Positions 1 through 64,000 of a stretch of DNA of 64,000 nucleotides are shown here, piece by piece. The stretch spans positions 1 to 64,000 of the forward strand of contig JAWZSP010000007.1 of the NCBI GenBank assembly GCA_034401135.1. The letters are read 5' to 3'. The notes beneath the pieces are model-generated. The model saw nothing but the letters and a program-made list of their open reading frames with translations. It made no database searches and was not told where the DNA came from. The position numbers and the translations under genes are program-made. Position 1 is the first letter of the stretch, and each line of letters begins with the position of its first letter. This DNA comes from Volutella citrinella (taxonomy: Eukaryota; Ascomycota; Sordariomycetes; Hypocreales; Nectriaceae).

Positions 1-350
1 AATTGAATAGATAGAGCTAATCGTCTTTTATGATATAAAAGTATTCAAGTTTATAGCGGTTATAAAATGTCATGAAACTACCTATTTATGTAAAAGCACC
101 GTTATAACCAACAATACGATTTTAGGGTAAAAAGGAGGAGTAGGTGGATTCCCTGCCCTTCTTAAAATCATACATAATCTCCCAGGAGATTGAACATAGT
201 AATATAAATACTAAAATATTTATTTTGCCAATAATTCCTGATATCAAGAAATATACCCATATTATTATAATTAATCTATTATACTCTAAAACCATAGGAT
301 GTAATAGAGGAATTACTAAAAATAATATAATTTAATTTCATAAAAAAAAT
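1..350. other. Mitochondrial-type AT-rich leader, no gene recognised
   Basis: Very AT-rich sequence continuous with the atp6 copy that follows. No tRNA cloverleaf or atp8-like frame could be recognised by eye. The open frame at 144-335 starts with GTG and resembles nothing known to me. It is taken as mitochondrial intergenic DNA purely because of its neighbour. Confidence 0.5.
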
Positions 351-1124
351 ATGAAAAATAATTTCTTTACAGAAATTATAAGTCCCTTAGATCAGTTTGA
401 AATAAGAGACGTATTACACTTAGAAATTTTAAGTGGTAATTTCCACTTATCATTACCAAAATATAGGATTATATTTAACTATAGGTGCTTTAATTATATT
501 AACTTTAAGTATAGTTTCTACTAACTATAACAAATTAGTAAGTAATAATTGATCTATAGCTCAAGAATTTTATATGTTACTATTCATAACATAGTAACAA
601 ATCAAATAAATGCTAGAAATGGTCAAATTTATTCCCATTTATTTATACTTTATTGTATTTATATTAATAAATAATTTAATAGGTATGGTTCCTTATAGTT
701 TCGCATCAACAAGTCATTTTGCATTAACATTTGCTCTTAGTTTTACAATAGTATTAGGTGCTACAATTTTAGGATTCCAAAAACATGGATTAAAATTCTT
801 TTCTTTATTAGTACCAGCTGGTTGCCCATTAGCTCTTTTACCTTTATTAGTTACTATAGAATTAATTTCATACTTAGCTAGAAATGTTTCATTAGGTTTA
901 AGATTAGCCGCTAATATTACAGCCGGTCATATGTTATTAAGTATATTAAGTGGGTTTGTTTATAATATAATGAACTCAGGATTTATATTCTTTGTTTTAG
1001 GTTTAATACCATTAGTATTTATTATCGCTTTTCAGGATTAGAATTAGCAATAGCCTTTATTCAAGCTCAAGTATTTGTAGTTTTAGCCTCTTCATATATA
1101 AAAGATGGTTTAGATTTACATTAA
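351..1124 (+). pseudogene. atp6: Mitochondrial ATP synthase subunit a (atp6), frame broken
   Basis: ATP6 is the proton-channel subunit of mitochondrial F1Fo ATP synthase. The reading frame starts at ATG 351 and can be followed to the TAA at 1122-1124. It includes the hydrophobic core with NLIGMVPYSFA and the SLGLRLAANI helix carrying the essential Arg, and ends in the usual IKDGLDLH. A TGA near 550 reads as Trp, as in the mould mitochondrial code. The frame breaks about five times, near 456-462, 566-569, 629-632, 648-652 and 1032-1035. The last four look like one missing T in a T run. That pattern fits uncorrected long-read homopolymer errors at least as well as a decaying nuclear copy. Placement outside the telomere also suggests an assembly join. 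Confidence 0.85.
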
Positions 1125-1275
1125 TTAAATATACAAAAGTTACTATATTCACTGCTATAGTGATAAATAGATTCTTGAAGAAAACTTTTATGGTACATAA
1201 AGTATATTATACTTTATAAATTAAAAATATTAATAAAATTGTTTGATTAATATAGTAATCATAAGAGGAAAAGCG
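1125..1275. other. Mitochondrial intergenic sequence up to the telomere junction
   Basis: AT-rich sequence without recognisable genes runs from the atp6 stop to the first CCCTAA unit. The change is abrupt at about 1271-1277. Confidence 0.5.
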
Positions 1276-1276
1276 A

Positions 1277-1405
1277 CCTAACCCTAACCCTAACCCTAAC
1301 CCTAACCCTAACCCTAACCCTAACCCTAACCCTAACCCTAACCCTAACCCTAACCCTAACCCTAACCCTAACCCTAACCCTAACCCTAACCCTAACCCTA
1401 ACCCT
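1277..1405. repeat. Telomere array (CCCTAA)n, about 21 units
   Basis: Uninterrupted CCCTAA hexamers (TTAGGG on the other strand), the canonical filamentous-fungal telomere repeat. The C-rich strand is on top, as expected for the left end of a chromosome, so everything at 1-1275 lies on the outer side. Confidence 0.97.
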
Positions 1406-2990
1406 TGCGACGCAAACTCGCTTACTGTCGTGAACGCTTTCCACGGAACCCTAAACCACCCTGTTAAGCCTAACTCCAACCCCGAACGTGCCGCCGGCGC
1501 GCCCTCCTTCTTCAGCGGTTAGCGGTTAGTTTAGACTCGGTACCACACCCTTCTTAACACCTCAACCCTAGCTCTTCAACTTTTACTGCCGCCAGCGCCC
1601 TTACACACCTCAGAGGTTAGCCCTCTTTAACTCCTCTCTCCTTACCCTCCTCTGCCCTTTCCACCTCACTCTCTAGTCTTACTACCACTCCCACCCCTTC
1701 ACTTCTCCTGTCCGTCCAAAAGTCGACGTCGCTGTCTAAAACACCCCAGTGCCACCTACTTTAACACCCTACTTCTCTCTTAGCTCCTTGTCTCTACCCC
1801 CGTCCTGTTTCTACCACTCTTCAACCCCCCCTGCACAACTCTACTAGCACTCTTCACTCTCTTCCACAACACTAAGCACCCTACGCCTCTGCTCACTGCT
1901 CTTCTACAGCTTGTACCGCTGTACACGTTAGGGTTCAACAGGCCAGGCGGTAGGTTGGGGTAGACGCAACCAGCCTGCTACCTACAGTTAGTCTCCTTGT
2001 CCTTAACCCTTACCGCGGCTGCTTACCTCACTCTACACTCCTCAGCCTTGTAGCTCTACTTGCCGTCGCAGTTGCAGTCGTTGTTGTAGTTATAGTCGTA
2101 GTCGTAGTTGTAGTCGTAGTCGTAGTTGTAGTCGTAGTCGTAGTTGTAGTTGTAGTCGTAGTTATAGTTGTAGTCGTAGTCGTAGTCGTAGTTGTAGTCG
2201 TAGTCGTAGTCGTAGGTAGGGTTGGGGTTGTAGTTGTAGTGGCCCCCCTGGGGGCTGCTCTAGGGTTAGGGTCACCTCCTTGCCTTCAGCCTGCCCGTAC
2301 CGTCACCCGTAGGATTAGATGTACGGTTGGGCGTAGGACCTGCCAGTCCAGCTCGGTCTCGCTAGCGTGTGCGTCACCCCATGCCGTAACAGTGCCTTAA
2401 CGTACCCCCGGTGCCGTCGCAATAACTCCTTGTTGTAGATAAATTGAAACACCTTTCCCTTTTCTTGTCCGTAACCCTACGTCGGCTGTCCGGAACGCAC
2501 GGTGACATTAGACCTTACTAGAAACAAGGCAGTGCCTTCTTTTAACCCTACACTACTGACCTCCGGCATAACAACGGCTCCGCCAACGAGAGGCCCTCAC
2601 TGTTGACCGTCCTTGACACTCGGTGTAGGGTTAGGGTTACCTGTGAACCCTACCCTAGACCAAGACACCGAACACATTATCGCGCCGTCTATAGCTCTGC
2701 CCCTTGTCGGCAAGTATTTACCCAGCCAAATAACGCAAAGATACGCAAGATTAAACTCATTCAACACCTTGTAACTCGTCATCGTCTTTCCGTCCTCTAT
2801 TTCTCCGATTAGACACTTGTCGAGGCTCTCTAGTACCTCTTGAAGGAAAGCGTCTTTGAGTCCATTTACGACGCCCGCCTACTCTTTCCCGAGCTGTTTC
2901 ACTCGTCTCCATCCGAACCAAGAGTGACCTGCGCCGAGTCTCCTCCTCCTACCACCTTACGCTCCTTAGCTATGGACTAGCTGCTCGCTT
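1406..2990. other. Subtelomeric, pyrimidine-rich sequence without a recognised gene
   Basis: The plus strand is strongly enriched in C and T for about 1.5 kb, continuing the strand bias of the telomere. No reading frame longer than about 70 codons is convincing. Short TTAGGG-like stretches in the opposite orientation occur near 1928, 2263 and 2625. Confidence 0.6.
2068..2240. repeat. GTAGTY microsatellite
   Basis: A run of GTAGTC and GTAGTT triplet pairs with few interruptions. It is followed at about 2241-2256 by a C6/G5 palindromic-looking stretch. Open frames through it are interrupted. Confidence 0.85.
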
Positions 2991-3000
2991 CTTTCCAGAG

Positions 3001-3255
3001 GTGCTCCGCCCTTTTCCCCACTGCGCGTGTACCCTAGATCAACTCACTCTCAGTGCCCTAAGCACCGGCCAATACTCCGACCTCACCCTCATCTCGACCG
3101 CTAAGTCTTACACAGCCCATCGCCTTCTCATTCATCAGAGGGCTCCAGTCATAGCAAGCGCCATCAGCCGTCGAGATATCACTCGAAACGACCTACACAA
3201 TGCAGCAAGAGACTACTTTAACTTCATTGATGATAGCCCTCAACCAGTCGACTGC
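3001..3255 (+). pseudogene. BTB/POZ domain fragment
   Basis: The translation contains TGQYSDLTLISTAKSYTAHR, the start of a fungal BTB/POZ domain (G-x-YSDL, then the aromatic-x-VH-R motif), followed by an acidic segment resembling the DDP-x-AV strand. BTB domains are protein-interaction modules. A normal fungal BTB protein runs 200-300 residues; here sense homology stops near 3255, where an antisense RNase H fragment begins, and the frame closes soon after. No start context is clear. I read it as a subtelomeric relic. Confidence 0.55.
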
Positions 3256-3372
3256 CTCTTGGCCAGCCTGTCTGCGTTTTCGTTGAATTTGCGCAATACA
3301 TGCCAGAACAGGACTTCGATGCCAACACTGTTCAAGGTCTTCACCAGCTCATCGAGTTTCTCGAGATGAGAT
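3253..3372 (-). pseudogene. RNase H C-terminal fragment (second copy)
   Basis: Read on the minus strand, this encodes a diverged copy of the last 40 residues of the neighbouring RNase H protein, including IEVLFWHV and the NADRLA segment with the final catalytic Asp. The DNA similarity to 3480-3600 is visible directly. It is a partial duplication in the same orientation as the complete gene, about 100 bp away. Confidence 0.7.
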
Positions 3373-3475
3373 TTGTCTCGGAACCATATTAATGCGAGAC
3401 TAGGCGAACAGCTAGCACTTATAACCCTAACCAGCCAAGTTTTTTAACCCCCCTTCCTAATTTCCTCGCCAACTA

Positions 3476-4132
3476 TTATGTAAAAGCTCTATTAGCCAGC
3501 TCGTCTGCCTCTTTATTATAATAGCGTCTTACATGCCAGAACAGTACTTCGACGCCAATACTCCCTAAGTCCTTCACTAGCCCCTCGAGTTTCCGAAATA
3601 ATTCCATATTAGCAACAGGGGTCCCCTTTGCAGTCCGGTAACCATTGGCCTGCCACTTAAAGATCCACTCCGTCATACCCTTGACCAAGTACTCTGAGTC
3701 TGCCTTGATAACCACTTGAGAAAGTGATTCATCGGAGAGCCTGTTCCTCTGGATGTTGAGAGCCTGTTCAAGACCAAGCACTCCAGCCTCTAACTCGGCA
3801 ATCTGATTCGTGGCTGGGTTGCTTTGTAGTAGGCGGCTCTGGTTGTATGCTGATGCCGCGCCGACAAACACACCCACCGCCGCTCGTGCGAGTGGTGTCC
3901 CATTGCCCTTGCAAGCGCCGTCGACGGCAATCACGATGCTGTCTAAGTGCGACGTTCGACAATCACAAACCCCACAAGGGCTTGCATTATCGCATGCCAC
4001 GTTGACCCAAAGCTTATCGTCACAGATTTCCACGTCGTCAGGTGTTACGTCCTCTCCAAATAGAGCAGCAACATCAAACAGTCGACTCTGCTGCCCCTTC
4101 CGTGACTGCGGTTTGCGGTGTGCCTTTCGCAT
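3476..4132 (-). CDS. RNase H-fold protein, 218 aa
   Basis: RNase H family nucleases cleave RNA in RNA-DNA hybrids. The ATG at 4132 is chosen because the open frame upstream begins only with TTG. A basic N-terminal tail leads to a domain from about residue 64. The four acidic positions of the fold are present: D71 in VDGACKGNG, E113 in TNQIAELEA, D145 in IKADSEYL and D210 in NKEADELAN. The usual FWHV strand precedes the last Asp. It resembles stand-alone fungal RNase H-like proteins rather than a polyprotein end, since no reverse transcriptase frame is adjacent. A cysteine cluster (CGVCDC) lies just before the domain. Specific substrate unknown. Confidence 0.75.
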   Translation of the reverse strand: MRKAHRKPQSRKGQQSRLFDVAALFGEDVTPDDVEICDDKLWVNVACDNASPCGVCDCRTSHLDSIVIAVDGACKGNGTPLARAAVGVFVGAASAYNQSRLLQSNPATNQIAELEAGVLGLEQALNIQRNRLSDESLSQVVIKADSEYLVKGMTEWIFKWQANGYRTAKGTPVANMELFRKLEGLVKDLGSIGVEVLFWHVRRYYNKEADELANRAFT

Positions 4133-4321
4133 AAGGAACCAGCCGATGTAGAGCAAAGGTAATTAGGGAAAAAATGACATGAAGAGCGATTGACGAGCGG
4201 AAGGAACCCTTACTAAAGGGTGCGCTGGGCTGTGTGCAACAAGCAAAATGCAAAGTGGCCACTTTCGGTGAAAAGGCGGGGTGATACAGAAAGAACAAAA
4301 GAGTCATACAGGCGGGGTTGG

Positions 4322-4406
4322 CTGAATAAGGCCGGCCGAACAAGGCTGGCCAATAAGGCTGCCCAACGAGGCTGCCCAACGAGGTTGCCCAACTAGGCTG
4401 CCCAAC
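4322..4406. repeat. 13-14 bp tandem repeat, about six units
   Basis: Degenerate repeats of AGGCTGCCCAACG, upstream of the RNase H-like gene. Confidence 0.8.
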
Positions 4407-4714
4407 ATGCAGCAGCTGACATATGACCTACTGATGCATTACCACAATAAACGATTATATATGCCACTAAGGGCACGAAGACCGGGTTTTAGATAGTTCC
4501 AACTACTGTATAACCAGTTCATTATGTCTCTCTATAGCCTAAATTTGCTGTGAAAGCGGCAAGCCGCAGGACAGCCTGATAGTACTATAGAACTGTAGCT
4601 TCATTGCTATGTGGTAAAAAGGTAGGATTAAGGTAGCCCTAATATATACTTTTCAGCCATCCAGTATCATTATAGTGCTTACATTATGGAAAAAAACAGC
4701 AGTAACTTGAACCA
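4407..4714. other. Intergenic, nothing recognised
   Basis: A/T-richer spacer between the tandem repeat and the 3' end of the next minus-strand gene. Confidence 0.5.
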
Positions 4715-5952
4715 CTACCTTCCCATTCCTCCTCCTACTCCCTCCTCCTCCTCTGGGGTTCGTACACCAGGCTCGCTTAAAAGGTCCACCGGACCCAAGT
4801 CTCCGAGCCCCAAGCAGGAATAGCCCACCAGGTTCATTTTCTTAACGCTCACAACAAGTCGCTCCCCTACAAGAGCAGCATGTTCGTCGCGTTTGGCAAT
4901 ATACATAGCCAGCGCAGCACGCTCGTCCTTGTTTAAAACCGCCAGCTCCTCCTGAATCCTTAGCAGCCTATCCTCTAAATCCGACTTCTTATCACTAATT
5001 TTCGATAGCTCATTATCCAGCTTCGACTCTAACGTGCGTGTGTTCTCGACAATGGATGTGAACGCCATCTGAGTTTCATCATACAGCCTCTTGATCACAT
5101 CGGCGTGCTGTGCCCCGGTATCGAGCAGCTCGGAAAAAGCATGGGCCGTGGATAGGAGAGCTTGCAGATTCCTGGAGGACATAGGAACACGCCCCTCCGC
5201 AGTAGGTTGGATTCTGGCCACTGACTGGAGTAGTCCTTCCAGCGTCCTCTGATCAGTGTTGCCTCTTGCAGTAAGATAGGTGAGGTCTTCCCGGAATTCA
5301 TCCACCCATTGACTAAGTTGGACCAACTCGGCGCACTTCCACCCACGTGCCTGTAACGTTTCTTGCATATTTTCTTGTGCAAAAGCATAGCAGAGGTTTT
5401 CCAGAGCCGCCTGCAGCCTGCACATAATTGCATGCTGTGCTGGGTATGAGAGATCTGTAAGAAAATGAGTCGGCAATAAGGGTTCTCCTAATAATGCTGG
5501 TCAGGTATTTTAAATCGATGTAAAGACGGGTACCGCTTACCTGAACTTGAGTTTTCCATCTCCTGCGTACCCAGCAGCCCTAGTTCTGCTGCTTTCTCAG
5601 AATCTCGAAATGCACCATTGAGAATCAGCTGCTTAGCCTTTGCAATGATAAGATCCTCGTCGAAGCGATCCATTAATTGGATACATTCTTGGCCTTGACA
5701 CCTCTGGATCCTGTTCTTGATAAAGTTTCTTTCCTTTGCGCGTTGCGGCTTGGTGTTCTTAAAGACGCTTTTTAGAGCGTGATAGACATCTTGGTCACTT
5801 GGACCCGTTGAATGAGGCTCGGTCAATTCATCGCGAGTGAGGCATGTCGCACAGATCAGTAGCGTCTGTTGAGCGTCCTCCGGACCGCATCGAGAACATG
5901 GAGCCAGTGCAGCCCCCGTTGTTGCTGGTAGATTCGACTCCGATGTATTCAT
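4715..5952 (-). CDS. Two-exon hypothetical protein, CxxC cluster plus coiled coil, 383 aa
   Basis: Exon 1 is 5541-5952 and exon 2 is 4715-5454. The 86-bp intron (5455-5540) has a GTAAGC donor, a CTGAC branch site and a TTACAG acceptor, and splicing restores one frame. ATG 5952 is preferred over the TTG-initiated extension. Near the N-terminus CSRC and CATC form a likely zinc-binding pair. A basic region with KERNFIKNRIQRC follows. The C-terminal half is charged and heptad-rich (about residues 250-330), predicting a coiled coil, then a Gly/Glu-rich tail. I do not recognise the family. It is co-oriented with the RNase H-like gene downstream and the large gene upstream. Confidence 0.65.
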
Positions 5953-6454
5953 TCTCACCGTCAAGACTTCGGGCTTTTATATTTCGTACGCGACCTGATG
6001 ACTGTTGATGTAAAGAGGAAGAGAAGAGTGAGGCGGTGGTGGATACTGCGGGGTATTTGTGATGCCACGTCAACCAACTGCACTGATTATTGGCTGTCTC
6101 GCCACGCACCTAGCCAACGACGTACACTCCCTGTAGATACAGCAATCAAATCCTCTTGTGGGGTATACGGGCCTCGCCATATGACATAGAGCTGTAACTT
6201 CATATATATGCGCAACCTTCTGTAAATATGATCCTCATCGTGCTCATCGTGTGTCTACAGAGCAGGGCGTAGGGCCAACTTCGAATCCGCATCAATACTA
6301 TTCCGAGACATGTTCCACTGACCGCCGCCCTTGAACTCTTGCCCCCCTAATCGTCTCGCCCCTCATGCCATCCCTTCTGTTTTTACTCTCCCTACATACC
6401 CTTGACACACTCTTTTATGCCATTTAACCTCGAGCAAAAAGTTCAAACCCAATC
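5953..6454. other. Intergenic between oppositely oriented genes
   Basis: CT-rich tracts around 6330-6400 look like a fungal promoter for the small plus-strand frame at 6455. No other gene seen. Confidence 0.45.
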
Positions 6455-6619
6455 ATGACGGAGAAGAATGCTATGGATGTCGATATACTAGCCACGATCG
6501 ATCTGCTTAAGAAGCAGCTCAACTTCTGCGATGAGCACGCTAGTATACGGGCTGCCAACGCTCTTACGGACACCCAAACTGAGATAGGCCACCTAGCCTC
6601 TAGACGACATCGAGGATAA
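6455..6619 (+). CDS. Small hypothetical protein, 54 aa, possibly truncated
   Basis: ATG follows a CT-rich stretch and a CAATC context. The product is acidic and helical (residues 1-45), ending at TAA 6617. Coding-like sequence continues in the same frame for another 20 codons after the stop, so this may be a nonsense-truncated remnant of a longer short protein. Family unknown. Confidence 0.3.
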   Translation: MTEKNAMDVDILATIDLLKKQLNFCDEHASIRAANALTDTQTEIGHLASRRHRG

Positions 6620-6764
6620 GCCCTAAAGGCTTTAGGCACACTTGACAAATGTGTGATTATTATCGGCCAGATAAATGATATCTAGCCTGAATCTACGCTA
6701 CTCTTTGATATGAGGTTTCTATGGACATGCTCTCGCTATACGTATACGAACCCCGCGTTTGCAT

Positions 6765-9700
6765 TCAGGCGTTTCTTTTCTTTTCTTCCCGTTCCTGCTT
6801 GACTTGCTTCCTTAGCCGTTTCTGCGGCCGCCACGAGCCCGTGCTGTCCATAGTCTGTATGGTGAAGGCTGTCCCCTCGGTCCCGTCCGATGTATTAGAG
6901 GCATCTTCATCCTCCTCCTCTAATAGCTTCTCTAACACCAATCGACGCTGTTCTCGAATTTCTTCCAAACAAATAGATCCTTGTGAAAATCCGGTAGATC
7001 CAGCTCGAGATACCGTTGACTCGCTTGCCACGGCCACCGAGTGGCGAGACGGGAAGGATGCCGTGGGGGAAGACGTGTAGACTGCTTGGCTGGACCGCGC
7101 CATGCTGATCTTACGCTGCCGCCTAGCCTGATCTGCCTCCAGCGTCTTGTTGAATACAGCCTCAAGCTCGTCCAGAGTCTTCTTGCGTATGGCGCTGACC
7201 AGACGAAGCTGCGGCGGTCGGCCACCTTCGACGACGGGAAACAAGCTGCCATTGTTGTACGGCTCTACAGCACGACCCAGCCGCAATGCGTCTATATGCA
7301 CTGTCTGATTCGAGCTCAAAAGCAAGTCGCGCGTCGACCAATGAAACTGGCTGTTTGTGTTGTCCTCGTCGTCTTTCCAACCTGAACCGCCAAATCGCTG
7401 GCGGCATAAAGGTGCCAGTACCCGTGAAAGGCTGCTTTGTACAGAGATGCGCACGTCTGGGTCCTCGAGCTTACGCGGTGCTACGGTAGGATTGGGAAAA
7501 CCCAGAGACGTGCTAGTCGGCTCGATATAGATGATCGATGCCCACATCAGCCGCCGCTTCAAGTCCTTCTGCTTATTTTCCTTCGTGGTGCCGATAAGCT
7601 CTGTAGATGATGGCCAAGGCAAGATCCAGTGAGTGAGGAAGACTAATCGACTGAGGTCCTTATACCATCGTTGGGCCTCTACGAGACCAAAGTAGAATGT
7701 GATAAGTTCGATACTGCGCCGTGCTGCAATCCGAAAAGGGAGTGAATACCACCCTTTCCGCTCTCCTAGGGCTGTATGCGAACTGCTGTGGGAGAACAGA
7801 TCGTGAAACAAGTCCATCACCTCCGTCGATCGTAGCTTATTCCCGGTAATCAAGTGAGGCCAAGTGTGGCTGGTATCGCTCATCCGGTCATGGAATAGAT
7901 CACAGAGTCCATCGTAGCAAAGGTTGGGCGCATCGGAGTCGGGATAGCGACTGGCGGCCTCATCTGTGACGTCGGAGCCCGTCTTCCATTTTGTGCTCTT
8001 AAGGGCCACGCGCCAGACATCGCGTTGGAAGAGCTCGATAACGGTCGAATGGAGATACTCGAGCCATACCCTTTTAGCTGCCGCGTTCTCCATTACCTGG
8101 AATCGGCCGACCCAGCTCTGGGCCTGCCACATACGTACGTGGACATCCCGGATGTCCTTGAGCACTTGCCACTGCCGTTTGTAGTCCTGACGGAGCAGAT
8201 CGTTTCCGACGGCCAGTCGATCCCCCACTTCCGAGTGGAATCGCCAGATGTTCCAGTCAAACTTCCCCGGCAGCCACCAGCCAAATCCATGCAGCTTCGA
8301 GGTTTTGCCCAGACCCAGACCTTCCCGCTGCGTCTTTGTCTCTTCGGTGCCCCCCTCTTGCGTACGAGTGCGCCGTGTTGACTCCCACCTGTCGCTCCAC
8401 AGCACACTCTCACTGCCGATCAATGACGAGTCGTAGCTGAAGCGAAGTCCGCGGAGCGCCACGGCCATGGTGATCGTCTCGGGAAGTGAGTACTTTAACC
8501 CTGTCTGGGACTTGATGTGCTCGAACAGGAAGCAATACCGATTAACGCTCGCTCGAAGAAATCGTGCCATGGTAGCAGACGGTATTGAGAAGAAGGGCCT
8601 GTCCACGATGCCCTCGGACCCCAGACCCTCGGGTTGTTCTAGTGGCGGGTCCGCTCGGAACAGTTCTGTGATACGCCGCAGCAGTGCGAGAGACACCCTG
8701 TCCTCCGACCGGATGCCGTACGTGAACTGATGCTCGGGTAGCTCTTGGATCGGCGGGTCATCTGCGCAGGTCGGGATGTTCCGATGGATGCGTAGCTTGC
8801 TGAGTCGGTATGCGCATTGCACCCGCGACTGGTGTGCGTGGATCCCTTTCGTCGAGTTATTCTGGTCGCGGAGATACGACGGGTCAAGCGACATGCTCTC
8901 TGTGTGCCTGTTCTGGAAGGGATACTGCTTGGCCGCGTCGAACGGCACCTTGATGAGGTCGTAGAACTGACTATACACGAGCCCGTTCTCCATCTCCCAG
9001 CTCCCCGGTCGCGGCGTTACCGTCATGCCCCAAGCGTCGCGGAGCGTCACAAAGGGATACGTCGTCCTCGTGATTGGGGCTTTGCGGCCCTTGACATCCT
9101 CGCTGATGCACCGCCGGTCCTGTATACGGCTCCACTGCAGGCGCCGCCGCCATGCCTTGTCCAAGCAGCATCGCCGCCATAGCAAGACCCTGCCCTGCGG
9201 ACCCTTCTCTGCCGGCGTGCACTGGCGCCCGATGTCGATATAGGTTGATTCTGGCTTGAGGTATGTCTCGTCCACGGCCTGGACCCAGTGCCGCTGCCAC
9301 TTCTCCAGCATTACATCTAACCTCGGCTGCATCCAGGCCAGCTTGGTGTTCTTTGCGGCCATGTACAGCCGCACACCCTCAAACTCACTGTAGGCCGCCG
9401 CCCTATACTGGATCCCGCACCACAGAGCGTCGAGGTATTGCGGCTGCAGGGTGATATAGAAGTGCTTGCGCCGTGCCCCCGAGTTCCCGGCACCCGGCTG
9501 GCTCCTCTTCTTGCCGGCTGCCCCGAAATCGTCTTCCATCTCGGCCTGCTCTGCTGGCTTCACCTCGCCTGCTGCAAGTGCTTCCCGAGGTGCGCTGCTG
9601 TCTGACGTAGCGATCGCGTGCGTCTTGGGGATGTACTGGAGGATGTTGTTGTCGTCGATCGCGGCCTGCATAGCCGGCATCACCACCTCCTCGTACCAGC

Positions 9701-10841
9701 ACACAAAGACGTCTCGGCGGATCGCCGTCTGGCTGTACGGCTCCGTTACGGGCGTTCGGAATAGCGCGGGGAAGAAGACCCAGATGAAGGTGTCGACGAG
9801 GCCGACCACGCGCCCGAAGCAGTAGTTTGGTATGTTGTGCAGGGGCTGCGCCTTAATACCGTCGGGTCCCTGCACCGACTCCGGCACCGGGATGCTGAGG
9901 TGCACGTTCTCGACCAGGTTCAGTACAACGTGCGGCTGTGTATACCACTGGATCCCCATCTGCGCGACCGCGAGCGACACGGGGAAGCTGCAGAGGCTGT
10001 CGACATCGTACGTCGACTGTATAGCGCTCTGCTCGCCCTGCTGCTCGCCGTAGTGCGAGTGCATGCACAGATAGGGCGGCGACGGCTCATGGTCTGTAAG
10101 CCCCTCCATGGCTGCCTTACAGGAGCTGCTATGCCGTGTCGGTGCCGTCCCCAGCGTTGCGTTGCGGTACCCTGGCCGTAAGAGGTCTTGTGCTGGGTCG
10201 AGGACGACTGGCAACCGATCCTCACGCCCATTGCTGTTAGATACCCGACCCTCGAGCCTCTTGGCTACATCAAGCAGCGATGCGCAGCTCGGTTCCGCCC
10301 CGAGTGCCTCCGTGGCCTTGTTCAACTGCGACTGGTGGCCGTCTTCATGCTCCCGGCGCGTGCAGCCTACCTCGCCGGTCCACTCTCGGAATAAGAGTAC
10401 AGCAGGATCTTCCGGCATTGGCTCCTCCACCGCCTCGCTTCTTCGTTCTGTTATACTCGGGCTGGTCGCGTTGGAGCTGACGATTGTGTTGAGCCTGGCT
10501 GCGCCCGGTTCGACCGTAGGGCTGATGATCCCAGACACGCTCAACGTCTCTCTACCTTGATGATGATCCCGGGCCATGGTAGCCGCGGCGGTGGGCGAGC
10601 TTTGGGAGGGCTTTATCCAGGCATCAAGCGTATGGGACCCCGACCGCCGACCTGACGACGACGGCGGCTGCTCGGTCTGCTGGCGGGACTGCCGAGGCGT
10701 TTGCGTGCCTGCACTCGCCCCCGAACGCGCTGTTCCTTGAGCCGAAGGCGCCGACTGCGGGCTCCAGCCCAGTACTGGGTCACTCAATGCACCCACACTA
10801 CTGCTGGAGGCCTGGGACCGATTGCCTCCGTCTATGTGCAT
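6765..10841 (-). CDS. Very large protein of unknown family, 1358 aa
   Basis: An uninterrupted frame of 1358 codons. The first 150 residues and a stretch near 430-460 are Ser/Gln/Gly-rich and probably disordered. The centre (about 270-1150) is Trp/Tyr-rich and globular in character. The C-terminus has a glutamate run and then a basic tail (RPQKRLRKQVKQ) that could be a nuclear localisation signal. No catalytic motif that I know is visible; it lacks the hallmarks of reverse transcriptase, helicase, integrase or tyrosine recombinase. The next frame upstream (10866-11489) is in the same register, separated by one TAA and eight codons, so the two may be one gene. The intact length argues for selection or recent spread. 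Confidence 0.6.
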   Translation of the reverse strand: MHIDGGNRSQASSSSVGALSDPVLGWSPQSAPSAQGTARSGASAGTQTPRQSRQQTEQPPSSSGRRSGSHTLDAWIKPSQSSPTAAATMARDHHQGRETLSVSGIISPTVEPGAARLNTIVSSNATSPSITERRSEAVEEPMPEDPAVLLFREWTGEVGCTRREHEDGHQSQLNKATEALGAEPSCASLLDVAKRLEGRVSNSNGREDRLPVVLDPAQDLLRPGYRNATLGTAPTRHSSSCKAAMEGLTDHEPSPPYLCMHSHYGEQQGEQSAIQSTYDVDSLCSFPVSLAVAQMGIQWYTQPHVVLNLVENVHLSIPVPESVQGPDGIKAQPLHNIPNYCFGRVVGLVDTFIWVFFPALFRTPVTEPYSQTAIRRDVFVCWYEEVVMPAMQAAIDDNNILQYIPKTHAIATSDSSAPREALAAGEVKPAEQAEMEDDFGAAGKKRSQPGAGNSGARRKHFYITLQPQYLDALWCGIQYRAAAYSEFEGVRLYMAAKNTKLAWMQPRLDVMLEKWQRHWVQAVDETYLKPESTYIDIGRQCTPAEKGPQGRVLLWRRCCLDKAWRRRLQWSRIQDRRCISEDVKGRKAPITRTTYPFVTLRDAWGMTVTPRPGSWEMENGLVYSQFYDLIKVPFDAAKQYPFQNRHTESMSLDPSYLRDQNNSTKGIHAHQSRVQCAYRLSKLRIHRNIPTCADDPPIQELPEHQFTYGIRSEDRVSLALLRRITELFRADPPLEQPEGLGSEGIVDRPFFSIPSATMARFLRASVNRYCFLFEHIKSQTGLKYSLPETITMAVALRGLRFSYDSSLIGSESVLWSDRWESTRRTRTQEGGTEETKTQREGLGLGKTSKLHGFGWWLPGKFDWNIWRFHSEVGDRLAVGNDLLRQDYKRQWQVLKDIRDVHVRMWQAQSWVGRFQVMENAAAKRVWLEYLHSTVIELFQRDVWRVALKSTKWKTGSDVTDEAASRYPDSDAPNLCYDGLCDLFHDRMSDTSHTWPHLITGNKLRSTEVMDLFHDLFSHSSSHTALGERKGWYSLPFRIAARRSIELITFYFGLVEAQRWYKDLSRLVFLTHWILPWPSSTELIGTTKENKQKDLKRRLMWASIIYIEPTSTSLGFPNPTVAPRKLEDPDVRISVQSSLSRVLAPLCRQRFGGSGWKDDEDNTNSQFHWSTRDLLLSSNQTVHIDALRLGRAVEPYNNGSLFPVVEGGRPPQLRLVSAIRKKTLDELEAVFNKTLEADQARRQRKISMARSSQAVYTSSPTASFPSRHSVAVASESTVSRAGSTGFSQGSICLEEIREQRRLVLEKLLEEEDEDASNTSDGTEGTAFTIQTMDSTGSWRPQKRLRKQVKQEREEKKRNA

Positions 10842-10865
10842 AGGGTCAGCCTGTGGGGACCTTTC

Positions 10866-11489
10866 TTATATAAGCACGATGCTTAACCAACCCGAACGTG
10901 ATCCATTGTGTGGACTGATAAGCAGTTGATCAACCGTATCGGTTAGTGACCGCAGCTCCTCGTCTCGAGTATTGTTTTGGTCGGCATTCGCCTGGCTTTC
11001 CAGCACGACGGCATCTGCTGCATCGCCGCCTTTAGACACGATCTCGAGTTGGGTACGAGAGTTCTCGAAAAGGCGATTGCGATCTTGACTGTCGTCTTGT
11101 GTCGATTGGATCGCCCTTGTATTCTCGACCGGGTTCCAGACGGGTCGACCATGCTGCAGCGCGTCTTGCTGGTCGCGAGGTGGTTCTGCCACGGGCCGAG
11201 GGGAGGGCGGCTCTTCAGCCGGCACAGGGATCGAGATATTCGGTTCTATATGCAGACCGATGACTGGATCAGTGGTAGACGGCAGTGCTGGTAGGTGAGG
11301 CGCGTTGTGGTGAATGCCTGCGCGCGTCTCGGTCGGCGCGATGGCTCGTGCTTGTTGCTGGTGATAGTGACGATAGGATCGCGCTCTCTCGAGTGCGCGT
11401 CGTCGTTCTGCTCGCTGTTCTTCGGTTAAATCTAATTTTGGTCTACCTCGGCGCCTAGGTATAGAAGGGATTGTAGCGTGAGCCGGCAT
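10866..11489 (-). CDS. AT-hook-like N-terminal ORF, 207 aa, in frame with the large protein
   Basis: Starts with ATG 11489. Residues 12-50 are strongly basic and include RRRGRPKLDL, an AT-hook-like minor-groove binding core, then an Arg-rich helix. The rest is polar and proline-rich. The frame ends at TAA 10866-10868, and the 1358-aa frame begins in the same register 24 bases later. A 3n intron removing the stop is possible (an 84-base GTTGAT to CACAG span keeps frame), but its donor is poor. Alternatives are readthrough or a nonsense mutation. I infer that this is the N-terminus of the neighbouring product. Confidence 0.5.
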   Translation of the reverse strand: MPAHATIPSIPRRRGRPKLDLTEEQRAERRRALERARSYRHYHQQQARAIAPTETRAGIHHNAPHLPALPSTTDPVIGLHIEPNISIPVPAEEPPSPRPVAEPPRDQQDALQHGRPVWNPVENTRAIQSTQDDSQDRNRLFENSRTQLEIVSKGGDAADAVVLESQANADQNNTRDEELRSLTDTVDQLLISPHNGSRSGWLSIVLI

Positions 11490-11560
11490 AATAATAGGTC
11501 TTTATTAAAAAGCTCTGTTTGTTTTACGTTGTTTGGGTATGCCCAGGTCGAGTTGTTATT

Positions 11561-11703
11561 GCGTGAGACCACCGGCCCAGTCTCAGGGCCAATGGTGATT
11601 TTTGCGTGAGACCCACCGGCCCAGTCGCAGGGCCAATGGTGATTTTTGCGTGAGACCCACCGGCCCAGTCTCAGGGCCAATGATGTTTTTGCGTGAGACC
11701 CAC
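11561..11703. repeat. 43-44 bp GC-rich tandem repeat, about 3.3 copies
   Basis: Units begin at 11561, 11604, 11648 and 11691 with GCGTGAGACCCACCGGCCCA. They lie just upstream of the AT-hook ORF and at the edge of the AT-rich block. Confidence 0.9.
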
Positions 11704-11709
11704 TAATAC

Positions 11710-13801
11710 CCTACGATCTTTAAAAATCGATAACTAATTAGCAAAAATAGATATGAAAAAAAGGGAAGAGGTAGAAATTAAGAAATAAATCAGTTTAAAT
11801 CGCTATAAGGTTTATTTTCTATTTTTCAAAAAAAGTGTACCCCTCGATTTCCTAAGGTCGGCCTAACCCTGACCTGGGTTTCCACACTTAAAAATAATAT
11901 AATAAATTCTATTATAAATAGAATAAATTAATTATAAGTAAGTAATTTTAATAAAGGGATAATAAAATTTCAAGTTATATATTTTTTTAAATATCTTACT
12001 TTTTCTATTTATTTAATTTCTATACTTATTATAAAGTAGGTTTTATAGTTTACTATTAAGCCCTCTTATTTTAAGTAAGTTTTTTATAAAAAGATATCTA
12101 AATTATAAGAATAATCTCTATTATTACTAATATTTTACTATGCTTTTTTTAGTAAATATCTGCGTTTTAAATATAAACTAGATATATTCTTATTAATATA
12201 CTCTTTTAATTTATTTACTTTTATCTAGCTTATTATTAATATCTTATTATACTATCTTTTATTTATATCTAAGTTCTAAATATAAGCTAGATATACTCTT
12301 ATTATTATACTTTCTTAATTTATTTACTTTTATCTAACTTATTATTAAAATCTTATTATATTATTTTTTATAAATATCTAGGTTCTAAATATAAACTAGA
12401 TATATTTTTATTAATATACTTTTTTAATTTATTTATCTTTATCTAGCTTATTACTAAGATCTTATTATACTATTTTTTACTTATATCTAAGTTTTAAATA
12501 TAAGCTAGATATATTTTTATTAATATATTTTCTTAGTCTATTTATTTTTATCTAGCTTATTACTAAGATATTATTATACTATTTTTTATAAATATTTATA
12601 TTCTAAATATAAGCTAGATAGGTTCTTATTAATATACTCTTTTAATTTATTTACTTTTATTTAATATACTATTATTATAATAAGATACTAACCCTCTCTT
12701 TAAGTATTATTATATATAGTACTATCTTTTTTATATTTCTTTAAATAAATATAGCTCTATATATAATTAAGATAATAATTAAAAGCTAAAAGCTTATTTT
12801 ATTAAATAGTATAAGTATCTGCAGCTTTATAATTCAATACTTTATCCTTTTTAACTTACTACTTTTTAATACTTTTTTTATTAATAATATACTAAAATAC
12901 AGCCCTGTATATAGTTAAGATAATAATTAAAAACTAAGAGCTTATCTTATTAAATAATATAAGTATTTATAGCTTTATAATCTAATACTTTATCCTTTTT
13001 AACTTACTACTTTTTAATACTCTTCTTATTAATAATATACTAAAATATAACTTTATATATAGTTAAAATAATAATTAAAAGCTAAGAGCCTATCTTATTA
13101 AATAATATAAATATTTATAACTTTATAATTTAATACTTTATCCTCTTTAACTTACTATCTTTTAATACCTTTCTTATTAATATACTTTTTTAATTTATTT
13201 ACTTTTATCTAGCTTACTACTAAGATCTTATTATACTATTCTCTATTTATATCTAGGTTTTAAATATAAGCTAGATATATTTTTATTAATATACTTTCTT
13301 AATTTATTTACTTTTATTTAGTTTATTATTAAGTTCTTACTACACTTTTTTTTATAAATATCTAGGTTCTAGATATAAGCTAAATAAGTTCTTATTTATA
13401 TACTTTTTTAATCTATTTACTCTTATCTAGCTTATTACTAAGATATTATTATATTATCCCTTATTTATATCTATATTCTAAATATAAACTAGATATATTC
13501 TTATTAATATACTTTTTTAATTTATTTACTTTTATCTAGCTTACTATTAAAATACTATTATACTATCCCTTACTTATATTTATATTCTAAATATAAGCTA
13601 GATATATTCTTATTAATATACTTTTTTAATTTATTTACTCTTATTTAGTTTATTACTAAGATCTTATTATAGTCTCCTTTATAAATATCTAGGTTAAGAA
13701 TATAAGCTAGACAGGTCCTTACTATACTTTTTTTTATTAATATTTATAACCTAAATATTAGCTAAATAGGTTCTTATTAAAGTACTTTTTTATTTTATTT
13801 T
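11710..13801. repeat. AT-rich degenerate tandem arrays (about 110 bp and 148 bp units)
   Basis: Almost pure A/T with TpA excess. A unit of about 110 bp, marked by a CTAGATATAT core, recurs near 12177, 12288, 12396, 12505 and 12614, and again around 13269-13704. Between these, a 148-bp unit marked by TACTTTATCC recurs at about 12838, 12986 and 13134. No coding potential. The composition is typical of RIP-mutated repeats. Confidence 0.75.
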
Positions 13802-13864
13802 ATAATAAGCTGCTTTTATAAACTATAGTTTTATTTATAAATTATAAATCTAAAAGACAGTATA
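13802..13864. repeat. Direct repeat partner of 33757-33823
   Basis: About 63 bp here recur, with RIP-type differences, after the 3' end of the old element. The old retroelement therefore probably landed inside a tandem pair of roughly 85-bp units. The last five bases (GTATA, 13860-13864) are its target-site duplication. Confidence 0.6.
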
Positions 13865-14339
13865 TATCAGAACCTGACGCTAATACACTATATAGGAATA
13901 AAAAGGAGCCCCACGCTTAGATTAGGTCTACTTAAGACCAGACATAGAGTAGGGCCCACAGCTAAGTAACAAAGGACTAATTAAGCTTAGACTAAAGGGC
14001 AGGGGCAGATAGTCTAGGACTAATAAACCCCACGCCATAGTCTAAGAACTGAAAAGCTAAATACTTTAGTCCTAATAAAGGATTATAAGTATATATAGTA
14101 AACATTACTAATATATAGTCTCTTAGAGAAGTATATATCTAGTATAAACAGCTCTTTAGCTATTAATATAACTTAGTTATCTTAATTACTACTACCTAGC
14201 AACTTTTAACTATTACTAGATATAATAGCGACCTATATCAGTCACTACTTAATAATATTACCCTATCTACTCTACTAATATAAACCCCTAGTACTTTTAG
14301 TATAGGTTTATATAGTTAGGACTACTCTAATTATTATAT
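13865..14339 (+). repeat. 5' LTR of the old chromovirus
   Basis: Matches 33277-33734 throughout, with mainly C/T and G/A differences. Confidence 0.85.
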
Positions 14340-17300
14340 ATTAATAGCTCTTATTTAGATAGATACTTATATATCACTAAGTAATATTCCTAATAATAGC
14401 ACCTAAAGTCAATAAGCCTACTACCCTAAGCTTTTTTAAGAGCTCTATAAAAGCCCTATCAACTAATATTAAAATAAAAACCCTAGCAGAAGACTCTGAT
14501 ACTAATAATAATATCAGAGACCTTAGGGCTAGAGATACTTAATATAGTAAAGAAGTAAAGGACTTGCATAAATATATAAATAAGCAGCGTACCTACTAAA
14601 AAAACTAGAATAATACTATTATAGTATAGCTCTAGCTAGCTAAAGATAAAAATAAAGCTCTTTATAAATAAATTAATAATCTTAGGAAAGTATAATAATA
14701 AAACATAGTATGCTAGTAGAAGGGTATTAACCTTTTTAATAACTATTAACTAGTAACTAGTAGTATATATACTAAAGATTTAAGAGAAGTCCTTAAGCTA
14801 ATAAAACCTAAGAAGTATAAAAGAAATACTAAAAACCTAAGAGAGTTTATTATATCTCTCTAGGACTACTTTATATACTACCTAACGACCTTCTAAAATA
14901 AAGAATTTAAGGTCTACTATACTATATACTAGCTAAAGGATAAGGCAGCTTATAGCTTTGAACTATACCTTAGGGACTTTACTAATAATATAATTAAAGA
15001 CTAGAAATAGGAGACTATTATTATATTTTCTAACTTTAAAGCATTTAAATAATAACTAGTTAGTAAGTTTAAAGAAATAAATAAATAGTATAATATACTT
15101 ATTAAGCTCTATAAACTCTACTAGACTAAAACAGCCTTACTATACCTAGCTGATTTCTAGTTTATTATATCCAAACTTAATATAAGCAACTCTTTTAAAA
15201 TTAATAAATTTTATAATAGACTTAAAGATAAAGTTAAAGATAAGATCTCTAAGATCCTTAACCTCCCTAAGAACTTTAATAAATACAGATAGCTAGTAAT
15301 AAGGATTAATAACTAACTCTACAAGCAATACAGGGAAAAATAATAAGGCAATACGCAACCATACTTATAGAAGGTAAATAACGCTAGATATTATTATACA
15401 CTTAATATATCTTATAGTATTAAACTAGGACCTATAAGGCTCAGAGTCCTTAAAACAAACAAGAAGGACATTACTTACTATAACTATAGAAAGAAAGGAC
15501 ACTTTAAATAAGAATACTAAGGACCTAAGAAATAAATCTATTCCATACCTATTCAGAAAAACGCCTAATAACTTTAAGTTATAAAGCAAGATATAAAAAT
15601 CTATAATATAAAACAACCCCTATACAGTATATAGCACAACCTATATAAAATATATAATTAATATAACTATAAAGTAAAAGACTACAGCCTCGATTAATAA
15701 ATAGCTAAAGCTAGTAGAGATATTAATAACCTAGCTAAATAGATTATCACTAAGCAAAATAAATAAGTTACTAAAGTATACTTTAGATAATACATAACTA
15801 TAGAACCTAAATACAGAGACTTACTATATACTATATACTAGTATAAGATTTACTATTTTACTAGCTAATAGTATAAAGTATAGTAAGAAAGAATAATAGA
15901 GGAACTAAGTACTAATAAAAAAGATAAGGCAGCTTAGCAACCTATCTATAAAAAAGGAGAAATTAATAAGGCAAACCTATTTAAGAAATAGTTAGAAGAA
16001 TAAGGTAAGTTCATTTATAAGATAGATAAAAAAATCAAGGCAGATATAAAGTAATAGGAAGAGGAATAATAGGTTTACCCTAACCTAGATATATACTTAC
16101 TGCGATAACTATAAGTAATAAAAACTATATGCAAGGCCTAGGAATAACTCTAGTTAGAAGAAGAAAATAAAAGCTTATAGAATAACTTGACTAACTTTAA
16201 TAGATATAAAAAGATCGAATCTATACCTATCTATAAATAGGTAATAGTTAAGTAAATCAAGAAGAATACTAAGGTCTAAGCCCTAGTATAGGAGATTAGA
16301 GTAGAAAATACTAACCTTAAGCTATCTAAAAAAAACACTAAATAAGTAATAGCGCTTAGGCTTGACTTAAAGCTAAAAGAAATCAATTATAACTATAACC
16401 TGAATAATAATATAATAAGAGGACCTTATATAAAGATAATAATTAAAAATATAAAGGATTAGATTAAGACTAGCTATAAGTAGAAAACTATTAAGTATAA
16501 AAAGAAGGTATAATATAACCACTACTTTACTATTTATACTACCTAGTAGCCCTATTATACTTAGATATAAGGACACCTCTTAGAAAGAGACAACTTACAG
16601 CTTAAAGCAGGATACCTAGAATACCCCTCGATCTTATAAATCTAATATTTTAACTACTACTACAGCTCGTACTTAACTAATAAACAGAAGGGAAAAAGCT
16701 TCCTATTTAAAGCATTCTATAATAATAAGGCCCTAGGGGTAATAAATACTTAATAGACCTACTATACAATAAGAAGAACTAATAATTAATATATTAAGAT
16801 TAGGGGAATACTAAAGAAAGGATACTTAGCTAAAGAGTATTAGAACTACTAAGACTCCCTCTACCTTAAATACTATAAAAAAAAGAAAAAAGAACTTAAA
16901 AAAATAAAAGCTGCTAAAACACTCTATAAGCTATTAAAAGACACAGGCTCTTAAGAATCGAGCTGCTAATAGAGCACAGACCTATATACAGACTTAATAA
17001 TATTAAAGGAAATAAACTATAATAATAACTAGAAGTAGCAGTCAGGATTAAAAGATATATACTTAAGGCGCTAATCGACAGTAGTATAAAAAGGAACTAT
17101 CTATTAATAGACTTAGTTAACTAACTATAGCTACCCTAGACAAAGAAAAAAGATAGCTATTCCCTACTTAGAGGCAATAGTAATAAATTTACTTATAACT
17201 AAAGAAGAGTTACTAAAGAATCTAGATACCTTAAGATATTTATCAGCAGATAGAATAAAAAGATAGATTATAATATTATAAGGATTAATAATAATATCAT

Positions 17301-20300
17301 CCTCAGATACTAATAGTTATACAAGTATAACCTACTTATTAACTAGCAGACTGGCTATATCAAGGACTAACTTAATACTAATAAAGACAAGCTCTTAATA
17401 ATAATAAAAAGATCTCACACTTTAACTAGATATAAGTTACCTAGTAATAATATAGATATAATAGATACTTACACTACCCTAAAAAGGATAAGAATAAAAT
17501 ATATATAAAGATAGACACACAGGCTATAAAGAATAATCGCTTAAACTAGAGGATAACTTAGGTAACTTAACAAAGACCTAAGAGAATAAAAAGAAAATAA
17601 AGAAGCCATACTTAATAGGCTTACTAACGTCTTATAATAGTACTAGAAGTACTAATAGGTATTTACTAAAAAACTAGAAACAGGATTGCCAGAACTAGGG
17701 TAATAGGACCACAAGATTATACTTAAGGATAAAAAGATAACAAAGTTCTTCCCTATCTATAATCTTAACTAAACTAAGCTAGGAGTACTTAAAGAGTATC
17801 TTAAAAAGATACTTAAGAAAGGTTATATTCAAGTCTTGAACTTAGAAGCCAGATACCTTATTATATTTATACCTAAGAAAAATAGCAAACTAAGACTAGT
17901 AATCAACTACTATTAACTTAATAAAGGCACCCTTAAAGATAGAACTCTATTACTACTAATTATAGAAATAAAGAACTACTTATAAGGAAAAAAGATCTTT
18001 ACTGCACTTGATCTTAAAGAAGCCTATAACCTTATTAGGATTAAAGAAGGATATAAGTAGAAAACTGCCTTTAGAACTAAATTTAGACTATTTAAATACT
18101 TAGTTATACTATTTAAACTTATAAATATATTAGTAACCTTTTAGAAGATAATTAACTATATACTATAAGAGTATTTTAATATCTTTATTATCTATTACCT
18201 AGATGATATCCTAATCTTCTTAGATAATAAAGAAGAGCACAAGGAATATGTTTATAAGGTATTAAAGAAACTATAAGATACTAAGCTGCTAGTAGAACTA
18301 GAGAAGAGCAAGTTCTACACACAGGAAGTGGAATTCTTAAAATATATTATCTCTTATAATAAGATCAGGATAGACCTAAAGAAGATAGTAGTAGTTAAGG
18401 ACTAGCCTAACCTAATAAAAAACTCTAAGGTTAAGGATATTTAATCCTTCTTAGGATTTACTAACTACTACTAGAAGTTTATTTAAGACTTTAGTAAGAT
18501 AGCAGCACTCCTAACTAACTTTATAAGAAAAAGATAACCCTTTACTTAAGGAATAAAATAATAAGAAGCTTTTAAGAAACTACAAGACGCTATATTAGCA
18601 GAACTAGTACTTACTATATTTAACCTAGAACGACCTATTAAATTAGAAACCAATGCCTTAGATAGAGGACTAAGGGTTATAATAAGTTAGAGGGATAATA
18701 ATAGAAAACTATACCTAATTACTTTTTACTCTTACAAACTTACCCTTATAAAAATAAATTACCTAATTTATAATAAAGAGTTCTTAGCTATTATTAATAG
18801 CTTTAAAAAATTTAAATAATACCTTATAGAAAGCAGGCACTAAGTTAAGGTATATACTAACTATAAGAATATTAGATACTTTATAATAATATAAAAACTA
18901 AATAGTAGATAATTACACTATGCAGAATACCTAACTAAATTCAACTATATTATTATTCATTATAAGGGCTTAGAGAATAGAAAAGCTAATACTATTAGCT
19001 AAAGGCCAGATTTTATAAAAAGAATACTTAAAATAGAAACTCAACTACTATACTTTACCCTAGAAGAATATATAGTTTAATATATTATAAAGGAAATAAT
19101 ATAACTCTGCTAGATAATACTCACGCTAGAGAAAGAAGGGAATGAAGTATAATAAATATATATACTTAAAGAAATACAGGATGTACTTATTAAAGAAGTT
19201 CACAAATACCTCTTATATAGATACTAAGGTATTAAAAAGATAATAGAATAACTATGATAAAGTTATATCTTCCTAAAAATAAAATAAAAGGTTAAAAATA
19301 TCCTTAAATAGTATAACTTATATAAAAAAATAAAGTCACTTAGGCATATACCTTACAAAAGGTTATAACCTTTACCTATCAGTAAGTAACTATAGTATTC
19401 AATCATAATAGACTTTATTATTAAGCTACTATTATCACTCGACCCTATTATTAGTACATACTTTGATAGTATATATATAATAGTAGACTGACTTACTAAA
19501 TTCATATATTATATCCCTTATAAAGAAGATGCAGACTTAGAGCAGTTAGTATTTATATTTAATAAAAATATTATTATAATATATAGACTACTAATAGAAA
19601 TTATCTTAGATAGAGAACTAGTGTTTATATTAAAGTTTAATTAAAGCCTTATAAGTATAATAGGACTTAACTATAAACTTACTATAGCTTTTAGAGTATA
19701 AGTAGATAGATAAATAGAATAACTTAATTAAGAGATAGAATAATATCTTAGATACTATATCAACTATATATAAAATAACTAAGTAGAATTGCTACTAATA
19801 GCATAACTATTATATAATTTATTATACTATAATAGTATTAAAATAATACTTACTATAGTATTCTATAGCTATAACCTAGATATATATAAAGAAACATATA
19901 ATAGACTATAAAATATTAAGGTAATAATTAAATCTAACTAACTTAAAGCAATGTACTAAGAAATAAGGACTGAACTTAAGTATATCTGCAACTAGATAGT
20001 AAAATATTATAATAAGAAAAGATTAGTAGGACTAACTTTTGCAGAGGGAGATATAGTCTACCTATCTATAAAAAACCTCATAATAAAACAATAAAATAAA
20101 AAATTAGACTACAAGTTTATCAGACCCTTTAAAATTAAAAAACAAATCTCAGAAAATAACTACAAACTTAACTTACTAAGAACTGTCCATATATACCTAA
20201 TTTTTCACATTTTATTACTAAAATCAGCTAAAGATATAATATAAGTCTAAATAATAGCCAGTACTATAGAACCTGCATTAATAGCTAAAATACTCCTAGA

Positions 20301-21116
20301 TATAAAATAAGTAGTAGAAAAAATTATCAGTTATAAATAAATAGACAGAATTATAAAATACTAGATTAAATAATAAAACTAGCTAGAATCTGAAAATATA
20401 TAGGAACCCCTGGAGAACCTCACGCACTACTTAAAAAAGCTATAGAAGTATCTTCAATCTTGCAAAAAGCAAGCCTAACAGCAAACTAATTAATAAGATC
20501 TATTATATTAAAAGCCTATACTATAGAAACCAGAGATAATTCCTTAACTAAAATACCCGATTCTTTTAATAACTATATACTCTAGGAAAAAAGCTTATCC
20601 CCTTTTACAACTAAAAAACACTCTTATATATAAATATAAGCTAAATAAGCTAAGAGAAGCTCTAAATTCTTCTCTATCTCTTTACACTCTTTAGCCAACT
20701 TCTTACAATCGTGTATATTTTTAAACACTAAAATAAAAAGTTAATAATAAGGGAAAAAAGACTAAATTAGAGCATACTTATAAAAAGAAGCCACCTCTGC
20801 ACTATTATAAACAACCTTCGCCTTAATATAATTAGAATAGTAATATAACTAATTACCTTTAATCTAATAGATAAGGCCGCGATAGTAATAATAAGAGTAA
20901 GGTATAATAGATTAACTAAAGACCTTAATATAAGCAGATAAAGCCACAGATTCTAAGGTTTTTAAATATTTAAAATACAGCTTAGAGATACAACCTAATA
21001 TACTATTAGCAAAGAAAGAATATTTATAAGTTCAAGTTATACTAACATAGATAATAAACTAACATAAGTCTTAAGAAATAGCCTTAGGGATAAGACTATA
21101 TAGAGAGAAGATATTA
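14340..21116 (+). pseudogene. RIP-mutated gag-pol interior of the old chromovirus
   Basis: Reading through stops, a CCHC zinc knuckle survives at 15476-15517 with its cysteines turned to tyrosines (TGC/TGT to TAC/TAT) and the His retained. The reverse transcriptase YLDD box is at 18196-18210, RNase H follows to about 19010, then integrase, and at about 20200 the GPY/F-like segment. A chromodomain remnant ending in EPLENL is at 20305-20425. Former Gln and Trp codons are now TAA/TAG, the typical mark of RIP. 20480-21116 holds no recognisable gene. Confidence 0.85.
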
Positions 21117-21132
21117 TATCAGAACCTAATAC

Positions 21133-21466
21133 TGTGTGGCAGCTGGATCACATTGGCATTTTGGTGGTTGGGCTGGATTGGTCAATTGGGCGTTTGGGTC
21201 AGTAGCTTAAAAGGGGCAGGTTCGCTCAGTACTTGAGATCAACAAGAATTTTCCCCCTCTTTCAATCTTTTTCTGTTCAGGGACTCCTTCATTTCTGTCT
21301 GATCAGATCGCTGGTCAATTCAGATTTTGTTTATCTTGCGAGGTTCTCTTGCTGGAGGTCACGCAAAATTTCGCTTTTCGCCCAAGTTCAGTTACCCTAC
21401 GGCAGGTTTCTGCAGGGGACACTGACAATTATTGGTGTTTGTTTGGGCCTGTCATTCTCACCAACA
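21133..21466 (+). repeat. 5' LTR, 334 bp
   Basis: Same sequence as 32937-33270. The open frame inside it is present in both LTRs and is not regarded as a gene. Confidence 0.95.
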
Positions 21467-21470
21467 AATT

Positions 21471-21488
21471 TGGAGGTCACGGTGGGGG
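21471..21488 (+). other. Candidate primer-binding site
   Basis: TGG-initial sequence four bases after the 5' LTR, the expected position for pairing with a tRNA CCA end. The tRNA was not identified. Confidence 0.4.
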
Positions 21489-21761
21489 GGTATTCCTTTG
21501 TCAGAGGCCAGAGATCTGAATGATCAGACGGCTCGACCAGAGGAGCACTTCTACGCTGCACCAGAACCTGCAATCCCTGATTCGAAGTCGGAAAGCGAGG
21601 CGACTGCTCCAAGAGTGGGCGGTCGCGCGAACCCCGAAAAACGATTCAACTACGAGCAAAGATCGGATGGAGGATTCTTCATGATCGAAGCCGAATCATC
21701 ATTCCAATTGGGTGGACACTTCAATCGGCGGACCTGAGAAGGGAGCGGAAGACGACCCGAG

Positions 21762-24700
21762 ATGCGAGACAAAGCATCGCCAGTCGCCTGGCCAGGGCAA
21801 AGACATAACAAATCCTGCCCCGAGATTCGGCCCGATCAGGCCAATTATGGAATGGACACGCTATGTTTTGAGCCGAAGGTCGAATTCCCGATCACGGTCT
21901 CCATACCGATTGGAAAACTCACCGCGATAACCAGATTAGTGGTAATCTGCGTGGCTGCAAGAGTCAGCTTGACGACAGTTCTGCTGCTACTGGCTTACGC
22001 ACTTATATTCGAACAGATCCCATGGGATGGAATCATCACCATGACACGCAAGAGAAAGCACGAAGCAACCAAGCACATGCCTGCTGCGGACCTTCCAGCA
22101 GAAGGGACTTCTCATACAACTTCTCATACTGAGCCTATTCAGTCACCAGATATTCTTTCAACCCTCGGGGAATCCCACGGAATTGATCAGACTGTTCAAC
22201 CTCTTAGCAAGGCATCTTGCACGGGAAAACCGTTCACATCTGCGACCCCTCCAGACTACGAAGAAGCAGTAACCACTCCGCTGTTTAGCTCCAAGATGGA
22301 TCACCCAGCGAGCAGCGAGTACCGTCCCTTCCCTGATCAATATTACTTTGATGGGGATGGGATCACCTTCTTCCTTAAACGTTACGAGGATCACATGAGG
22401 GCTCAAGGATTCTCTGAGAGCCAGATGAAGGAGGACGTGGATTTAAGGGTCACCGGAAGATCCTTGATGAAGCAAGTAAGGAGAACTGTGGAAGGCTGCT
22501 CTTGGGAAGAAGCCAAGAGCATGCTGATCAAACGGTTCAAGAGCTATGATGATGAGCTGGATGGAGCACCGATTCACCAACTCATGAACATGGCAAACCC
22601 CGACATCAAACTGGGGGATGTCCAAGGCATGAGAAGGTGGATGGACAAGCACGCCTACCTGATCAAGGCGGTTTACCCAAATGATTGGGCAACCAACACG
22701 ACCTTCGCTTACACCTTATATAAAGGGCTCCCTGACCAATGGAAGAAGGAACTGTGCAGGCAACTCAGCTGCACCCCAGACACCATCCTAGAGAAGCCCT
22801 ACAAAACGGTGTCGGACAGCATCAACACGATCCTCCAGGTTGAAGGGATCACTGAGAGATCGGGCCGATCAGAGTGGAACAGTGACTCTGAAGGGGGTGG
22901 CGCGTCGCGAAGCAAGGTAGGCGACCCCGCCGACCAGCCAGACAGAGCCCGGCACTCGCTCCCGAAGGACAAAAGGGTCAGTTTCCAGCACAGGAATGAG
23001 GAAGCGAGCGGCGCCGAGTCAGCGCTAGCCGATCTGACCCGTCAGATCGAGGAGCTGAGCATCCAGGTCGCAGTCCTTAAGGACCAAGAGGGGACCCGCG
23101 AGAAAAGACGCGTCTTGCAACAAGGTGCGCGGATCCGGAATATCCAGACGAACACGGCCGCTGTTGAGGAAATCCACGACTGCCAGACAATTGAGAGGAT
23201 CATCGAGAGGAACGACCAAGACATCGCGACAATGGTAGCAGGCGAGTTCAAGCAGTATCGGTGTTATTACTGCGGCGATGAGGATCATGCTCTGAGAGAT
23301 TGCCTGAAGCTGCGAAAGGACAGTAAGAAGGAGCATATTACCCATTATGAACCAAGCGCGGGGGCTGTCTGGCTTGGTGAGTACTTTGTGCCCCCATTCC
23401 TGGTCGGAATCTTCCGCCACAGCGCGGGCGGGATCAGACGAGGAATGGTCCTGTGGTCGAACCGTTTCCCGGGTACCGAGGCATGGAGTCTCGGGGAGAC
23501 CCTTACACATTTCTGGAAGCCGCCTGGGGGGTATGTTGAGACACCCGAGGAGAAGGACCTCTTCGAGAGATTCATGAAGAAGAATGAGGGCTCCCGACTC
23601 AACCCCCGGATTCAGCTTCACCCTGATCGGAACGATCGGTTAGCCCAAGGGACGTTTTCTAGCCAGACAAGGACCAATTTCCTCACAGTGGATGAAGACG
23701 GCCCGGGCCCTGATGTGGCGGAGAAGGGCATTCGAGTCAACAATGCGGCCAATAAGCGCCTGAGGAGTAACGATGGGAAGGCGATCGGTTCCCATCAACA
23801 TCCTCAAGACCAACGGGATGATCCCCAAGAGGACGCCTCGATGAAGCGCTCGCAGTCCGGCCGCCAACCCAGCGACGACAGGAACACGAATCCTAGGACC
23901 ACCCCTGATGACAGCAAAGATCGGATCAGGCAGAGACTGCGCGCTGAAGCCGCTAATCGGAAGATGAACGTCTCCTTAAAGGACATCATGAAGCTCGACC
24001 CTCAATTTGCAGAGGGATTTCACCGAGACATTGGGGAGGTCGTTGACGAAGTAACGAACACCCAGTACATCGAGCCAGTATCTAGCATAGGGGCTGGCCG
24101 CGATCAAACCCGCATGGCGGCTTATGCTGTAATGGAGGAAGCCCAACCGCAAAACTTCTCAGACGCCTACTTTGAAGCCATGAAGGAGAAATGCAAGGTC
24201 AACAACGTCAAGATCGCTCCGGACAACCAGATCGCAGATCTGCTCGGCCAGTCGATGACGGACAAGTCGGAGTGGCGTGAGGAGCTGCGAACCCATCAAG
24301 TCTCAATCAACCTGGAAAGCGCAGTAAGCGCGAGATTGATCTCCCACTGCCAAGAGTTACCACGAATCAGAGTTCGGCTTGATCGAGCAGACGGACCAGC
24401 TATCGAAGGGCTGGTGGACACCGGGGCAGAAGGGAACCTGATCTCTGAATCAGTGGCCAAGGCTTCCGGTCTGAAGGTCGGGTACGCTAAGGCCACAACC
24501 ACGGCCTATAACGGGGAAAAGGTCAAGATGGTAGGTGAGTGTCTAACAAAACTCTACTTAGGGAATGTGTGGGTGGAGCAGAGGATGTACGTCGTCCCGG
24601 ACGGGGTCAGTGTGCCCCTTTTGCTAGGAATGCCCTTCATCCGAACATGTAAGGTCTCGTTCGATCACACGTCTCGCGATGGGAACCTACTCATCCGATG

Positions 24701-27700
24701 CCAACTCGGAGAGATCAGAGTCGTGACGGCAGCAGCCGGCAACATACGATACGACCAGCCGCGTTTTGGGAGAGAGGACTGCCAGCAGAACCCAAAGACG
24801 AACGCCTGCACTCTGGATCCGAGCGGGGAGGAGAAAGTCACCCTCGAAGGAGACGATGATCGCAGCACTTTGAGAAAGATCGGACAGGATACGGCCTGCG
24901 AGATTGTCAAACTGATCAAGAAGGAGATCTGGGGCTGTTATCGAACGATGGTGCAAGCTGCTATGGACGAGCAGACGCAGATGTTCAGCGACCAGAAGAG
25001 GACCTGCGCAGAGCAACCGGGCGAAGACATCAAAGCCAACACGATGTACAAGCGCAAAGCCGATAAGATCAGACCTCTGGAGGACGTGCCACCTGATGGC
25101 TCAACCCCCGAAGGAGACCCGCAGTGGAAGGAGAAGAAGTTGGCTGAGGCCCAGAAGAACTTCCAGGGTCCACCCAAGTACCCAGGGCTAACACCAAAGT
25201 TCTCCAAAATCGAGAAGGGCACCCGGCTGACAGCAGAGAGACTCAAGAATCTGCTTGATCAAGTCGACGGCACCCTTACCCGGCAAGAACGGGAAGTTCT
25301 AACAGAGGTGCTGTACAACCGTGAGGCGGCCCTAGCCTGGGACTTTACAGAGAGCGGATTGCTGGACCCTCTGGTCGCGCCGCCACAGACGATCAAAGTG
25401 ATCCCTCACCGGGCGTTCCAGGCTGGTACTATACCGATCCCGAAGGGCATGGCTAATAAAGTGATCGACCTCTTGAGGGCCCGACTGGAACGAGGGGTCC
25501 TGGAGGAAAGTCATGGGTCGTACCGCAACCCTTGGTTCCTGGTTCAGAAGAAAGACGGCGGCCTGCGACTGATCAATTCGGCGACGAAGTACAATGCGTT
25601 TACGATCAAAGACGCCATGAGTCCGCCTAATACCGATGAATTCTCAGCCGACTTTGCGCAATGCAAGATCACCAGCGTCCTGGATTTCTTTTCCGGTTAT
25701 GATCAGGTCCCCTTGGATGAGAAGAGCCGGGATATGACGTCGTTCATGACACCTCTGGGGCTACTGCGGGTGTGTCGACTCCCACAGGGAGCCACCAACT
25801 CGGTAGCTCAGTTCTCAAGGATTATGACCAGGATTCTGTTTGATCTGATCCCTGACGTATGCCGGGCCTACCTTGACGACATTGCAGTTAGAGGTCCAGC
25901 GACTGACTACGGCGGGGAGGAGAGCCTTCCTGGCGTAAGGCGATACGTCATGGAGCATCTGGTCAACCTGGACAAGGCCCTTCTTAATGTGGAGCTCTCT
26001 GGCTGCACGATCTCAGCAGCAAAATCCCAGTTCTGTCAGGAAACAGCAATTCTGGTGGGATACCTGTGTGGCAACAACGGGCGGAAACCCTCTGAGGAAA
26101 AGATCATCAAGATCCTGGAGTGGAAAGCCTGCGAAGACATTACACAAGTACGAGGATTCCTAGGAGTCACAGGGTTCTTCCGGATCTGGGTGATGGGCTA
26201 CGCCTGGATCGCGATACCTCTCACTAAGCTCTTGAAGAAGGATGCCGAATGGGTTTGGGGCCCTGAGCAGGAAGATGCTATGAAGGTCCTCAAAGAGAGA
26301 TTGGTCACTGCCCCCATCCTGATCACGCTGGATTACAGCGAAGGAGCCGGTGAAATTATACTCATGGTAGATGCCAGCCTTCGTGGATGGGGAGCCCTGA
26401 TCCTACAAGTTGTGGACGGTAAGCGCAAGCCAGCTCGATACGAATCAGGAGTATGGACGACTGCAGAACAAGGGTACGATGCGACAAAGCGCGAATGCAA
26501 AGGAGTTCTGCATGCCTTTCGGAGACTGAGAGGCTACCTCTATGGAGTCCCTTTTACCCTGGAAACGGATTCCCAGGTCCTGGTTCACCAGTTGAACGGG
26601 CGAGCAGACGATGTCCCCGGGGCCCTGATCAACCGATGGCTAAGCTATATCATGCTTTTCGACTTCACTGCAAAGCATGTCCCAGGAAAGAAGAATGGCG
26701 CGGCTGACGGGCTGTCCCGAAAGGAGCCCGGTCCATCTGACCAGATGGATCAGGACGTCGAAGGAGACATGGACCAGTTTATCGACCTTCACCTTAATAC
26801 GATCACCCTGGATGACGACAGTAAGGAGCTGGACCAGAGCTATGGAGCTGAATGCCAGGTGATGGGGAGGTACCTTCAAACGCTGGAAAGACCCGCCGGA
26901 ATTTCACCTGAAGCCTACCGCAAGATAAGGCGGAATGCCCCGAAGTTCATGGTAAAGAAGCGTTACTTATGGAAGAGGCCAGGCGGGCTTTATGCGGACC
27001 CAGTCCTAGTGGTTGACGACGGGGGGACTCAGAGGGAGATCCTGCGATGTTGCCATACTGAAAATGGGCACAAAGGACGAGAGGCGACCTTCAACTCAGC
27101 AGCAGGGAGGTACTACTGGAAGTCGATGCGATCAGACGCATATTCATTAGTGACAGCCTGTGCGACATGCCAAGAGCATGATCCCAGGCGACCAAGGGAA
27201 AAGGCCGGCTTTTCGACGCCAGGGAGGCCAATGGAGAAGATCCACTTCGACGCCCAGTACATGCCTCCACGAAAAGGAAAGAAGTTCCTTTACGAGGGAC
27301 GATGTGATCTGATGGGGTGGATTGAGGCCGAAGCCGTGAGCAAAGTCACAGTGAAAACGTTCAAGGCCTTCGTCAAGCGTGTCATATTTAGGTATGGCAT
27401 GCCTCAAGAGGCAGTTGTCGACAATGGGAAGGAAACGAAGAAGGACTTCAAGCGAGTACTTGAGGACTATGGGATCAGGGTGATCTGGACGTCAGCCTAT
27501 AACCCGAAGGCTAATGGCATTGTGGAAGGAGGGCACTCCATCCTGACAAATGCGCTCAAGAAGCTGGGTGGGTGCTGGGTTGACCAGCTGGAGGAAGTCC
27601 TCTTAGCCGACAGATCCGCGATCAGAGCATCCCACGGACGATCAGCCTTCTACCTGCTTCATGGATGGGAACCTAGACTACCGATCGAAGTCAAGATCCC

Positions 27701-28364
27701 TACCTGGAGGACTGTGAATTGGGATGAGGTCAGGAGCTCTGAAGATTTGCTGCTGCGAAGGATCAAGGTCCTCCAGAGGAAAGAGGAGGATGTTAATGAA
27801 GCCATCCGAAAAGCAACAGCATTTAGGAGGAAACTGGCTGATCGGACCGACAAGACCAATTTGCACTCACTCAGGAAAGAACCGTTGGTGGAAGGAGACC
27901 TAGTGCTGAAGTACGATGTGCCAAGATCCCAGGACATGTCGACAGAGGCCAAAATGCGACCGCGCTGGCAGGGCCCCTTCAGAATACACAGGCACAGCCA
28001 GGGATCGCCAAGCTACCAGCTGGAAACACTTGACGGGATCAAACTGGCCACCACGACCCATGGAGAACATTTGAAGAAGTTTATCCAAGATGAGAGTGGC
28101 TGGTGGTTTAATCTCGAGGAAGAACTTGCAAATCTCGAAACAAACCAGGACAAAGAAAGCGACAGCCTCTCGGAAGAGGAAGGAAGCCTTCTAGAATCCA
28201 GTGATGATGAGTCGGATGCAAGCGACTCGTCATTTAGTGACGAGTCTGGGGTTGTGGATGAGGAAGAAAGGATGCCTCCTCCAAGAAAAGGCCCTGGTTA
28301 TAGGGTAGAGGTCCAACTGCCGACGATGCCAAAAGCGGCGCGAGACCAATACTCCAAACTCTAA
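21762..28364 (+). CDS. Ty3/gypsy gag-pol polyprotein, 2200 aa
   Basis: A single frame encodes the whole replication machinery. A gag-like domain lies around residues 190-370. The CCHC knuckle begins at C501 (C-x2-C-x4-H-x4-C). The aspartic protease DTGA is at 886-889, and reverse transcriptase has YLDD at 1370-1373. RNase H is near 1530-1640. Integrase has the HHCC finger (H1765, H1770, C1800, C1803) and catalytic D1830, D1887, E1922. A GPY/F-like module lies near 2065-2100. Integrase after RNase H defines Ty3/gypsy. No chromodomain is visible; the end is acidic and serine-rich. The start is uncertain: ATG 21762 adds about 93 residues with a hydrophobic stretch, while ATG 22041 gives a conventional gag start. 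No frameshift separates gag from pol. Confidence 0.93.
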   Translation: MRDKASPVAWPGQRHNKSCPEIRPDQANYGMDTLCFEPKVEFPITVSIPIGKLTAITRLVVICVAARVSLTTVLLLLAYALIFEQIPWDGIITMTRKRKHEATKHMPAADLPAEGTSHTTSHTEPIQSPDILSTLGESHGIDQTVQPLSKASCTGKPFTSATPPDYEEAVTTPLFSSKMDHPASSEYRPFPDQYYFDGDGITFFLKRYEDHMRAQGFSESQMKEDVDLRVTGRSLMKQVRRTVEGCSWEEAKSMLIKRFKSYDDELDGAPIHQLMNMANPDIKLGDVQGMRRWMDKHAYLIKAVYPNDWATNTTFAYTLYKGLPDQWKKELCRQLSCTPDTILEKPYKTVSDSINTILQVEGITERSGRSEWNSDSEGGGASRSKVGDPADQPDRARHSLPKDKRVSFQHRNEEASGAESALADLTRQIEELSIQVAVLKDQEGTREKRRVLQQGARIRNIQTNTAAVEEIHDCQTIERIIERNDQDIATMVAGEFKQYRCYYCGDEDHALRDCLKLRKDSKKEHITHYEPSAGAVWLGEYFVPPFLVGIFRHSAGGIRRGMVLWSNRFPGTEAWSLGETLTHFWKPPGGYVETPEEKDLFERFMKKNEGSRLNPRIQLHPDRNDRLAQGTFSSQTRTNFLTVDEDGPGPDVAEKGIRVNNAANKRLRSNDGKAIGSHQHPQDQRDDPQEDASMKRSQSGRQPSDDRNTNPRTTPDDSKDRIRQRLRAEAANRKMNVSLKDIMKLDPQFAEGFHRDIGEVVDEVTNTQYIEPVSSIGAGRDQTRMAAYAVMEEAQPQNFSDAYFEAMKEKCKVNNVKIAPDNQIADLLGQSMTDKSEWREELRTHQVSINLESAVSARLISHCQELPRIRVRLDRADGPAIEGLVDTGAEGNLISESVAKASGLKVGYAKATTTAYNGEKVKMVGECLTKLYLGNVWVEQRMYVVPDGVSVPLLLGMPFIRTCKVSFDHTSRDGNLLIRCQLGEIRVVTAAAGNIRYDQPRFGREDCQQNPKTNACTLDPSGEEKVTLEGDDDRSTLRKIGQDTACEIVKLIKKEIWGCYRTMVQAAMDEQTQMFSDQKRTCAEQPGEDIKANTMYKRKADKIRPLEDVPPDGSTPEGDPQWKEKKLAEAQKNFQGPPKYPGLTPKFSKIEKGTRLTAERLKNLLDQVDGTLTRQEREVLTEVLYNREAALAWDFTESGLLDPLVAPPQTIKVIPHRAFQAGTIPIPKGMANKVIDLLRARLERGVLEESHGSYRNPWFLVQKKDGGLRLINSATKYNAFTIKDAMSPPNTDEFSADFAQCKITSVLDFFSGYDQVPLDEKSRDMTSFMTPLGLLRVCRLPQGATNSVAQFSRIMTRILFDLIPDVCRAYLDDIAVRGPATDYGGEESLPGVRRYVMEHLVNLDKALLNVELSGCTISAAKSQFCQETAILVGYLCGNNGRKPSEEKIIKILEWKACEDITQVRGFLGVTGFFRIWVMGYAWIAIPLTKLLKKDAEWVWGPEQEDAMKVLKERLVTAPILITLDYSEGAGEIILMVDASLRGWGALILQVVDGKRKPARYESGVWTTAEQGYDATKRECKGVLHAFRRLRGYLYGVPFTLETDSQVLVHQLNGRADDVPGALINRWLSYIMLFDFTAKHVPGKKNGAADGLSRKEPGPSDQMDQDVEGDMDQFIDLHLNTITLDDDSKELDQSYGAECQVMGRYLQTLERPAGISPEAYRKIRRNAPKFMVKKRYLWKRPGGLYADPVLVVDDGGTQREILRCCHTENGHKGREATFNSAAGRYYWKSMRSDAYSLVTACATCQEHDPRRPREKAGFSTPGRPMEKIHFDAQYMPPRKGKKFLYEGRCDLMGWIEAEAVSKVTVKTFKAFVKRVIFRYGMPQEAVVDNGKETKKDFKRVLEDYGIRVIWTSAYNPKANGIVEGGHSILTNALKKLGGCWVDQLEEVLLADRSAIRASHGRSAFYLLHGWEPRLPIEVKIPTWRTVNWDEVRSSEDLLLRRIKVLQRKEEDVNEAIRKATAFRRKLADRTDKTNLHSLRKEPLVEGDLVLKYDVPRSQDMSTEAKMRPRWQGPFRIHRHSQGSPSYQLETLDGIKLATTTHGEHLKKFIQDESGWWFNLEEELANLETNQDKESDSLSEEEGSLLESSDDESDASDSSFSDESGVVDEEERMPPPRKGPGYRVEVQLPTMPKAARDQYSKL

Positions 28365-28992
28365 GCGGAGATGGGGAGGATTCTGCCCGATCAGACAGGA
28401 ACAGGCCAGCTCACGCGTGCGGGAGCTGTGGTGGCTGACCGGGGAGGATGGGTGTGATGGCAAGACGCGACCAAAACACACACCAAAAGACTTGGGTGAC
28501 CTACCCAGAAAAATTTTGACACACGACGACAACTGGCCACAACCGCTGGGACGAGACGAGACAAGCCAGATCGACCAGAGGACACTGTCGGCGACACGTT
28601 AAGACAAGCGGCTCGACAGCGCCGGACGCGCCCCAAGACTGTCCAAGACACGAGCCGACCCCAGCCAGGACGCTGTGAGACACGCTCAGGCGCGGAACTC
28701 GACAGTCCAAGACGATCAGTTAGACAAGATGTGACGCACAGCGAAGACACATATTGGAACGATCAGAACGGGCACAAAGGAAACGACGCCTGGAGACCAC
28801 AGAGTGCCGGGAAGAAAATTTTCCATTCTTAGAGCGAAGACGCTCACTACTTAAGCAACCTGAAGACCCAGAATGAAGACAGACGCAAAGAACAAAAGCG
28901 GATGGGCCCGATCGGACACAGCAAACCAGCTCCAACCCAAAGAAAATCCCATGTCCAGCAACCCAAAAGCAACAGTCCCACTGCTAGAGCCC
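28365..28992. other. Spacer between gag-pol and the antisense gene
   Basis: No open frame of note. It would hold the 3' ends of both converging transcripts. Purine-rich on the plus strand. Confidence 0.5.
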
Positions 28993-30023
28993 TTACAGAT
29001 GGCGGAACCCAGTCATATAATCATCCCAAGAACGCTCCCTAGCGGTTTCAAGCCGCGCTTGCATATCCTCCTCAGGGATCGGCTCAAGTGCGGGAAGATT
29101 ACAAGTGATCTCAGGGCAACTCGAAGGGTTCATGGGATCGACCTCATAGTAGCGGTTATGACCATCCTCACGAATTGTGTCCCGACCACGCAGAGGATAA
29201 AGCAGAGGGCCTTCGTCTCGGCGAGTGGGGAGGTAGCCAGGCATAAAGGACCAGCTGCAATCAGGGCACTCGCGCCAGACGCAATTAGCGCAAGAACCCC
29301 CGTGGAAGTCGGCAATCGACATGCAAGCGTGAAATGGCCAGAGTATGTGGTCGCCGAAGGATGTGACAGTCGTCATGAAAGTCGAGGCACAGTGGCGACA
29401 AGTCAGCGGGTTGATCTGACCGAAACACGCGATGAAGAGCGCCTTGACGTGATTTGGGCGGGCATTCAGTTGAGCGAAGAAGTACCCCTTCGGATGGGCG
29501 TACTCGGCGGGGATGTAGACGGGATTCGGGAGAGTCTTCGCGGTGTATCGAACGGCATGACGGAGGTCGGACGAGTCGCCAATAGAGGTCTGCCAGAACC
29601 CAGAGGCGCTTTCGAGAACCTCCTCGTCGTCAGCTCCTCGGAAAGCGAGACGACAAAACATCGGTTGACCAGCGCGATCGAGGCCAAGGCGGGAGCAGAT
29701 CCACACGTCGAAGAAACTGAAAGTCTGCCAAAGGAAAAATGGTTAGCCACAACAAGGTCAGGATGATCAGACAAGGGCATTACATTGCTGGCGCTGTTGA
29801 AGCCGGTATCCTTGGCGGTCATGAACTCTGTTCGATTGCCTCGAGTGTTAAGGCGATGAGTCGGTCGGAAATCTTTAGCGTGCAGCCCTGGCTTCACAGC
29901 TTTGATGATGTTCGGCAAATCTTTGCGCTCTTTGGTACGCAATTCTTCAAGGGCATAAGGATCAACAACAATACGCGGGCGAGGGGGAGCCTCGGGCGCC
30001 TCTGAGCTGCGGTTCGAAGACAT
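28993..30023 (-). CDS. Antisense accessory gene: cysteine-rich DUF3716-like protein, 323 aa
   Basis: Exon 1 is 29784-30023 and exon 2 is 28993-29724. The 59-bp intron (29725-29783) has a GTAATG donor, GCTAACC branch site and GGCAG acceptor, and joins the frames in phase 0. ATG 30023 is chosen over an upstream extension. Residues 1-60 are basic and proline-rich. Residues 180-236 carry C180, C189, C192, C214, C225, C228, C233 and C236, in the order CRHC ... F-x-x-C ... GGSCANCVW ... CPDC. This resembles the fungal zinc-binding domain DUF3716 as I remember it. Function unknown. It lies wholly inside the retrotransposon on the opposite strand and diverges from the protease-like gene. Because it is antisense, its intron survives in the genomic RNA, which fits long-term carriage. 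Confidence 0.75.
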
Positions 30024-30355
30024 CGTGACAAAGCCGTCGCGACAACAAAGATGAAGTTGATGATGAAGGGAAAAAGAGAAGAGAAGAGCAGAGAAAGGGC
30101 AGAGAGGGTAAAGGCATGAATGACAAAGAGCCGGATCTGGCAGGTGCGCGGCTAGTGGCAGTGAATCACGGCAATAAGTCTGCTCAAAGGACGGCTCTCT
30201 TCCCGGCGCGAAGAAGCAAACCACCTCTCCAGCAACAAACATTTCAACTCCTCAACGCACACAGACTGCCTCTCTTTCTCCCTCATTTTCATCATCATTC
30301 TGCCTGATCAGACCCATCATCGAGCCCTTGAACCCGCTACACCAAGCCTGACGAA
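30024..30355. promoter_or_regulatory. Divergent promoter of the two accessory genes
   Basis: 332 bp lie between the two start codons. CT-rich tracts precede the protease-like start on the plus strand, and GA-rich sequence (CT-rich on the minus strand) precedes the antisense start. This is typical of fungal core promoters and suggests transcription independent of the LTR. No specific factor site was identified. Confidence 0.45.
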
Positions 30356-32857
30356 ATGTCGCGAACCCGAGGCATGAAAGTCAACCCAGCGTGGGAGAAC
30401 TCCCAAGGGTGCTACAGCGCAAGCACCGATCCCCTGCTCCTCTTCGGTTCGGTTCAAGGAGAAGATCCGGCAGGAAGAACCTCTGTCGAGGAACGGTTTG
30501 GCAACCTCACTGACCTCTACCGCCGACAACCTGCCTTCTTCAAACCTCGCGAGACTTGGGACCCTGTTGACAATACCCTCGAGATCGCAGACCCAAAACT
30601 AGCCATCCCCCTCTTCGACAAAGTGCCTATGCGAGACCACTTTAAGGAGATCAAACACGCCGACAACGTTTGGGCAGAGCACTGCCGTAGCCTCTGGAGC
30701 GCGATCGGCAAAATGAATGACAAAGGCTGGGCATCGGACACTGAGCTGATGGCCTTCGTTCGCATGGTTTCGTACGGCATGGAAGACCTAGTGGCCTTCG
30801 GCGATGGTGTGCTTGGAATCGAGGGGAACGTGCCTTTCCCAAACCCCAAGATCGGTGAAACTGGTTCCAACTTGCTTCTCCCCCACGGTACCAATCGAGC
30901 CTTGCAGACCCCCTTCACTGGCCTAGGTGCCCCCGACCGCGTCCGCCACCTCATGGGAGACAAGCCTTTCTTCATTGGTCTAGTCAACTTCGCCAGTTCC
31001 CATTGGGGTTCATTCCTGTACGATCGGGTAGTCGGTCACGTTTACTTCTTCGACACCATGAGAAAGCAGATCCGCCCTCATGCCGCCCAATTCGCCTACG
31101 TCTGGCGCGAGACCCTTGCCTCTCTCGGAATGCCCTTCGACTTCAAGCTGATTGTCCCACCTCTATCCGATCAGCCCAACGGCTTTGAGTGTGGATTCCT
31201 TAGTGTCTTTTGCCTCTTCCAGACACTACGCGGCCTGCGAGGCTATGGCCCGGAGGATTTCGACAAACACACAAAGAAGGCTATCTTGACGATTGATCGC
31301 ACCCGCCCGAAGCACGAGCCTGCATTCCGATTCCGACTTCGAGACTGGGTCCTGGCTACTGTCGATCACGCTGCCGGCGACCGCGACGAGAGCCTCGACA
31401 TCGTTTACGCCCTGCTCACCTCTGCGGCCCTTATGGATCTTGGCTTTACACTCCCGAAGATCACCAAGGAGCAGATTCCTTACTCGATCCCTTACATGCG
31501 CCATGTCACCAAGTTCATCGACGTTTCTGAGATCCATGGAGACGAACGCTTCTTTACCAGCTTTGGCGGCCACCTCTGCTTCAAGGTTGACAAGCTTCGC
31601 TATGCCTTCTCTCCGACGTCGCTCCACCTGATCAGACCGAATCCAAGCAGTGCCAATCTCCTGCGGTCTTCCGCTCCGCCGGCTGACCAGCAAGCTCGAG
31701 TCCGCACCAAGATTTCTGATGAGGTACTCGCCATGTGGAAGAGCCGAGGCGTTGCTTGGAAGGGCCCTGTGCCGCAAAGGCCCCGATCGGAGTTCAACAC
31801 TGACGGACAGGGCTCTATTGATCTGATCGGAACGCCTCCCGCGAAGTCCCCAGCTCCTCTTGGCGACAGCCAGCCGCCAATCGCGACTCTTCAACCCTCA
31901 GTCGAGAATGTGCCCGACAGCCCTACACCCGGGTACCGAGCCAGCGCTCATTACTTTCCGGCCAACCCTTTCCATCGACGAACCCCGTCGCGATCAGACT
32001 CGGCTGGTCGAGAGCCCGCTGCTGGCATGCCCCCGGCCCCGCCTGTGTCTACGTTTGGCACCAGAACGCGCCAAGCTACACCACGCTCAGGTGTTGGGGA
32101 GGATCGCGATCGGTCTGAAGGAAGGTCGCGTAGCTCAACACCCTCACGAGCCGGGTCGGATCTGTGGGATCAGCCTCCGCCGCCTGGTGTTATGAAGCAC
32201 AGCACCTTCCACAGCTTCTTCAGGCAGCCGCAACCGCCAGCCCCGAAGAGACTGACGGCAACACCAGAGCCATCGCAACCCGGATCACGAGCGTCGAGCC
32301 CAGGCTTCCGAGTCAAACGGGAACCTCGTGTCGAGGTGGACGAAGATGGGCAGCGAATTGACCCCGAGACTGGCCAAGTGCCTCTGAAGAAGCTCGTCGC
32401 CTCCACACCCGAGATCGCCGGAGCACTCAAGTTGCCGTGCACCATAGAGGACGCCCTGGCAACCAAGGAGGCTCTGAAGGATCAGCCCCTTGGACAGGCC
32501 GCTGAGGAGATGGTGCGCGCTGTGAACGGAGTGGTACCGCTGTGCCCAGTCGAGGATCGAATCATCTACGGGTTCCCAGTTCCTGGCACTACGACATACA
32601 CATGGGCGCCGTTTGTCCCGCCTAATCTGATTCACCCTGGTCAGTGGGACTTCATCTTCCACGAAGCGACGCGACCGTGGGCGACCCAAGAGGCAAAGCC
32701 CAAGCCCAGCCGGGCGGAGCGGTATCGCAGCCGCAACCTGATCAAGGCGAATCCGGTGTTGCGGGAAGTTGTGGCGGAACAGGGATCGGGCGAGGACGAG
32801 GACATGGAGGACGCTGGAGACGAGGATGTGGAAATGGAGGATGTTGGTGGACAGTAG
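30356..32857 (+). CDS. Accessory gene: Ulp1-like cysteine protease (C48 type), 833 aa
   Basis: C48 proteases mature and remove SUMO-type modifiers. Residues 200-290 carry the active-site layout: H216-W217 in SSHWGSF, D233 in YFFDTM, Q273 and C279 in QPNGFECG. The His-Asp distance (17) and Gln-Cys distance (6) match yeast Ulp1 (H514, D531, Q574, C580). The N-terminal 190 residues are of unknown fold. Residues from about 440 on are Pro/Ser-rich and disordered, ending in an acidic tail. The stop is 70 bp before the polypurine tract, so the gene belongs to the element. What it cleaves (SUMO conjugates, its own gag, or host silencing factors) is open. No intron needed. Confidence 0.85.
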   Translation: MSRTRGMKVNPAWENSQGCYSASTDPLLLFGSVQGEDPAGRTSVEERFGNLTDLYRRQPAFFKPRETWDPVDNTLEIADPKLAIPLFDKVPMRDHFKEIKHADNVWAEHCRSLWSAIGKMNDKGWASDTELMAFVRMVSYGMEDLVAFGDGVLGIEGNVPFPNPKIGETGSNLLLPHGTNRALQTPFTGLGAPDRVRHLMGDKPFFIGLVNFASSHWGSFLYDRVVGHVYFFDTMRKQIRPHAAQFAYVWRETLASLGMPFDFKLIVPPLSDQPNGFECGFLSVFCLFQTLRGLRGYGPEDFDKHTKKAILTIDRTRPKHEPAFRFRLRDWVLATVDHAAGDRDESLDIVYALLTSAALMDLGFTLPKITKEQIPYSIPYMRHVTKFIDVSEIHGDERFFTSFGGHLCFKVDKLRYAFSPTSLHLIRPNPSSANLLRSSAPPADQQARVRTKISDEVLAMWKSRGVAWKGPVPQRPRSEFNTDGQGSIDLIGTPPAKSPAPLGDSQPPIATLQPSVENVPDSPTPGYRASAHYFPANPFHRRTPSRSDSAGREPAAGMPPAPPVSTFGTRTRQATPRSGVGEDRDRSEGRSRSSTPSRAGSDLWDQPPPPGVMKHSTFHSFFRQPQPPAPKRLTATPEPSQPGSRASSPGFRVKREPRVEVDEDGQRIDPETGQVPLKKLVASTPEIAGALKLPCTIEDALATKEALKDQPLGQAAEEMVRAVNGVVPLCPVEDRIIYGFPVPGTTTYTWAPFVPPNLIHPGQWDFIFHEATRPWATQEAKPKPSRAERYRSRNLIKANPVLREVVAEQGSGEDEDMEDAGDEDVEMEDVGGQ

Positions 32858-32926
32858 TTAGTCTTGGCTCGGATATCTTTGCTTGGGGCATGGTCTGCCT
32901 GATCATGAGGACATGATGCAGACCAT

Positions 32927-32936
32927 GGGGGAGGAG
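32927..32936 (+). other. Polypurine tract
   Basis: GGGGGAGGAG directly abuts the 3' LTR, the expected plus-strand primer. Confidence 0.8.
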
Positions 32937-33270
32937 TGTGTGGCAGCTGGATCACATTGGCATTTTGGTGGTTGGGCTGGATTGGTCAATTGGGCGTTTG
33001 GGTCAGTAGCTTAAAAGGGGCAGGTTCGCTCAGTACTTGAGATCAACAAGAATTTTCCCCCTCTTTCAATCTTTTTCTGTTCAGGGACTCCTTCATTTCT
33101 GTCTGATCAGATCGCTGGTCAATTCAGATTTTGTTTATCTTGCGAGGTTCTCTTGCTGGAGGTCACGCAAAATTTCGCTTTTCGCCCAAGTTCAGTTACC
33201 CTACGGCAGGTTTCTGCAGGGGACACTGACAATTATTGGTGTTTGTTTGGGCCTGTCATTCTCACCAACA
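32937..33270 (+). repeat. 3' LTR, 334 bp
   Basis: Identical by eye to 21133-21466, implying very recent insertion. Confidence 0.95.
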
Positions 33271-33276
33271 AAATAC

Positions 33277-33734
33277 TAATACACTATATAAAAATAAGGG
33301 GGAGCCCTATGCTTAGATCAGGTCTACTTAAGACCGGACATAAAGTAGGGCCTATAGCTAAGTAATAAAAGACTAATCAAGCTTAGACTAAAAAACAGAA
33401 GCAGACAGTCTAGGACTGACAAACCCTATGCTACAGTCTAAGGACTAAAAAGCCAAATACTTTAGTCTTAATAAAGGATTATAGGTATATATAGTAAATA
33501 TTACTAGTATATAGTCTCCTAAAAAAGTATATATCTAGTATAAGCAGCTCTTTAATTATCAATATAACTTAGTTACCTTAATTACTACTACCTAGTAACT
33601 TTTAACTATTACTAAACATAATAATAACTTATATCAGTCACTACTTAATAGTATTACCCTATCTGCTCTACTAATATAAACCCCTAGTACTTTTAGTATA
33701 AGTTTATATAGTTAAGACTACTCTAATTATTATA
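33277..33734 (+). repeat. Remainder of the old chromovirus 3' LTR
   Basis: Continues the LTR begun at 21117-21132. It aligns with 13880-14339 and is followed by the GTATA target duplicate. Confidence 0.85.
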
Positions 33735-34830
33735 GTATATATAACTTATATTATATAATAAGCTACTTTTATAAACTGCAGTTTTATTTATAAACTATAA
33801 GTCTTAAAAGTAGTATATATAAATTATATTAATAAGATATATTATATAAGTATTTTATTAAGCTATTAAAGTAGTTAGTATAGTAATCTTTAACCTTAAT
33901 ATATAATAGGATTAAAATACTAATATAGTTAAAATAGCTTTAATTAACTTATAATTTTATAAGCAGTATATATATATAGTTATTATTCTATATTTAACTT
34001 TATAGCTATTTTAAGTAAGATTAAGTCTTTAAAACTGACTTTTTTAAAATATAGTAAAACTGACCTCTGTCTTTTTTACTATCTTTAACCCTAATTAAGT
34101 AATTTTATTAAAACTAACTTTAATTTTATTAAAACTAATAATTAGTAAGCTTAAGATTAATAATAAACTTAAAAAGTATATAAAAGTTAGCTATAATAAA
34201 AATAATAAGATTTAGTAATATAATATTACTTAGTTATATTCTTACTAAATAAAAGTTTATTAATAATAAAATATTTTATAAATATACTATTCTTATTTAT
34301 ATTATAAAATAACATAGTTATTATAGCTTAGTATTATAGCTAGTCTTAAGAAATATAAATTTTCTCTTTTTTTTATTAAGTATACTCTGCTATTAATCCT
34401 TATATATAAACTCTAATAACTAGTATTAGAGATTATAAATAACTGTGTTTAATTAAGTAATTTTATTATTAAGTTAATATATATTATAGTTTAATAAGAT
34501 AATATAAAAGCATTGCGTCTTTATTACGCTATATCTTTTATTTAGTTAATTAATCTTTTCTCTTATTACCTTTTTATACTAATTAAGCTCTAGCTTAAGA
34601 ATGTCAATATGAATTTCTTACTTATCAACTTTTCCTTAAGTTTATATAAGTTGTCAACTGGGCTTATAGTATTGGATCGATATGATTTTATATTAATTTA
34701 AAAGAAATAGTATGAATTTAATATTATAAAAGGCATATTGCTTGTTCTATATTTATTATAGGGGTATACTACTTCTAAAGTAGTATTAAAAAGAATTATT
34801 AAGTCTTTTTTTTATAAACTAGGTCCCAGA
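33735..34830. other. AT-rich RIP-type relic sequence
   Basis: Begins with the second copy of the short repeat that precedes the old element (33757-33823). The rest is A/T-rich, without recognisable coding or terminal repeats. Confidence 0.6.
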
Positions 34831-36034
34831 GCTTAAGACTAGGTTACTAGGTTATAAAGACAGGCTCGGGCTTGTATTATTACATTTTTATAAGTATCAA
34901 TTCGAAATCTAGTTTCGGTATATAGATAATTATCGCGGGGCTTGTTATAGCTGCCCCGACAACTATCATCTGGTGCTAAGGATAAGATTCCACGGCGTCT
35001 GACTACCCCAGCACCTAATACAATACAGGTAGCTGTAGCCTGGGACTCCATAGCAAGCGTCGGTTCCTCTTATCCAGCAGAGCTGAGGGGCGCTGCGGTG
35101 TGCAATGCAACGGGCCTCGGCTCTCTCTACCAGGGACATTGGCGTGGACAGTCCTCCGACCGGGGAAGGGTCGGATACTTGGCACTGGCCCTATGGCATC
35201 CTTCATGAGCAGAGCAGAATGGGAGCGGGTTGAATATAACAAAGGTGTGGGAGACGATGATGTGTGTGGTGGGGAAAAAAGGGCGGAGGTAGCGGGTGCG
35301 AAGCGACAAGTGCACGGCAGACAAACGTGCCATCACGTGGATTTAGGCAGCAGGAGAAAATACAGCGTACCAGGCTGCAGATTTCGGTGACGCTCAGCGG
35401 AAGCTCCCATAGATGGCCGACGAACAGGCGAGTGAACATGGAATGAACATGGAATGAGCATGGAATGAATCAAGATGCCTGAGCGGCCACCCCTCCGGGC
35501 CCGCGCCGTCCCCACGCTCTTCTGCGTCAGTCCCATCTGTCTCTTCGCCCTCTATCAAATCCTCCACCCTCAAAACCCCCATTGTTTATTGTGCAGCCCA
35601 GTCTGCCCATGGCCTGGATCTTCCCAACGTTTGTCATGGAGTCGTGGCGTGTCGTTAGCTGCATATGAACGTGACCATGACAACCCACTGCAGCGCCTCC
35701 CCCGCTGAAGTGACAGCCCATCCCGCACTAGCCATGCACCAGGTACCAAGGCTGACCTGTGGCATGCCACAGGCCCACAGGTGATAGTTCAAAGCGCATT
35801 CCAGTCGCAAATTCGGTCTACGAAGAGTAGAGACGCTTATAGGTGGCTTGCTAGAAGTCACGAGCCGCCTTCTAGACTTGGGCGGGGCCCCAACCCAAAC
35901 TCCAATAATTTGTTGTTGATTGAGGTAAATAAAGCCTTGACTACACTAGCTGAGCATCCCCATTGTGGACTTTGGCCATCAAGCCGGAAGTACGGTCCGG
36001 GGCAAGCTCACCACCGGGGTAGAAAGCACATATG
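34831..36034. other. Gene-poor transition to normal composition
   Basis: GC content recovers from about 34835. Short frames on both strands overlap heavily and none looks real. Small inverted repeats occur near 34935-34959 (GGGG/CCCC arms) and 34971-35015 (GGTGCT/AGCACC). Confidence 0.5.
35433..35465. repeat. 11-bp tandem repeat, three copies
   Basis: Three units of GAACATGGAAT, the last with one change. Confidence 0.85.
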
Positions 36035-36868
36035 TTATTGCTCCGAGCGGCCAAATGAGACAGGGTTGAGTACATACATCATCACCCAGGTTGCATGCAG
36101 CCTACCTTCAACGGCGCATCTTTGCATATATCCCTCAACTCCTGGGGGCATGGCTCGGTCCCTCGGGAAGGTGATAGCTGTCCGCTGTGCGGGCTCTAGG
36201 TAGTTCATGTCGTGGACTAGCTTCCGTGTATGACAACGTGAAGTGAGCTGCCGTAATAATCCTGGATATAGTAGAGTTCGGAAGAAGCACGAAATACGCA
36301 TATGTGGTTTAGTGGCAGATGAGGAATCATGAGAAGTGTAATGGTGGCCGGTCCTCGACGGTTTCTGGCGACGGTCCGAGGCCCAGCACTTTCCAGAAAG
36401 CAAGATGCTTTCATGTGGAGAGAGATTGTCCTCCCAGCCTCTACGCAAAGTAAGGTGGTTATCGTATTCACAAACCCAGGATCCTCCGCTGCATGCAGGG
36501 GGATAGAAACTCAACTCCCTTTGGCCAGCCCAGCAAATGTGGTACTTTTTGAATTCAACCCATTCTCGCCATAGCTCAATCGGTATAGGTATCAGACCAT
36601 TCATTCACCACCTGCCCAATAGCCTACTGACCGGTCTTGGCATCTTGAGTCGGCCGTCAAGGATGATCGGCTTTACCCTTATCCAGTCGCCGACAGTAAT
36701 CACCGGTGCTAAACTGCTAATCGCCGTGTCCGCAATCTTGGCTGCAGGGACTACTGATATTAACAACGCATAAGAGAGGCGTAAGCACTGCCAGGTTTGG
36801 ACAACACCACAAAAGAGTTTCCTGTTACAATCGGAAATGCAAACGAGCGAAACACCAAAACATACCAC
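36035..36868 (-). pseudogene. Unrecognised reading frame of 278 codons with one internal TGA
   Basis: Two consecutive open stretches (36605-36868 and 36035-36604) are in the same frame and separated only by TGA at 36605-36607, directly after a TGG. In random sequence of this composition a dozen stops would be expected, so the frame may be a recently disabled gene or one with an unrecognised intron. The translation, containing IPIPIELWREWVEFKKYHIC, matches no family I know. Confidence 0.3.
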
Positions 36869-37146
36869 CTCAGTATGCAGCAGTCAAGCATACGGAATCG
36901 CCGACGACACCTCATGCCAGTCACGTCTTGATGAGATGATAGTGCTCAGGTTGATGATACCTTCGTCAATAGGACCTTCTCTTAAGGGATTCTCTCATGC
37001 GACTTCTACGCGAGTGCACACCTAGGGGAGTCCTCGCGTGTCCAATTGCTATCTGTCCAAAAACTATAAAGTAGCGACCAAACGCTCTCCATGCATGGTC
37101 TTTACAATTCTACATCAATTCCATACTTCGCTATCCATCAGCCAAC

Positions 37147-38018
37147 ATGAAAGCCGCATTCCTCATCGCCTTTACCTTCGCCCTTAAGGTAAGTTCCTGA
37201 TTTCCAGAGTCTGGGTCGAGTTAGTGTCTGAGTTTTCTCCACAGGGTCTTGCATCCCCGGCCTCTCTGCGTGCCAGAAATGATGCTGTTTGGACCGAGGA
37301 AGAGTTCAAGCGATCCGATGAGATCGAGGCTCTGGCACCGCTGGAATTCACTGGACCAGTTGTGCCGGGCGGTCCAGATGTCAACCTCTCTGGAACTGCC
37401 AAGAGCATCTATGAGCAAATCATTGAACTGAACCCAAAGTACAGTGTTTGGGACTTTCCCGAGTATGCCAAGGAGTTGGAGGTGGAGGGCATTTCGCGGG
37501 AAGATCTCGCACTGAAAATTGCTTCCCCTGATCCTGCTGCCATCGCTAAACGAGGCCTGCTGAGGAAGCGAGCCAAGGTGAGTCGTGGAATCCAGTTGCT
37601 ATTATGATGGGGACAAGTGGATTGATCAAGAGCTCCTCTAGCTGGCCTGTGATCTTTATGGCGATGTCTCATGGAATATGTGCGTCGAAGGTGTTGGCTA
37701 TCTTCAAAACCTTGGACAGGCTTGGTGTAAGGCACCAGCCAAGGCTTGCTCTCGAGTGAGCTGCTCCCACAACTGTGGAATCTTCCTCTGCAGCAAGGTT
37801 AGTCTTCCTCATCGCCAAGGCCGTGGAAACGGCGGCTGGGTAGTGAAGCCCGACTGACAGGCAGTAAACAGATGACAAAGGCAAAGAAGGTCCGATGTGG
37901 AAGCATTGCCGGTGATGTGAACGACATTGCTACCAAGTGTATGCACGTCACCGGGCGTTTCAATGGTCGAAAGGGCTTCAATTCTCACAATATCGAGGTT
38001 AAGTCGCAAAAGTGCTGA
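37147..38018 (+). CDS. Secreted cysteine-rich protein with processing sites, 225 aa
   Basis: Four exons: 37147-37188, 37245-37577, 37642-37797 and 37872-38018. The three introns (56, 64, 74 bp) have GTAAGT, GTGAGT and GTTAGT donors and all fall in phase 0. Residues 1-18 form a signal peptide. An acidic cysteine-free pro-region follows, with KR sites at 116-117 and 122-123 suitable for Kex2 cleavage. The C-terminal 100 residues hold ten cysteines (128, 139, 154, 161, 166, 170, 175, 186, 199, 225) around a RVSCS-x3-GIFLC core. Related ascomycete secreted proteins share a CxRVSCS...I-x-x-C pattern. The architecture is typical of secreted effectors or antimicrobial proteins; the role is inference. 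Confidence 0.85.
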
Positions 38019-39128
38019 TACCGCCTCGGGAGCAAGTGTCCCAAGCGACACTCGCCACTGATGCGGACCCCCTGAACGCAACGGCTATTTCGCAGAATGG
38101 TGTATGCAAACAGAAGAATGAACTGCCCTTAAAGAACTGCCCGTGCAGTTACGTACTCTCCTTGGCGCGACCAATATATTACTCTCCTTAGCACTGCCAA
38201 TATATTATCATTATAGCAACTAACACTAGTCTGCTCCCTCTTCCGCCCCATGGCAAACCCCCATCTCCCATCTGGTGTCGGGGGACACAACCACTGTTGT
38301 TGGAGCCACCATATGCATGGCTATTACCCCAATGATATTCTTAAATCGCCAATGCAGCTTGTTCGCGGCCATCACAGAGCCCAGTCCTCTTCTCATCGCC
38401 ACTTGGGGCTCTCACTGCAAGACCTTGATGCTGTTTTTGGCCGATGTTTGAAGAATCGGGAGACGACTTGGTGGATAACTCGGTAGCAGCCTCGGCGGAC
38501 AACTCGCTAGGACTGCCAGTATTTCTCTCTCTCCATTACTTGCCACACAAGCTCTTCATCGCGTCCAGTCGAGCCACCCGTGGTGCTTGCCAATGGCGGG
38601 TAGGAAGTGTATGGAGGTAGGGTTTCTAGATTACTTGTGGTATGGCTATAGATTCGAACGTCTGATTTTCACGCACTTTCTGCTGGGAGTTAGAATAGAA
38701 TAGGGCTGGCCTACTGCCCTGAATTAAAAGGAAAAATGGAAAACGAAATGGCATTCCCGTTTCATTCAAAATTTCCACGCCTTAATGTTCAAACACTCAC
38801 TAGTAATGAAGGGCGGAACATGTAAATAGTCGAGACAAGGAGATACACCGCCTATTGTTCTCGTCGTTGACCTAGGCGTAGTGGATTTGATAGACGCGAG
38901 CGAACTCTTTATTTGTTATGGGTGGGAGACCGGTATCCGAGGGCTTTCTAGTTCGTCCAATCCGGATGCATGCCAATGCCAGCCGGACATAGGCGAGAAT
39001 TCGTTGAAGAAAGGTGGTTACTGTAGTTTCCTTGGTGAAAGTAGTGGAGCTGGTTCTGTTCGTGGGTGTCGTCGTTGCGGTTTTCTCCTCGTGTGAGGTG
39101 CGGCAAATCTTCTTGTATCCAAGGTACG
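38019..39128. other. Intergenic, nothing recognised
   Basis: No convincing gene. Contains a 26-bp duplication at 38154-38205. Confidence 0.5.
38154..38205. repeat. 26-bp tandem duplication
   Basis: Two adjacent units beginning TACTCTCCTT and ending CCAATATAT differ at a few positions. Confidence 0.8.
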
Positions 39129-40334
39129 TTACGAGCCTCTCTGGCGTCGGCCCGCGCCCATCTTCATCGACTCCAAGAGAGGTGGGGGCGCACCAGAGAC
39201 AGACGGCGTCAAAATGAGGATGTGGGTGGCACTAGGCGACGAGTGATTGACCAAAATGCCCGAGGTTTGCTCCACGACAGCCATCCGATCTGAAGAAGAC
39301 TGTCATGAACACTAGCAACAGACTAACCCTGCCACAGTTCCAGCCCTGTCTGGGTCAACCCACCCTGGCGTATAGCCACCCCCAAAGTCGATGATCCAGG
39401 CATCGTCGTCTTCGCTGATGAGAACATTTTATGCCTTGATATCCCCCCAGATAATACCGTTTGCATGCAGAGCTGCGAGGGACGTCTGGATCTGACTCTC
39501 CCACTGCTGCAGGACCTCTAGCGTGAATTTATCAGTAAGAATCCAAGCCAGAGCACCTTTGCTGGGAATCCAATGCAACAGCATTCCAGCAAGCCCAGCG
39601 TCGTCGTATACAACACCGTGTAGCCTGCATACGTATGCCATTGGAGGGCGAAGCGAGGGGGTTGACTCGATTTGTCTGAATACGGCCAGTTCTCGCAGTG
39701 CTGACTCTGCGGTGACCATGGTCCTGAACGGCTTGAAGAAACACTCCATTGGCGCCCCGTCTTGGTCTCTAACGACCACCTTCTTGGGTGGCTTGGTGAA
39801 GGTATCTTTGCTATCACAATAGCGCAATTCGTCATCACTCGGCTGATAAACTCTCGTCCACTCGGGCAGCGTGTCCACGTACTGTTTGTCGACCCGAGTT
39901 CTGAGGCCAGTCGAGGCTTGGTATTCAGCCTTCTCACATGGCTGAAGATTGTCATTTTCTGCTCGGAGAATACAGCCCCATTGCTGGGTTGTGTAGTAGT
40001 ACTGATGGAGAGTGGGAGGTGGATTTGATGACGGCGACGGGACCTGGGAGCGGAGCAGGCGTTCGATGCAAGGGGCAAAGGCCATGTTCAGCCACTCAAA
40101 TGCCTCGTCTTCGTAGAAGCTGTTCTCGAGTTCGAATTCATCCGGATCCCCGAAGCGCAGTGCATTGAGGCACTTGAGATACTGCTTAGCGACCGTAGGC
40201 GAGTGGACAAAGTCGATCGGATCAATAGTGCAGGTAAAGACCGCGCCAGTATTGGAGCGGAAGACAAAGAAACCGTCATTTTCGGTCTCGTGGATGCTCC
40301 ATGAGCTGAGATCGTAGCAAGGGAGGTCGGCCAT
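39129..40334 (-). pseudogene. Protein kinase-like gene with nonsense codon in the catalytic loop
   Basis: The frame opens at ATG 40334. It runs through a lobe containing the likely phosphate-anchor Lys (FKPF) region to LHANGIIWGDIK, the catalytic loop with D298. It then meets TAA at 39429-39431, where a residue before NVLI is expected. Beyond the stop the same frame continues with NVLI and IIDFGGG, the metal-binding DFG motif, and a probable further exon to about 39129. The protein is therefore cut between its two catalytic motifs and cannot be an active kinase unless the stop is bypassed. It belongs to the fungal aminoglycoside-kinase/protein-kinase-like group found in variable regions. Confidence 0.7.
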
Positions 40335-40638
40335 GTCGCAGGGAAATGAAGATGGGTGAAGATGCTAAGGGAAGAGCTGAATGCAGTCATCCCAGGCTTG
40401 GCCAAACAAACAAACATTTCCCGTGGTGATCATGTGAAAGATGTTGGTTGATACCCGACATAGCAAAAACGATCCTTCTTCTGCTCTGTATAAATGGCTC
40501 TCTCAGGAACTCCATAGAGTTGACCTCGATGACCCCTAGAGTGCTGACCCTTGAGGTGAATCGAACTTGCACATTTGTAGAGCCTATATGGATTCGCATA
40601 TTGTCTGACTATGCCCAATTATCACTATAAACGTATCT
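40335..40638. other. Intergenic, nothing recognised
   Basis: Upstream region of the kinase-like relic; no other feature seen. Confidence 0.45.
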
Positions 40639-41208
40639 CTAAGTGGTGACCAAGCCCTCTAGGGATTGGAGGATGGCATAGTTGGGGTCTCCTTCCCTAG
40701 TGACGGGGAAAGTATAGGTACTGGAGGAAGTGAGATGAGCATCGCCAGCGCCTCGCACAAAAATTACAGATAGGAAAGCAGTGTAAAGACGCTCAGGCGA
40801 AACGGTCGCCAGAGAGGGCGTGTACTGGATCGAACCCGATCGACCCGCTACGTCCCAACACCCATGGGGCGCCACTGAACTCATCATTTTCATCTGGGAG
40901 CTCGAACCGGGGTTTTTGATGTAGTTGGTTGGCTCAAGGACTTGGGCTGTTGTTGTAGTTGTTGACAGAGTGGTCGATTCTTCAGATCGGGAGACAGTGC
41001 TGGATTCGGTCTGCGGTGTCTCAGATGTCGTGGTGGACGATACTTCGCTATCTGAGGTGGTAGTGGAAGTTGTCTCGAATGAAAGGGTAGACTCCGATGT
41101 TGAGACGGATAGGATGGCGGTTGTTGTCTCCCACAGTGTCGCGCTGGTACTGTCGCTGCTGGTCGTGGATGATGGTTTCACGCTGTGACTGCTGCTGTCC
41201 ACTCGCAT
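40639..41208 (-). CDS. Ser/Thr-rich surface or secreted protein, probably partial
   Basis: Residues 1-95 are over half Ser and Thr, as in glycosylated cell-wall stalks. Then PTNYIKNPG resembles the start of a fungal C-terminal beta-sandwich (carbohydrate-binding-like) domain, which is truncated. No signal peptide is visible at ATG 41208. A further minus-strand segment at 41379-41620 containing GMTCQASSGQSRFLLSIQYN could be an upstream exon of the same gene, but I could not join the two with good splice sites. Could equally be a relic. Confidence 0.35.
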   Translation of the reverse strand: MRVDSSSHSVKPSSTTSSDSTSATLWETTTAILSVSTSESTLSFETTSTTTSDSEVSSTTTSETPQTESSTVSRSEESTTLSTTTTTAQVLEPTNYIKNPGSSSQMKMMSSVAPHGCWDVAGRSGSIQYTPSLATVSPERLYTAFLSVIFVRGAGDAHLTSSSTYTFPVTREGDPNYAILQSLEGLVTT

Positions 41209-42586
41209 TGAGGAAGGACAGTGCAGACATCCTTAGAGTTGAGTCCCAGGAGGTGTTTAACAAGCGCAACTACCATCTGCCGTCTGTCCCCGGAGACTTC
41301 GCATCCGTGCCTCCGGTGATTTGAAGCACAGCCAGCGGCGGATGGAATCCAGCCTTGCTAACATCGAACAAACAGATGCTAGTCCACAAGCCTACGCCCC
41401 AAGACCCAGTCTGCAGAATCATCCCCCTCATCCACCCGGCAGACTGGGTCGAGTCGGAAATGTGATCGCAACCTTCCCATAACCTGTCTTGTACAGCAAT
41501 GAACCGCCGTAACGGTCCCGTTGTATTGAATGCTCAGTAGGAAGCGCGACTGCCCGCTCGAAGCCTGGCAGGTCATGCCCCGAGGGACGTCGGGGAGTCT
41601 CGCGCGTTGCGTCTGACCAATAGACGGTTTGGGTCAGGGTGCCACAGCGGAGACGTCTGTGATACGTCCACTGCTATCTTCCGTGTAGTTCGGAATGTTC
41701 ATGTTCGCACTGTGCACGTACCTCGTAGAGGTTGCTGAAATCAATGCGACCTCTCATATTACTTGTCTGCTGTCTCGCTTTCCAGTGTCCGTCGCTCTAG
41801 CCTTGAGATCGCTTCCAGTTATTTTGAATTTCTTTGTTCCTGCCTTTGTTCTGGTACCCATCTTCTCTCAGTTGCTCCTGTTCTCTTGGTGCATGCCGCC
41901 CAGCCTGAGCTTTCCTTTTTTAGATTTTGTACTGTCCTGGAAGGAGCGACAGTTCAGCTCTGACTTCGGTCCATTGCGAAAATCCATAGTCGTCTACTAG
42001 CTTCTCTCACACTTCTTCTACCTTCTAGTTGGTGAGGAAAGAAAAGCCAAAATATTCATTTATTCTATGTGGCCTATAGAAGCTTGAACATCGACATCGC
42101 ACGAACGACTAGCGGAGATGTGTGCGATCAACGATAATCGTGATAAATAGAGCAAGTGCCTCGGTTCGAGCTGTCCGTTAAGATCACGTGCCTAGTCAGT
42201 GACTTAGAGACCAACCAGGGGCCGTTGTCGCAAGGCAAGCCTAGAACGGGCATCGATGCTATCAACGGCGGGCTAGTTGAGAAACTAGCCGGGAAAAGAA
42301 GGGACTGCAGGGCGGTAGCGTCAAACAGGGGGGTGTCAGGTTCGAAGTAGCCAATGATTCTCCACGATTCTGCTGCAACCCGGGCGAGCTGAAGCTCAAA
42401 CTGGACAGGCGTGGCGGTGGCACTTGCGGCACGCCCGGCAGGGCAGGGTGGCAGAAGCTGCCAAGACTCAAGCGAGCCGGCGCCCGTCGCCTTTTTCATT
42501 GCCTGCTTGCCTGTGTTCCTCCTCCTGCCTTGCTCGCAAGCACCTCTTTGTAGGAGGGGACGTGCTTCAGCACTCCATCGCCCAGC
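41209..42586. other. Mostly unassigned; possible exon on the minus strand near 41379-41620
   Basis: Frames here are short and overlapping. 42340-42580 may include the lost 5' part of the membrane-protein gene, as a CTTTGTAG acceptor-like site lies just before its ATG. Confidence 0.35.
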
Positions 42587-44524
42587 ATGATCACCACGGA
42601 CGTCTTCTTCATCCGGTCCTCGATACCGTTGTACCACAATGCCGTCAAGTCCATCATCTTCAGGCTCGCCGAGCTGTTCATGGCCATGTTCATCTACAAG
42701 TCGTTCAGCCTGCTGGCCGCCAGCTCACGCCAGTTCACCGCGTATCTGATGTTCACCGAGGACTACATCCAACGCGCTCTCTTCGTCGCGTCTCGGGGCG
42801 TCTCGCGGGCTGGTCTGGTCGTGCTCGTCTTCACCCTTCTCAACATCGTCGCCTCGCTCTACGGCACCATGCTCTGGGCCCTGGACGCCCCCGGCTACGT
42901 CTTCCGCGCCTCCGAGGCCACCATGGCCGACTATCAAAGCCAGCGCAGCGCCGCGCCGCCGTACATTGTTGAGCTGAACCTTGGCCGAACAGATGGTAGC
43001 TCGCTGCAGCAAATAAATAACTCGCTTCCGCAGACGCTGGGCGCCGACCTGTTCCGCCCCGGGCTCAATTACACCCTGACGGGACGGGTCGATGTACAAG
43101 CGCGCGGCGGCAAGCCCCAGATTGTCCAGCCCACGCAGTCCCGGGTGGGTGCGCGCATCTGGCTCGATACCGACGGCTTCTCCGTCTCGCCTGATAGCTA
43201 TAGCATGCTACCGACCACCCCTCAGGTGGGCAACGCCACCAGCAGCGACACCTTTCCGGCGTCGTGCATCCGCACCGGACAAGGCGTGATGCTCTGGAAC
43301 TGCACCTTCAGCAACGCCTTTTCCTCCGCATATGCTGCCGATATTGTAGGGAAGCCCGAGGTCCACTGGGACGATGAGTCCGACGGGCAGCTCCAGTCGC
43401 GATACATCACGCCCAACCGAGTTGACAACATCTGGTCTTCATTTGGCGGAGGCGGAGGCTCGGCTCTCATGATGCAAGTCTTCACCGTCACCAAGGGGAA
43501 CCGCCGTCATACCTTTGCCGAGTCGGCCATCAAGGCCACGATGCTGACGTCGCCGGGCGTTCCCTTTGCCCGCAATGAGGTCCTCGACATGGTCCAGCGC
43601 ACCTGGAGCCCCAACGAGACACTCTGGGACGATCCGCAGGTTGGGCTGATTGTCGACGACATGATGCGCGCGCAGGCCAACAGCTCAAGCTACCAGTCTG
43701 GTGCCAACGGCCTGAGCAACGGCAACCTGACGGCGTTGCAGTCCAGCTGGGGCCTGTTTACCGTAGAGGTTTCAGGCAACCAGGTGTACACGCTGCTTAG
43801 CATCAGTAGCACCAACATCACGCTCCTGCGATCCGAGACGCTCGACAAGGCGCCGACGCCCTTGGGGGCCTGTGACCGCGGCTCGTTCCAGAATGAGGCC
43901 TTTGGCGGAAAACTGTCACAGACCGACTGTGCTGCGTCGTCGCAGGTTGTGGCAAGCAACAACAACAAGGCGCGCTTTTTCGGCCAAGTTGATACCGCCG
44001 CCGTGCTCATCTGCCATGGGCTGGGCGACGGACGCTCCAACTCGAGCGCTCAGTCGCTCAACAAGGACGCGCTGCAGTGGATCTGGGACTCGTCCGAGGC
44101 CGTTGCCTCGCTTCTCGTGGCCCGCGGTTTCGCCATGGGCGTCAATCCGGCCCTCGTCACGATCCGCGTTGATAAGTTGATGGCGGCCATGTCAGCTCTC
44201 CAGCTGTTTCTGGCCTGCCTAACTGTAGCTCTGGCCGCCATGTCCTGGCTGGCGCTTGTGTTCCTTGCGGATCCTCACTGGTCAAACTCGCTGCTTGCCA
44301 ACATTGTGCATACAACAACCGGCACCGCCAAGAGCCCGGGTTATATGCTGACGCCGCCTCGCGTGGGGCTGTCGACGGAGGGAAGCAAGACGGTCCTCAC
44401 CGTGGAGGATCACAAAATTGGATTGGTTGATCCGGCCAGCGAACAGGCGGTTCCTTTGATTTCGTCGTCAACCGCCCCTGCTTTTACGCTGGAGGGACAG
44501 ACTATTGATAAGCAGGATATGTAA
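42587..44524 (+). CDS. Fungal integral membrane protein of unknown function, 645 aa
   Basis: The single frame has an amphipathic N-terminal segment (about 22-46), a clear membrane helix at about 75-97, a long polar domain with many N-glycosylation sequons (NNS, NYT, NAT, NCT, NET, NLT, NIT), and a second membrane helix near 545-570 before an 80-residue tail. The topology suggests both ends are cytoplasmic and the 450-residue middle is luminal or extracellular. The protein family is common in ascomycetes but unnamed. An acceptor-like site upstream leaves open a missing 5' exon. It is intact, unlike most neighbours. Confidence 0.7.
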   Translation: MITTDVFFIRSSIPLYHNAVKSIIFRLAELFMAMFIYKSFSLLAASSRQFTAYLMFTEDYIQRALFVASRGVSRAGLVVLVFTLLNIVASLYGTMLWALDAPGYVFRASEATMADYQSQRSAAPPYIVELNLGRTDGSSLQQINNSLPQTLGADLFRPGLNYTLTGRVDVQARGGKPQIVQPTQSRVGARIWLDTDGFSVSPDSYSMLPTTPQVGNATSSDTFPASCIRTGQGVMLWNCTFSNAFSSAYAADIVGKPEVHWDDESDGQLQSRYITPNRVDNIWSSFGGGGGSALMMQVFTVTKGNRRHTFAESAIKATMLTSPGVPFARNEVLDMVQRTWSPNETLWDDPQVGLIVDDMMRAQANSSSYQSGANGLSNGNLTALQSSWGLFTVEVSGNQVYTLLSISSTNITLLRSETLDKAPTPLGACDRGSFQNEAFGGKLSQTDCAASSQVVASNNNKARFFGQVDTAAVLICHGLGDGRSNSSAQSLNKDALQWIWDSSEAVASLLVARGFAMGVNPALVTIRVDKLMAAMSALQLFLACLTVALAAMSWLALVFLADPHWSNSLLANIVHTTTGTAKSPGYMLTPPRVGLSTEGSKTVLTVEDHKIGLVDPASEQAVPLISSSTAPAFTLEGQTIDKQDM

Positions 44525-44812
44525 ATATATACAGTTTACTTGAATACCTTTACTTTTACTATACCGCCAGTTCCTGTCTTGCCTTGGGGTGTGCCTGTAC
44601 TGACAGCCCTGTCTTCAGCTTGCTGTGCCCCAAGACGACGGAACCTCATATAATGACGACCTCGCTGCTGCCTCGCTAGATGAGGTAGTCCAAGACACCG
44701 CTGTGAGACACCCATCGACGCTACAGACCCCCAAGTGGCACTCTCGCAATATGTGGTCTCCTGTTCCTCACAGCCATGTGAAGTACCGTGCTTTGGTCAT
44801 CACTGCTAGATG
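44525..44812. other. Intergenic, nothing recognised
   Basis: Short downstream region of the membrane-protein gene; no feature supported. Confidence 0.4.
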
Positions 44813-44900
44813 CTTACACCTTATGGTCGGCTCCCGCAGCCAATAATAGTTCCACAAGCTTGCGGTTGGCGCAAACAATGGCCCAATACATAGGGTTCTT
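44813..44900 (-). pseudogene. Single ankyrin-repeat remnant
   Basis: The minus strand encodes NPMYWAIVCANRKLVELLLA followed by AGADHK, a near-consensus ankyrin repeat. Flanking sequence in the same frame has stops on both sides. Remnant of a larger ankyrin protein. Confidence 0.6.
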
Positions 44901-46183
44901 ACCCCCCCTCGTTGCGGAAGTCGACTCGATCGCCGCAGGGATCCTATCCAGAAGCCCATCCAAGCTTGAGAAAGCGAAAAACTTGGGGATGCTAGCTGCC
45001 TCTATCTAGTGTATTGCATTCAACTAAGACAAGTTCGAACAGAGGGACCGCCAGGAGTCGAGAATATAGGTGGCCAAGCTGGACGAGTTCTTGTGTGGTT
45101 GGAACTCGTTTGTATGGTGTGTGGCGCTTCTAACAAAACCACCTGAACGAACGAGTCATTGACTTCGACCGAAAGTTTCCTAGGAGCCAGTTGTCCAGGA
45201 CGGTCCGCAACGAGCCCTTGGTGCTGGTTAGCAGCCAAGCCCTGCCGTCCACGGTGCAGCAAAGCGCAATCTACTTTAGGGAGTTCTATAACTACAGCAA
45301 GCGGAAGACTGTGCCTAATCTGACCTTGGCCCAAGCGGCCAATTTTGCCGGGATGTCTCCCGACTACATCATCCACATCAACCTTCCTCTGGTTTCATCC
45401 CTGGAGCTTGGGTCATAGTACGAGAACCTCCGGCCCACAGGACGCGATAAATAGGTCTACAGTCACCACATGCGAGCATTGGCTACAACTACTCATTATT
45501 TGGCCCTTGGAGGGGCCAACGCTGCACAAGTTCAACAAGGACATTGGTATCCATAACTGGATACTGCCCAGGTAATCCGTGCACCAGATGATGAATCCAA
45601 GTGGCTTCTCCTGAACCTCGATAGTACGCGGCCTGGGCTTTTATGATGATTGTTGGCCAGTTTGGCACACCTACCCGGGGAGCTTTACGCTTTCTAATCT
45701 AACGGCTGCCTAACTGGCGACTTCTCCGTGACTCTATTACCGCCTTCAAGAATACTCGCATGGTTGGCATCGGGATTCCCCAACAAGTCGCTTCAGTAAA
45801 CCCATGTGACCTATAGGGACTAAAATGTGTGCAAGATATCCTCTCCGGCATCCAGGATGCTATCAGCTCAAGCACTATCGGGCAAGCTGCAGTCTACGAC
45901 TACTACTCTCCGCCTGCACGCGAGTATCCTCCTCGACTAAAGCACCACAATGGCCCATCTTACCCCGGCAGTAGTTCAATATCCCGTGACGAGTACCAAT
46001 TTGGCACCCAACCAGTTAGGTCCAATCCAGCCAGCTGTCGGGAGCCCAACGGTTCGCCAGGGGGTAGGTATGGCGAAATTGAAGTTTGGATGTTGCTGGG
46101 CTCAATACTTTCGGCACCTTGAGAGAGCTGGGCCTTGATTAAGAACCACTGCCTGCTTCAACTTGACTGGTGCTTAGTCCACC
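44901..46183. other. Unassigned, relic-like
   Basis: A short frame at 45191-45418 is open but matches nothing known to me. The rest shows no coding signal. Confidence 0.4.
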
Positions 46184-46567
46184 ATGTTGATGATATGCAT
46201 GATTCTCCCCGTCGTGCTTCACTTGAGGCTCATGAATTCAAGCAAGCTGCAGTGCGGAGAATGGCAAATGCCAAAGGTAATCCGAAAGCCTGTCAATATC
46301 TTGGCACTCCTAATCTATCTCTTCATCTTCGCTTCCATGATGATTCCATCGACATATCCCATCACCACTACCAACATGTGAGCTACGAACCCCAGGAAAG
46401 GTAAAAGTGCCATCAGCCGTTAGCTAACGCAATTTCCCAGGAACTATGCCTCCGTAATCCTCAGCGGTGCGTTGTTCATTGCCGTTGGTTCGTGGTACGG
46501 TTATGGCAAGAAGCATTATGTAGGTCCCGTCGTCACAATCGAGGGGCAGGCACAGCGCCTGGATTAG
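46184..46567 (+). pseudogene. Amino-acid permease, C-terminal fragment only
   Basis: Residues following KPVNILALLIYLF, the STYPITTTNMNYAS motif and a final GKKHYVGPVV match the last two helices and tail of fungal APC-family permeases (GABA/choline type). A 63-bp intron (46378-46440) with GTGAGC donor, GCTAAC branch site and CCCAG acceptor is intact. The ten upstream helices are absent. A normal member is about 520 residues, so this is a 5'-truncated relic. Confidence 0.75.
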
Positions 46568-47465
46568 AAAAGGAGTCAAGGGCGGCACGACGGTACAGGA
46601 GATGAATTCTATCGTTTCTCGGGCCGTTGAGTTGGTAGATAATGTTTCGAGTATGTTACCACTACTGCCACTTGGGCGTTAGTGTGCCATGTCTAGCAAT
46701 TCCCCAAAGCCAATCCTGTCAATCAACTCAGTCCAAGTGTGTCCATCTTTTGAATTCTTTCCCTCCCTCGTCTCAAATATGCACTTACGTTAGGCGACTA
46801 CTTCAGCACTTGAGTTATCGAGTGATGCAAATGTAGTGCGCCCTTGTGCTCTTGGCAGTTGCTAAGCTAGTAGATGCTATGTAATGATGCTGCGTCCACA
46901 GGTGCACGCAACGTTTGGCACTCTTGTGTCCTTGTGCCAGGATGCAGAATGAGCAATCCCACGACAAGTCTTGTGGATGGATGCATGAGTCCTGCCTCGG
47001 TACCATCAGGCTGGTCGTAGAAACCGTGCAACGACGAACATGCTGAACCTTTGGCCAGCAGTGCGCATCTCGCTCTGCCTATGCTCTGCTGGATGCAAGA
47101 CCTGCTTTCCCAAATGATACTCGTTGGCGTGGCACATGGGATTCCATTATTTCCCGGCGTAATTCAATCCGCACGCCAGGGGTGTGCAGGAACGGGGCTT
47201 GCATGCTAATGCGTGCTGTCGGATTCCCGAACTTCCTGGTGCATCGGCCGGAGACTCTCCTCTATCTGAACTCCGGAGGCGCCCTAGTACTCGCGGCGGG
47301 TGTCGCAAGGATGCAGCCTTGTTCAAGAGTGGCATTTCCTGGTATATCAAGGTGGTGAATGCGTTCCCCAGCACGCACAGCCAAGGTGCCTCAAGCCGTC
47401 GTTCCCGCACCCACCCTTGACCCCTTCAGAAAGAGTGGTCTCTTGGTTCGTAAAATGCTTGGATC
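46568..47465. other. Intergenic, nothing recognised
   Basis: No supported feature between the permease and monooxygenase relics. Confidence 0.4.
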
Positions 47466-48710
47466 TCAACCGATTCTCATCGCCGGCGCCGGATCATCGG
47501 CCTGTCCCTGGCGCAGGCACTGAAGAAAGTTGGTCGACACCGAGATCCCCGAACATGATATAGCTTCGTTGGTTGACGAGCTCCCAGGAAGGAATCCCTT
47601 TCCGAATTTTCGATCGCGATGAGCACGTTGATTCGCGACCCCATGGCTGGGCCCTAAGCGTGTGGGCAATGGATGCCATCGATGCTTGCCTGCCTGCGAG
47701 CCTCCTCGCCCGAGTCACAGACGCTGAGGTGGATCCGGATGTGGCTCACAGGGACAACCCCATGTTCTCCCGCATGAACCTGAAGACGGGCGAAAGAGTG
47801 CTGCATCTCCCGCTTTCGCCCAACAACAAGCGTATCCACAGGGAGAAGTATCACAAGTTTCTCCTCGCTGGCATCGACGTGGAGTGGAACAAGGCTGTGT
47901 CCAAGTTCGACCTCACCGACGCCGGTATCACCGTCACGTTTCGAGACGGAACGACGGCGGATGGAATGATGCTGGTCGGCGCTGACGGGGCCACTTCAAT
48001 GACAAGAAAGCTGCTCTGCGGGGACAGCGGCAACTTGGAGTAGCTCCCCATCCGCTTCATGGGAGTGACGGTCAAGCCTACAAAGGAAGAGCTCGCGCCC
48101 CTGATGGCCATTGATCCCCTAGTCTTCCAGGGAACCTGTCGTGGCCAGTGCGAAAGCCCGCGGATGAGATCCCGGAAACCAACGCGGCGAGGCTCGCGAA
48201 GCTCAAGGATTTTGCCACGACCTTTGCCGAGCCCTTCCGAAGCGCGTTTATGCGGATCCCCGACGACACCGAGGTGGTCGAGATCAAGCTGAGGGACTGG
48301 GCTACTATGGAGTGGCCCAACAACCAGGGTCGGACGACGCTGATTGGCGATGCTGCCCATCCGATGGTCATGTATAAGGACACTACTTGTTTGAGCGGCA
48401 AGCTTCAGGACGCTAAGGTAACTATAGATCGTGGGACCAGGGCATCACCGACGTGCACTTCCTCAAGGACCGCCTCGTGGACATGTGGAGGAGTTCCACC
48501 TTGAAGGAGCCTATCTCGCTCGAGGAAACCATTGACCTATATGATAGCGATGTAAGAGATAGAGTTAGATGGTCTGTGGTTAAGAGTCGCATTGCTTGTC
48601 TGGACTGCTACGACTTTACCAAGGTAGCTGCCGATGCCGAAATGTACGAGAGGCGGGAGAACGACAAGCTGGTTAGCTACCGGAACCCCAATGGTACCAG
48701 GGTCAAGTAG
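47466..48710 (+). pseudogene. FAD-dependent monooxygenase, broken
   Basis: An N-terminal PILIAGAG dinucleotide-binding motif is followed after a one-base shift by GLSLAQALKK. The long segment from 47573 carries RPHGWALSVWAMDAID and the MLVGADGATS motif, and IGDAAHP (about 48343-48363) is the FAD-ribityl motif. TAG interrupts at 48041-48043 and the frame shifts again after it. These are the marks of class A flavoprotein monooxygenases often found in secondary-metabolite clusters. With at least two shifts and a stop it cannot make a full protein. Confidence 0.8.
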
Positions 48711-49164
48711 AATAGGTGCTGGAGTTTTTGGATTTTCGGGAGTAGTAGAAGCTATTAGATGAATGCAGATGGTTGAGGCACACAAATCTGGCCCGGGATG
48801 TGCCGTGTTAGTTCGGAAGGAGCTCACGTTATGTTGCGTGGTGTTTGGGGCGAAGAGCAAATTCCCATCCCAACACTTTGGTCCCTACATCTCTGTAGGT
48901 CCAGAATATGCGGCGAATTTCCTCCTTTTTGATACTCTTTTTTTGCTCATTTTGTTCCAAGATTATGCTGCCTAGGGTAGGCCCAAGCCACCCACTAATG
49001 TTCAGAAGCACGTGATAACAACTGGCTTAGCAGACCTGATAAAGCCCCCTGTACCTCTACACCTTAATAACATGGAATAGGTACCCTACTTCAGTCTTCC
49101 AAGTTACCCCATTCAATTTACCCCCACCCTTGACGCTATTGTACTACTACCGGGCGTTAATTAA
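48711..49164. other. Intergenic, nothing recognised
   Basis: Spacer between two relics; T-rich tract near 48930-48960. Confidence 0.4.
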
Positions 49165-50731
49165 GGCTTGAGCACTCCCAAGTTCCGCGGGTTCGCGCTG
49201 GCACTCGTCAATTTGCCCGCTGTCATCTCACTTCTGGTAAGAATGAGAAATGAAAGCGAGAATCTAGAAAAGGCTGACCGCGTCGACTGAAGGCCGGTGC
49301 CAAGGTGTCTGAAGCTATCCTGGCAGATCTCGGGTGGCGCTGGGGATACGGAGTCTGGTCTATCCTGGTACGTTAAATCCTGAGTAAACCTCCACTGCAA
49401 GTTGGCTTCTCCATTTACACATGCAATGGCAGTTTCCAGTAACGGCTCCCGCTCTCGCTATCAGTCTCTTCATATTCAGGCGGAGAAAATCTAGCAGCAG
49501 GGAGGCAAGTCTGGCGGCTCGTTCCCGCCAAGCACTAAGGAGTCTCCTACGCGAGGATCTGGTCGGTATTTTCCTCCTCATTGCTGGCATTTCGCTATTT
49601 TTGCTCCCAATCCCCCTTGAGCAAGGGGGCGTCAGCGAATATGCTAGCGCGAGACTCATTGTGCCCACTGTCATCGGCTTCTTGGTCATTGTAGCCTTCG
49701 TTGTCTGGGAAGTCAAGTTCGCAAAGCTGCCACTCCTGCCCCTGGAGATTCTCTCAAACAGGACCATTATCTCAATATTAGGCGGTAAGAACCCTCTCTC
49801 TAATTCATACATTCCTCACTGGCATATTATCATACTAACAACCTTAGCTAATTTCTTGTCTTCTATCGGCGCCATTTTGGCCTCGACATATTTTTATGCC
49901 TTCCTCATGGTGGAGAGCAATCTCAGTATATCCAACGCCAGCTATATTAGTATGACAATGGCCCTCGTGTCCCAGTTGACGGGTCTCGTCTACGACACCC
50001 TCATGATCCGTTTCAAGCACCTGAAGTGGTTGATGATGTTCGGAGTAGGCATTCATCTCGTTGGCCGCGGGATCCAATATGCCTTTCCCAACCCCGAGAC
50101 CCAAATGGGCGGCTTGATCGCATCGCAGATCTTGGTTGGCTTGGGCGTGGGTATCGAAATTCACTACCTTACCGCAATGCAGGCTGTTGTCACGGCCAAG
50201 GGTCAGTCACCCTGCATCTTCCGCAACGGCACCAGTAGTCGTCCTATTCGGCCTGCTGACTCGACTCTAGAACACCCGATTATTCTGGCTGCATCCTTCG
50301 TTGCCGCAAATGTTGGCGGCGCCATTGGAGGTGCCGTTTCCGGCGCAGTCTGGACGTGTATGTGACGGAGATCCCACGCGAATGGAGGAATACCCCACCG
50401 CTGACTTTACCTGCTAGCTTTGCTCCCTGAGAGGCTCCAACAAGAGCTACCATTGGAGGTGAAAGACCAGGCACTGGCCATTATGAACTCATTGCCTCTA
50501 GCCCAGAGCTTCCCCCTAGGCTCAGTGGAGCGAAACGGGATCAAAAACGCGTACCTCTCCGTCTTCAGGATACTGATCCTCATGACCATAGTGACCACAG
50601 CTCTGGCGTTCTTGGCCATATGCTGCATGGAGGATATCAGATTGTTTGGTGACAATAAAGAGGAGGAGCCGGCGCACAACCCCGGGAAGAGGGATGTGCA
50701 GGACGCAGAGAAGGGGCAGGGTCAAGGATAG
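49165..50731 (+). pseudogene. MFS transporter (siderophore/drug type), 5' truncated
   Basis: Segments in order match the middle and end of a 14-helix MFS protein. They are KFRGFALALVNLP, GWRWGYGVWSIL, a long block from 49421 with DLVGIFLLIAGISLFLLP and WEVKFAKLPLLPLEIL, then helices to 50190, EHPIILAASFVAANVGGAIG, and a C-terminal helix ending in a charged tail at 50731. Introns with GTAAGA, GTACGT and similar donors separate them. Helices 1-4 are missing upstream. The WEAKF-type motif and spacing are most like siderophore-iron or TRI12-like carriers. Confidence 0.7.
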
Positions 50732-51682
50732 AGCCCCGAAAAGGTTCAAGAGTTGGGCGGTAAAACTCCAAACTCTGGCTAGCCGATTCGAGGGAAAGTA
50801 GTGTCAGGTGTGCCTCAGCGCCACGGGAGGTTTCTGTTTTCTTCCTCGGCCTCGGTTTCTTCTAGGGTGGCATACGTGGCTGATGTATTGTTACCGTCGG
50901 TGTTCCAGCTCACAGTTACTCCCAGTAAAGATAACATAATACATATAGTTGAAGCTCACATTCATGAACAAGTATCTACCTGTCACCGGTGGTCAATAGC
51001 TGCGCTCAGGGCCCCGACCGAGCCTGGTTTCCCCTGCCGGATCGGAATGTGGGAGGCACCGATCAGATGCCCTGGCTTGGTTTATGCTTTTGCGCCTGCT
51101 AGTTCCGTGTTCAAGAAGTTACGTGCTATACTGCTGCGTAGTTTTAGCACTAGATTCCGACCAGTAAGCCTCGGGAAAGGCAGCACGAGGTCAACACTGC
51201 CAGCGAAGACCAGACAGTTATTCTGGAGCTTGATTTTCTTGGGTGGCTCATAATGCTAGATTATCTTTTCACACCGGCTTACCCTCTACCTTACTTGGCA
51301 GTCACCCATACGTCTCCTTGGAATGCCGCCTGTTCCGCACAGTCATGCGCAGTATGCCAGTGCCTAAGAGAGGAACACGGCATGGCTGATCCGAGTCATG
51401 TACGGGCCAATGCCGCTGTCCGGCGGGATGTGATGCTGTTGATATCATCTGCATTTATCGGAGCGTTGGACAGCAGGTTTTTTATGCCTTTACGCGCTCT
51501 CAGCTAAAACAACAGCAAGATTGTTGATCTGTCTCGGAGTAGAGGGGTTAGTGGTGAATGCCACAGAAGCATGGATGAGAACTGCTCTGCTACTAATTGA
51601 TGTAACGCTGATGAGGTCGGTTCAAGTCTTCGATCTCCCGGCTGATTTTGCATCAGTGGAGGCCTCCCTGGGCGTTTACTAC
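50732..51682. other. Intergenic, nothing recognised
   Basis: Frames at 50801-51253 and 51253-51507 look random in composition. Confidence 0.45.
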
Positions 51683-52093
51683 TGGTGGTGAAATGTAAGA
51701 ACTGAAACCTGTCCATTCTCGATCCAGTGGCTGATGCGAGACTTCTGCCAGCCGAATGCCCCCAATGACTCGCACATATACTCGCGATACACGGCGCCCA
51801 ATGCGACTCGCCTCGTCGTCATCCACCTCGACCGCGTCAAGGAGGGGTGGGCCGAGACCTTGCTCAAGGATCGCCAAGTCCTTGGATCCATCATGGGCAG
51901 CTTCGAGGCCTGGCTGGGAATCCGCCCCGCCCGTCCCTTTCAGCTCCGCCTCAAGCGCCAGTCGGACACTGGCATCGAGCTCGTGAAGTGGCTGTCCGAG
52001 GAGATGCGGAACCATGAAGCTCTGAACGCCCGCAAACCTCTGGGTACGGCATCTACTGTGGAACTTACTGTAGCTTGTATTGTGTACGTATGA
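51683..52093 (+). CDS. Hypothetical fragment, about 120 aa
   Basis: ATG 51734 opens a 119-codon frame that is also open about 17 codons further upstream. The part with ATRLVVIHLDRVKEGWAE has the look of a folded domain. Family not recognised; likely part of a larger lost gene. Confidence 0.3.
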
Positions 52094-53416
52094 GGCTGTG
52101 TTTTACGTGGGCTTCTCAAATTATCTTCCAATGGCAGTGGTATCATGAAGTAGGGATCAATTGCCTAAAGAGCGACGTCAGTGGTTGCAAACGCCCTTGC
52201 CCAGCCTCTTGGCCAATGTTGGTTGCCATTCGGTCGCCTCATAGGGTCCCGCCCAGGCGGTGACCTCATCAATAGCTCCAAGACAAGAGCGCGGAAACAA
52301 ACTCGATCAAGGCGCTGCACTTTATTACTGGCACGAGACATGGCAACCTGATTTCCAACGACAACAAAGCAATCTAGTGGCGCAGGATGGACGTTTTAGG
52401 ACGTCAGAATGAAAGCAGCCTCAATCGATGACGGACGGATACGGTAACGCTCATAGCGGATCTGGCGTTGTATTGAGGTAGATATAGGCGGGCATGGTCT
52501 CATGAGATTTATTGTCCAATTTCCGGCTGTTTCCTTTAGTCGGGTTCTGCTAACTATTTACGTACTTTCACGATGAATTTTATAGGGTAATGGGACACTT
52601 CATGCCTAGAGCTGCGCCTCGTTCCAGGAGACCAAGTCGTACACGATTGCTATTTAGCGTCTTGACCGCCAGCTGCGCGTATTGTTCGGGGTTTGCGCAG
52701 CTTGTTTGGCCCAGACGAGCCGCGCTGTAATAGATGAATATTGTGTAATTAAAATGAGCTGTCTAAACGCTTAACGTAGGGCGACTCCTTATTTACTGCC
52801 TTAGGAGCCGGGGTAAAGAATGCATTAAGGTCATCCTGCACAATTGATCACACGGGTTAACAAAACCTGACCTGGGTCTGGTTTCCCTCTTTACAGGGAT
52901 GTAGGGTCAGGTTATAAGGGGGGGAGGATCAGTTTGTCGCGCAGCTCTATAAAGAGGGCCTGAAGGATTCAAAGGAAGCTATCAATTACGAAAGCCTATA
53001 TTAGGAAAAAGCGGGTGAGCACTAGGCTAAGCGAATCTGTCGAGATCCTGGGTGGGCCCTAGGAGAATTAATAAACTATAGTTTCACTCCCCAGCTCGTT
53101 TTATTACAGGGGCGACTCTCGGGTGATTCCTGCCGACAGGGCCCTGGCCCTCTCATCCATCGCCTGCCTTGCCTGTCTGGCAACTCGTGAGATGTTACAC
53201 AAGGCCGCAGTACTCGAGCCCATCCCTGACCGCACATGTGACACTTATGAAAGAATAAAATTATTCAGATCTCCTATATAGCCAAGGTTGAGCGCACTTT
53301 CAGGACTCAATTGCTTGCCCATTCATTCATTCATTCATTCATTTATTCACTCATTTCTTCATTTATTTATTCGATTCTCTACCAAAATCGTATCTTTTAT
53401 CTATTTCAATTCCAAC
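52094..53416. other. Intergenic, promoter of the next gene at its end
   Basis: No gene seen over 1.3 kb. The last 100 bp contain a CATT microsatellite in the probable 5' untranslated region. Confidence 0.5.
53320..53373. repeat. CATT microsatellite
   Basis: Perfect CATT units, then CATT/TATT variants, ending about 45 bp before the start codon at 53417. Confidence 0.9.
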
Positions 53417-54544
53417 ATGGTTGCCATCACTCCCTTTATCGTTGCTGCAAGCAGCGTCATCGGCATCGCTCAGGCAGCTCGATGCCGCTCACGACCACAC
53501 CACCCAGGCCTCCACTCAACCGTCTCCTCTATTGCAAACCCTGCTGCATCCTCGGCTACTTCCTCCACCGAAGCTTCAATCGAAACATCCATTGCTATCA
53601 TCGATGCCCCCCCGCGCGCTACTTCGATTGCCCCCTCTGTTGAGACCGCCGGCGAGAGCTTGGTTGAAACCACTGCTCCAACGTCAACCGTTGCCGCCGC
53701 CGCCGCTCCATCCGATGCTGCCAATACCTCAACCTCGAAGAATGCTGCCCCATCTGCTGCTCCCGCTGTGAAATACGACGGAAAGTACAAATACTACCTT
53801 GGCGATGGAAGTGTCTCCCAGGGCTGGCCAGATGTATCTGCCTGGCTGGATTTCGACACGATGTGAGCTACAGCCCAAAATCTCCCATGCGAACTCAACT
53901 GATTTAGGGTCATTAGCTGGAAGAACAACGTTGCCTGGTCAGCCGGAGCTTGTGACTGGCTTGGAGTTGGTGCCAACTCCGATAAGGAAAACGATGCACT
54001 GAAGGCTTCGATTAAGAAGGCTGCTGAGGAATCTGACATTGATGCCCGCTATATCCTCGTTTCCGTATACCAGGAGTCCTCTGGCTGTGTCCGTTACGAG
54101 ACCACCAAGTCCACCAACATCGGACAGCGCAACCCTGGACTTCTCCAGTCTGACGACGGAGAGCACACATGCAATGAGCCCGACCGCGGCGTGAAAATGA
54201 TGACTCCCTGCCCTGATGATGAAATCAATGGTAAGCTTTCTAGGGCTCGTCGATTATAATCCCAGTTGAGAACACGAGTAACTCTATTGCTAGGTATGAT
54301 TCGAGACGGTGTTGGACTTTCCAACGGCGATGGATTCATCAAGAATTTCAAGGAGAGCGAAGCCACTGATGTAAGCAAGTACTACAGAGGAGGCGTTCCC
54401 TATAACTCTGGTGTCAAGCCTGAAGGTTGGAAGCTTCAGAAGGGTCGTTCCAACCCCTGCTATGCTAGTGACATCGCGAACCGCTTGATGGGTTGGGTCG
54501 CCGAAGAATCGCCCTGTGACCGAGATGCGATTAAAAACATGTAA
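53417..54544 (+). CDS. Secreted lysozyme-like (SLT-type) glycosidase, 339 aa
   Basis: Three exons: 53417-53862, 53908-54230 and 54294-54544. Introns (45 and 63 bp) have GTGAGC and GTAAGC donors, and splicing keeps frame. ATG 53417 gives a signal peptide ending IGIAQA; the upstream ATG would place the repeat-encoded residues before it. Residues 25-130 are Ala/Ser/Thr-rich linker. From residue 150 a compact domain contains ARYILVSVYQESSGCVR, with E205 in the ES motif of goose-lysozyme/transglycosylase folds, then RNPGLLQS and the late CYASDIANRLMGW. It probably acts on peptidoglycan or a related polymer outside the cell. This family is often called lysozyme-like or hypothetical in ascomycetes; activity is inference. 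Confidence 0.75.
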
Positions 54545-54702
54545 AGCTGTAAAAAGCAGTGAGACCATGGACATGACACAGGGAGATGTATTAAACAAGA
54601 ATAGCCGGACTATATTTAAGAAGGTATCTGGACTCTTAGCTAGTTAGCCCTAGAGGCGCAGATGCGTGTCTGGGGATGTCCGGGGAACAGGTGCTTTTCT
54701 TT

Positions 54703-56918
54703 CTACCACACATCCTCTTGGTATCGCTCTGAATCTCTCATCTTCTTAATCTCGGTATCGGCCACTTCTTTAGAAACTCCCCGTTGCTTGGCAATAACCT
54801 GTGCCAACGTTGTCTTGACCTCGCGCGCCATGTTTGCCGCGTTACCACAAACATAGATGTAGCCACCGGCCTTTAATATTTCGTCGACTTCTTGAGCGTG
54901 CTCCTTAAGTCGATGCTGTACGTAAAGCTTTTCTCTGCTTTCCCTCGAGAATGCCGTGACGATCTCAAACTTGTGTCCAAGGATCTTCTTGTGCTCCTGC
55001 CCGCTATTAGTTGATGGCTCCTCCTAATTGGACTCTCACTTACTGGCCACTCTTCGCTGTACAGATAATCCTCGTCAGATTTGCGACAGCCAAAGAACAT
55101 GAGCGTGCGACCGACGTCTTTCCCAGACTGCTTCATCTTTGCTCGCTCCTGAATGAATCCACGCATGGGAGCGACACCAGTACCCGGCCCGATCAAGATG
55201 ACTGGCTTACTGGCGTCTGAGGGCAGCCTGAACTTTGATGCTCGAATGTAGATAGGAAATCGAGCCCCACCATATCTACCTTTTGGCCCTGCAATGTCGT
55301 AGCTGATAACAGACGACTCGCTTGCCCGTTGCAATGCAAGGAGGTAATTGGTTGTTACGCCTTTGAACCTGTCTGGGCGCCCTGGAATGACCTGGTTCTC
55401 AACGACGGCTGTCATCGAGATGGTTGTGGGCTGCGATAGAGCTGAGGATGAGATGGAGTAGTAGCGAGGCTGTAATCTTGCAATGCTCTCAATGATGAGG
55501 GAGAATGGAATCCCTGTCCACTTTGCCCCATTGCCCACTACAGCTAGGGTCCTCGCGATGGTGTAGTGCTTCGTGCTGACTTCTGCATGAAAATACTCTT
55601 TGTCGCTCCCCAGCCTGTCCATCTCCGCCTTTGCATCATCAGTTGGAGCAAACGGCGCGATTGCACCAAGGAACTGCCGAGACACAGGCGCGCATATCTC
55701 CAGATAGTATTGGAAAATGGCCTCAAACGTCGTCGGTGTTGGAAACGGCCGATCGGATCCTTCTCCCACCACACTCACCACAGCGTTCCGCCGTCCCTCA
55801 AGGCCCAGGACATGAAACAAGGAATCAACCTCCGCTGTTGGGTTGGAGGGCCAGACAGCGATGTGATCGCCGGTCTGGTAAGTCAGTCCACTGCCGCTAA
55901 TGTCGACCTCGAGATGCACACAGTTTCTGTCTTTCGACGTGAACAGCTCCCTCGACTCAGATATGGATGCAATGTATGGGTTCTTAGCGTTGAAGGGACG
56001 AGTGGAATTTTCCAACTGCGGCTTGGATAATTCTCCCGTGTAGACCTCTGGGGACTCCTTTGTCAAATCATCATGCTCAACGACGCTGAACAATGGTTGA
56101 TACACAGCCTCCCTCCGCTTCAGGCCGAGACTTTCGGCCAACGCAGGCCACATTGTGTCTTTCCAGGCCAAAAAGTCCTCTTCCAAGCTGCCGGTGCCGT
56201 CGTCTCCCTCCCCGGCTTCGCCAATTCTTCGAGCACCTAGTTTCTGCAAGGCCCGGTTGGTGTTGCGGGCCATCAAGTTGAAGTGCTCGTATGTGCTGTT
56301 GCCGAGTCCAAAAATGACATAGTTTAGATTGTCCAGCGGTTGATCTGAAGTCTTGATAAAGTCGTAGAACCCCGTTGCATTATCTGTCGGTTCACCCTCA
56401 CCGTACGTCGCGACAACAAGCATGACGGTGTTTGTTTCAGGCATATCCGCAAGGTTATCGTAGTCGTAGTCCTCGAGATCTGCAACCAAGGTCTCCAGAT
56501 GATACAGAGATTTGCCCTCTTTAGCCAGTCTCGTGGCGTAGTCCTCGGCGTTTCCAGTCTGGGACCCATAAAAGACGACGCAGTTCTTTCCAGTCATTTT
56601 CATCTTCTCAACGATATCTCTGGTCCCAGCAGGTGGGCTGGCTGCCACGTGAGGCTGATTCGTTTGCAGGAATTTGGGTAATGTCGTAGCGGTGACGATG
56701 ATGGCGATGACAAGGACGGCTAAATATGGATTGATCTGCAATAGTGCATCTTGCACCTCTTTGATCTGTGGACCGAGCCATAGGTAGGAACTCGATATAT
56801 CGGAGTCATGATGCATTTGTATGCAAGCCGAGGGTGTGGTAAACAGGCAGGTAACAAAAGCCACCATACCCCTCACTGAACCACTGGCAGTATTGGCCTT
56901 GTCAAGAGTGATGGACAT
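54703..56918 (-). CDS. NADPH-cytochrome P450 reductase, 722 aa
   Basis: This ER-membrane diflavin enzyme passes electrons from NADPH through FAD and FMN to P450s. Exon 1 is 55044-56918 and exon 2 is 54703-54996. The 47-bp intron (GTAAGT, CTAAT branch, GGCAG) joins EEWP to EHKKILG in phase 0. A membrane anchor lies at about 64-82. The FMN loop is GSQTGN (118-123). PRYYSISSS and GVTTNYLLAL bind FAD. IGPGTGVAP and the C-terminal YVCGNAANMAREV bind NADPH. The protein ends in VW, as expected for the aromatic stacking residue. The N-terminal 60 residues before the anchor are longer than usual; M35 is an alternative start. Confidence 0.92.
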
Positions 56919-57684
56919 ATCCCTAAATTTGCTTAATGGTAGTATTGTACAAGAAACTGAAGAATGCTCAGCTCATGGAGAACTCGTGACATTACAGTAA
57001 CCGTGTCCGTCACAAGGACATTTAATTCATTTTGGTGATCCGGCAATATGGCTCTGCTCATAACCTTTCAGACCCTTAGCGGTGTTCCGCAATCCACTTT
57101 GCGTATTTTTTTCGGACCATCCTGATCTGCGACGGCGAGGCGGATCCGATGCTGATGCTGATGGCGGGGGGACGTCGGCACGATGGTTCCGATGGGTCCA
57201 TAATCTGTGCATGAGATTCCGGTTGGGGCCAGCTTGAGGCGGGTTGTGGGGACCGGCTGATAGACACGGGCGGGGAGTGTGGCCCTACGACATCCTCGGT
57301 AATGCAAGACCGCGTGCTATGGCTATCGTCATCATTGCAGCCAAGCCTAAACCCTGTCCAGCCAAGATAACGGTTTTGGGGTTCGCTACGGGGCATAAGC
57401 GAGCGATGGGCTCTCTACGGAGCTGGACTCATCTCGTCATGTATGGGTAAAGGACCAGATGCCTGAATTTGGGCTAAATTGGCGAGGCGGCGATTCCAAT
57501 CTACAGACGAGGTCCAAGTTAACTTGTATGTCATGACTTGAGCCACTGTCCTTAGATGCACATTATGAACGGTCAGAGACTAGGGTTATGGATTGACAAG
57601 AGCCTGAAGACTGTTGGCTTTAGCATCGTGGCGACGATGTCACTGAAATTAAGCTAGCTAACTAGTACAGCTCCGCACCCGACT
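56919..57684. other. Intergenic, nothing recognised
   Basis: Lies between the reductase promoter and the 3' end of the transporter gene. Overlapping short frames only. Confidence 0.5.
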
Positions 57685-59576
57685 CTACTCCATGTAGCGG
57701 AACTCTGGGTTACGATGACCAAGTGCCAGTTTCTCCTCCTCTGTGAGGCCCTGAGTTCTACCATCACGCTTACCCTGAGCACGGATCCTGTTGTCGTAGA
57801 CGCAATGAGCGAGACCAAGGCAAGCCAAGCAGAAGCAGAACATCTGCAAACCAAGGTTTATGGCATGGCCTGTGCGGAACAGTGGGCCATCCTTGGATAG
57901 GTAGGTCCAGCTGATTTGATCAGTGAGTAGAGTCCGCAGACAGGCTAAGATAGTGTAACTCACGTAGATACCACACCACCAAGGCTACCAACCATAACCA
58001 TGTAGCCACCTGCTACAGCAGCAGCGGCAGGGCTCCCGGCATTGTTGATGCCCCAGCTCAGGAAACCACTGCTTGCACCGAAGCAGGCGATGGCGTTGAG
58101 GAACACGGCACCATACTTGGCGTTGACGTTGTCTGTAAATCTCAGGATGGAGTAGCCGATGATGGAACAAGGGAGGATGCCTGCCATGAAGATGCCTCTC
58201 TTGTTTGTACGGTCACTCAAGTACCCCAGTGTAATCGTCACGCAGCAGGCCACCAGGTACGGAGGAACGGACTTGAGCTGTGCTTCCGTGGAAGTCCAGC
58301 CAAACTCGCGCAAGATGGTAGGGATGAAAGCACCAAAGCCCTGGACGGCGCTGTTGGTGCAGAAGAAACACCAAGCGCACACGTTGGTGTGGACGTTGAA
58401 AATGGCAAGCCGGACATGCTTCCAGGTGACTTTGTCCTCGGAGCTCTGATAAACGCGTTAAAACAAGATCCGTCAAAGGGACTATCAAGCCTAAGTTACC
58501 TGAGTGTTCTCTCGGGCAAGTCGTTCGGCCGCGATGTACCGCTGTCTCGGCGTCAAGAACTTCCAAGTTCCAGGACTGTTGGGCATAAAGTACGGCGCAA
58601 TGATCGCGACAACCATCGTAAACTGTGATTGTCAGGAAAGGGGGTTTTCGGCGTTGCGCGACTGAACGTACCAGGCCTTCGAAGAAGAAAATGTTTCGCC
58701 ACCTGGTGATGATGGCAGAACTGGCTCCCCACGGTGGGACCTTGCTGCTCTGTGTTAAACGGGGATTCCTTTGAGATGATCGAAGCACTTACGAAAGACC
58801 TGCCGCAAGCAGGCCGCCAAACGAGCTGGCCAATGAGCTTGAAGCAATGAAGATGCTCATGCGGAAGAAGAGTTCAGACTTCTTGTAGAAGCAGCTGAGG
58901 AAAAATGCTGTGCCAGGCATAGCACCACCTTCAAAGACGCCCAGGAGGGCCCTCATGAAGATCATTACGCCGTACGACTGAACAAAGGCAGTGCACAGGG
59001 AGACGAGGCCAAAGCAAAAGACAAGAGAAGGCACTGTTTAATATGAACATAAGCTGTGGGGGGTCTCAGAGGAGCGAGACTTACAATACCAACGAGGGCC
59101 AAAGTTCTTGAGAATGACATTGCTTGGGATCTCAACGCTGATTCATGTTAAGCCTTCGAATGGAGACGGATTATGGTACTGTTACTGACGCGAGGTAGAA
59201 GATGAAGAAGACGGTGAGAATTATGTTGTACCGAAACCCCACGAGCTTCAGGTCATCGCTCATGCCTTCGATGCGTGCGTTTCTGTTTCGGTTACAATGC
59301 GAACTCGTCAACAGCATTGTCAATCATGACTCACCCGACATTGGCTCTGTGGATGGATGGTTAGTCGGAGCCGTCTCGAGCCTCGTGAGTGAGTGCGCGA
59401 ACTTGCCTGTCAATGGCGCACAGCATATACATGAGCGTCACCAAGGGAGTAATGGTAAAGTCAAACTTGCGCCGGATGGCTGCCTCTTCCTCGGGCGACC
59501 AGTCGACGGTGCCCTCGGCGAAGTCTTCCTGCTTGGAGAGCTGCATATCGTCCTTGGACGACTTCTTTTCGAACAT
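57685..59576 (-). CDS. MFS permease, anion:cation symporter (Dal5/Tna1-like), 491 aa
   Basis: Nine exons on the minus strand: 59407-59576, 59335-59346, 59190-59282, 59085-59137, 58793-59033, 58672-58747, 58500-58622, 57964-58445 and 57685-57910. All eight junctions keep frame. The product has the ACS signature DRANVGNARIEGM after helix 1, GVFEGGAMPG in helix 4, and ends in a charged tail with NPEFRYME. Members import organic anions such as allantoate, nicotinate or pantothenate with protons. Intron 1 (59347-59406) uses a GC donor (GCAAGT), and exon 2 is only 12 nt. It diverges from the 5-oxoprolinase gene, so pyroglutamate or a related amide is a reasonable substrate guess. Confidence 0.9.
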
Positions 59577-60229
59577 GGTGAATGAACTAGGTTGTGATAT
59601 GCAAGGATAGAGGCGGGACGGTGCTGAATTGGACCAAAGGATCAAAGAATGATGGCGCTGCGTTGCATTTAGCCTCCTGGCCGACAGACGTCAGCCGTCG
59701 ATATCTCGCGGGGTGGGTATCCAATCTCCAATCCATCCATCATGGTGGGACGCATGAGATAAGAATCCGGGGTTTGTGGGGCTCAGATCTAGGCAAAAAC
59801 GGGCGACTTGTTGATCGGGCTGTCGTTCCTATCGTAGCCCCTCCACCGGCGGCGACTATCGTGGGCTTTGGCCCCGGCCCAGGGGTGTGTGTGGGCATCG
59901 GGAAGTGGGTCCCGGCTCGTCGCTCGGCGCTTGTGCGCGAATGGCCTCGTCCATCATCTGGTTGGCTCGATTACCTGGACGGATGAGAGGGGCTATGATT
60001 CATGGCGCCGAGGCTCGCGGGGTCTAGAGTGTGTGACTGTGACAATAGTCAACGGTGCCGAGTCTTGGAACTGAGAGCTTCATCGCGGCCCTCGAAACGG
60101 ACTTCCGTCTCCGTTCGTCCACCACTCGATTGGTATTTATGACTCTCGTTCTCAAGGCCAAGGACATCTTGGAGAACAGCAATCACTTCAGTTTAATTCA
60201 ATCCGTCCATCTATCCATCAACATTCAAT
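59577..60229. promoter_or_regulatory. Shared divergent promoter region, permease and oxoprolinase
   Basis: 653 bp separate the two start codons. No frame of note. CATCC-rich tracts precede the oxoprolinase ATG. A shared region would allow coordinated induction by substrate; no specific factor site was identified. Confidence 0.5.
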
Positions 60230-63200
60230 ATGGGCAGCAAGATCAAGATCTCCATCGACCGGGGTGGCACCTTTACCGACGTGCATGCCATGGTGCCCGG
60301 CAAATCAGACATTGTCCTCAAGCTGCTGTCTGTCGACCCTTCCAACTACCCGGATGCCCCCACAGAAGGCATCCGGCGAGTGCTTGAGCTAGCAACTGGC
60401 ACATCCCTACCAAGGGGCCAGCCTCTCCGATTGGACGCCATTGAGTGTCTGCGGATGGGAACTACCGTCGCAACCAATGCCCTGCTGGAGCGCAAGGGCA
60501 TGAGGTCGGCCCTGTTGACAACCAAGGGCTTCAAGGATCTGCTGCGAATCGGCAGCCAGGCACGACCAGACATCTTTGACTTGTCTGCGAGGCGGCCAGA
60601 CGTCCTGTTTGAGCATGTCGTGGAGGTGGAGGAGCGCATCATCCCATCGCATCCTCGCTCGTCCAAGGAGGCCGTCTCTGCGTTCAGGCAGGTCGAGGGC
60701 ACCACGGGCGAGACATTTCACGTCGTCCAGGAGCTGGACACGGCAAAGCTCACGGCGGACCTGCAAGCCCTCAAAGGTCAGGGCTACGGCTCGGTGGCGG
60801 TGGCGCTGGTCAACTCGTTTGCGTGCCCCGACCACGAGCTGAGGATTGGCGAGATTGCCAGCCGCCTGGGCTTCTCCGTCGCCCTGTCGTCTCAGCTGCA
60901 GCCCATGATCAAGGTGGTACCCCGGGGCATGTCGGCCACGGCGGATGCCTATCTCACCCCTGTCATCAAATCATACATCGACTCCATCTCGGCTAACTTC
61001 GAGGGTGGCCTCGGCGGATCTCACGGCTGCCGCGTCGAGTTCATGCAATCAGACGGCGGTTTGGTCGACTTCCGACAGTTTAGCGGACTCAAGGCCATCC
61101 TATCGGGCCCCGCAGCCGGAGTGGTTGGCTACGCGTCCACTAGCTGGGACGAGGAGGCCAAGACGCCCATCATTGGCTTCGACATGGGCGGGACATCGAC
61201 TGATGTGTCACGGTTCGATGGCCAGCTGGACCACACCTTCTCCTCTAGCATATCGGGTGTCAGCATCCAAGCGCCACAGCTCGACATCAGCACCGTTGCC
61301 GCTGGAGGCGGTTCCATCTTGGCATGGAAGAATGGCCTCTTCATGGTGGGACCCGAGTCGGCTTCGGCCCATCCAGGCCCTGCCTGCTACCGCAAGGGTG
61401 GTCCTCTCACCGTCACTGATGCCAACCTCTTCCTGGGCCGTCTGCTTCCCGAGTACTTCCCCAAGATCTTCGGCCCCAAAGAAGACCAGCCGCTCGACAG
61501 AGAAATCACCAAGAACCTTTTCCACGAGCTTGCCGAAAGGGTCAACAAGGATGGTGGCACCAATCTCACGGCCGAGCAGGTCGCACTGGGATTCCTCAAG
61601 GTTGCTGATGAGTCCATGACACGACCTATCCGTAACCTGACCGAGGCCCGGGGATACGAAACCTCTTCTCACCACCTGGCATGCTTCGGTGGCGCTGGTG
61701 GCCAGCACGCGTGCAACGTCGCCGCCTCGCTCGGCATTTCGCGCATCATCATCCATAAATACTCTTCCATCCTGTCTGCCTATGGCCTGGGACTCGCCGA
61801 GATTGTGCACGAAGCACAGGAGCCCATGGCCGCAGTATACACCGAGGCGGGTGAGGCGATTTCTCAGAAGCTGCAAGGTCTGATTGCCCGCTCGACTGAG
61901 CACCTGGGGGCTCAAGGCTTCACTGAGGACCAGCTCCGACGGGAAGTCTTCCTAAACATGCGGTATGAGGGCTCAGACACTAGTCTGATGATCCTGAAGG
62001 CCGAAGACGGAGACTTCCAGACCTCGTTTGTTGAGCGACATCGCCGCGAGTTCAACTTTACCTTTGACCGACCTGTTCTGGTCGATGATGTCCGCGTTCG
62101 GACCATGGCTTCCGCGAACAAGATCATCGAGAAGAGCCCCCTGCAGCAGCTCAAGTCGGCCGATATTCAGAAGGCTGGCGAGCCTAGCCACTACACCGAC
62201 GTGTACTTTGACTCGGAGGCTGGCTTCCGAAAGACGCCCGTCCACCTGCTGCGTCATCTTGGCTCCAATGTCACGCTGCACGGCCCTGCCATCATCATCG
62301 ACGAAACCCAGACAATCGTTGTCAACCCCAACGCGACCGTGAGCGTTCTCGAGACGTGCGTCGTGGTAGACTTGGAATCTGCGCCTCGCGAGGCCACCTA
62401 CTCGGCCCAGGTCGACCCCGTCCGGCTGTCCATCTTTGGCCACAGGTTCATGTCCGTGGCAGAGCAGATGGGGCGCACCCTCCAGAAGACGGCCGTGTCC
62501 ACCAACATCAAGGAGCGCCTCGACTTTTCCTGTGCCCTGTTTTCACCTGATGGCGGCCTCGTGGCAAACGCACCCCATGTGCCTGTGCATCTTGGGTCTA
62601 TGCAGTTTGCTGTCCGTTATCAGCACCAGCGCTGGTTGGGACACCTCAAGGACGGCGATGTCCTCGTCTCGAACCACCCCGTCTCTGGCGGAACCCATCT
62701 TCCCGATGTGACGGTAGTTACCCCCGTTTTTAAGCTGGGTACCGATGAGATCATCTTCTACGTGGCTTCACGCGGCCACCATGCCGACAGTAAGTACAGT
62801 TCCACAGTTTGTCATTAAATCAACGACTGACCTTATCAGTTGGTGGGATCTTGCCCGGCTCCATGCCTCCCAACTCGACCGAGCTTTGGCAGGAAGGTGC
62901 AGCCATTGAGTCGGAAAAGGTCGTGTCCAACGGTGTTTTCAACGAGGACCGCATGCGCGACCTCTTCTTGGATGTGCCCTCCAAGTATGAGGGCTGCTCG
63001 GGCAGCCGCAACATCAGCGACAACATCTCGGACCTCAAAGCCCAGATTGCGGCCAATTCTCGAGGCATCTCCTTGATCCAGAACCTCATCGAGGAGTACG
63101 GACTCAGCACAGTGCAGATGTACATGTACGAGATCCAGCGGACTGCCGAGCTGGCCGTGCGCAATCTGCTGAAGGATATGTACCATCGGTATGGCGGCGA

Positions 63201-64000
63201 GCCTCTGGAGGCATTGGATTTTATGGACGATGGTACCCCAATCAAGCTGAAGATTACAATCTCCGAGGACGGCTCTGCTGTCTTTGACTTTGCTGGTACT
63301 GGGGCGGAAGTCCGCGGCAACATCAACGCACCCGAGGCCATCACCCATTCGGCCATCATCTATGCGCTGCGCTGCATGATCAAGTCCGACATCCCCCTCA
63401 ACCAGGGTTGTCTCAGCCCCGTTGACATCCGAATTCCTAAGCCTAGCATTCTGAGCCCGACTGGCGCAGCCGCTGTGGTGGGAGGCAACGTCACGACGAG
63501 CCAGCGTGTGACTGACGTCGTCCTTAAGGCTCTCCATGCCTGTGCTGCCTCGCAGGGCTGTCTGAACAACCTGACCTTTGGCATAGACACCAAGGTCGAT
63601 GAGGCCACTGGCGACAAGATTCCCGGCTTCGGCTACTACGAGACCATTGCGGGAGGTGCTGGTGCCGGCGACGGCTGGGTCGGCGAGAGCGGCGTCCACG
63701 TACACATGACCAACACGCGCATCACCGACCCGGAGATTCTGGAGAAGCGATACCCGTGCATCCTGCGCCGCTTCGAGCTCCGTCCCAACACCGGCGGCGA
63801 GGGCCGAAACAGGGGAGGTGACGGCGTCGCCCGCGAGATTGAGTTCCTGACGCCGGTGCAGTGCTCGATCCTCTCGGAGCGCCGAGTGCACCGGCCCTAC
63901 GGCATGGAAGGCGGCGAGGCTGGAGCGACGGGCGTCAACTACTGGCTCACCAAGGACAAGTACACGGGCTTGGACAGGAAGGTGAACATGGGCGGCAAGG
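60230..64000 (+). CDS. 5-oxoprolinase (ATP-hydrolysing), cut by window end
   Basis: Converts 5-oxo-L-proline to L-glutamate using ATP, a step of the gamma-glutamyl cycle in the cytosol. Exon 1 is 60230-62789 and exon 2 starts at 62840. The 50-bp intron (GTAAGT, CTGAC branch, ATCAG) joins HHAD to [13 protein letters not shown]. The HyuA half begins with [10 protein letters not shown] (9-18) and has the second phosphate loop [11 protein letters not shown] at 316-326. The HyuB half starts near residue 740 and continues past the last base. About 1240 of roughly 1280 expected residues are present, with no break. Related hydantoinases share both halves, but the single fused chain is typical of eukaryotic 5-oxoprolinase. 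Confidence 0.92.

What the first reader, a model, noticed from the sequence alone, without database searches (positions are those of the whole stretch)
28993..32857. LTR retrotransposon carrying a divergent two-gene accessory module
Between pol and the polypurine tract of an intact Ty3/gypsy element lie two further genes in head-to-head orientation: a spliced antisense gene for a cysteine-rich protein and a sense gene for a Ulp1-like protease. Seen directly: both frames are intact, both lie inside the identical LTRs, and they share a 332-bp intergenic region. Ty3/gypsy elements normally encode only gag and pol. Inference: this module may counter host silencing (SUMO-dependent heterochromatin or RIP/DNA methylation) or aid particle maturation. 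I know of no named fungal family with this layout, though my recall is not a search.
Basis: partly seen in the sequence, partly recalled or inferred. Interest (0 to 1): 0.92.

Follow-up and report, generated by a model that had tools for sequence, protein, structure and literature searches.

The report
Fungal retrotransposon carrying two extra genes
A recently active jumping gene in a fungus carries, besides its copying genes, a back-to-back pair of extra genes and about fifty scattered copies of one short mirror-symmetric DNA signal, which looks like an element-owned system for marking and perhaps unlocking its own copies.

Summary
A Ty3/gypsy element (21133-33272, identical 336-bp LTRs) carries between pol and the 3' LTR an antisense, once-spliced 323-aa gene with a DUF3716-like cysteine motif and, head to head across 332 bp, a sense 833-aa gene with an Ulp1-like core. 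It is no accidental capture: 7 full copies, identical wherever compared, carry both; 6 of 7 have 4-bp target duplications. Of 5 older, RIP-destroyed copies found through pol, 5 keep the Ulp gene and 4 the antisense gene. Transversions show purifying selection on gag-pol and the Ulp gene, not significantly on the antisense gene. New here: the element is studded with about 53 copies of a 16-bp dyad, CGGTCTGATCAGACCG, 5-15 times denser than in host DNA, other gypsy loci or distant pol relatives, beyond codon choice in gag-pol, over-evenly spaced and conserved. Its halves do not covary significantly, so it reads as a site for a dimeric DNA-binding protein rather than an RNA hairpin. Best model: an element-encoded, sequence-specific anti-silencing system, convergent with plant VANC: DUF3716-like reader, Ulp1-like effector. 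Binding and protease steps are inferred. Protection from RIP is unlikely.

The parts
21133..21468 (+). 5' LTR, 336 bp, identical to the 3' LTR; holds a strong dyad at 21295-21310
21471..21482 (+). Putative primer-binding site TGGAGGTCACGG, 2 nt after the LTR; the tRNA was not identified
21762..28364 (+). gag-pol ORF, 2200 aa: weak CCHC knuckle (501-514, E 0.13), aspartic protease (877-959), RT (1262-1431), RNase H (1499-1630), integrase (1757-1915); no chromodomain found
28365..28992 (.). 628-bp spacer between gag-pol stop and antisense-gene stop; 4 dyads, the strongest at 28383
28993..29724 (-). Antisense gene exon 2 (codons 81-323 and stop), DUF3716-like cysteine pattern at residues 189-236
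29725..29783 (-). 59-nt predicted intron of the antisense gene; holds one dyad (29759-29774)
29784..30023 (-). Antisense gene exon 1 (codons 1-80)
30024..30355 (.). 332-bp divergent intergenic region; dyads at 30128 and 30300-30315 (the latter 40 bp before the Ulp start codon)
30356..32857 (+). Ulp1-like gene, 833 aa; putative catalytic H216, D233, Q273, C279; proline/serine-rich C-terminal half (by eye)
32927..32936 (+). Polypurine tract GGGGGAGGAG, directly before the 3' LTR
32937..33272 (+). 3' LTR; dyad at 33099-33114
21133..33272 (.). About 53 dispersed 16-bp dyads, consensus CGGTCTGATCAGACCG (one LTR counted), mean spacing 226 bp

Best explanation
SHOWN: this is a multi-copy, recently mobile Ty3/gypsy family whose accessory pair is an old, stable part of it, and whose whole length is studded with a 16-bp dyad that behaves like a duplex-DNA site. 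INFERRED mechanism: the pair and the dyads form an element-owned, sequence-specific self-activation (anti-silencing) system. The antisense gene's cysteine-rich DUF3716-like protein binds the dyads as a dimer along integrated copies; dyads in the LTR and in the divergent promoter would make it self-regulating. The Ulp1-like protease then removes SUMO or a similar modifier from silencing proteins gathered on the element, allowing LTR transcription in vegetative cells. Running the pair from its own divergent promoter would separate helper expression from the LTR. The antisense direction also lets the intron survive reverse transcription of the genomic RNA, while the sense gene is intron-free.
For: Seven intact copies with the pair, identical in every part compared; 4-bp target duplications in 6 of 7 full copies and 3 of 3 identical, apparently solo LTRs. 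Same order gag-pol / antisense gene / Ulp / LTR in older copies. Codon-position bias of transversions, which RIP cannot make: gag-pol 63/56/121 (p 3.6e-8), Ulp 108/85/149 (p 5e-5) at positions 1/2/3. Dyad: 53 sites in 11.8 kb; a matrix trained on gag-pol alone finds 20 sites in the 4572-bp accessory region against 26 in 37,600 bp of other window sequence; synonymous-codon shuffles give mean 10.9, maximum 19 of 400 for gag-pol against 30 observed, and mean 2.66, maximum 7 for Ulp against 9; spacing more even than random (P 0.0016); fewer transversions in site cores than in matched stretches (0.0125 against 0.0205 and 0.0218, P 0.021 and 0.006); halves of the 53 sites do not covary (P 0.72). Host DUF3716 profile against exon 2: E 1.4e-4; host SUMO-protease-type profile against the Ulp gene: E 2.2e-5; both score well above the best of 40 shuffles each.
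Against: No binding, SUMO cleavage or expression was tested. The dyads are also dense inside coding sequence, and not in tandem arrays as VANC targets are. The antisense gene's own codon bias is not significant by the unbiased alignment (30/24/36, p 0.11), and its exons are poor in dyads (2 in 972 bp, not above synonymous shuffles). With the bare hexamer GATCAG the Ulp gene is not beyond its shuffles either (8 against mean 3.0, maximum 11 of 500). The tie between the pair and the dyads is co-occurrence in one lineage. Structure predictions failed (mean pLDDT 33 and 36). Both domain matches fall below Pfam's curated cut-offs. Older copies with the pair were nevertheless RIP-mutated, so any protection is incomplete or of another kind.
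Confidence: 0.35

Rival explanations
1. The dyads are binding sites for a host zinc-cluster transcription factor that the element exploits for its own transcription; the gene pair does something unrelated.
For: The consensus has CGG...CCG ends, as sites of Zn2Cys6 dimers do (recalled, no call); dyads lie in the LTR and the divergent promoter.
Against: A promoter needs a few sites, not about 53 spread evenly through coding sequence. Only 9 of 32 near-consensus places in the genome lie outside this family's LTRs, against 13 for the reversed pattern as control, so no host regulon is visible at this stringency.
Confidence: 0.2
2. The two proteins act in the particle or at integration: the Ulp1-like protease as a second maturation or uncoating protease, the cysteine-rich protein as a nucleic-acid or target-site factor.
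For: Ulp1 domains recur in other mobile elements (Ginger1, Mutator; passages), where a role in transposition was suggested.
Against: Gag-pol already has an aspartic protease domain; the pair lies outside the polyprotein in divergent orientation; it does not explain the dyads.
Confidence: 0.18
3. The palindromes act in the RNA, as dispersed packaging or dimerisation hairpins with a GAUC loop.
For: CGGUCU-GAUC-AGACCG could fold as a 6-bp stem with a self-complementary loop. In the 51 sites picked by the core YGATCR alone, pairing is slightly above permutation (110 against 100.0, P 0.096).
Against: In the 53 matrix sites stem partners do not covary: 115 Watson-Crick pairs against 118.7 when halves are permuted (P 0.72), and G-U on the sense strand is not in excess (34 against 31.5, P 0.31).
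Confidence: 0.06
4. The pair is a passenger captured by chance and carried along without function.
For: Both domain types exist as host genes; the antisense gene's codon bias is not significant.
Against: Of 5 older loci found through pol, 5 keep the Ulp gene and 4 the antisense gene; the most diverged copies are 4-7% apart by transversions in these genes; codon-position constraint on the Ulp gene is equal in kind to that on pol.
Confidence: 0.04

Closest known systems
Boty-like Ty3/gypsy elements of Botrytis cinerea with antisense gene brtn (Zhao et al. 2011: title and citing passages only)
   Same: Fungal LTR element with one additional antisense gene.
   Different: One gene, not a divergent pair, in what I saw; gag-pol has a CHROMO domain (PMC4227169 passage), none found here; no Ulp1-like gene or dispersed dyad mentioned in the passages.
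Plant Retand elements with antisense TRP28 ORFs between pol and 3' LTR (PMC11963269 passages)
   Same: Antisense accessory gene at the same place, thought able to bind DNA, unknown role.
   Different: Another domain, in plants; sense ORFs there carry no known domain; no Ulp1-like partner mentioned (0 occurrences of 'ulp' in the text).
VANDAL transposons with VANC anti-silencing proteins and target motif YAGTATTAY (PMC5735166, PMC10398659 passages)
   Same: Element-specific short DNA motif at high density, rare elsewhere, beside an element-encoded accessory protein.
   Different: DNA transposons of plants; motif mainly in noncoding sequence, often in tandem repeats, not an evenly spread dyad; the VANC domain DUF1985 was not found here. 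Likeness is of logic only.
Ulp1-domain mobile elements: Ginger1, Mutator-like (PMC2836005 passages); Utopia and Crypton papers seen in listings only
   Same: A SUMO-protease-like domain carried by a mobile element.
   Different: Ginger1 and Mutator are DNA transposons, and the Ginger1 domain is part of the transposase; here it is a separate gene in a divergent pair of an LTR element.

Membership tests
Ty3/gypsy LTR retrotransposon (Metaviridae) | PR-RT-RNase H-integrase order | tested here: met
   Pfam stretches 877-959, 1262-1431, 1499-1630, 1757-1915
Ty3/gypsy LTR retrotransposon (Metaviridae) | LTR pair with target-site duplication | tested here: met
   Identical LTRs; 4-bp duplications in 6 of 7 full copies
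Ty3/gypsy LTR retrotransposon (Metaviridae) | tRNA primer-binding site and polypurine tract | tested here: inconclusive
   Tract present; primer tRNA not identified
Chromovirus branch | Chromodomain after integrase | tested here: not met
   No Pfam chromodomain match at E up to 1
Ulp1 / peptidase C48 | Catalytic H-D-Q-C in order with flanking consensus | tested here: met
   SSHWG, FFDTM, QPNGFECG aligned to yeast Ulp1 1euv, E 0.0037 (fragment of 148 aa; 0.045 with the whole protein), and to a host SUMO-protease-type profile, E 2.2e-5
Ulp1 / peptidase C48 | Curated Pfam score | tested here: not met
   At best 12.7 bits against cut-off 20.7; hence called Ulp1-like only
Ulp1 / peptidase C48 | Isopeptidase activity on SUMO | not testable with these tools
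   Needs biochemistry
DUF3716 (PF12511) | Curated Pfam score | tested here: not met
   20.6-20.8 bits against 22; hence DUF3716-like only
DUF3716 (PF12511) | CxxC ... C ... CxxC cysteine pattern shared with host members | tested here: met
   hhalign E 1.4e-4, the five cysteines aligned
VANC-type anti-silencing system | Element-specific dense DNA motif | tested here: met
   44.9 per 10 kb in the element; 3.1 per 10 kb in 6 distant pol relatives
VANC-type anti-silencing system | VANC protein domain (DUF1985) | tested here: not met
   Not among Pfam matches
VANC-type anti-silencing system | Motif binding and loss of silencing | not testable with these tools
   Needs EMSA, ChIP, methylation data
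Boty/brtn | Sequence relation to brtn | not tested
   No brtn sequence at hand

The most novel reading that the evidence does not exclude
A sequence-specific anti-silencing system of an LTR retrotransposon, which would be the first known to me in such an element or in a fungus: a DUF3716-like dimer reads about fifty evenly spaced dyads along each copy and brings a dedicated SUMO-type isopeptidase to strip SUMO-dependent heterochromatin, a convergent counterpart of plant VANC.
Probability: 0.28. Interest if true: 0.92.

Novelty: new variant of a known kind. Interest (0 to 1): 0.75.

Why it matters
How transposons answer silencing in fungi is, to my knowledge, little explored; the element-encoded, sequence-specific anti-silencing that I saw in print belongs to plant DNA transposons (VANC papers, passages). 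A single element that carries its own candidate reader, candidate de-modifying enzyme and a dense set of candidate target sites, in a host where old copies are destroyed by RIP while seven unmutated copies stand, makes that question directly testable with two purified proteins and one 16-bp DNA probe. It would also give a first functional handle on DUF3716, for which the open-licence library held no paper.

Tried and rejected
Accidental capture: rejected. RNA hairpin reading of the dyad: disfavoured by the covariation test. Mobile short inserts as source of the dyads: considered, not likely, since dyads lie within open coding frames and exceed synonymous shuffles in gag-pol; not tested directly. 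RIP protection: weakened by RIP-saturated copies. Relatives of the two accessory proteins in 5.8 billion proteins: none at E <= 0.001, although the same database holds 97 relatives of the RT-integrase region, the best at 57-59% identity, a few named from Colletotrichum, Ophiocordyceps and Fusarium; the word filter would miss fast-evolving relatives, so absence is weak. Viral contigs: nothing. Structure prediction without an alignment (first 377 aa of the Ulp protein; antisense exon 2): useless, so no fold search was made. NCBIfam gave only a weak Ulp1-type match (E 0.096). PDB search with exon 2: no match at E up to 10. The first codon-position test, on protein-guided alignments, gave 12/7/18 for the antisense gene (p 0.038); there one kind of row was dropped (matches under 45% identity of gag-pol in C3:519k, which come from another element nested in that copy and had inflated its RT row). 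The unbiased alignment gave p 0.11, and I use the latter; it dropped matches under 85% identity in purine/pyrimidine code. The shuffle control failed to parse and was redone. Primer tRNA: not identified. A purine/pyrimidine search for further copies in the rest of the window gave one 74-base match only, taken as chance.
Full report
WHAT IS THERE. The window is the start of contig C7 of a 45.1-Mb, 26-contig genome. The ITS region looks to me like a Hypocreales fungus; that is recalled by eye, not tested. The element lies at 21133-33272. LTRs are identical over 336 bp. The 2200-aa gag-pol has protease, RT, RNase H and integrase in Ty3/gypsy order, with no chromodomain match. A polypurine tract GGGGGAGGAG precedes the 3' LTR. 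The antisense gene starts at 30023, has a predicted 59-nt intron at 29783-29725 with good 5', branch-like and 3' signals, and codes for 323 aa. The sense gene, 30356-32857, codes for 833 aa without an intron. The asymmetry is as expected for genes carried through a sense RNA intermediate: an intron on the antisense strand is not spliced out of the genomic RNA (inference).

COPIES. A search of the genome with the 833-aa protein gave 22 match rows (25 of 25 candidates scored): 7 full-length, 100% identical and without a stop, the other 15 with stops. The same 7 places carry the antisense exon 2 and the 700-aa RT-integrase stretch at 100%, the latter in a 2208-aa open frame, and the 1250-bp DNA of the antisense gene at 100%. 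Whole copies were not compared end to end. The LTR has 31 places: 17 are 100% identical, of which 14 form the 7 pairs and 3 are apparently solo. Flanks show matching 4-bp duplications in 6 of 7 full copies and in 3 of 3 identical solo LTRs; the copy at C2:4547604-4559744 has unmatched flanks, and 3 further LTR loci were not resolved by the exact anchors used; the remaining 11 LTR places were not examined for duplications. So the family amplified recently and the pair moved with it.

OLDER COPIES. The 15 broken Ulp rows fall into 9 loci (my grouping). Eight were analysed as groups; the ninth, at C11:204-206k, lies at the end of the stretch fetched for another and was seen by tblastn only, where it shows antisense exons 1 and 2 beside an Ulp start. 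These loci were chosen by an Ulp match, so their having that gene is no independent count. Aligned in purine/pyrimidine code, which RIP does not disturb, 6 of the 8 groups also hold the antisense gene (one of the 6 in part); in C9:1744k the aligned stretch breaks at 25850-30162, and C7:4226k is only a 3' fragment. With the ninth, 7 of 9. Counted from pol instead, which is independent: besides the 7 intact copies, one search shows 5 older loci of the family; 5 of 5 have the Ulp gene and 4 of 5 the antisense gene, in the same order and orientation. The other pol matches (25-31% identity, 10 loci by my grouping) belong to other families; I fetched 5 of these 10, and none of the 5 stretches has a match to either gene at E <= 1e-3. 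Three of them whose ORFs were listed (L043, L044, L045) end in what look like chromodomains by eye. The older copies differ from the intact ones mostly by C-to-T and G-to-A: in C3:519k 23-31% of positions by gene piece, against at most one transversion per gene once matches from a nested foreign element are dropped. C4:1938k and C5:1352k differ by 4-7% transversions in the accessory genes. The genome has two loci with a cytosine methyltransferase domain, as a RIP-competent fungus should; which type they are was not tested.

SELECTION. RIP makes no transversions, so distinct transversion sites were counted by codon position on that alignment: gag-pol 63/56/121 (p 3.6e-8 for position 3), Ulp 108/85/149 (p 5e-5), antisense gene 30/24/36 (p 0.11). 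An earlier count on protein-guided alignments gave 130 of 275, 116 of 247 and 18 of 37 at position 3 (p 1.2e-6, 6e-6, 0.038). Copies share ancestry; each site was counted once per gene. The Ulp gene is therefore a selected coding sequence; for the antisense gene the trend is the same but not significant.

WHAT THE PROTEINS ARE. The 833-aa protein has no Pfam match as a whole; its core gives peptidase C48 at 12.7 bits, below the cut-off of 20.7. Residues 171-318 match yeast Ulp1 (1euv) at E 0.0037 (0.045 with the whole protein), and a profile of two host SUMO-protease-type proteins at E 2.2e-5, with H216, D233, Q273 and C279 in the catalytic columns. The hhalign score is 39.3 against 21.3 for the best of 40 shuffles. 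The antisense protein matches DUF3716 at 20.6-20.8 bits, just under the cut-off of 22, and a profile of four host DUF3716 segments at E 1.4e-4; score 29.7 against 14.2 for the best of 40 shuffles. The cysteine spacing CxxC...C...CxxC reminds me of zinc clusters; that is recalled and untested.

GATCAG/CTGATC is about ten times denser in the element than in 37.6 kb of the rest of the window (37 against 3.5 per 10 kb). The sites extend to a 16-bp dyad with consensus CGGTCTGATCAGACCG; the centre GATC and the outer C and G are most constant. With the final matrix there are 53 sites in 11,804 bp, in the LTR, leader, gag-pol, spacer, intron, divergent promoter, Ulp gene and just before the 3' LTR; the antisense exons have 2 in 972 bp. 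Controls: a matrix trained on gag-pol alone finds 20 sites in the 4572-bp accessory region and 3 in the 629-bp 5' part, against 26 in 37,600 bp of other window sequence and 6, 11 and 4 in three other gypsy loci of 10 kb each. Synonymous-codon shuffles (400) give mean 10.9 and maximum 19 for gag-pol against 30 observed, mean 2.66 and maximum 7 for Ulp against 9, and mean 0.73 and maximum 3 for the antisense exons against 2, so these last are not enriched. With the bare hexamer (500 shuffles) gag-pol has 25 against mean 11.6, maximum 20, but Ulp has 8 against mean 3.0, maximum 11, which is not extreme. In gag-pol the sites start in frames 0, 1 and 2 at 13, 3 and 14 places, so coding limits where they can lie. 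Spacing is more even than random (CV 0.68 against 0.97, P 0.0016; intervals under 100 bp 8 against 18.3, P 1.5e-4; the commonest 25-bp bin is 150-174 bp, 11 of 52) and stays so at three stricter thresholds. Site cores carry fewer transversions in old copies than matched stretches (40 of 3206 cells, 0.0125, against 0.0205, P 0.021, or 0.0218 with local controls, P 0.006); single copies vary, and in C3:1488k and C7:4226k the site rate is not lower. In the genome 32 places match the consensus with up to 2 mismatches, 23 in LTRs of this family and 9 elsewhere, against 13 for the reversed pattern (my tally). Two LTRs of 93% identity carry a copy with one mismatch, and one of 89% identity a copy with two.

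DNA OR RNA. If the palindrome worked as an RNA stem-loop, the two arms of each site should covary. In the 53 sites they do not: 115 Watson-Crick pairs observed, 118.7 expected after permuting arms (P 0.72), and no G-U excess on the sense strand (P 0.31). Stricter site sets agree (P 0.85 and 0.48); all 134 GATC loci give P 0.40; the 51 sites picked by the core YGATCR alone lean towards pairing (110 against 100.0, P 0.096). On balance each half fits the half-site consensus on its own, as for a dimeric DNA-binding protein.

RELATIVES. The protein database holds 97 relatives of the RT-integrase region but none of the accessory proteins at E <= 0.001. Six contigs with 32-38%-identical pol turned up in two cyanobacterial bins, presumably from a eukaryote in the samples. 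L065 repeats its first 55 bases at its end, so it probably represents one closed element of about 6.6 kb: gag, pol and about 1 kb of other sequence with one 138-aa ORF. In L060 pol is followed after 0.74 kb by another gag. L061 and L062 have 0.75 and 1.16 kb after pol without an ORF of 150 aa; L063 and L064 were not listed. None of the six gives a match to either accessory protein at E <= 0.01, and the dyad density is 12 in 38.9 kb, the background level. Pair and dyads are thus both present in this lineage and both absent from these distant relatives as far as they are covered. That fits a joint origin but is one contrast only.

HOW IT MAY WORK. See the best explanation. Shown: the pair is a maintained part of a mobile family; the dyad set is real, element-wide and, in gag-pol, beyond codon choice. 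Supported by statistics: it is conserved and read as DNA. Inferred: that the antisense-gene protein reads it, that the Ulp1-like protein removes SUMO, and that the result is anti-silencing. Against a shield from RIP: old copies with both genes are RIP-saturated. If the system relieves silencing, it would be in vegetative cells, outside the sexual phase in which RIP acts (recalled knowledge of RIP).

NOVELTY. Antisense accessory genes exist in fungal and plant LTR elements (passages), Ulp1 domains in other mobile elements (passages), and dense target motifs with an anti-silencing protein in VANDAL (passages). The union of the three in one LTR element was not found in the ten paper searches, which cover open-licence papers only and of which I saw capped listings; ten papers were looked into by passages, none was read whole.

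Noticed in passing
window 1-1276: The first 1.3 kb of the contig is AT-rich and reads by eye like mitochondrial DNA with an atp6 fragment, joined directly to (CCCTAA)n telomere repeats from 1277: an assembly chimera or mitochondrial DNA fused to a chromosome end.
   Followed up: partly
window 11969-13797: Tandem arrays of 109-bp and 148-bp units in 17% GC sequence, followed by AT-rich, RIP-like DNA up to the insertion.
   Followed up: no
window 13880-14373 and 33276-33773: An 87%-identical 0.5-kb repeat; its second copy begins at 33276, just after the 3' LTR end at 33272, so the element sits at the edge of another, RIP-like repeat.
   Followed up: no
G000:C2:4547604-4559744: One of the seven intact copies has unmatched flanks (5' GTAT, 3' CTAA), which suggests recombination between two insertions.
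   Followed up: no
window 28873-29766: A 297-aa sense-strand ORF overlaps the antisense gene's second exon; taken as a by-product of coding on the other strand, but not tested.
   Followed up: no
L060-L065: Ty3/gypsy elements in contigs filed under cyanobacterial bins (five in a Trichormus bin, one in a Synechococcales bin): probably contamination by a eukaryote; L065 seems closed on itself (55-bp end overlap).
   Followed up: partly
G000:C4:1314482, C7:2062438, C7:1783299, C4:4789764: Four host DUF3716 loci over the Pfam cut-off, one within a 962-aa open frame, one with a stop inside; a family without any paper found in the library.
   Followed up: partly
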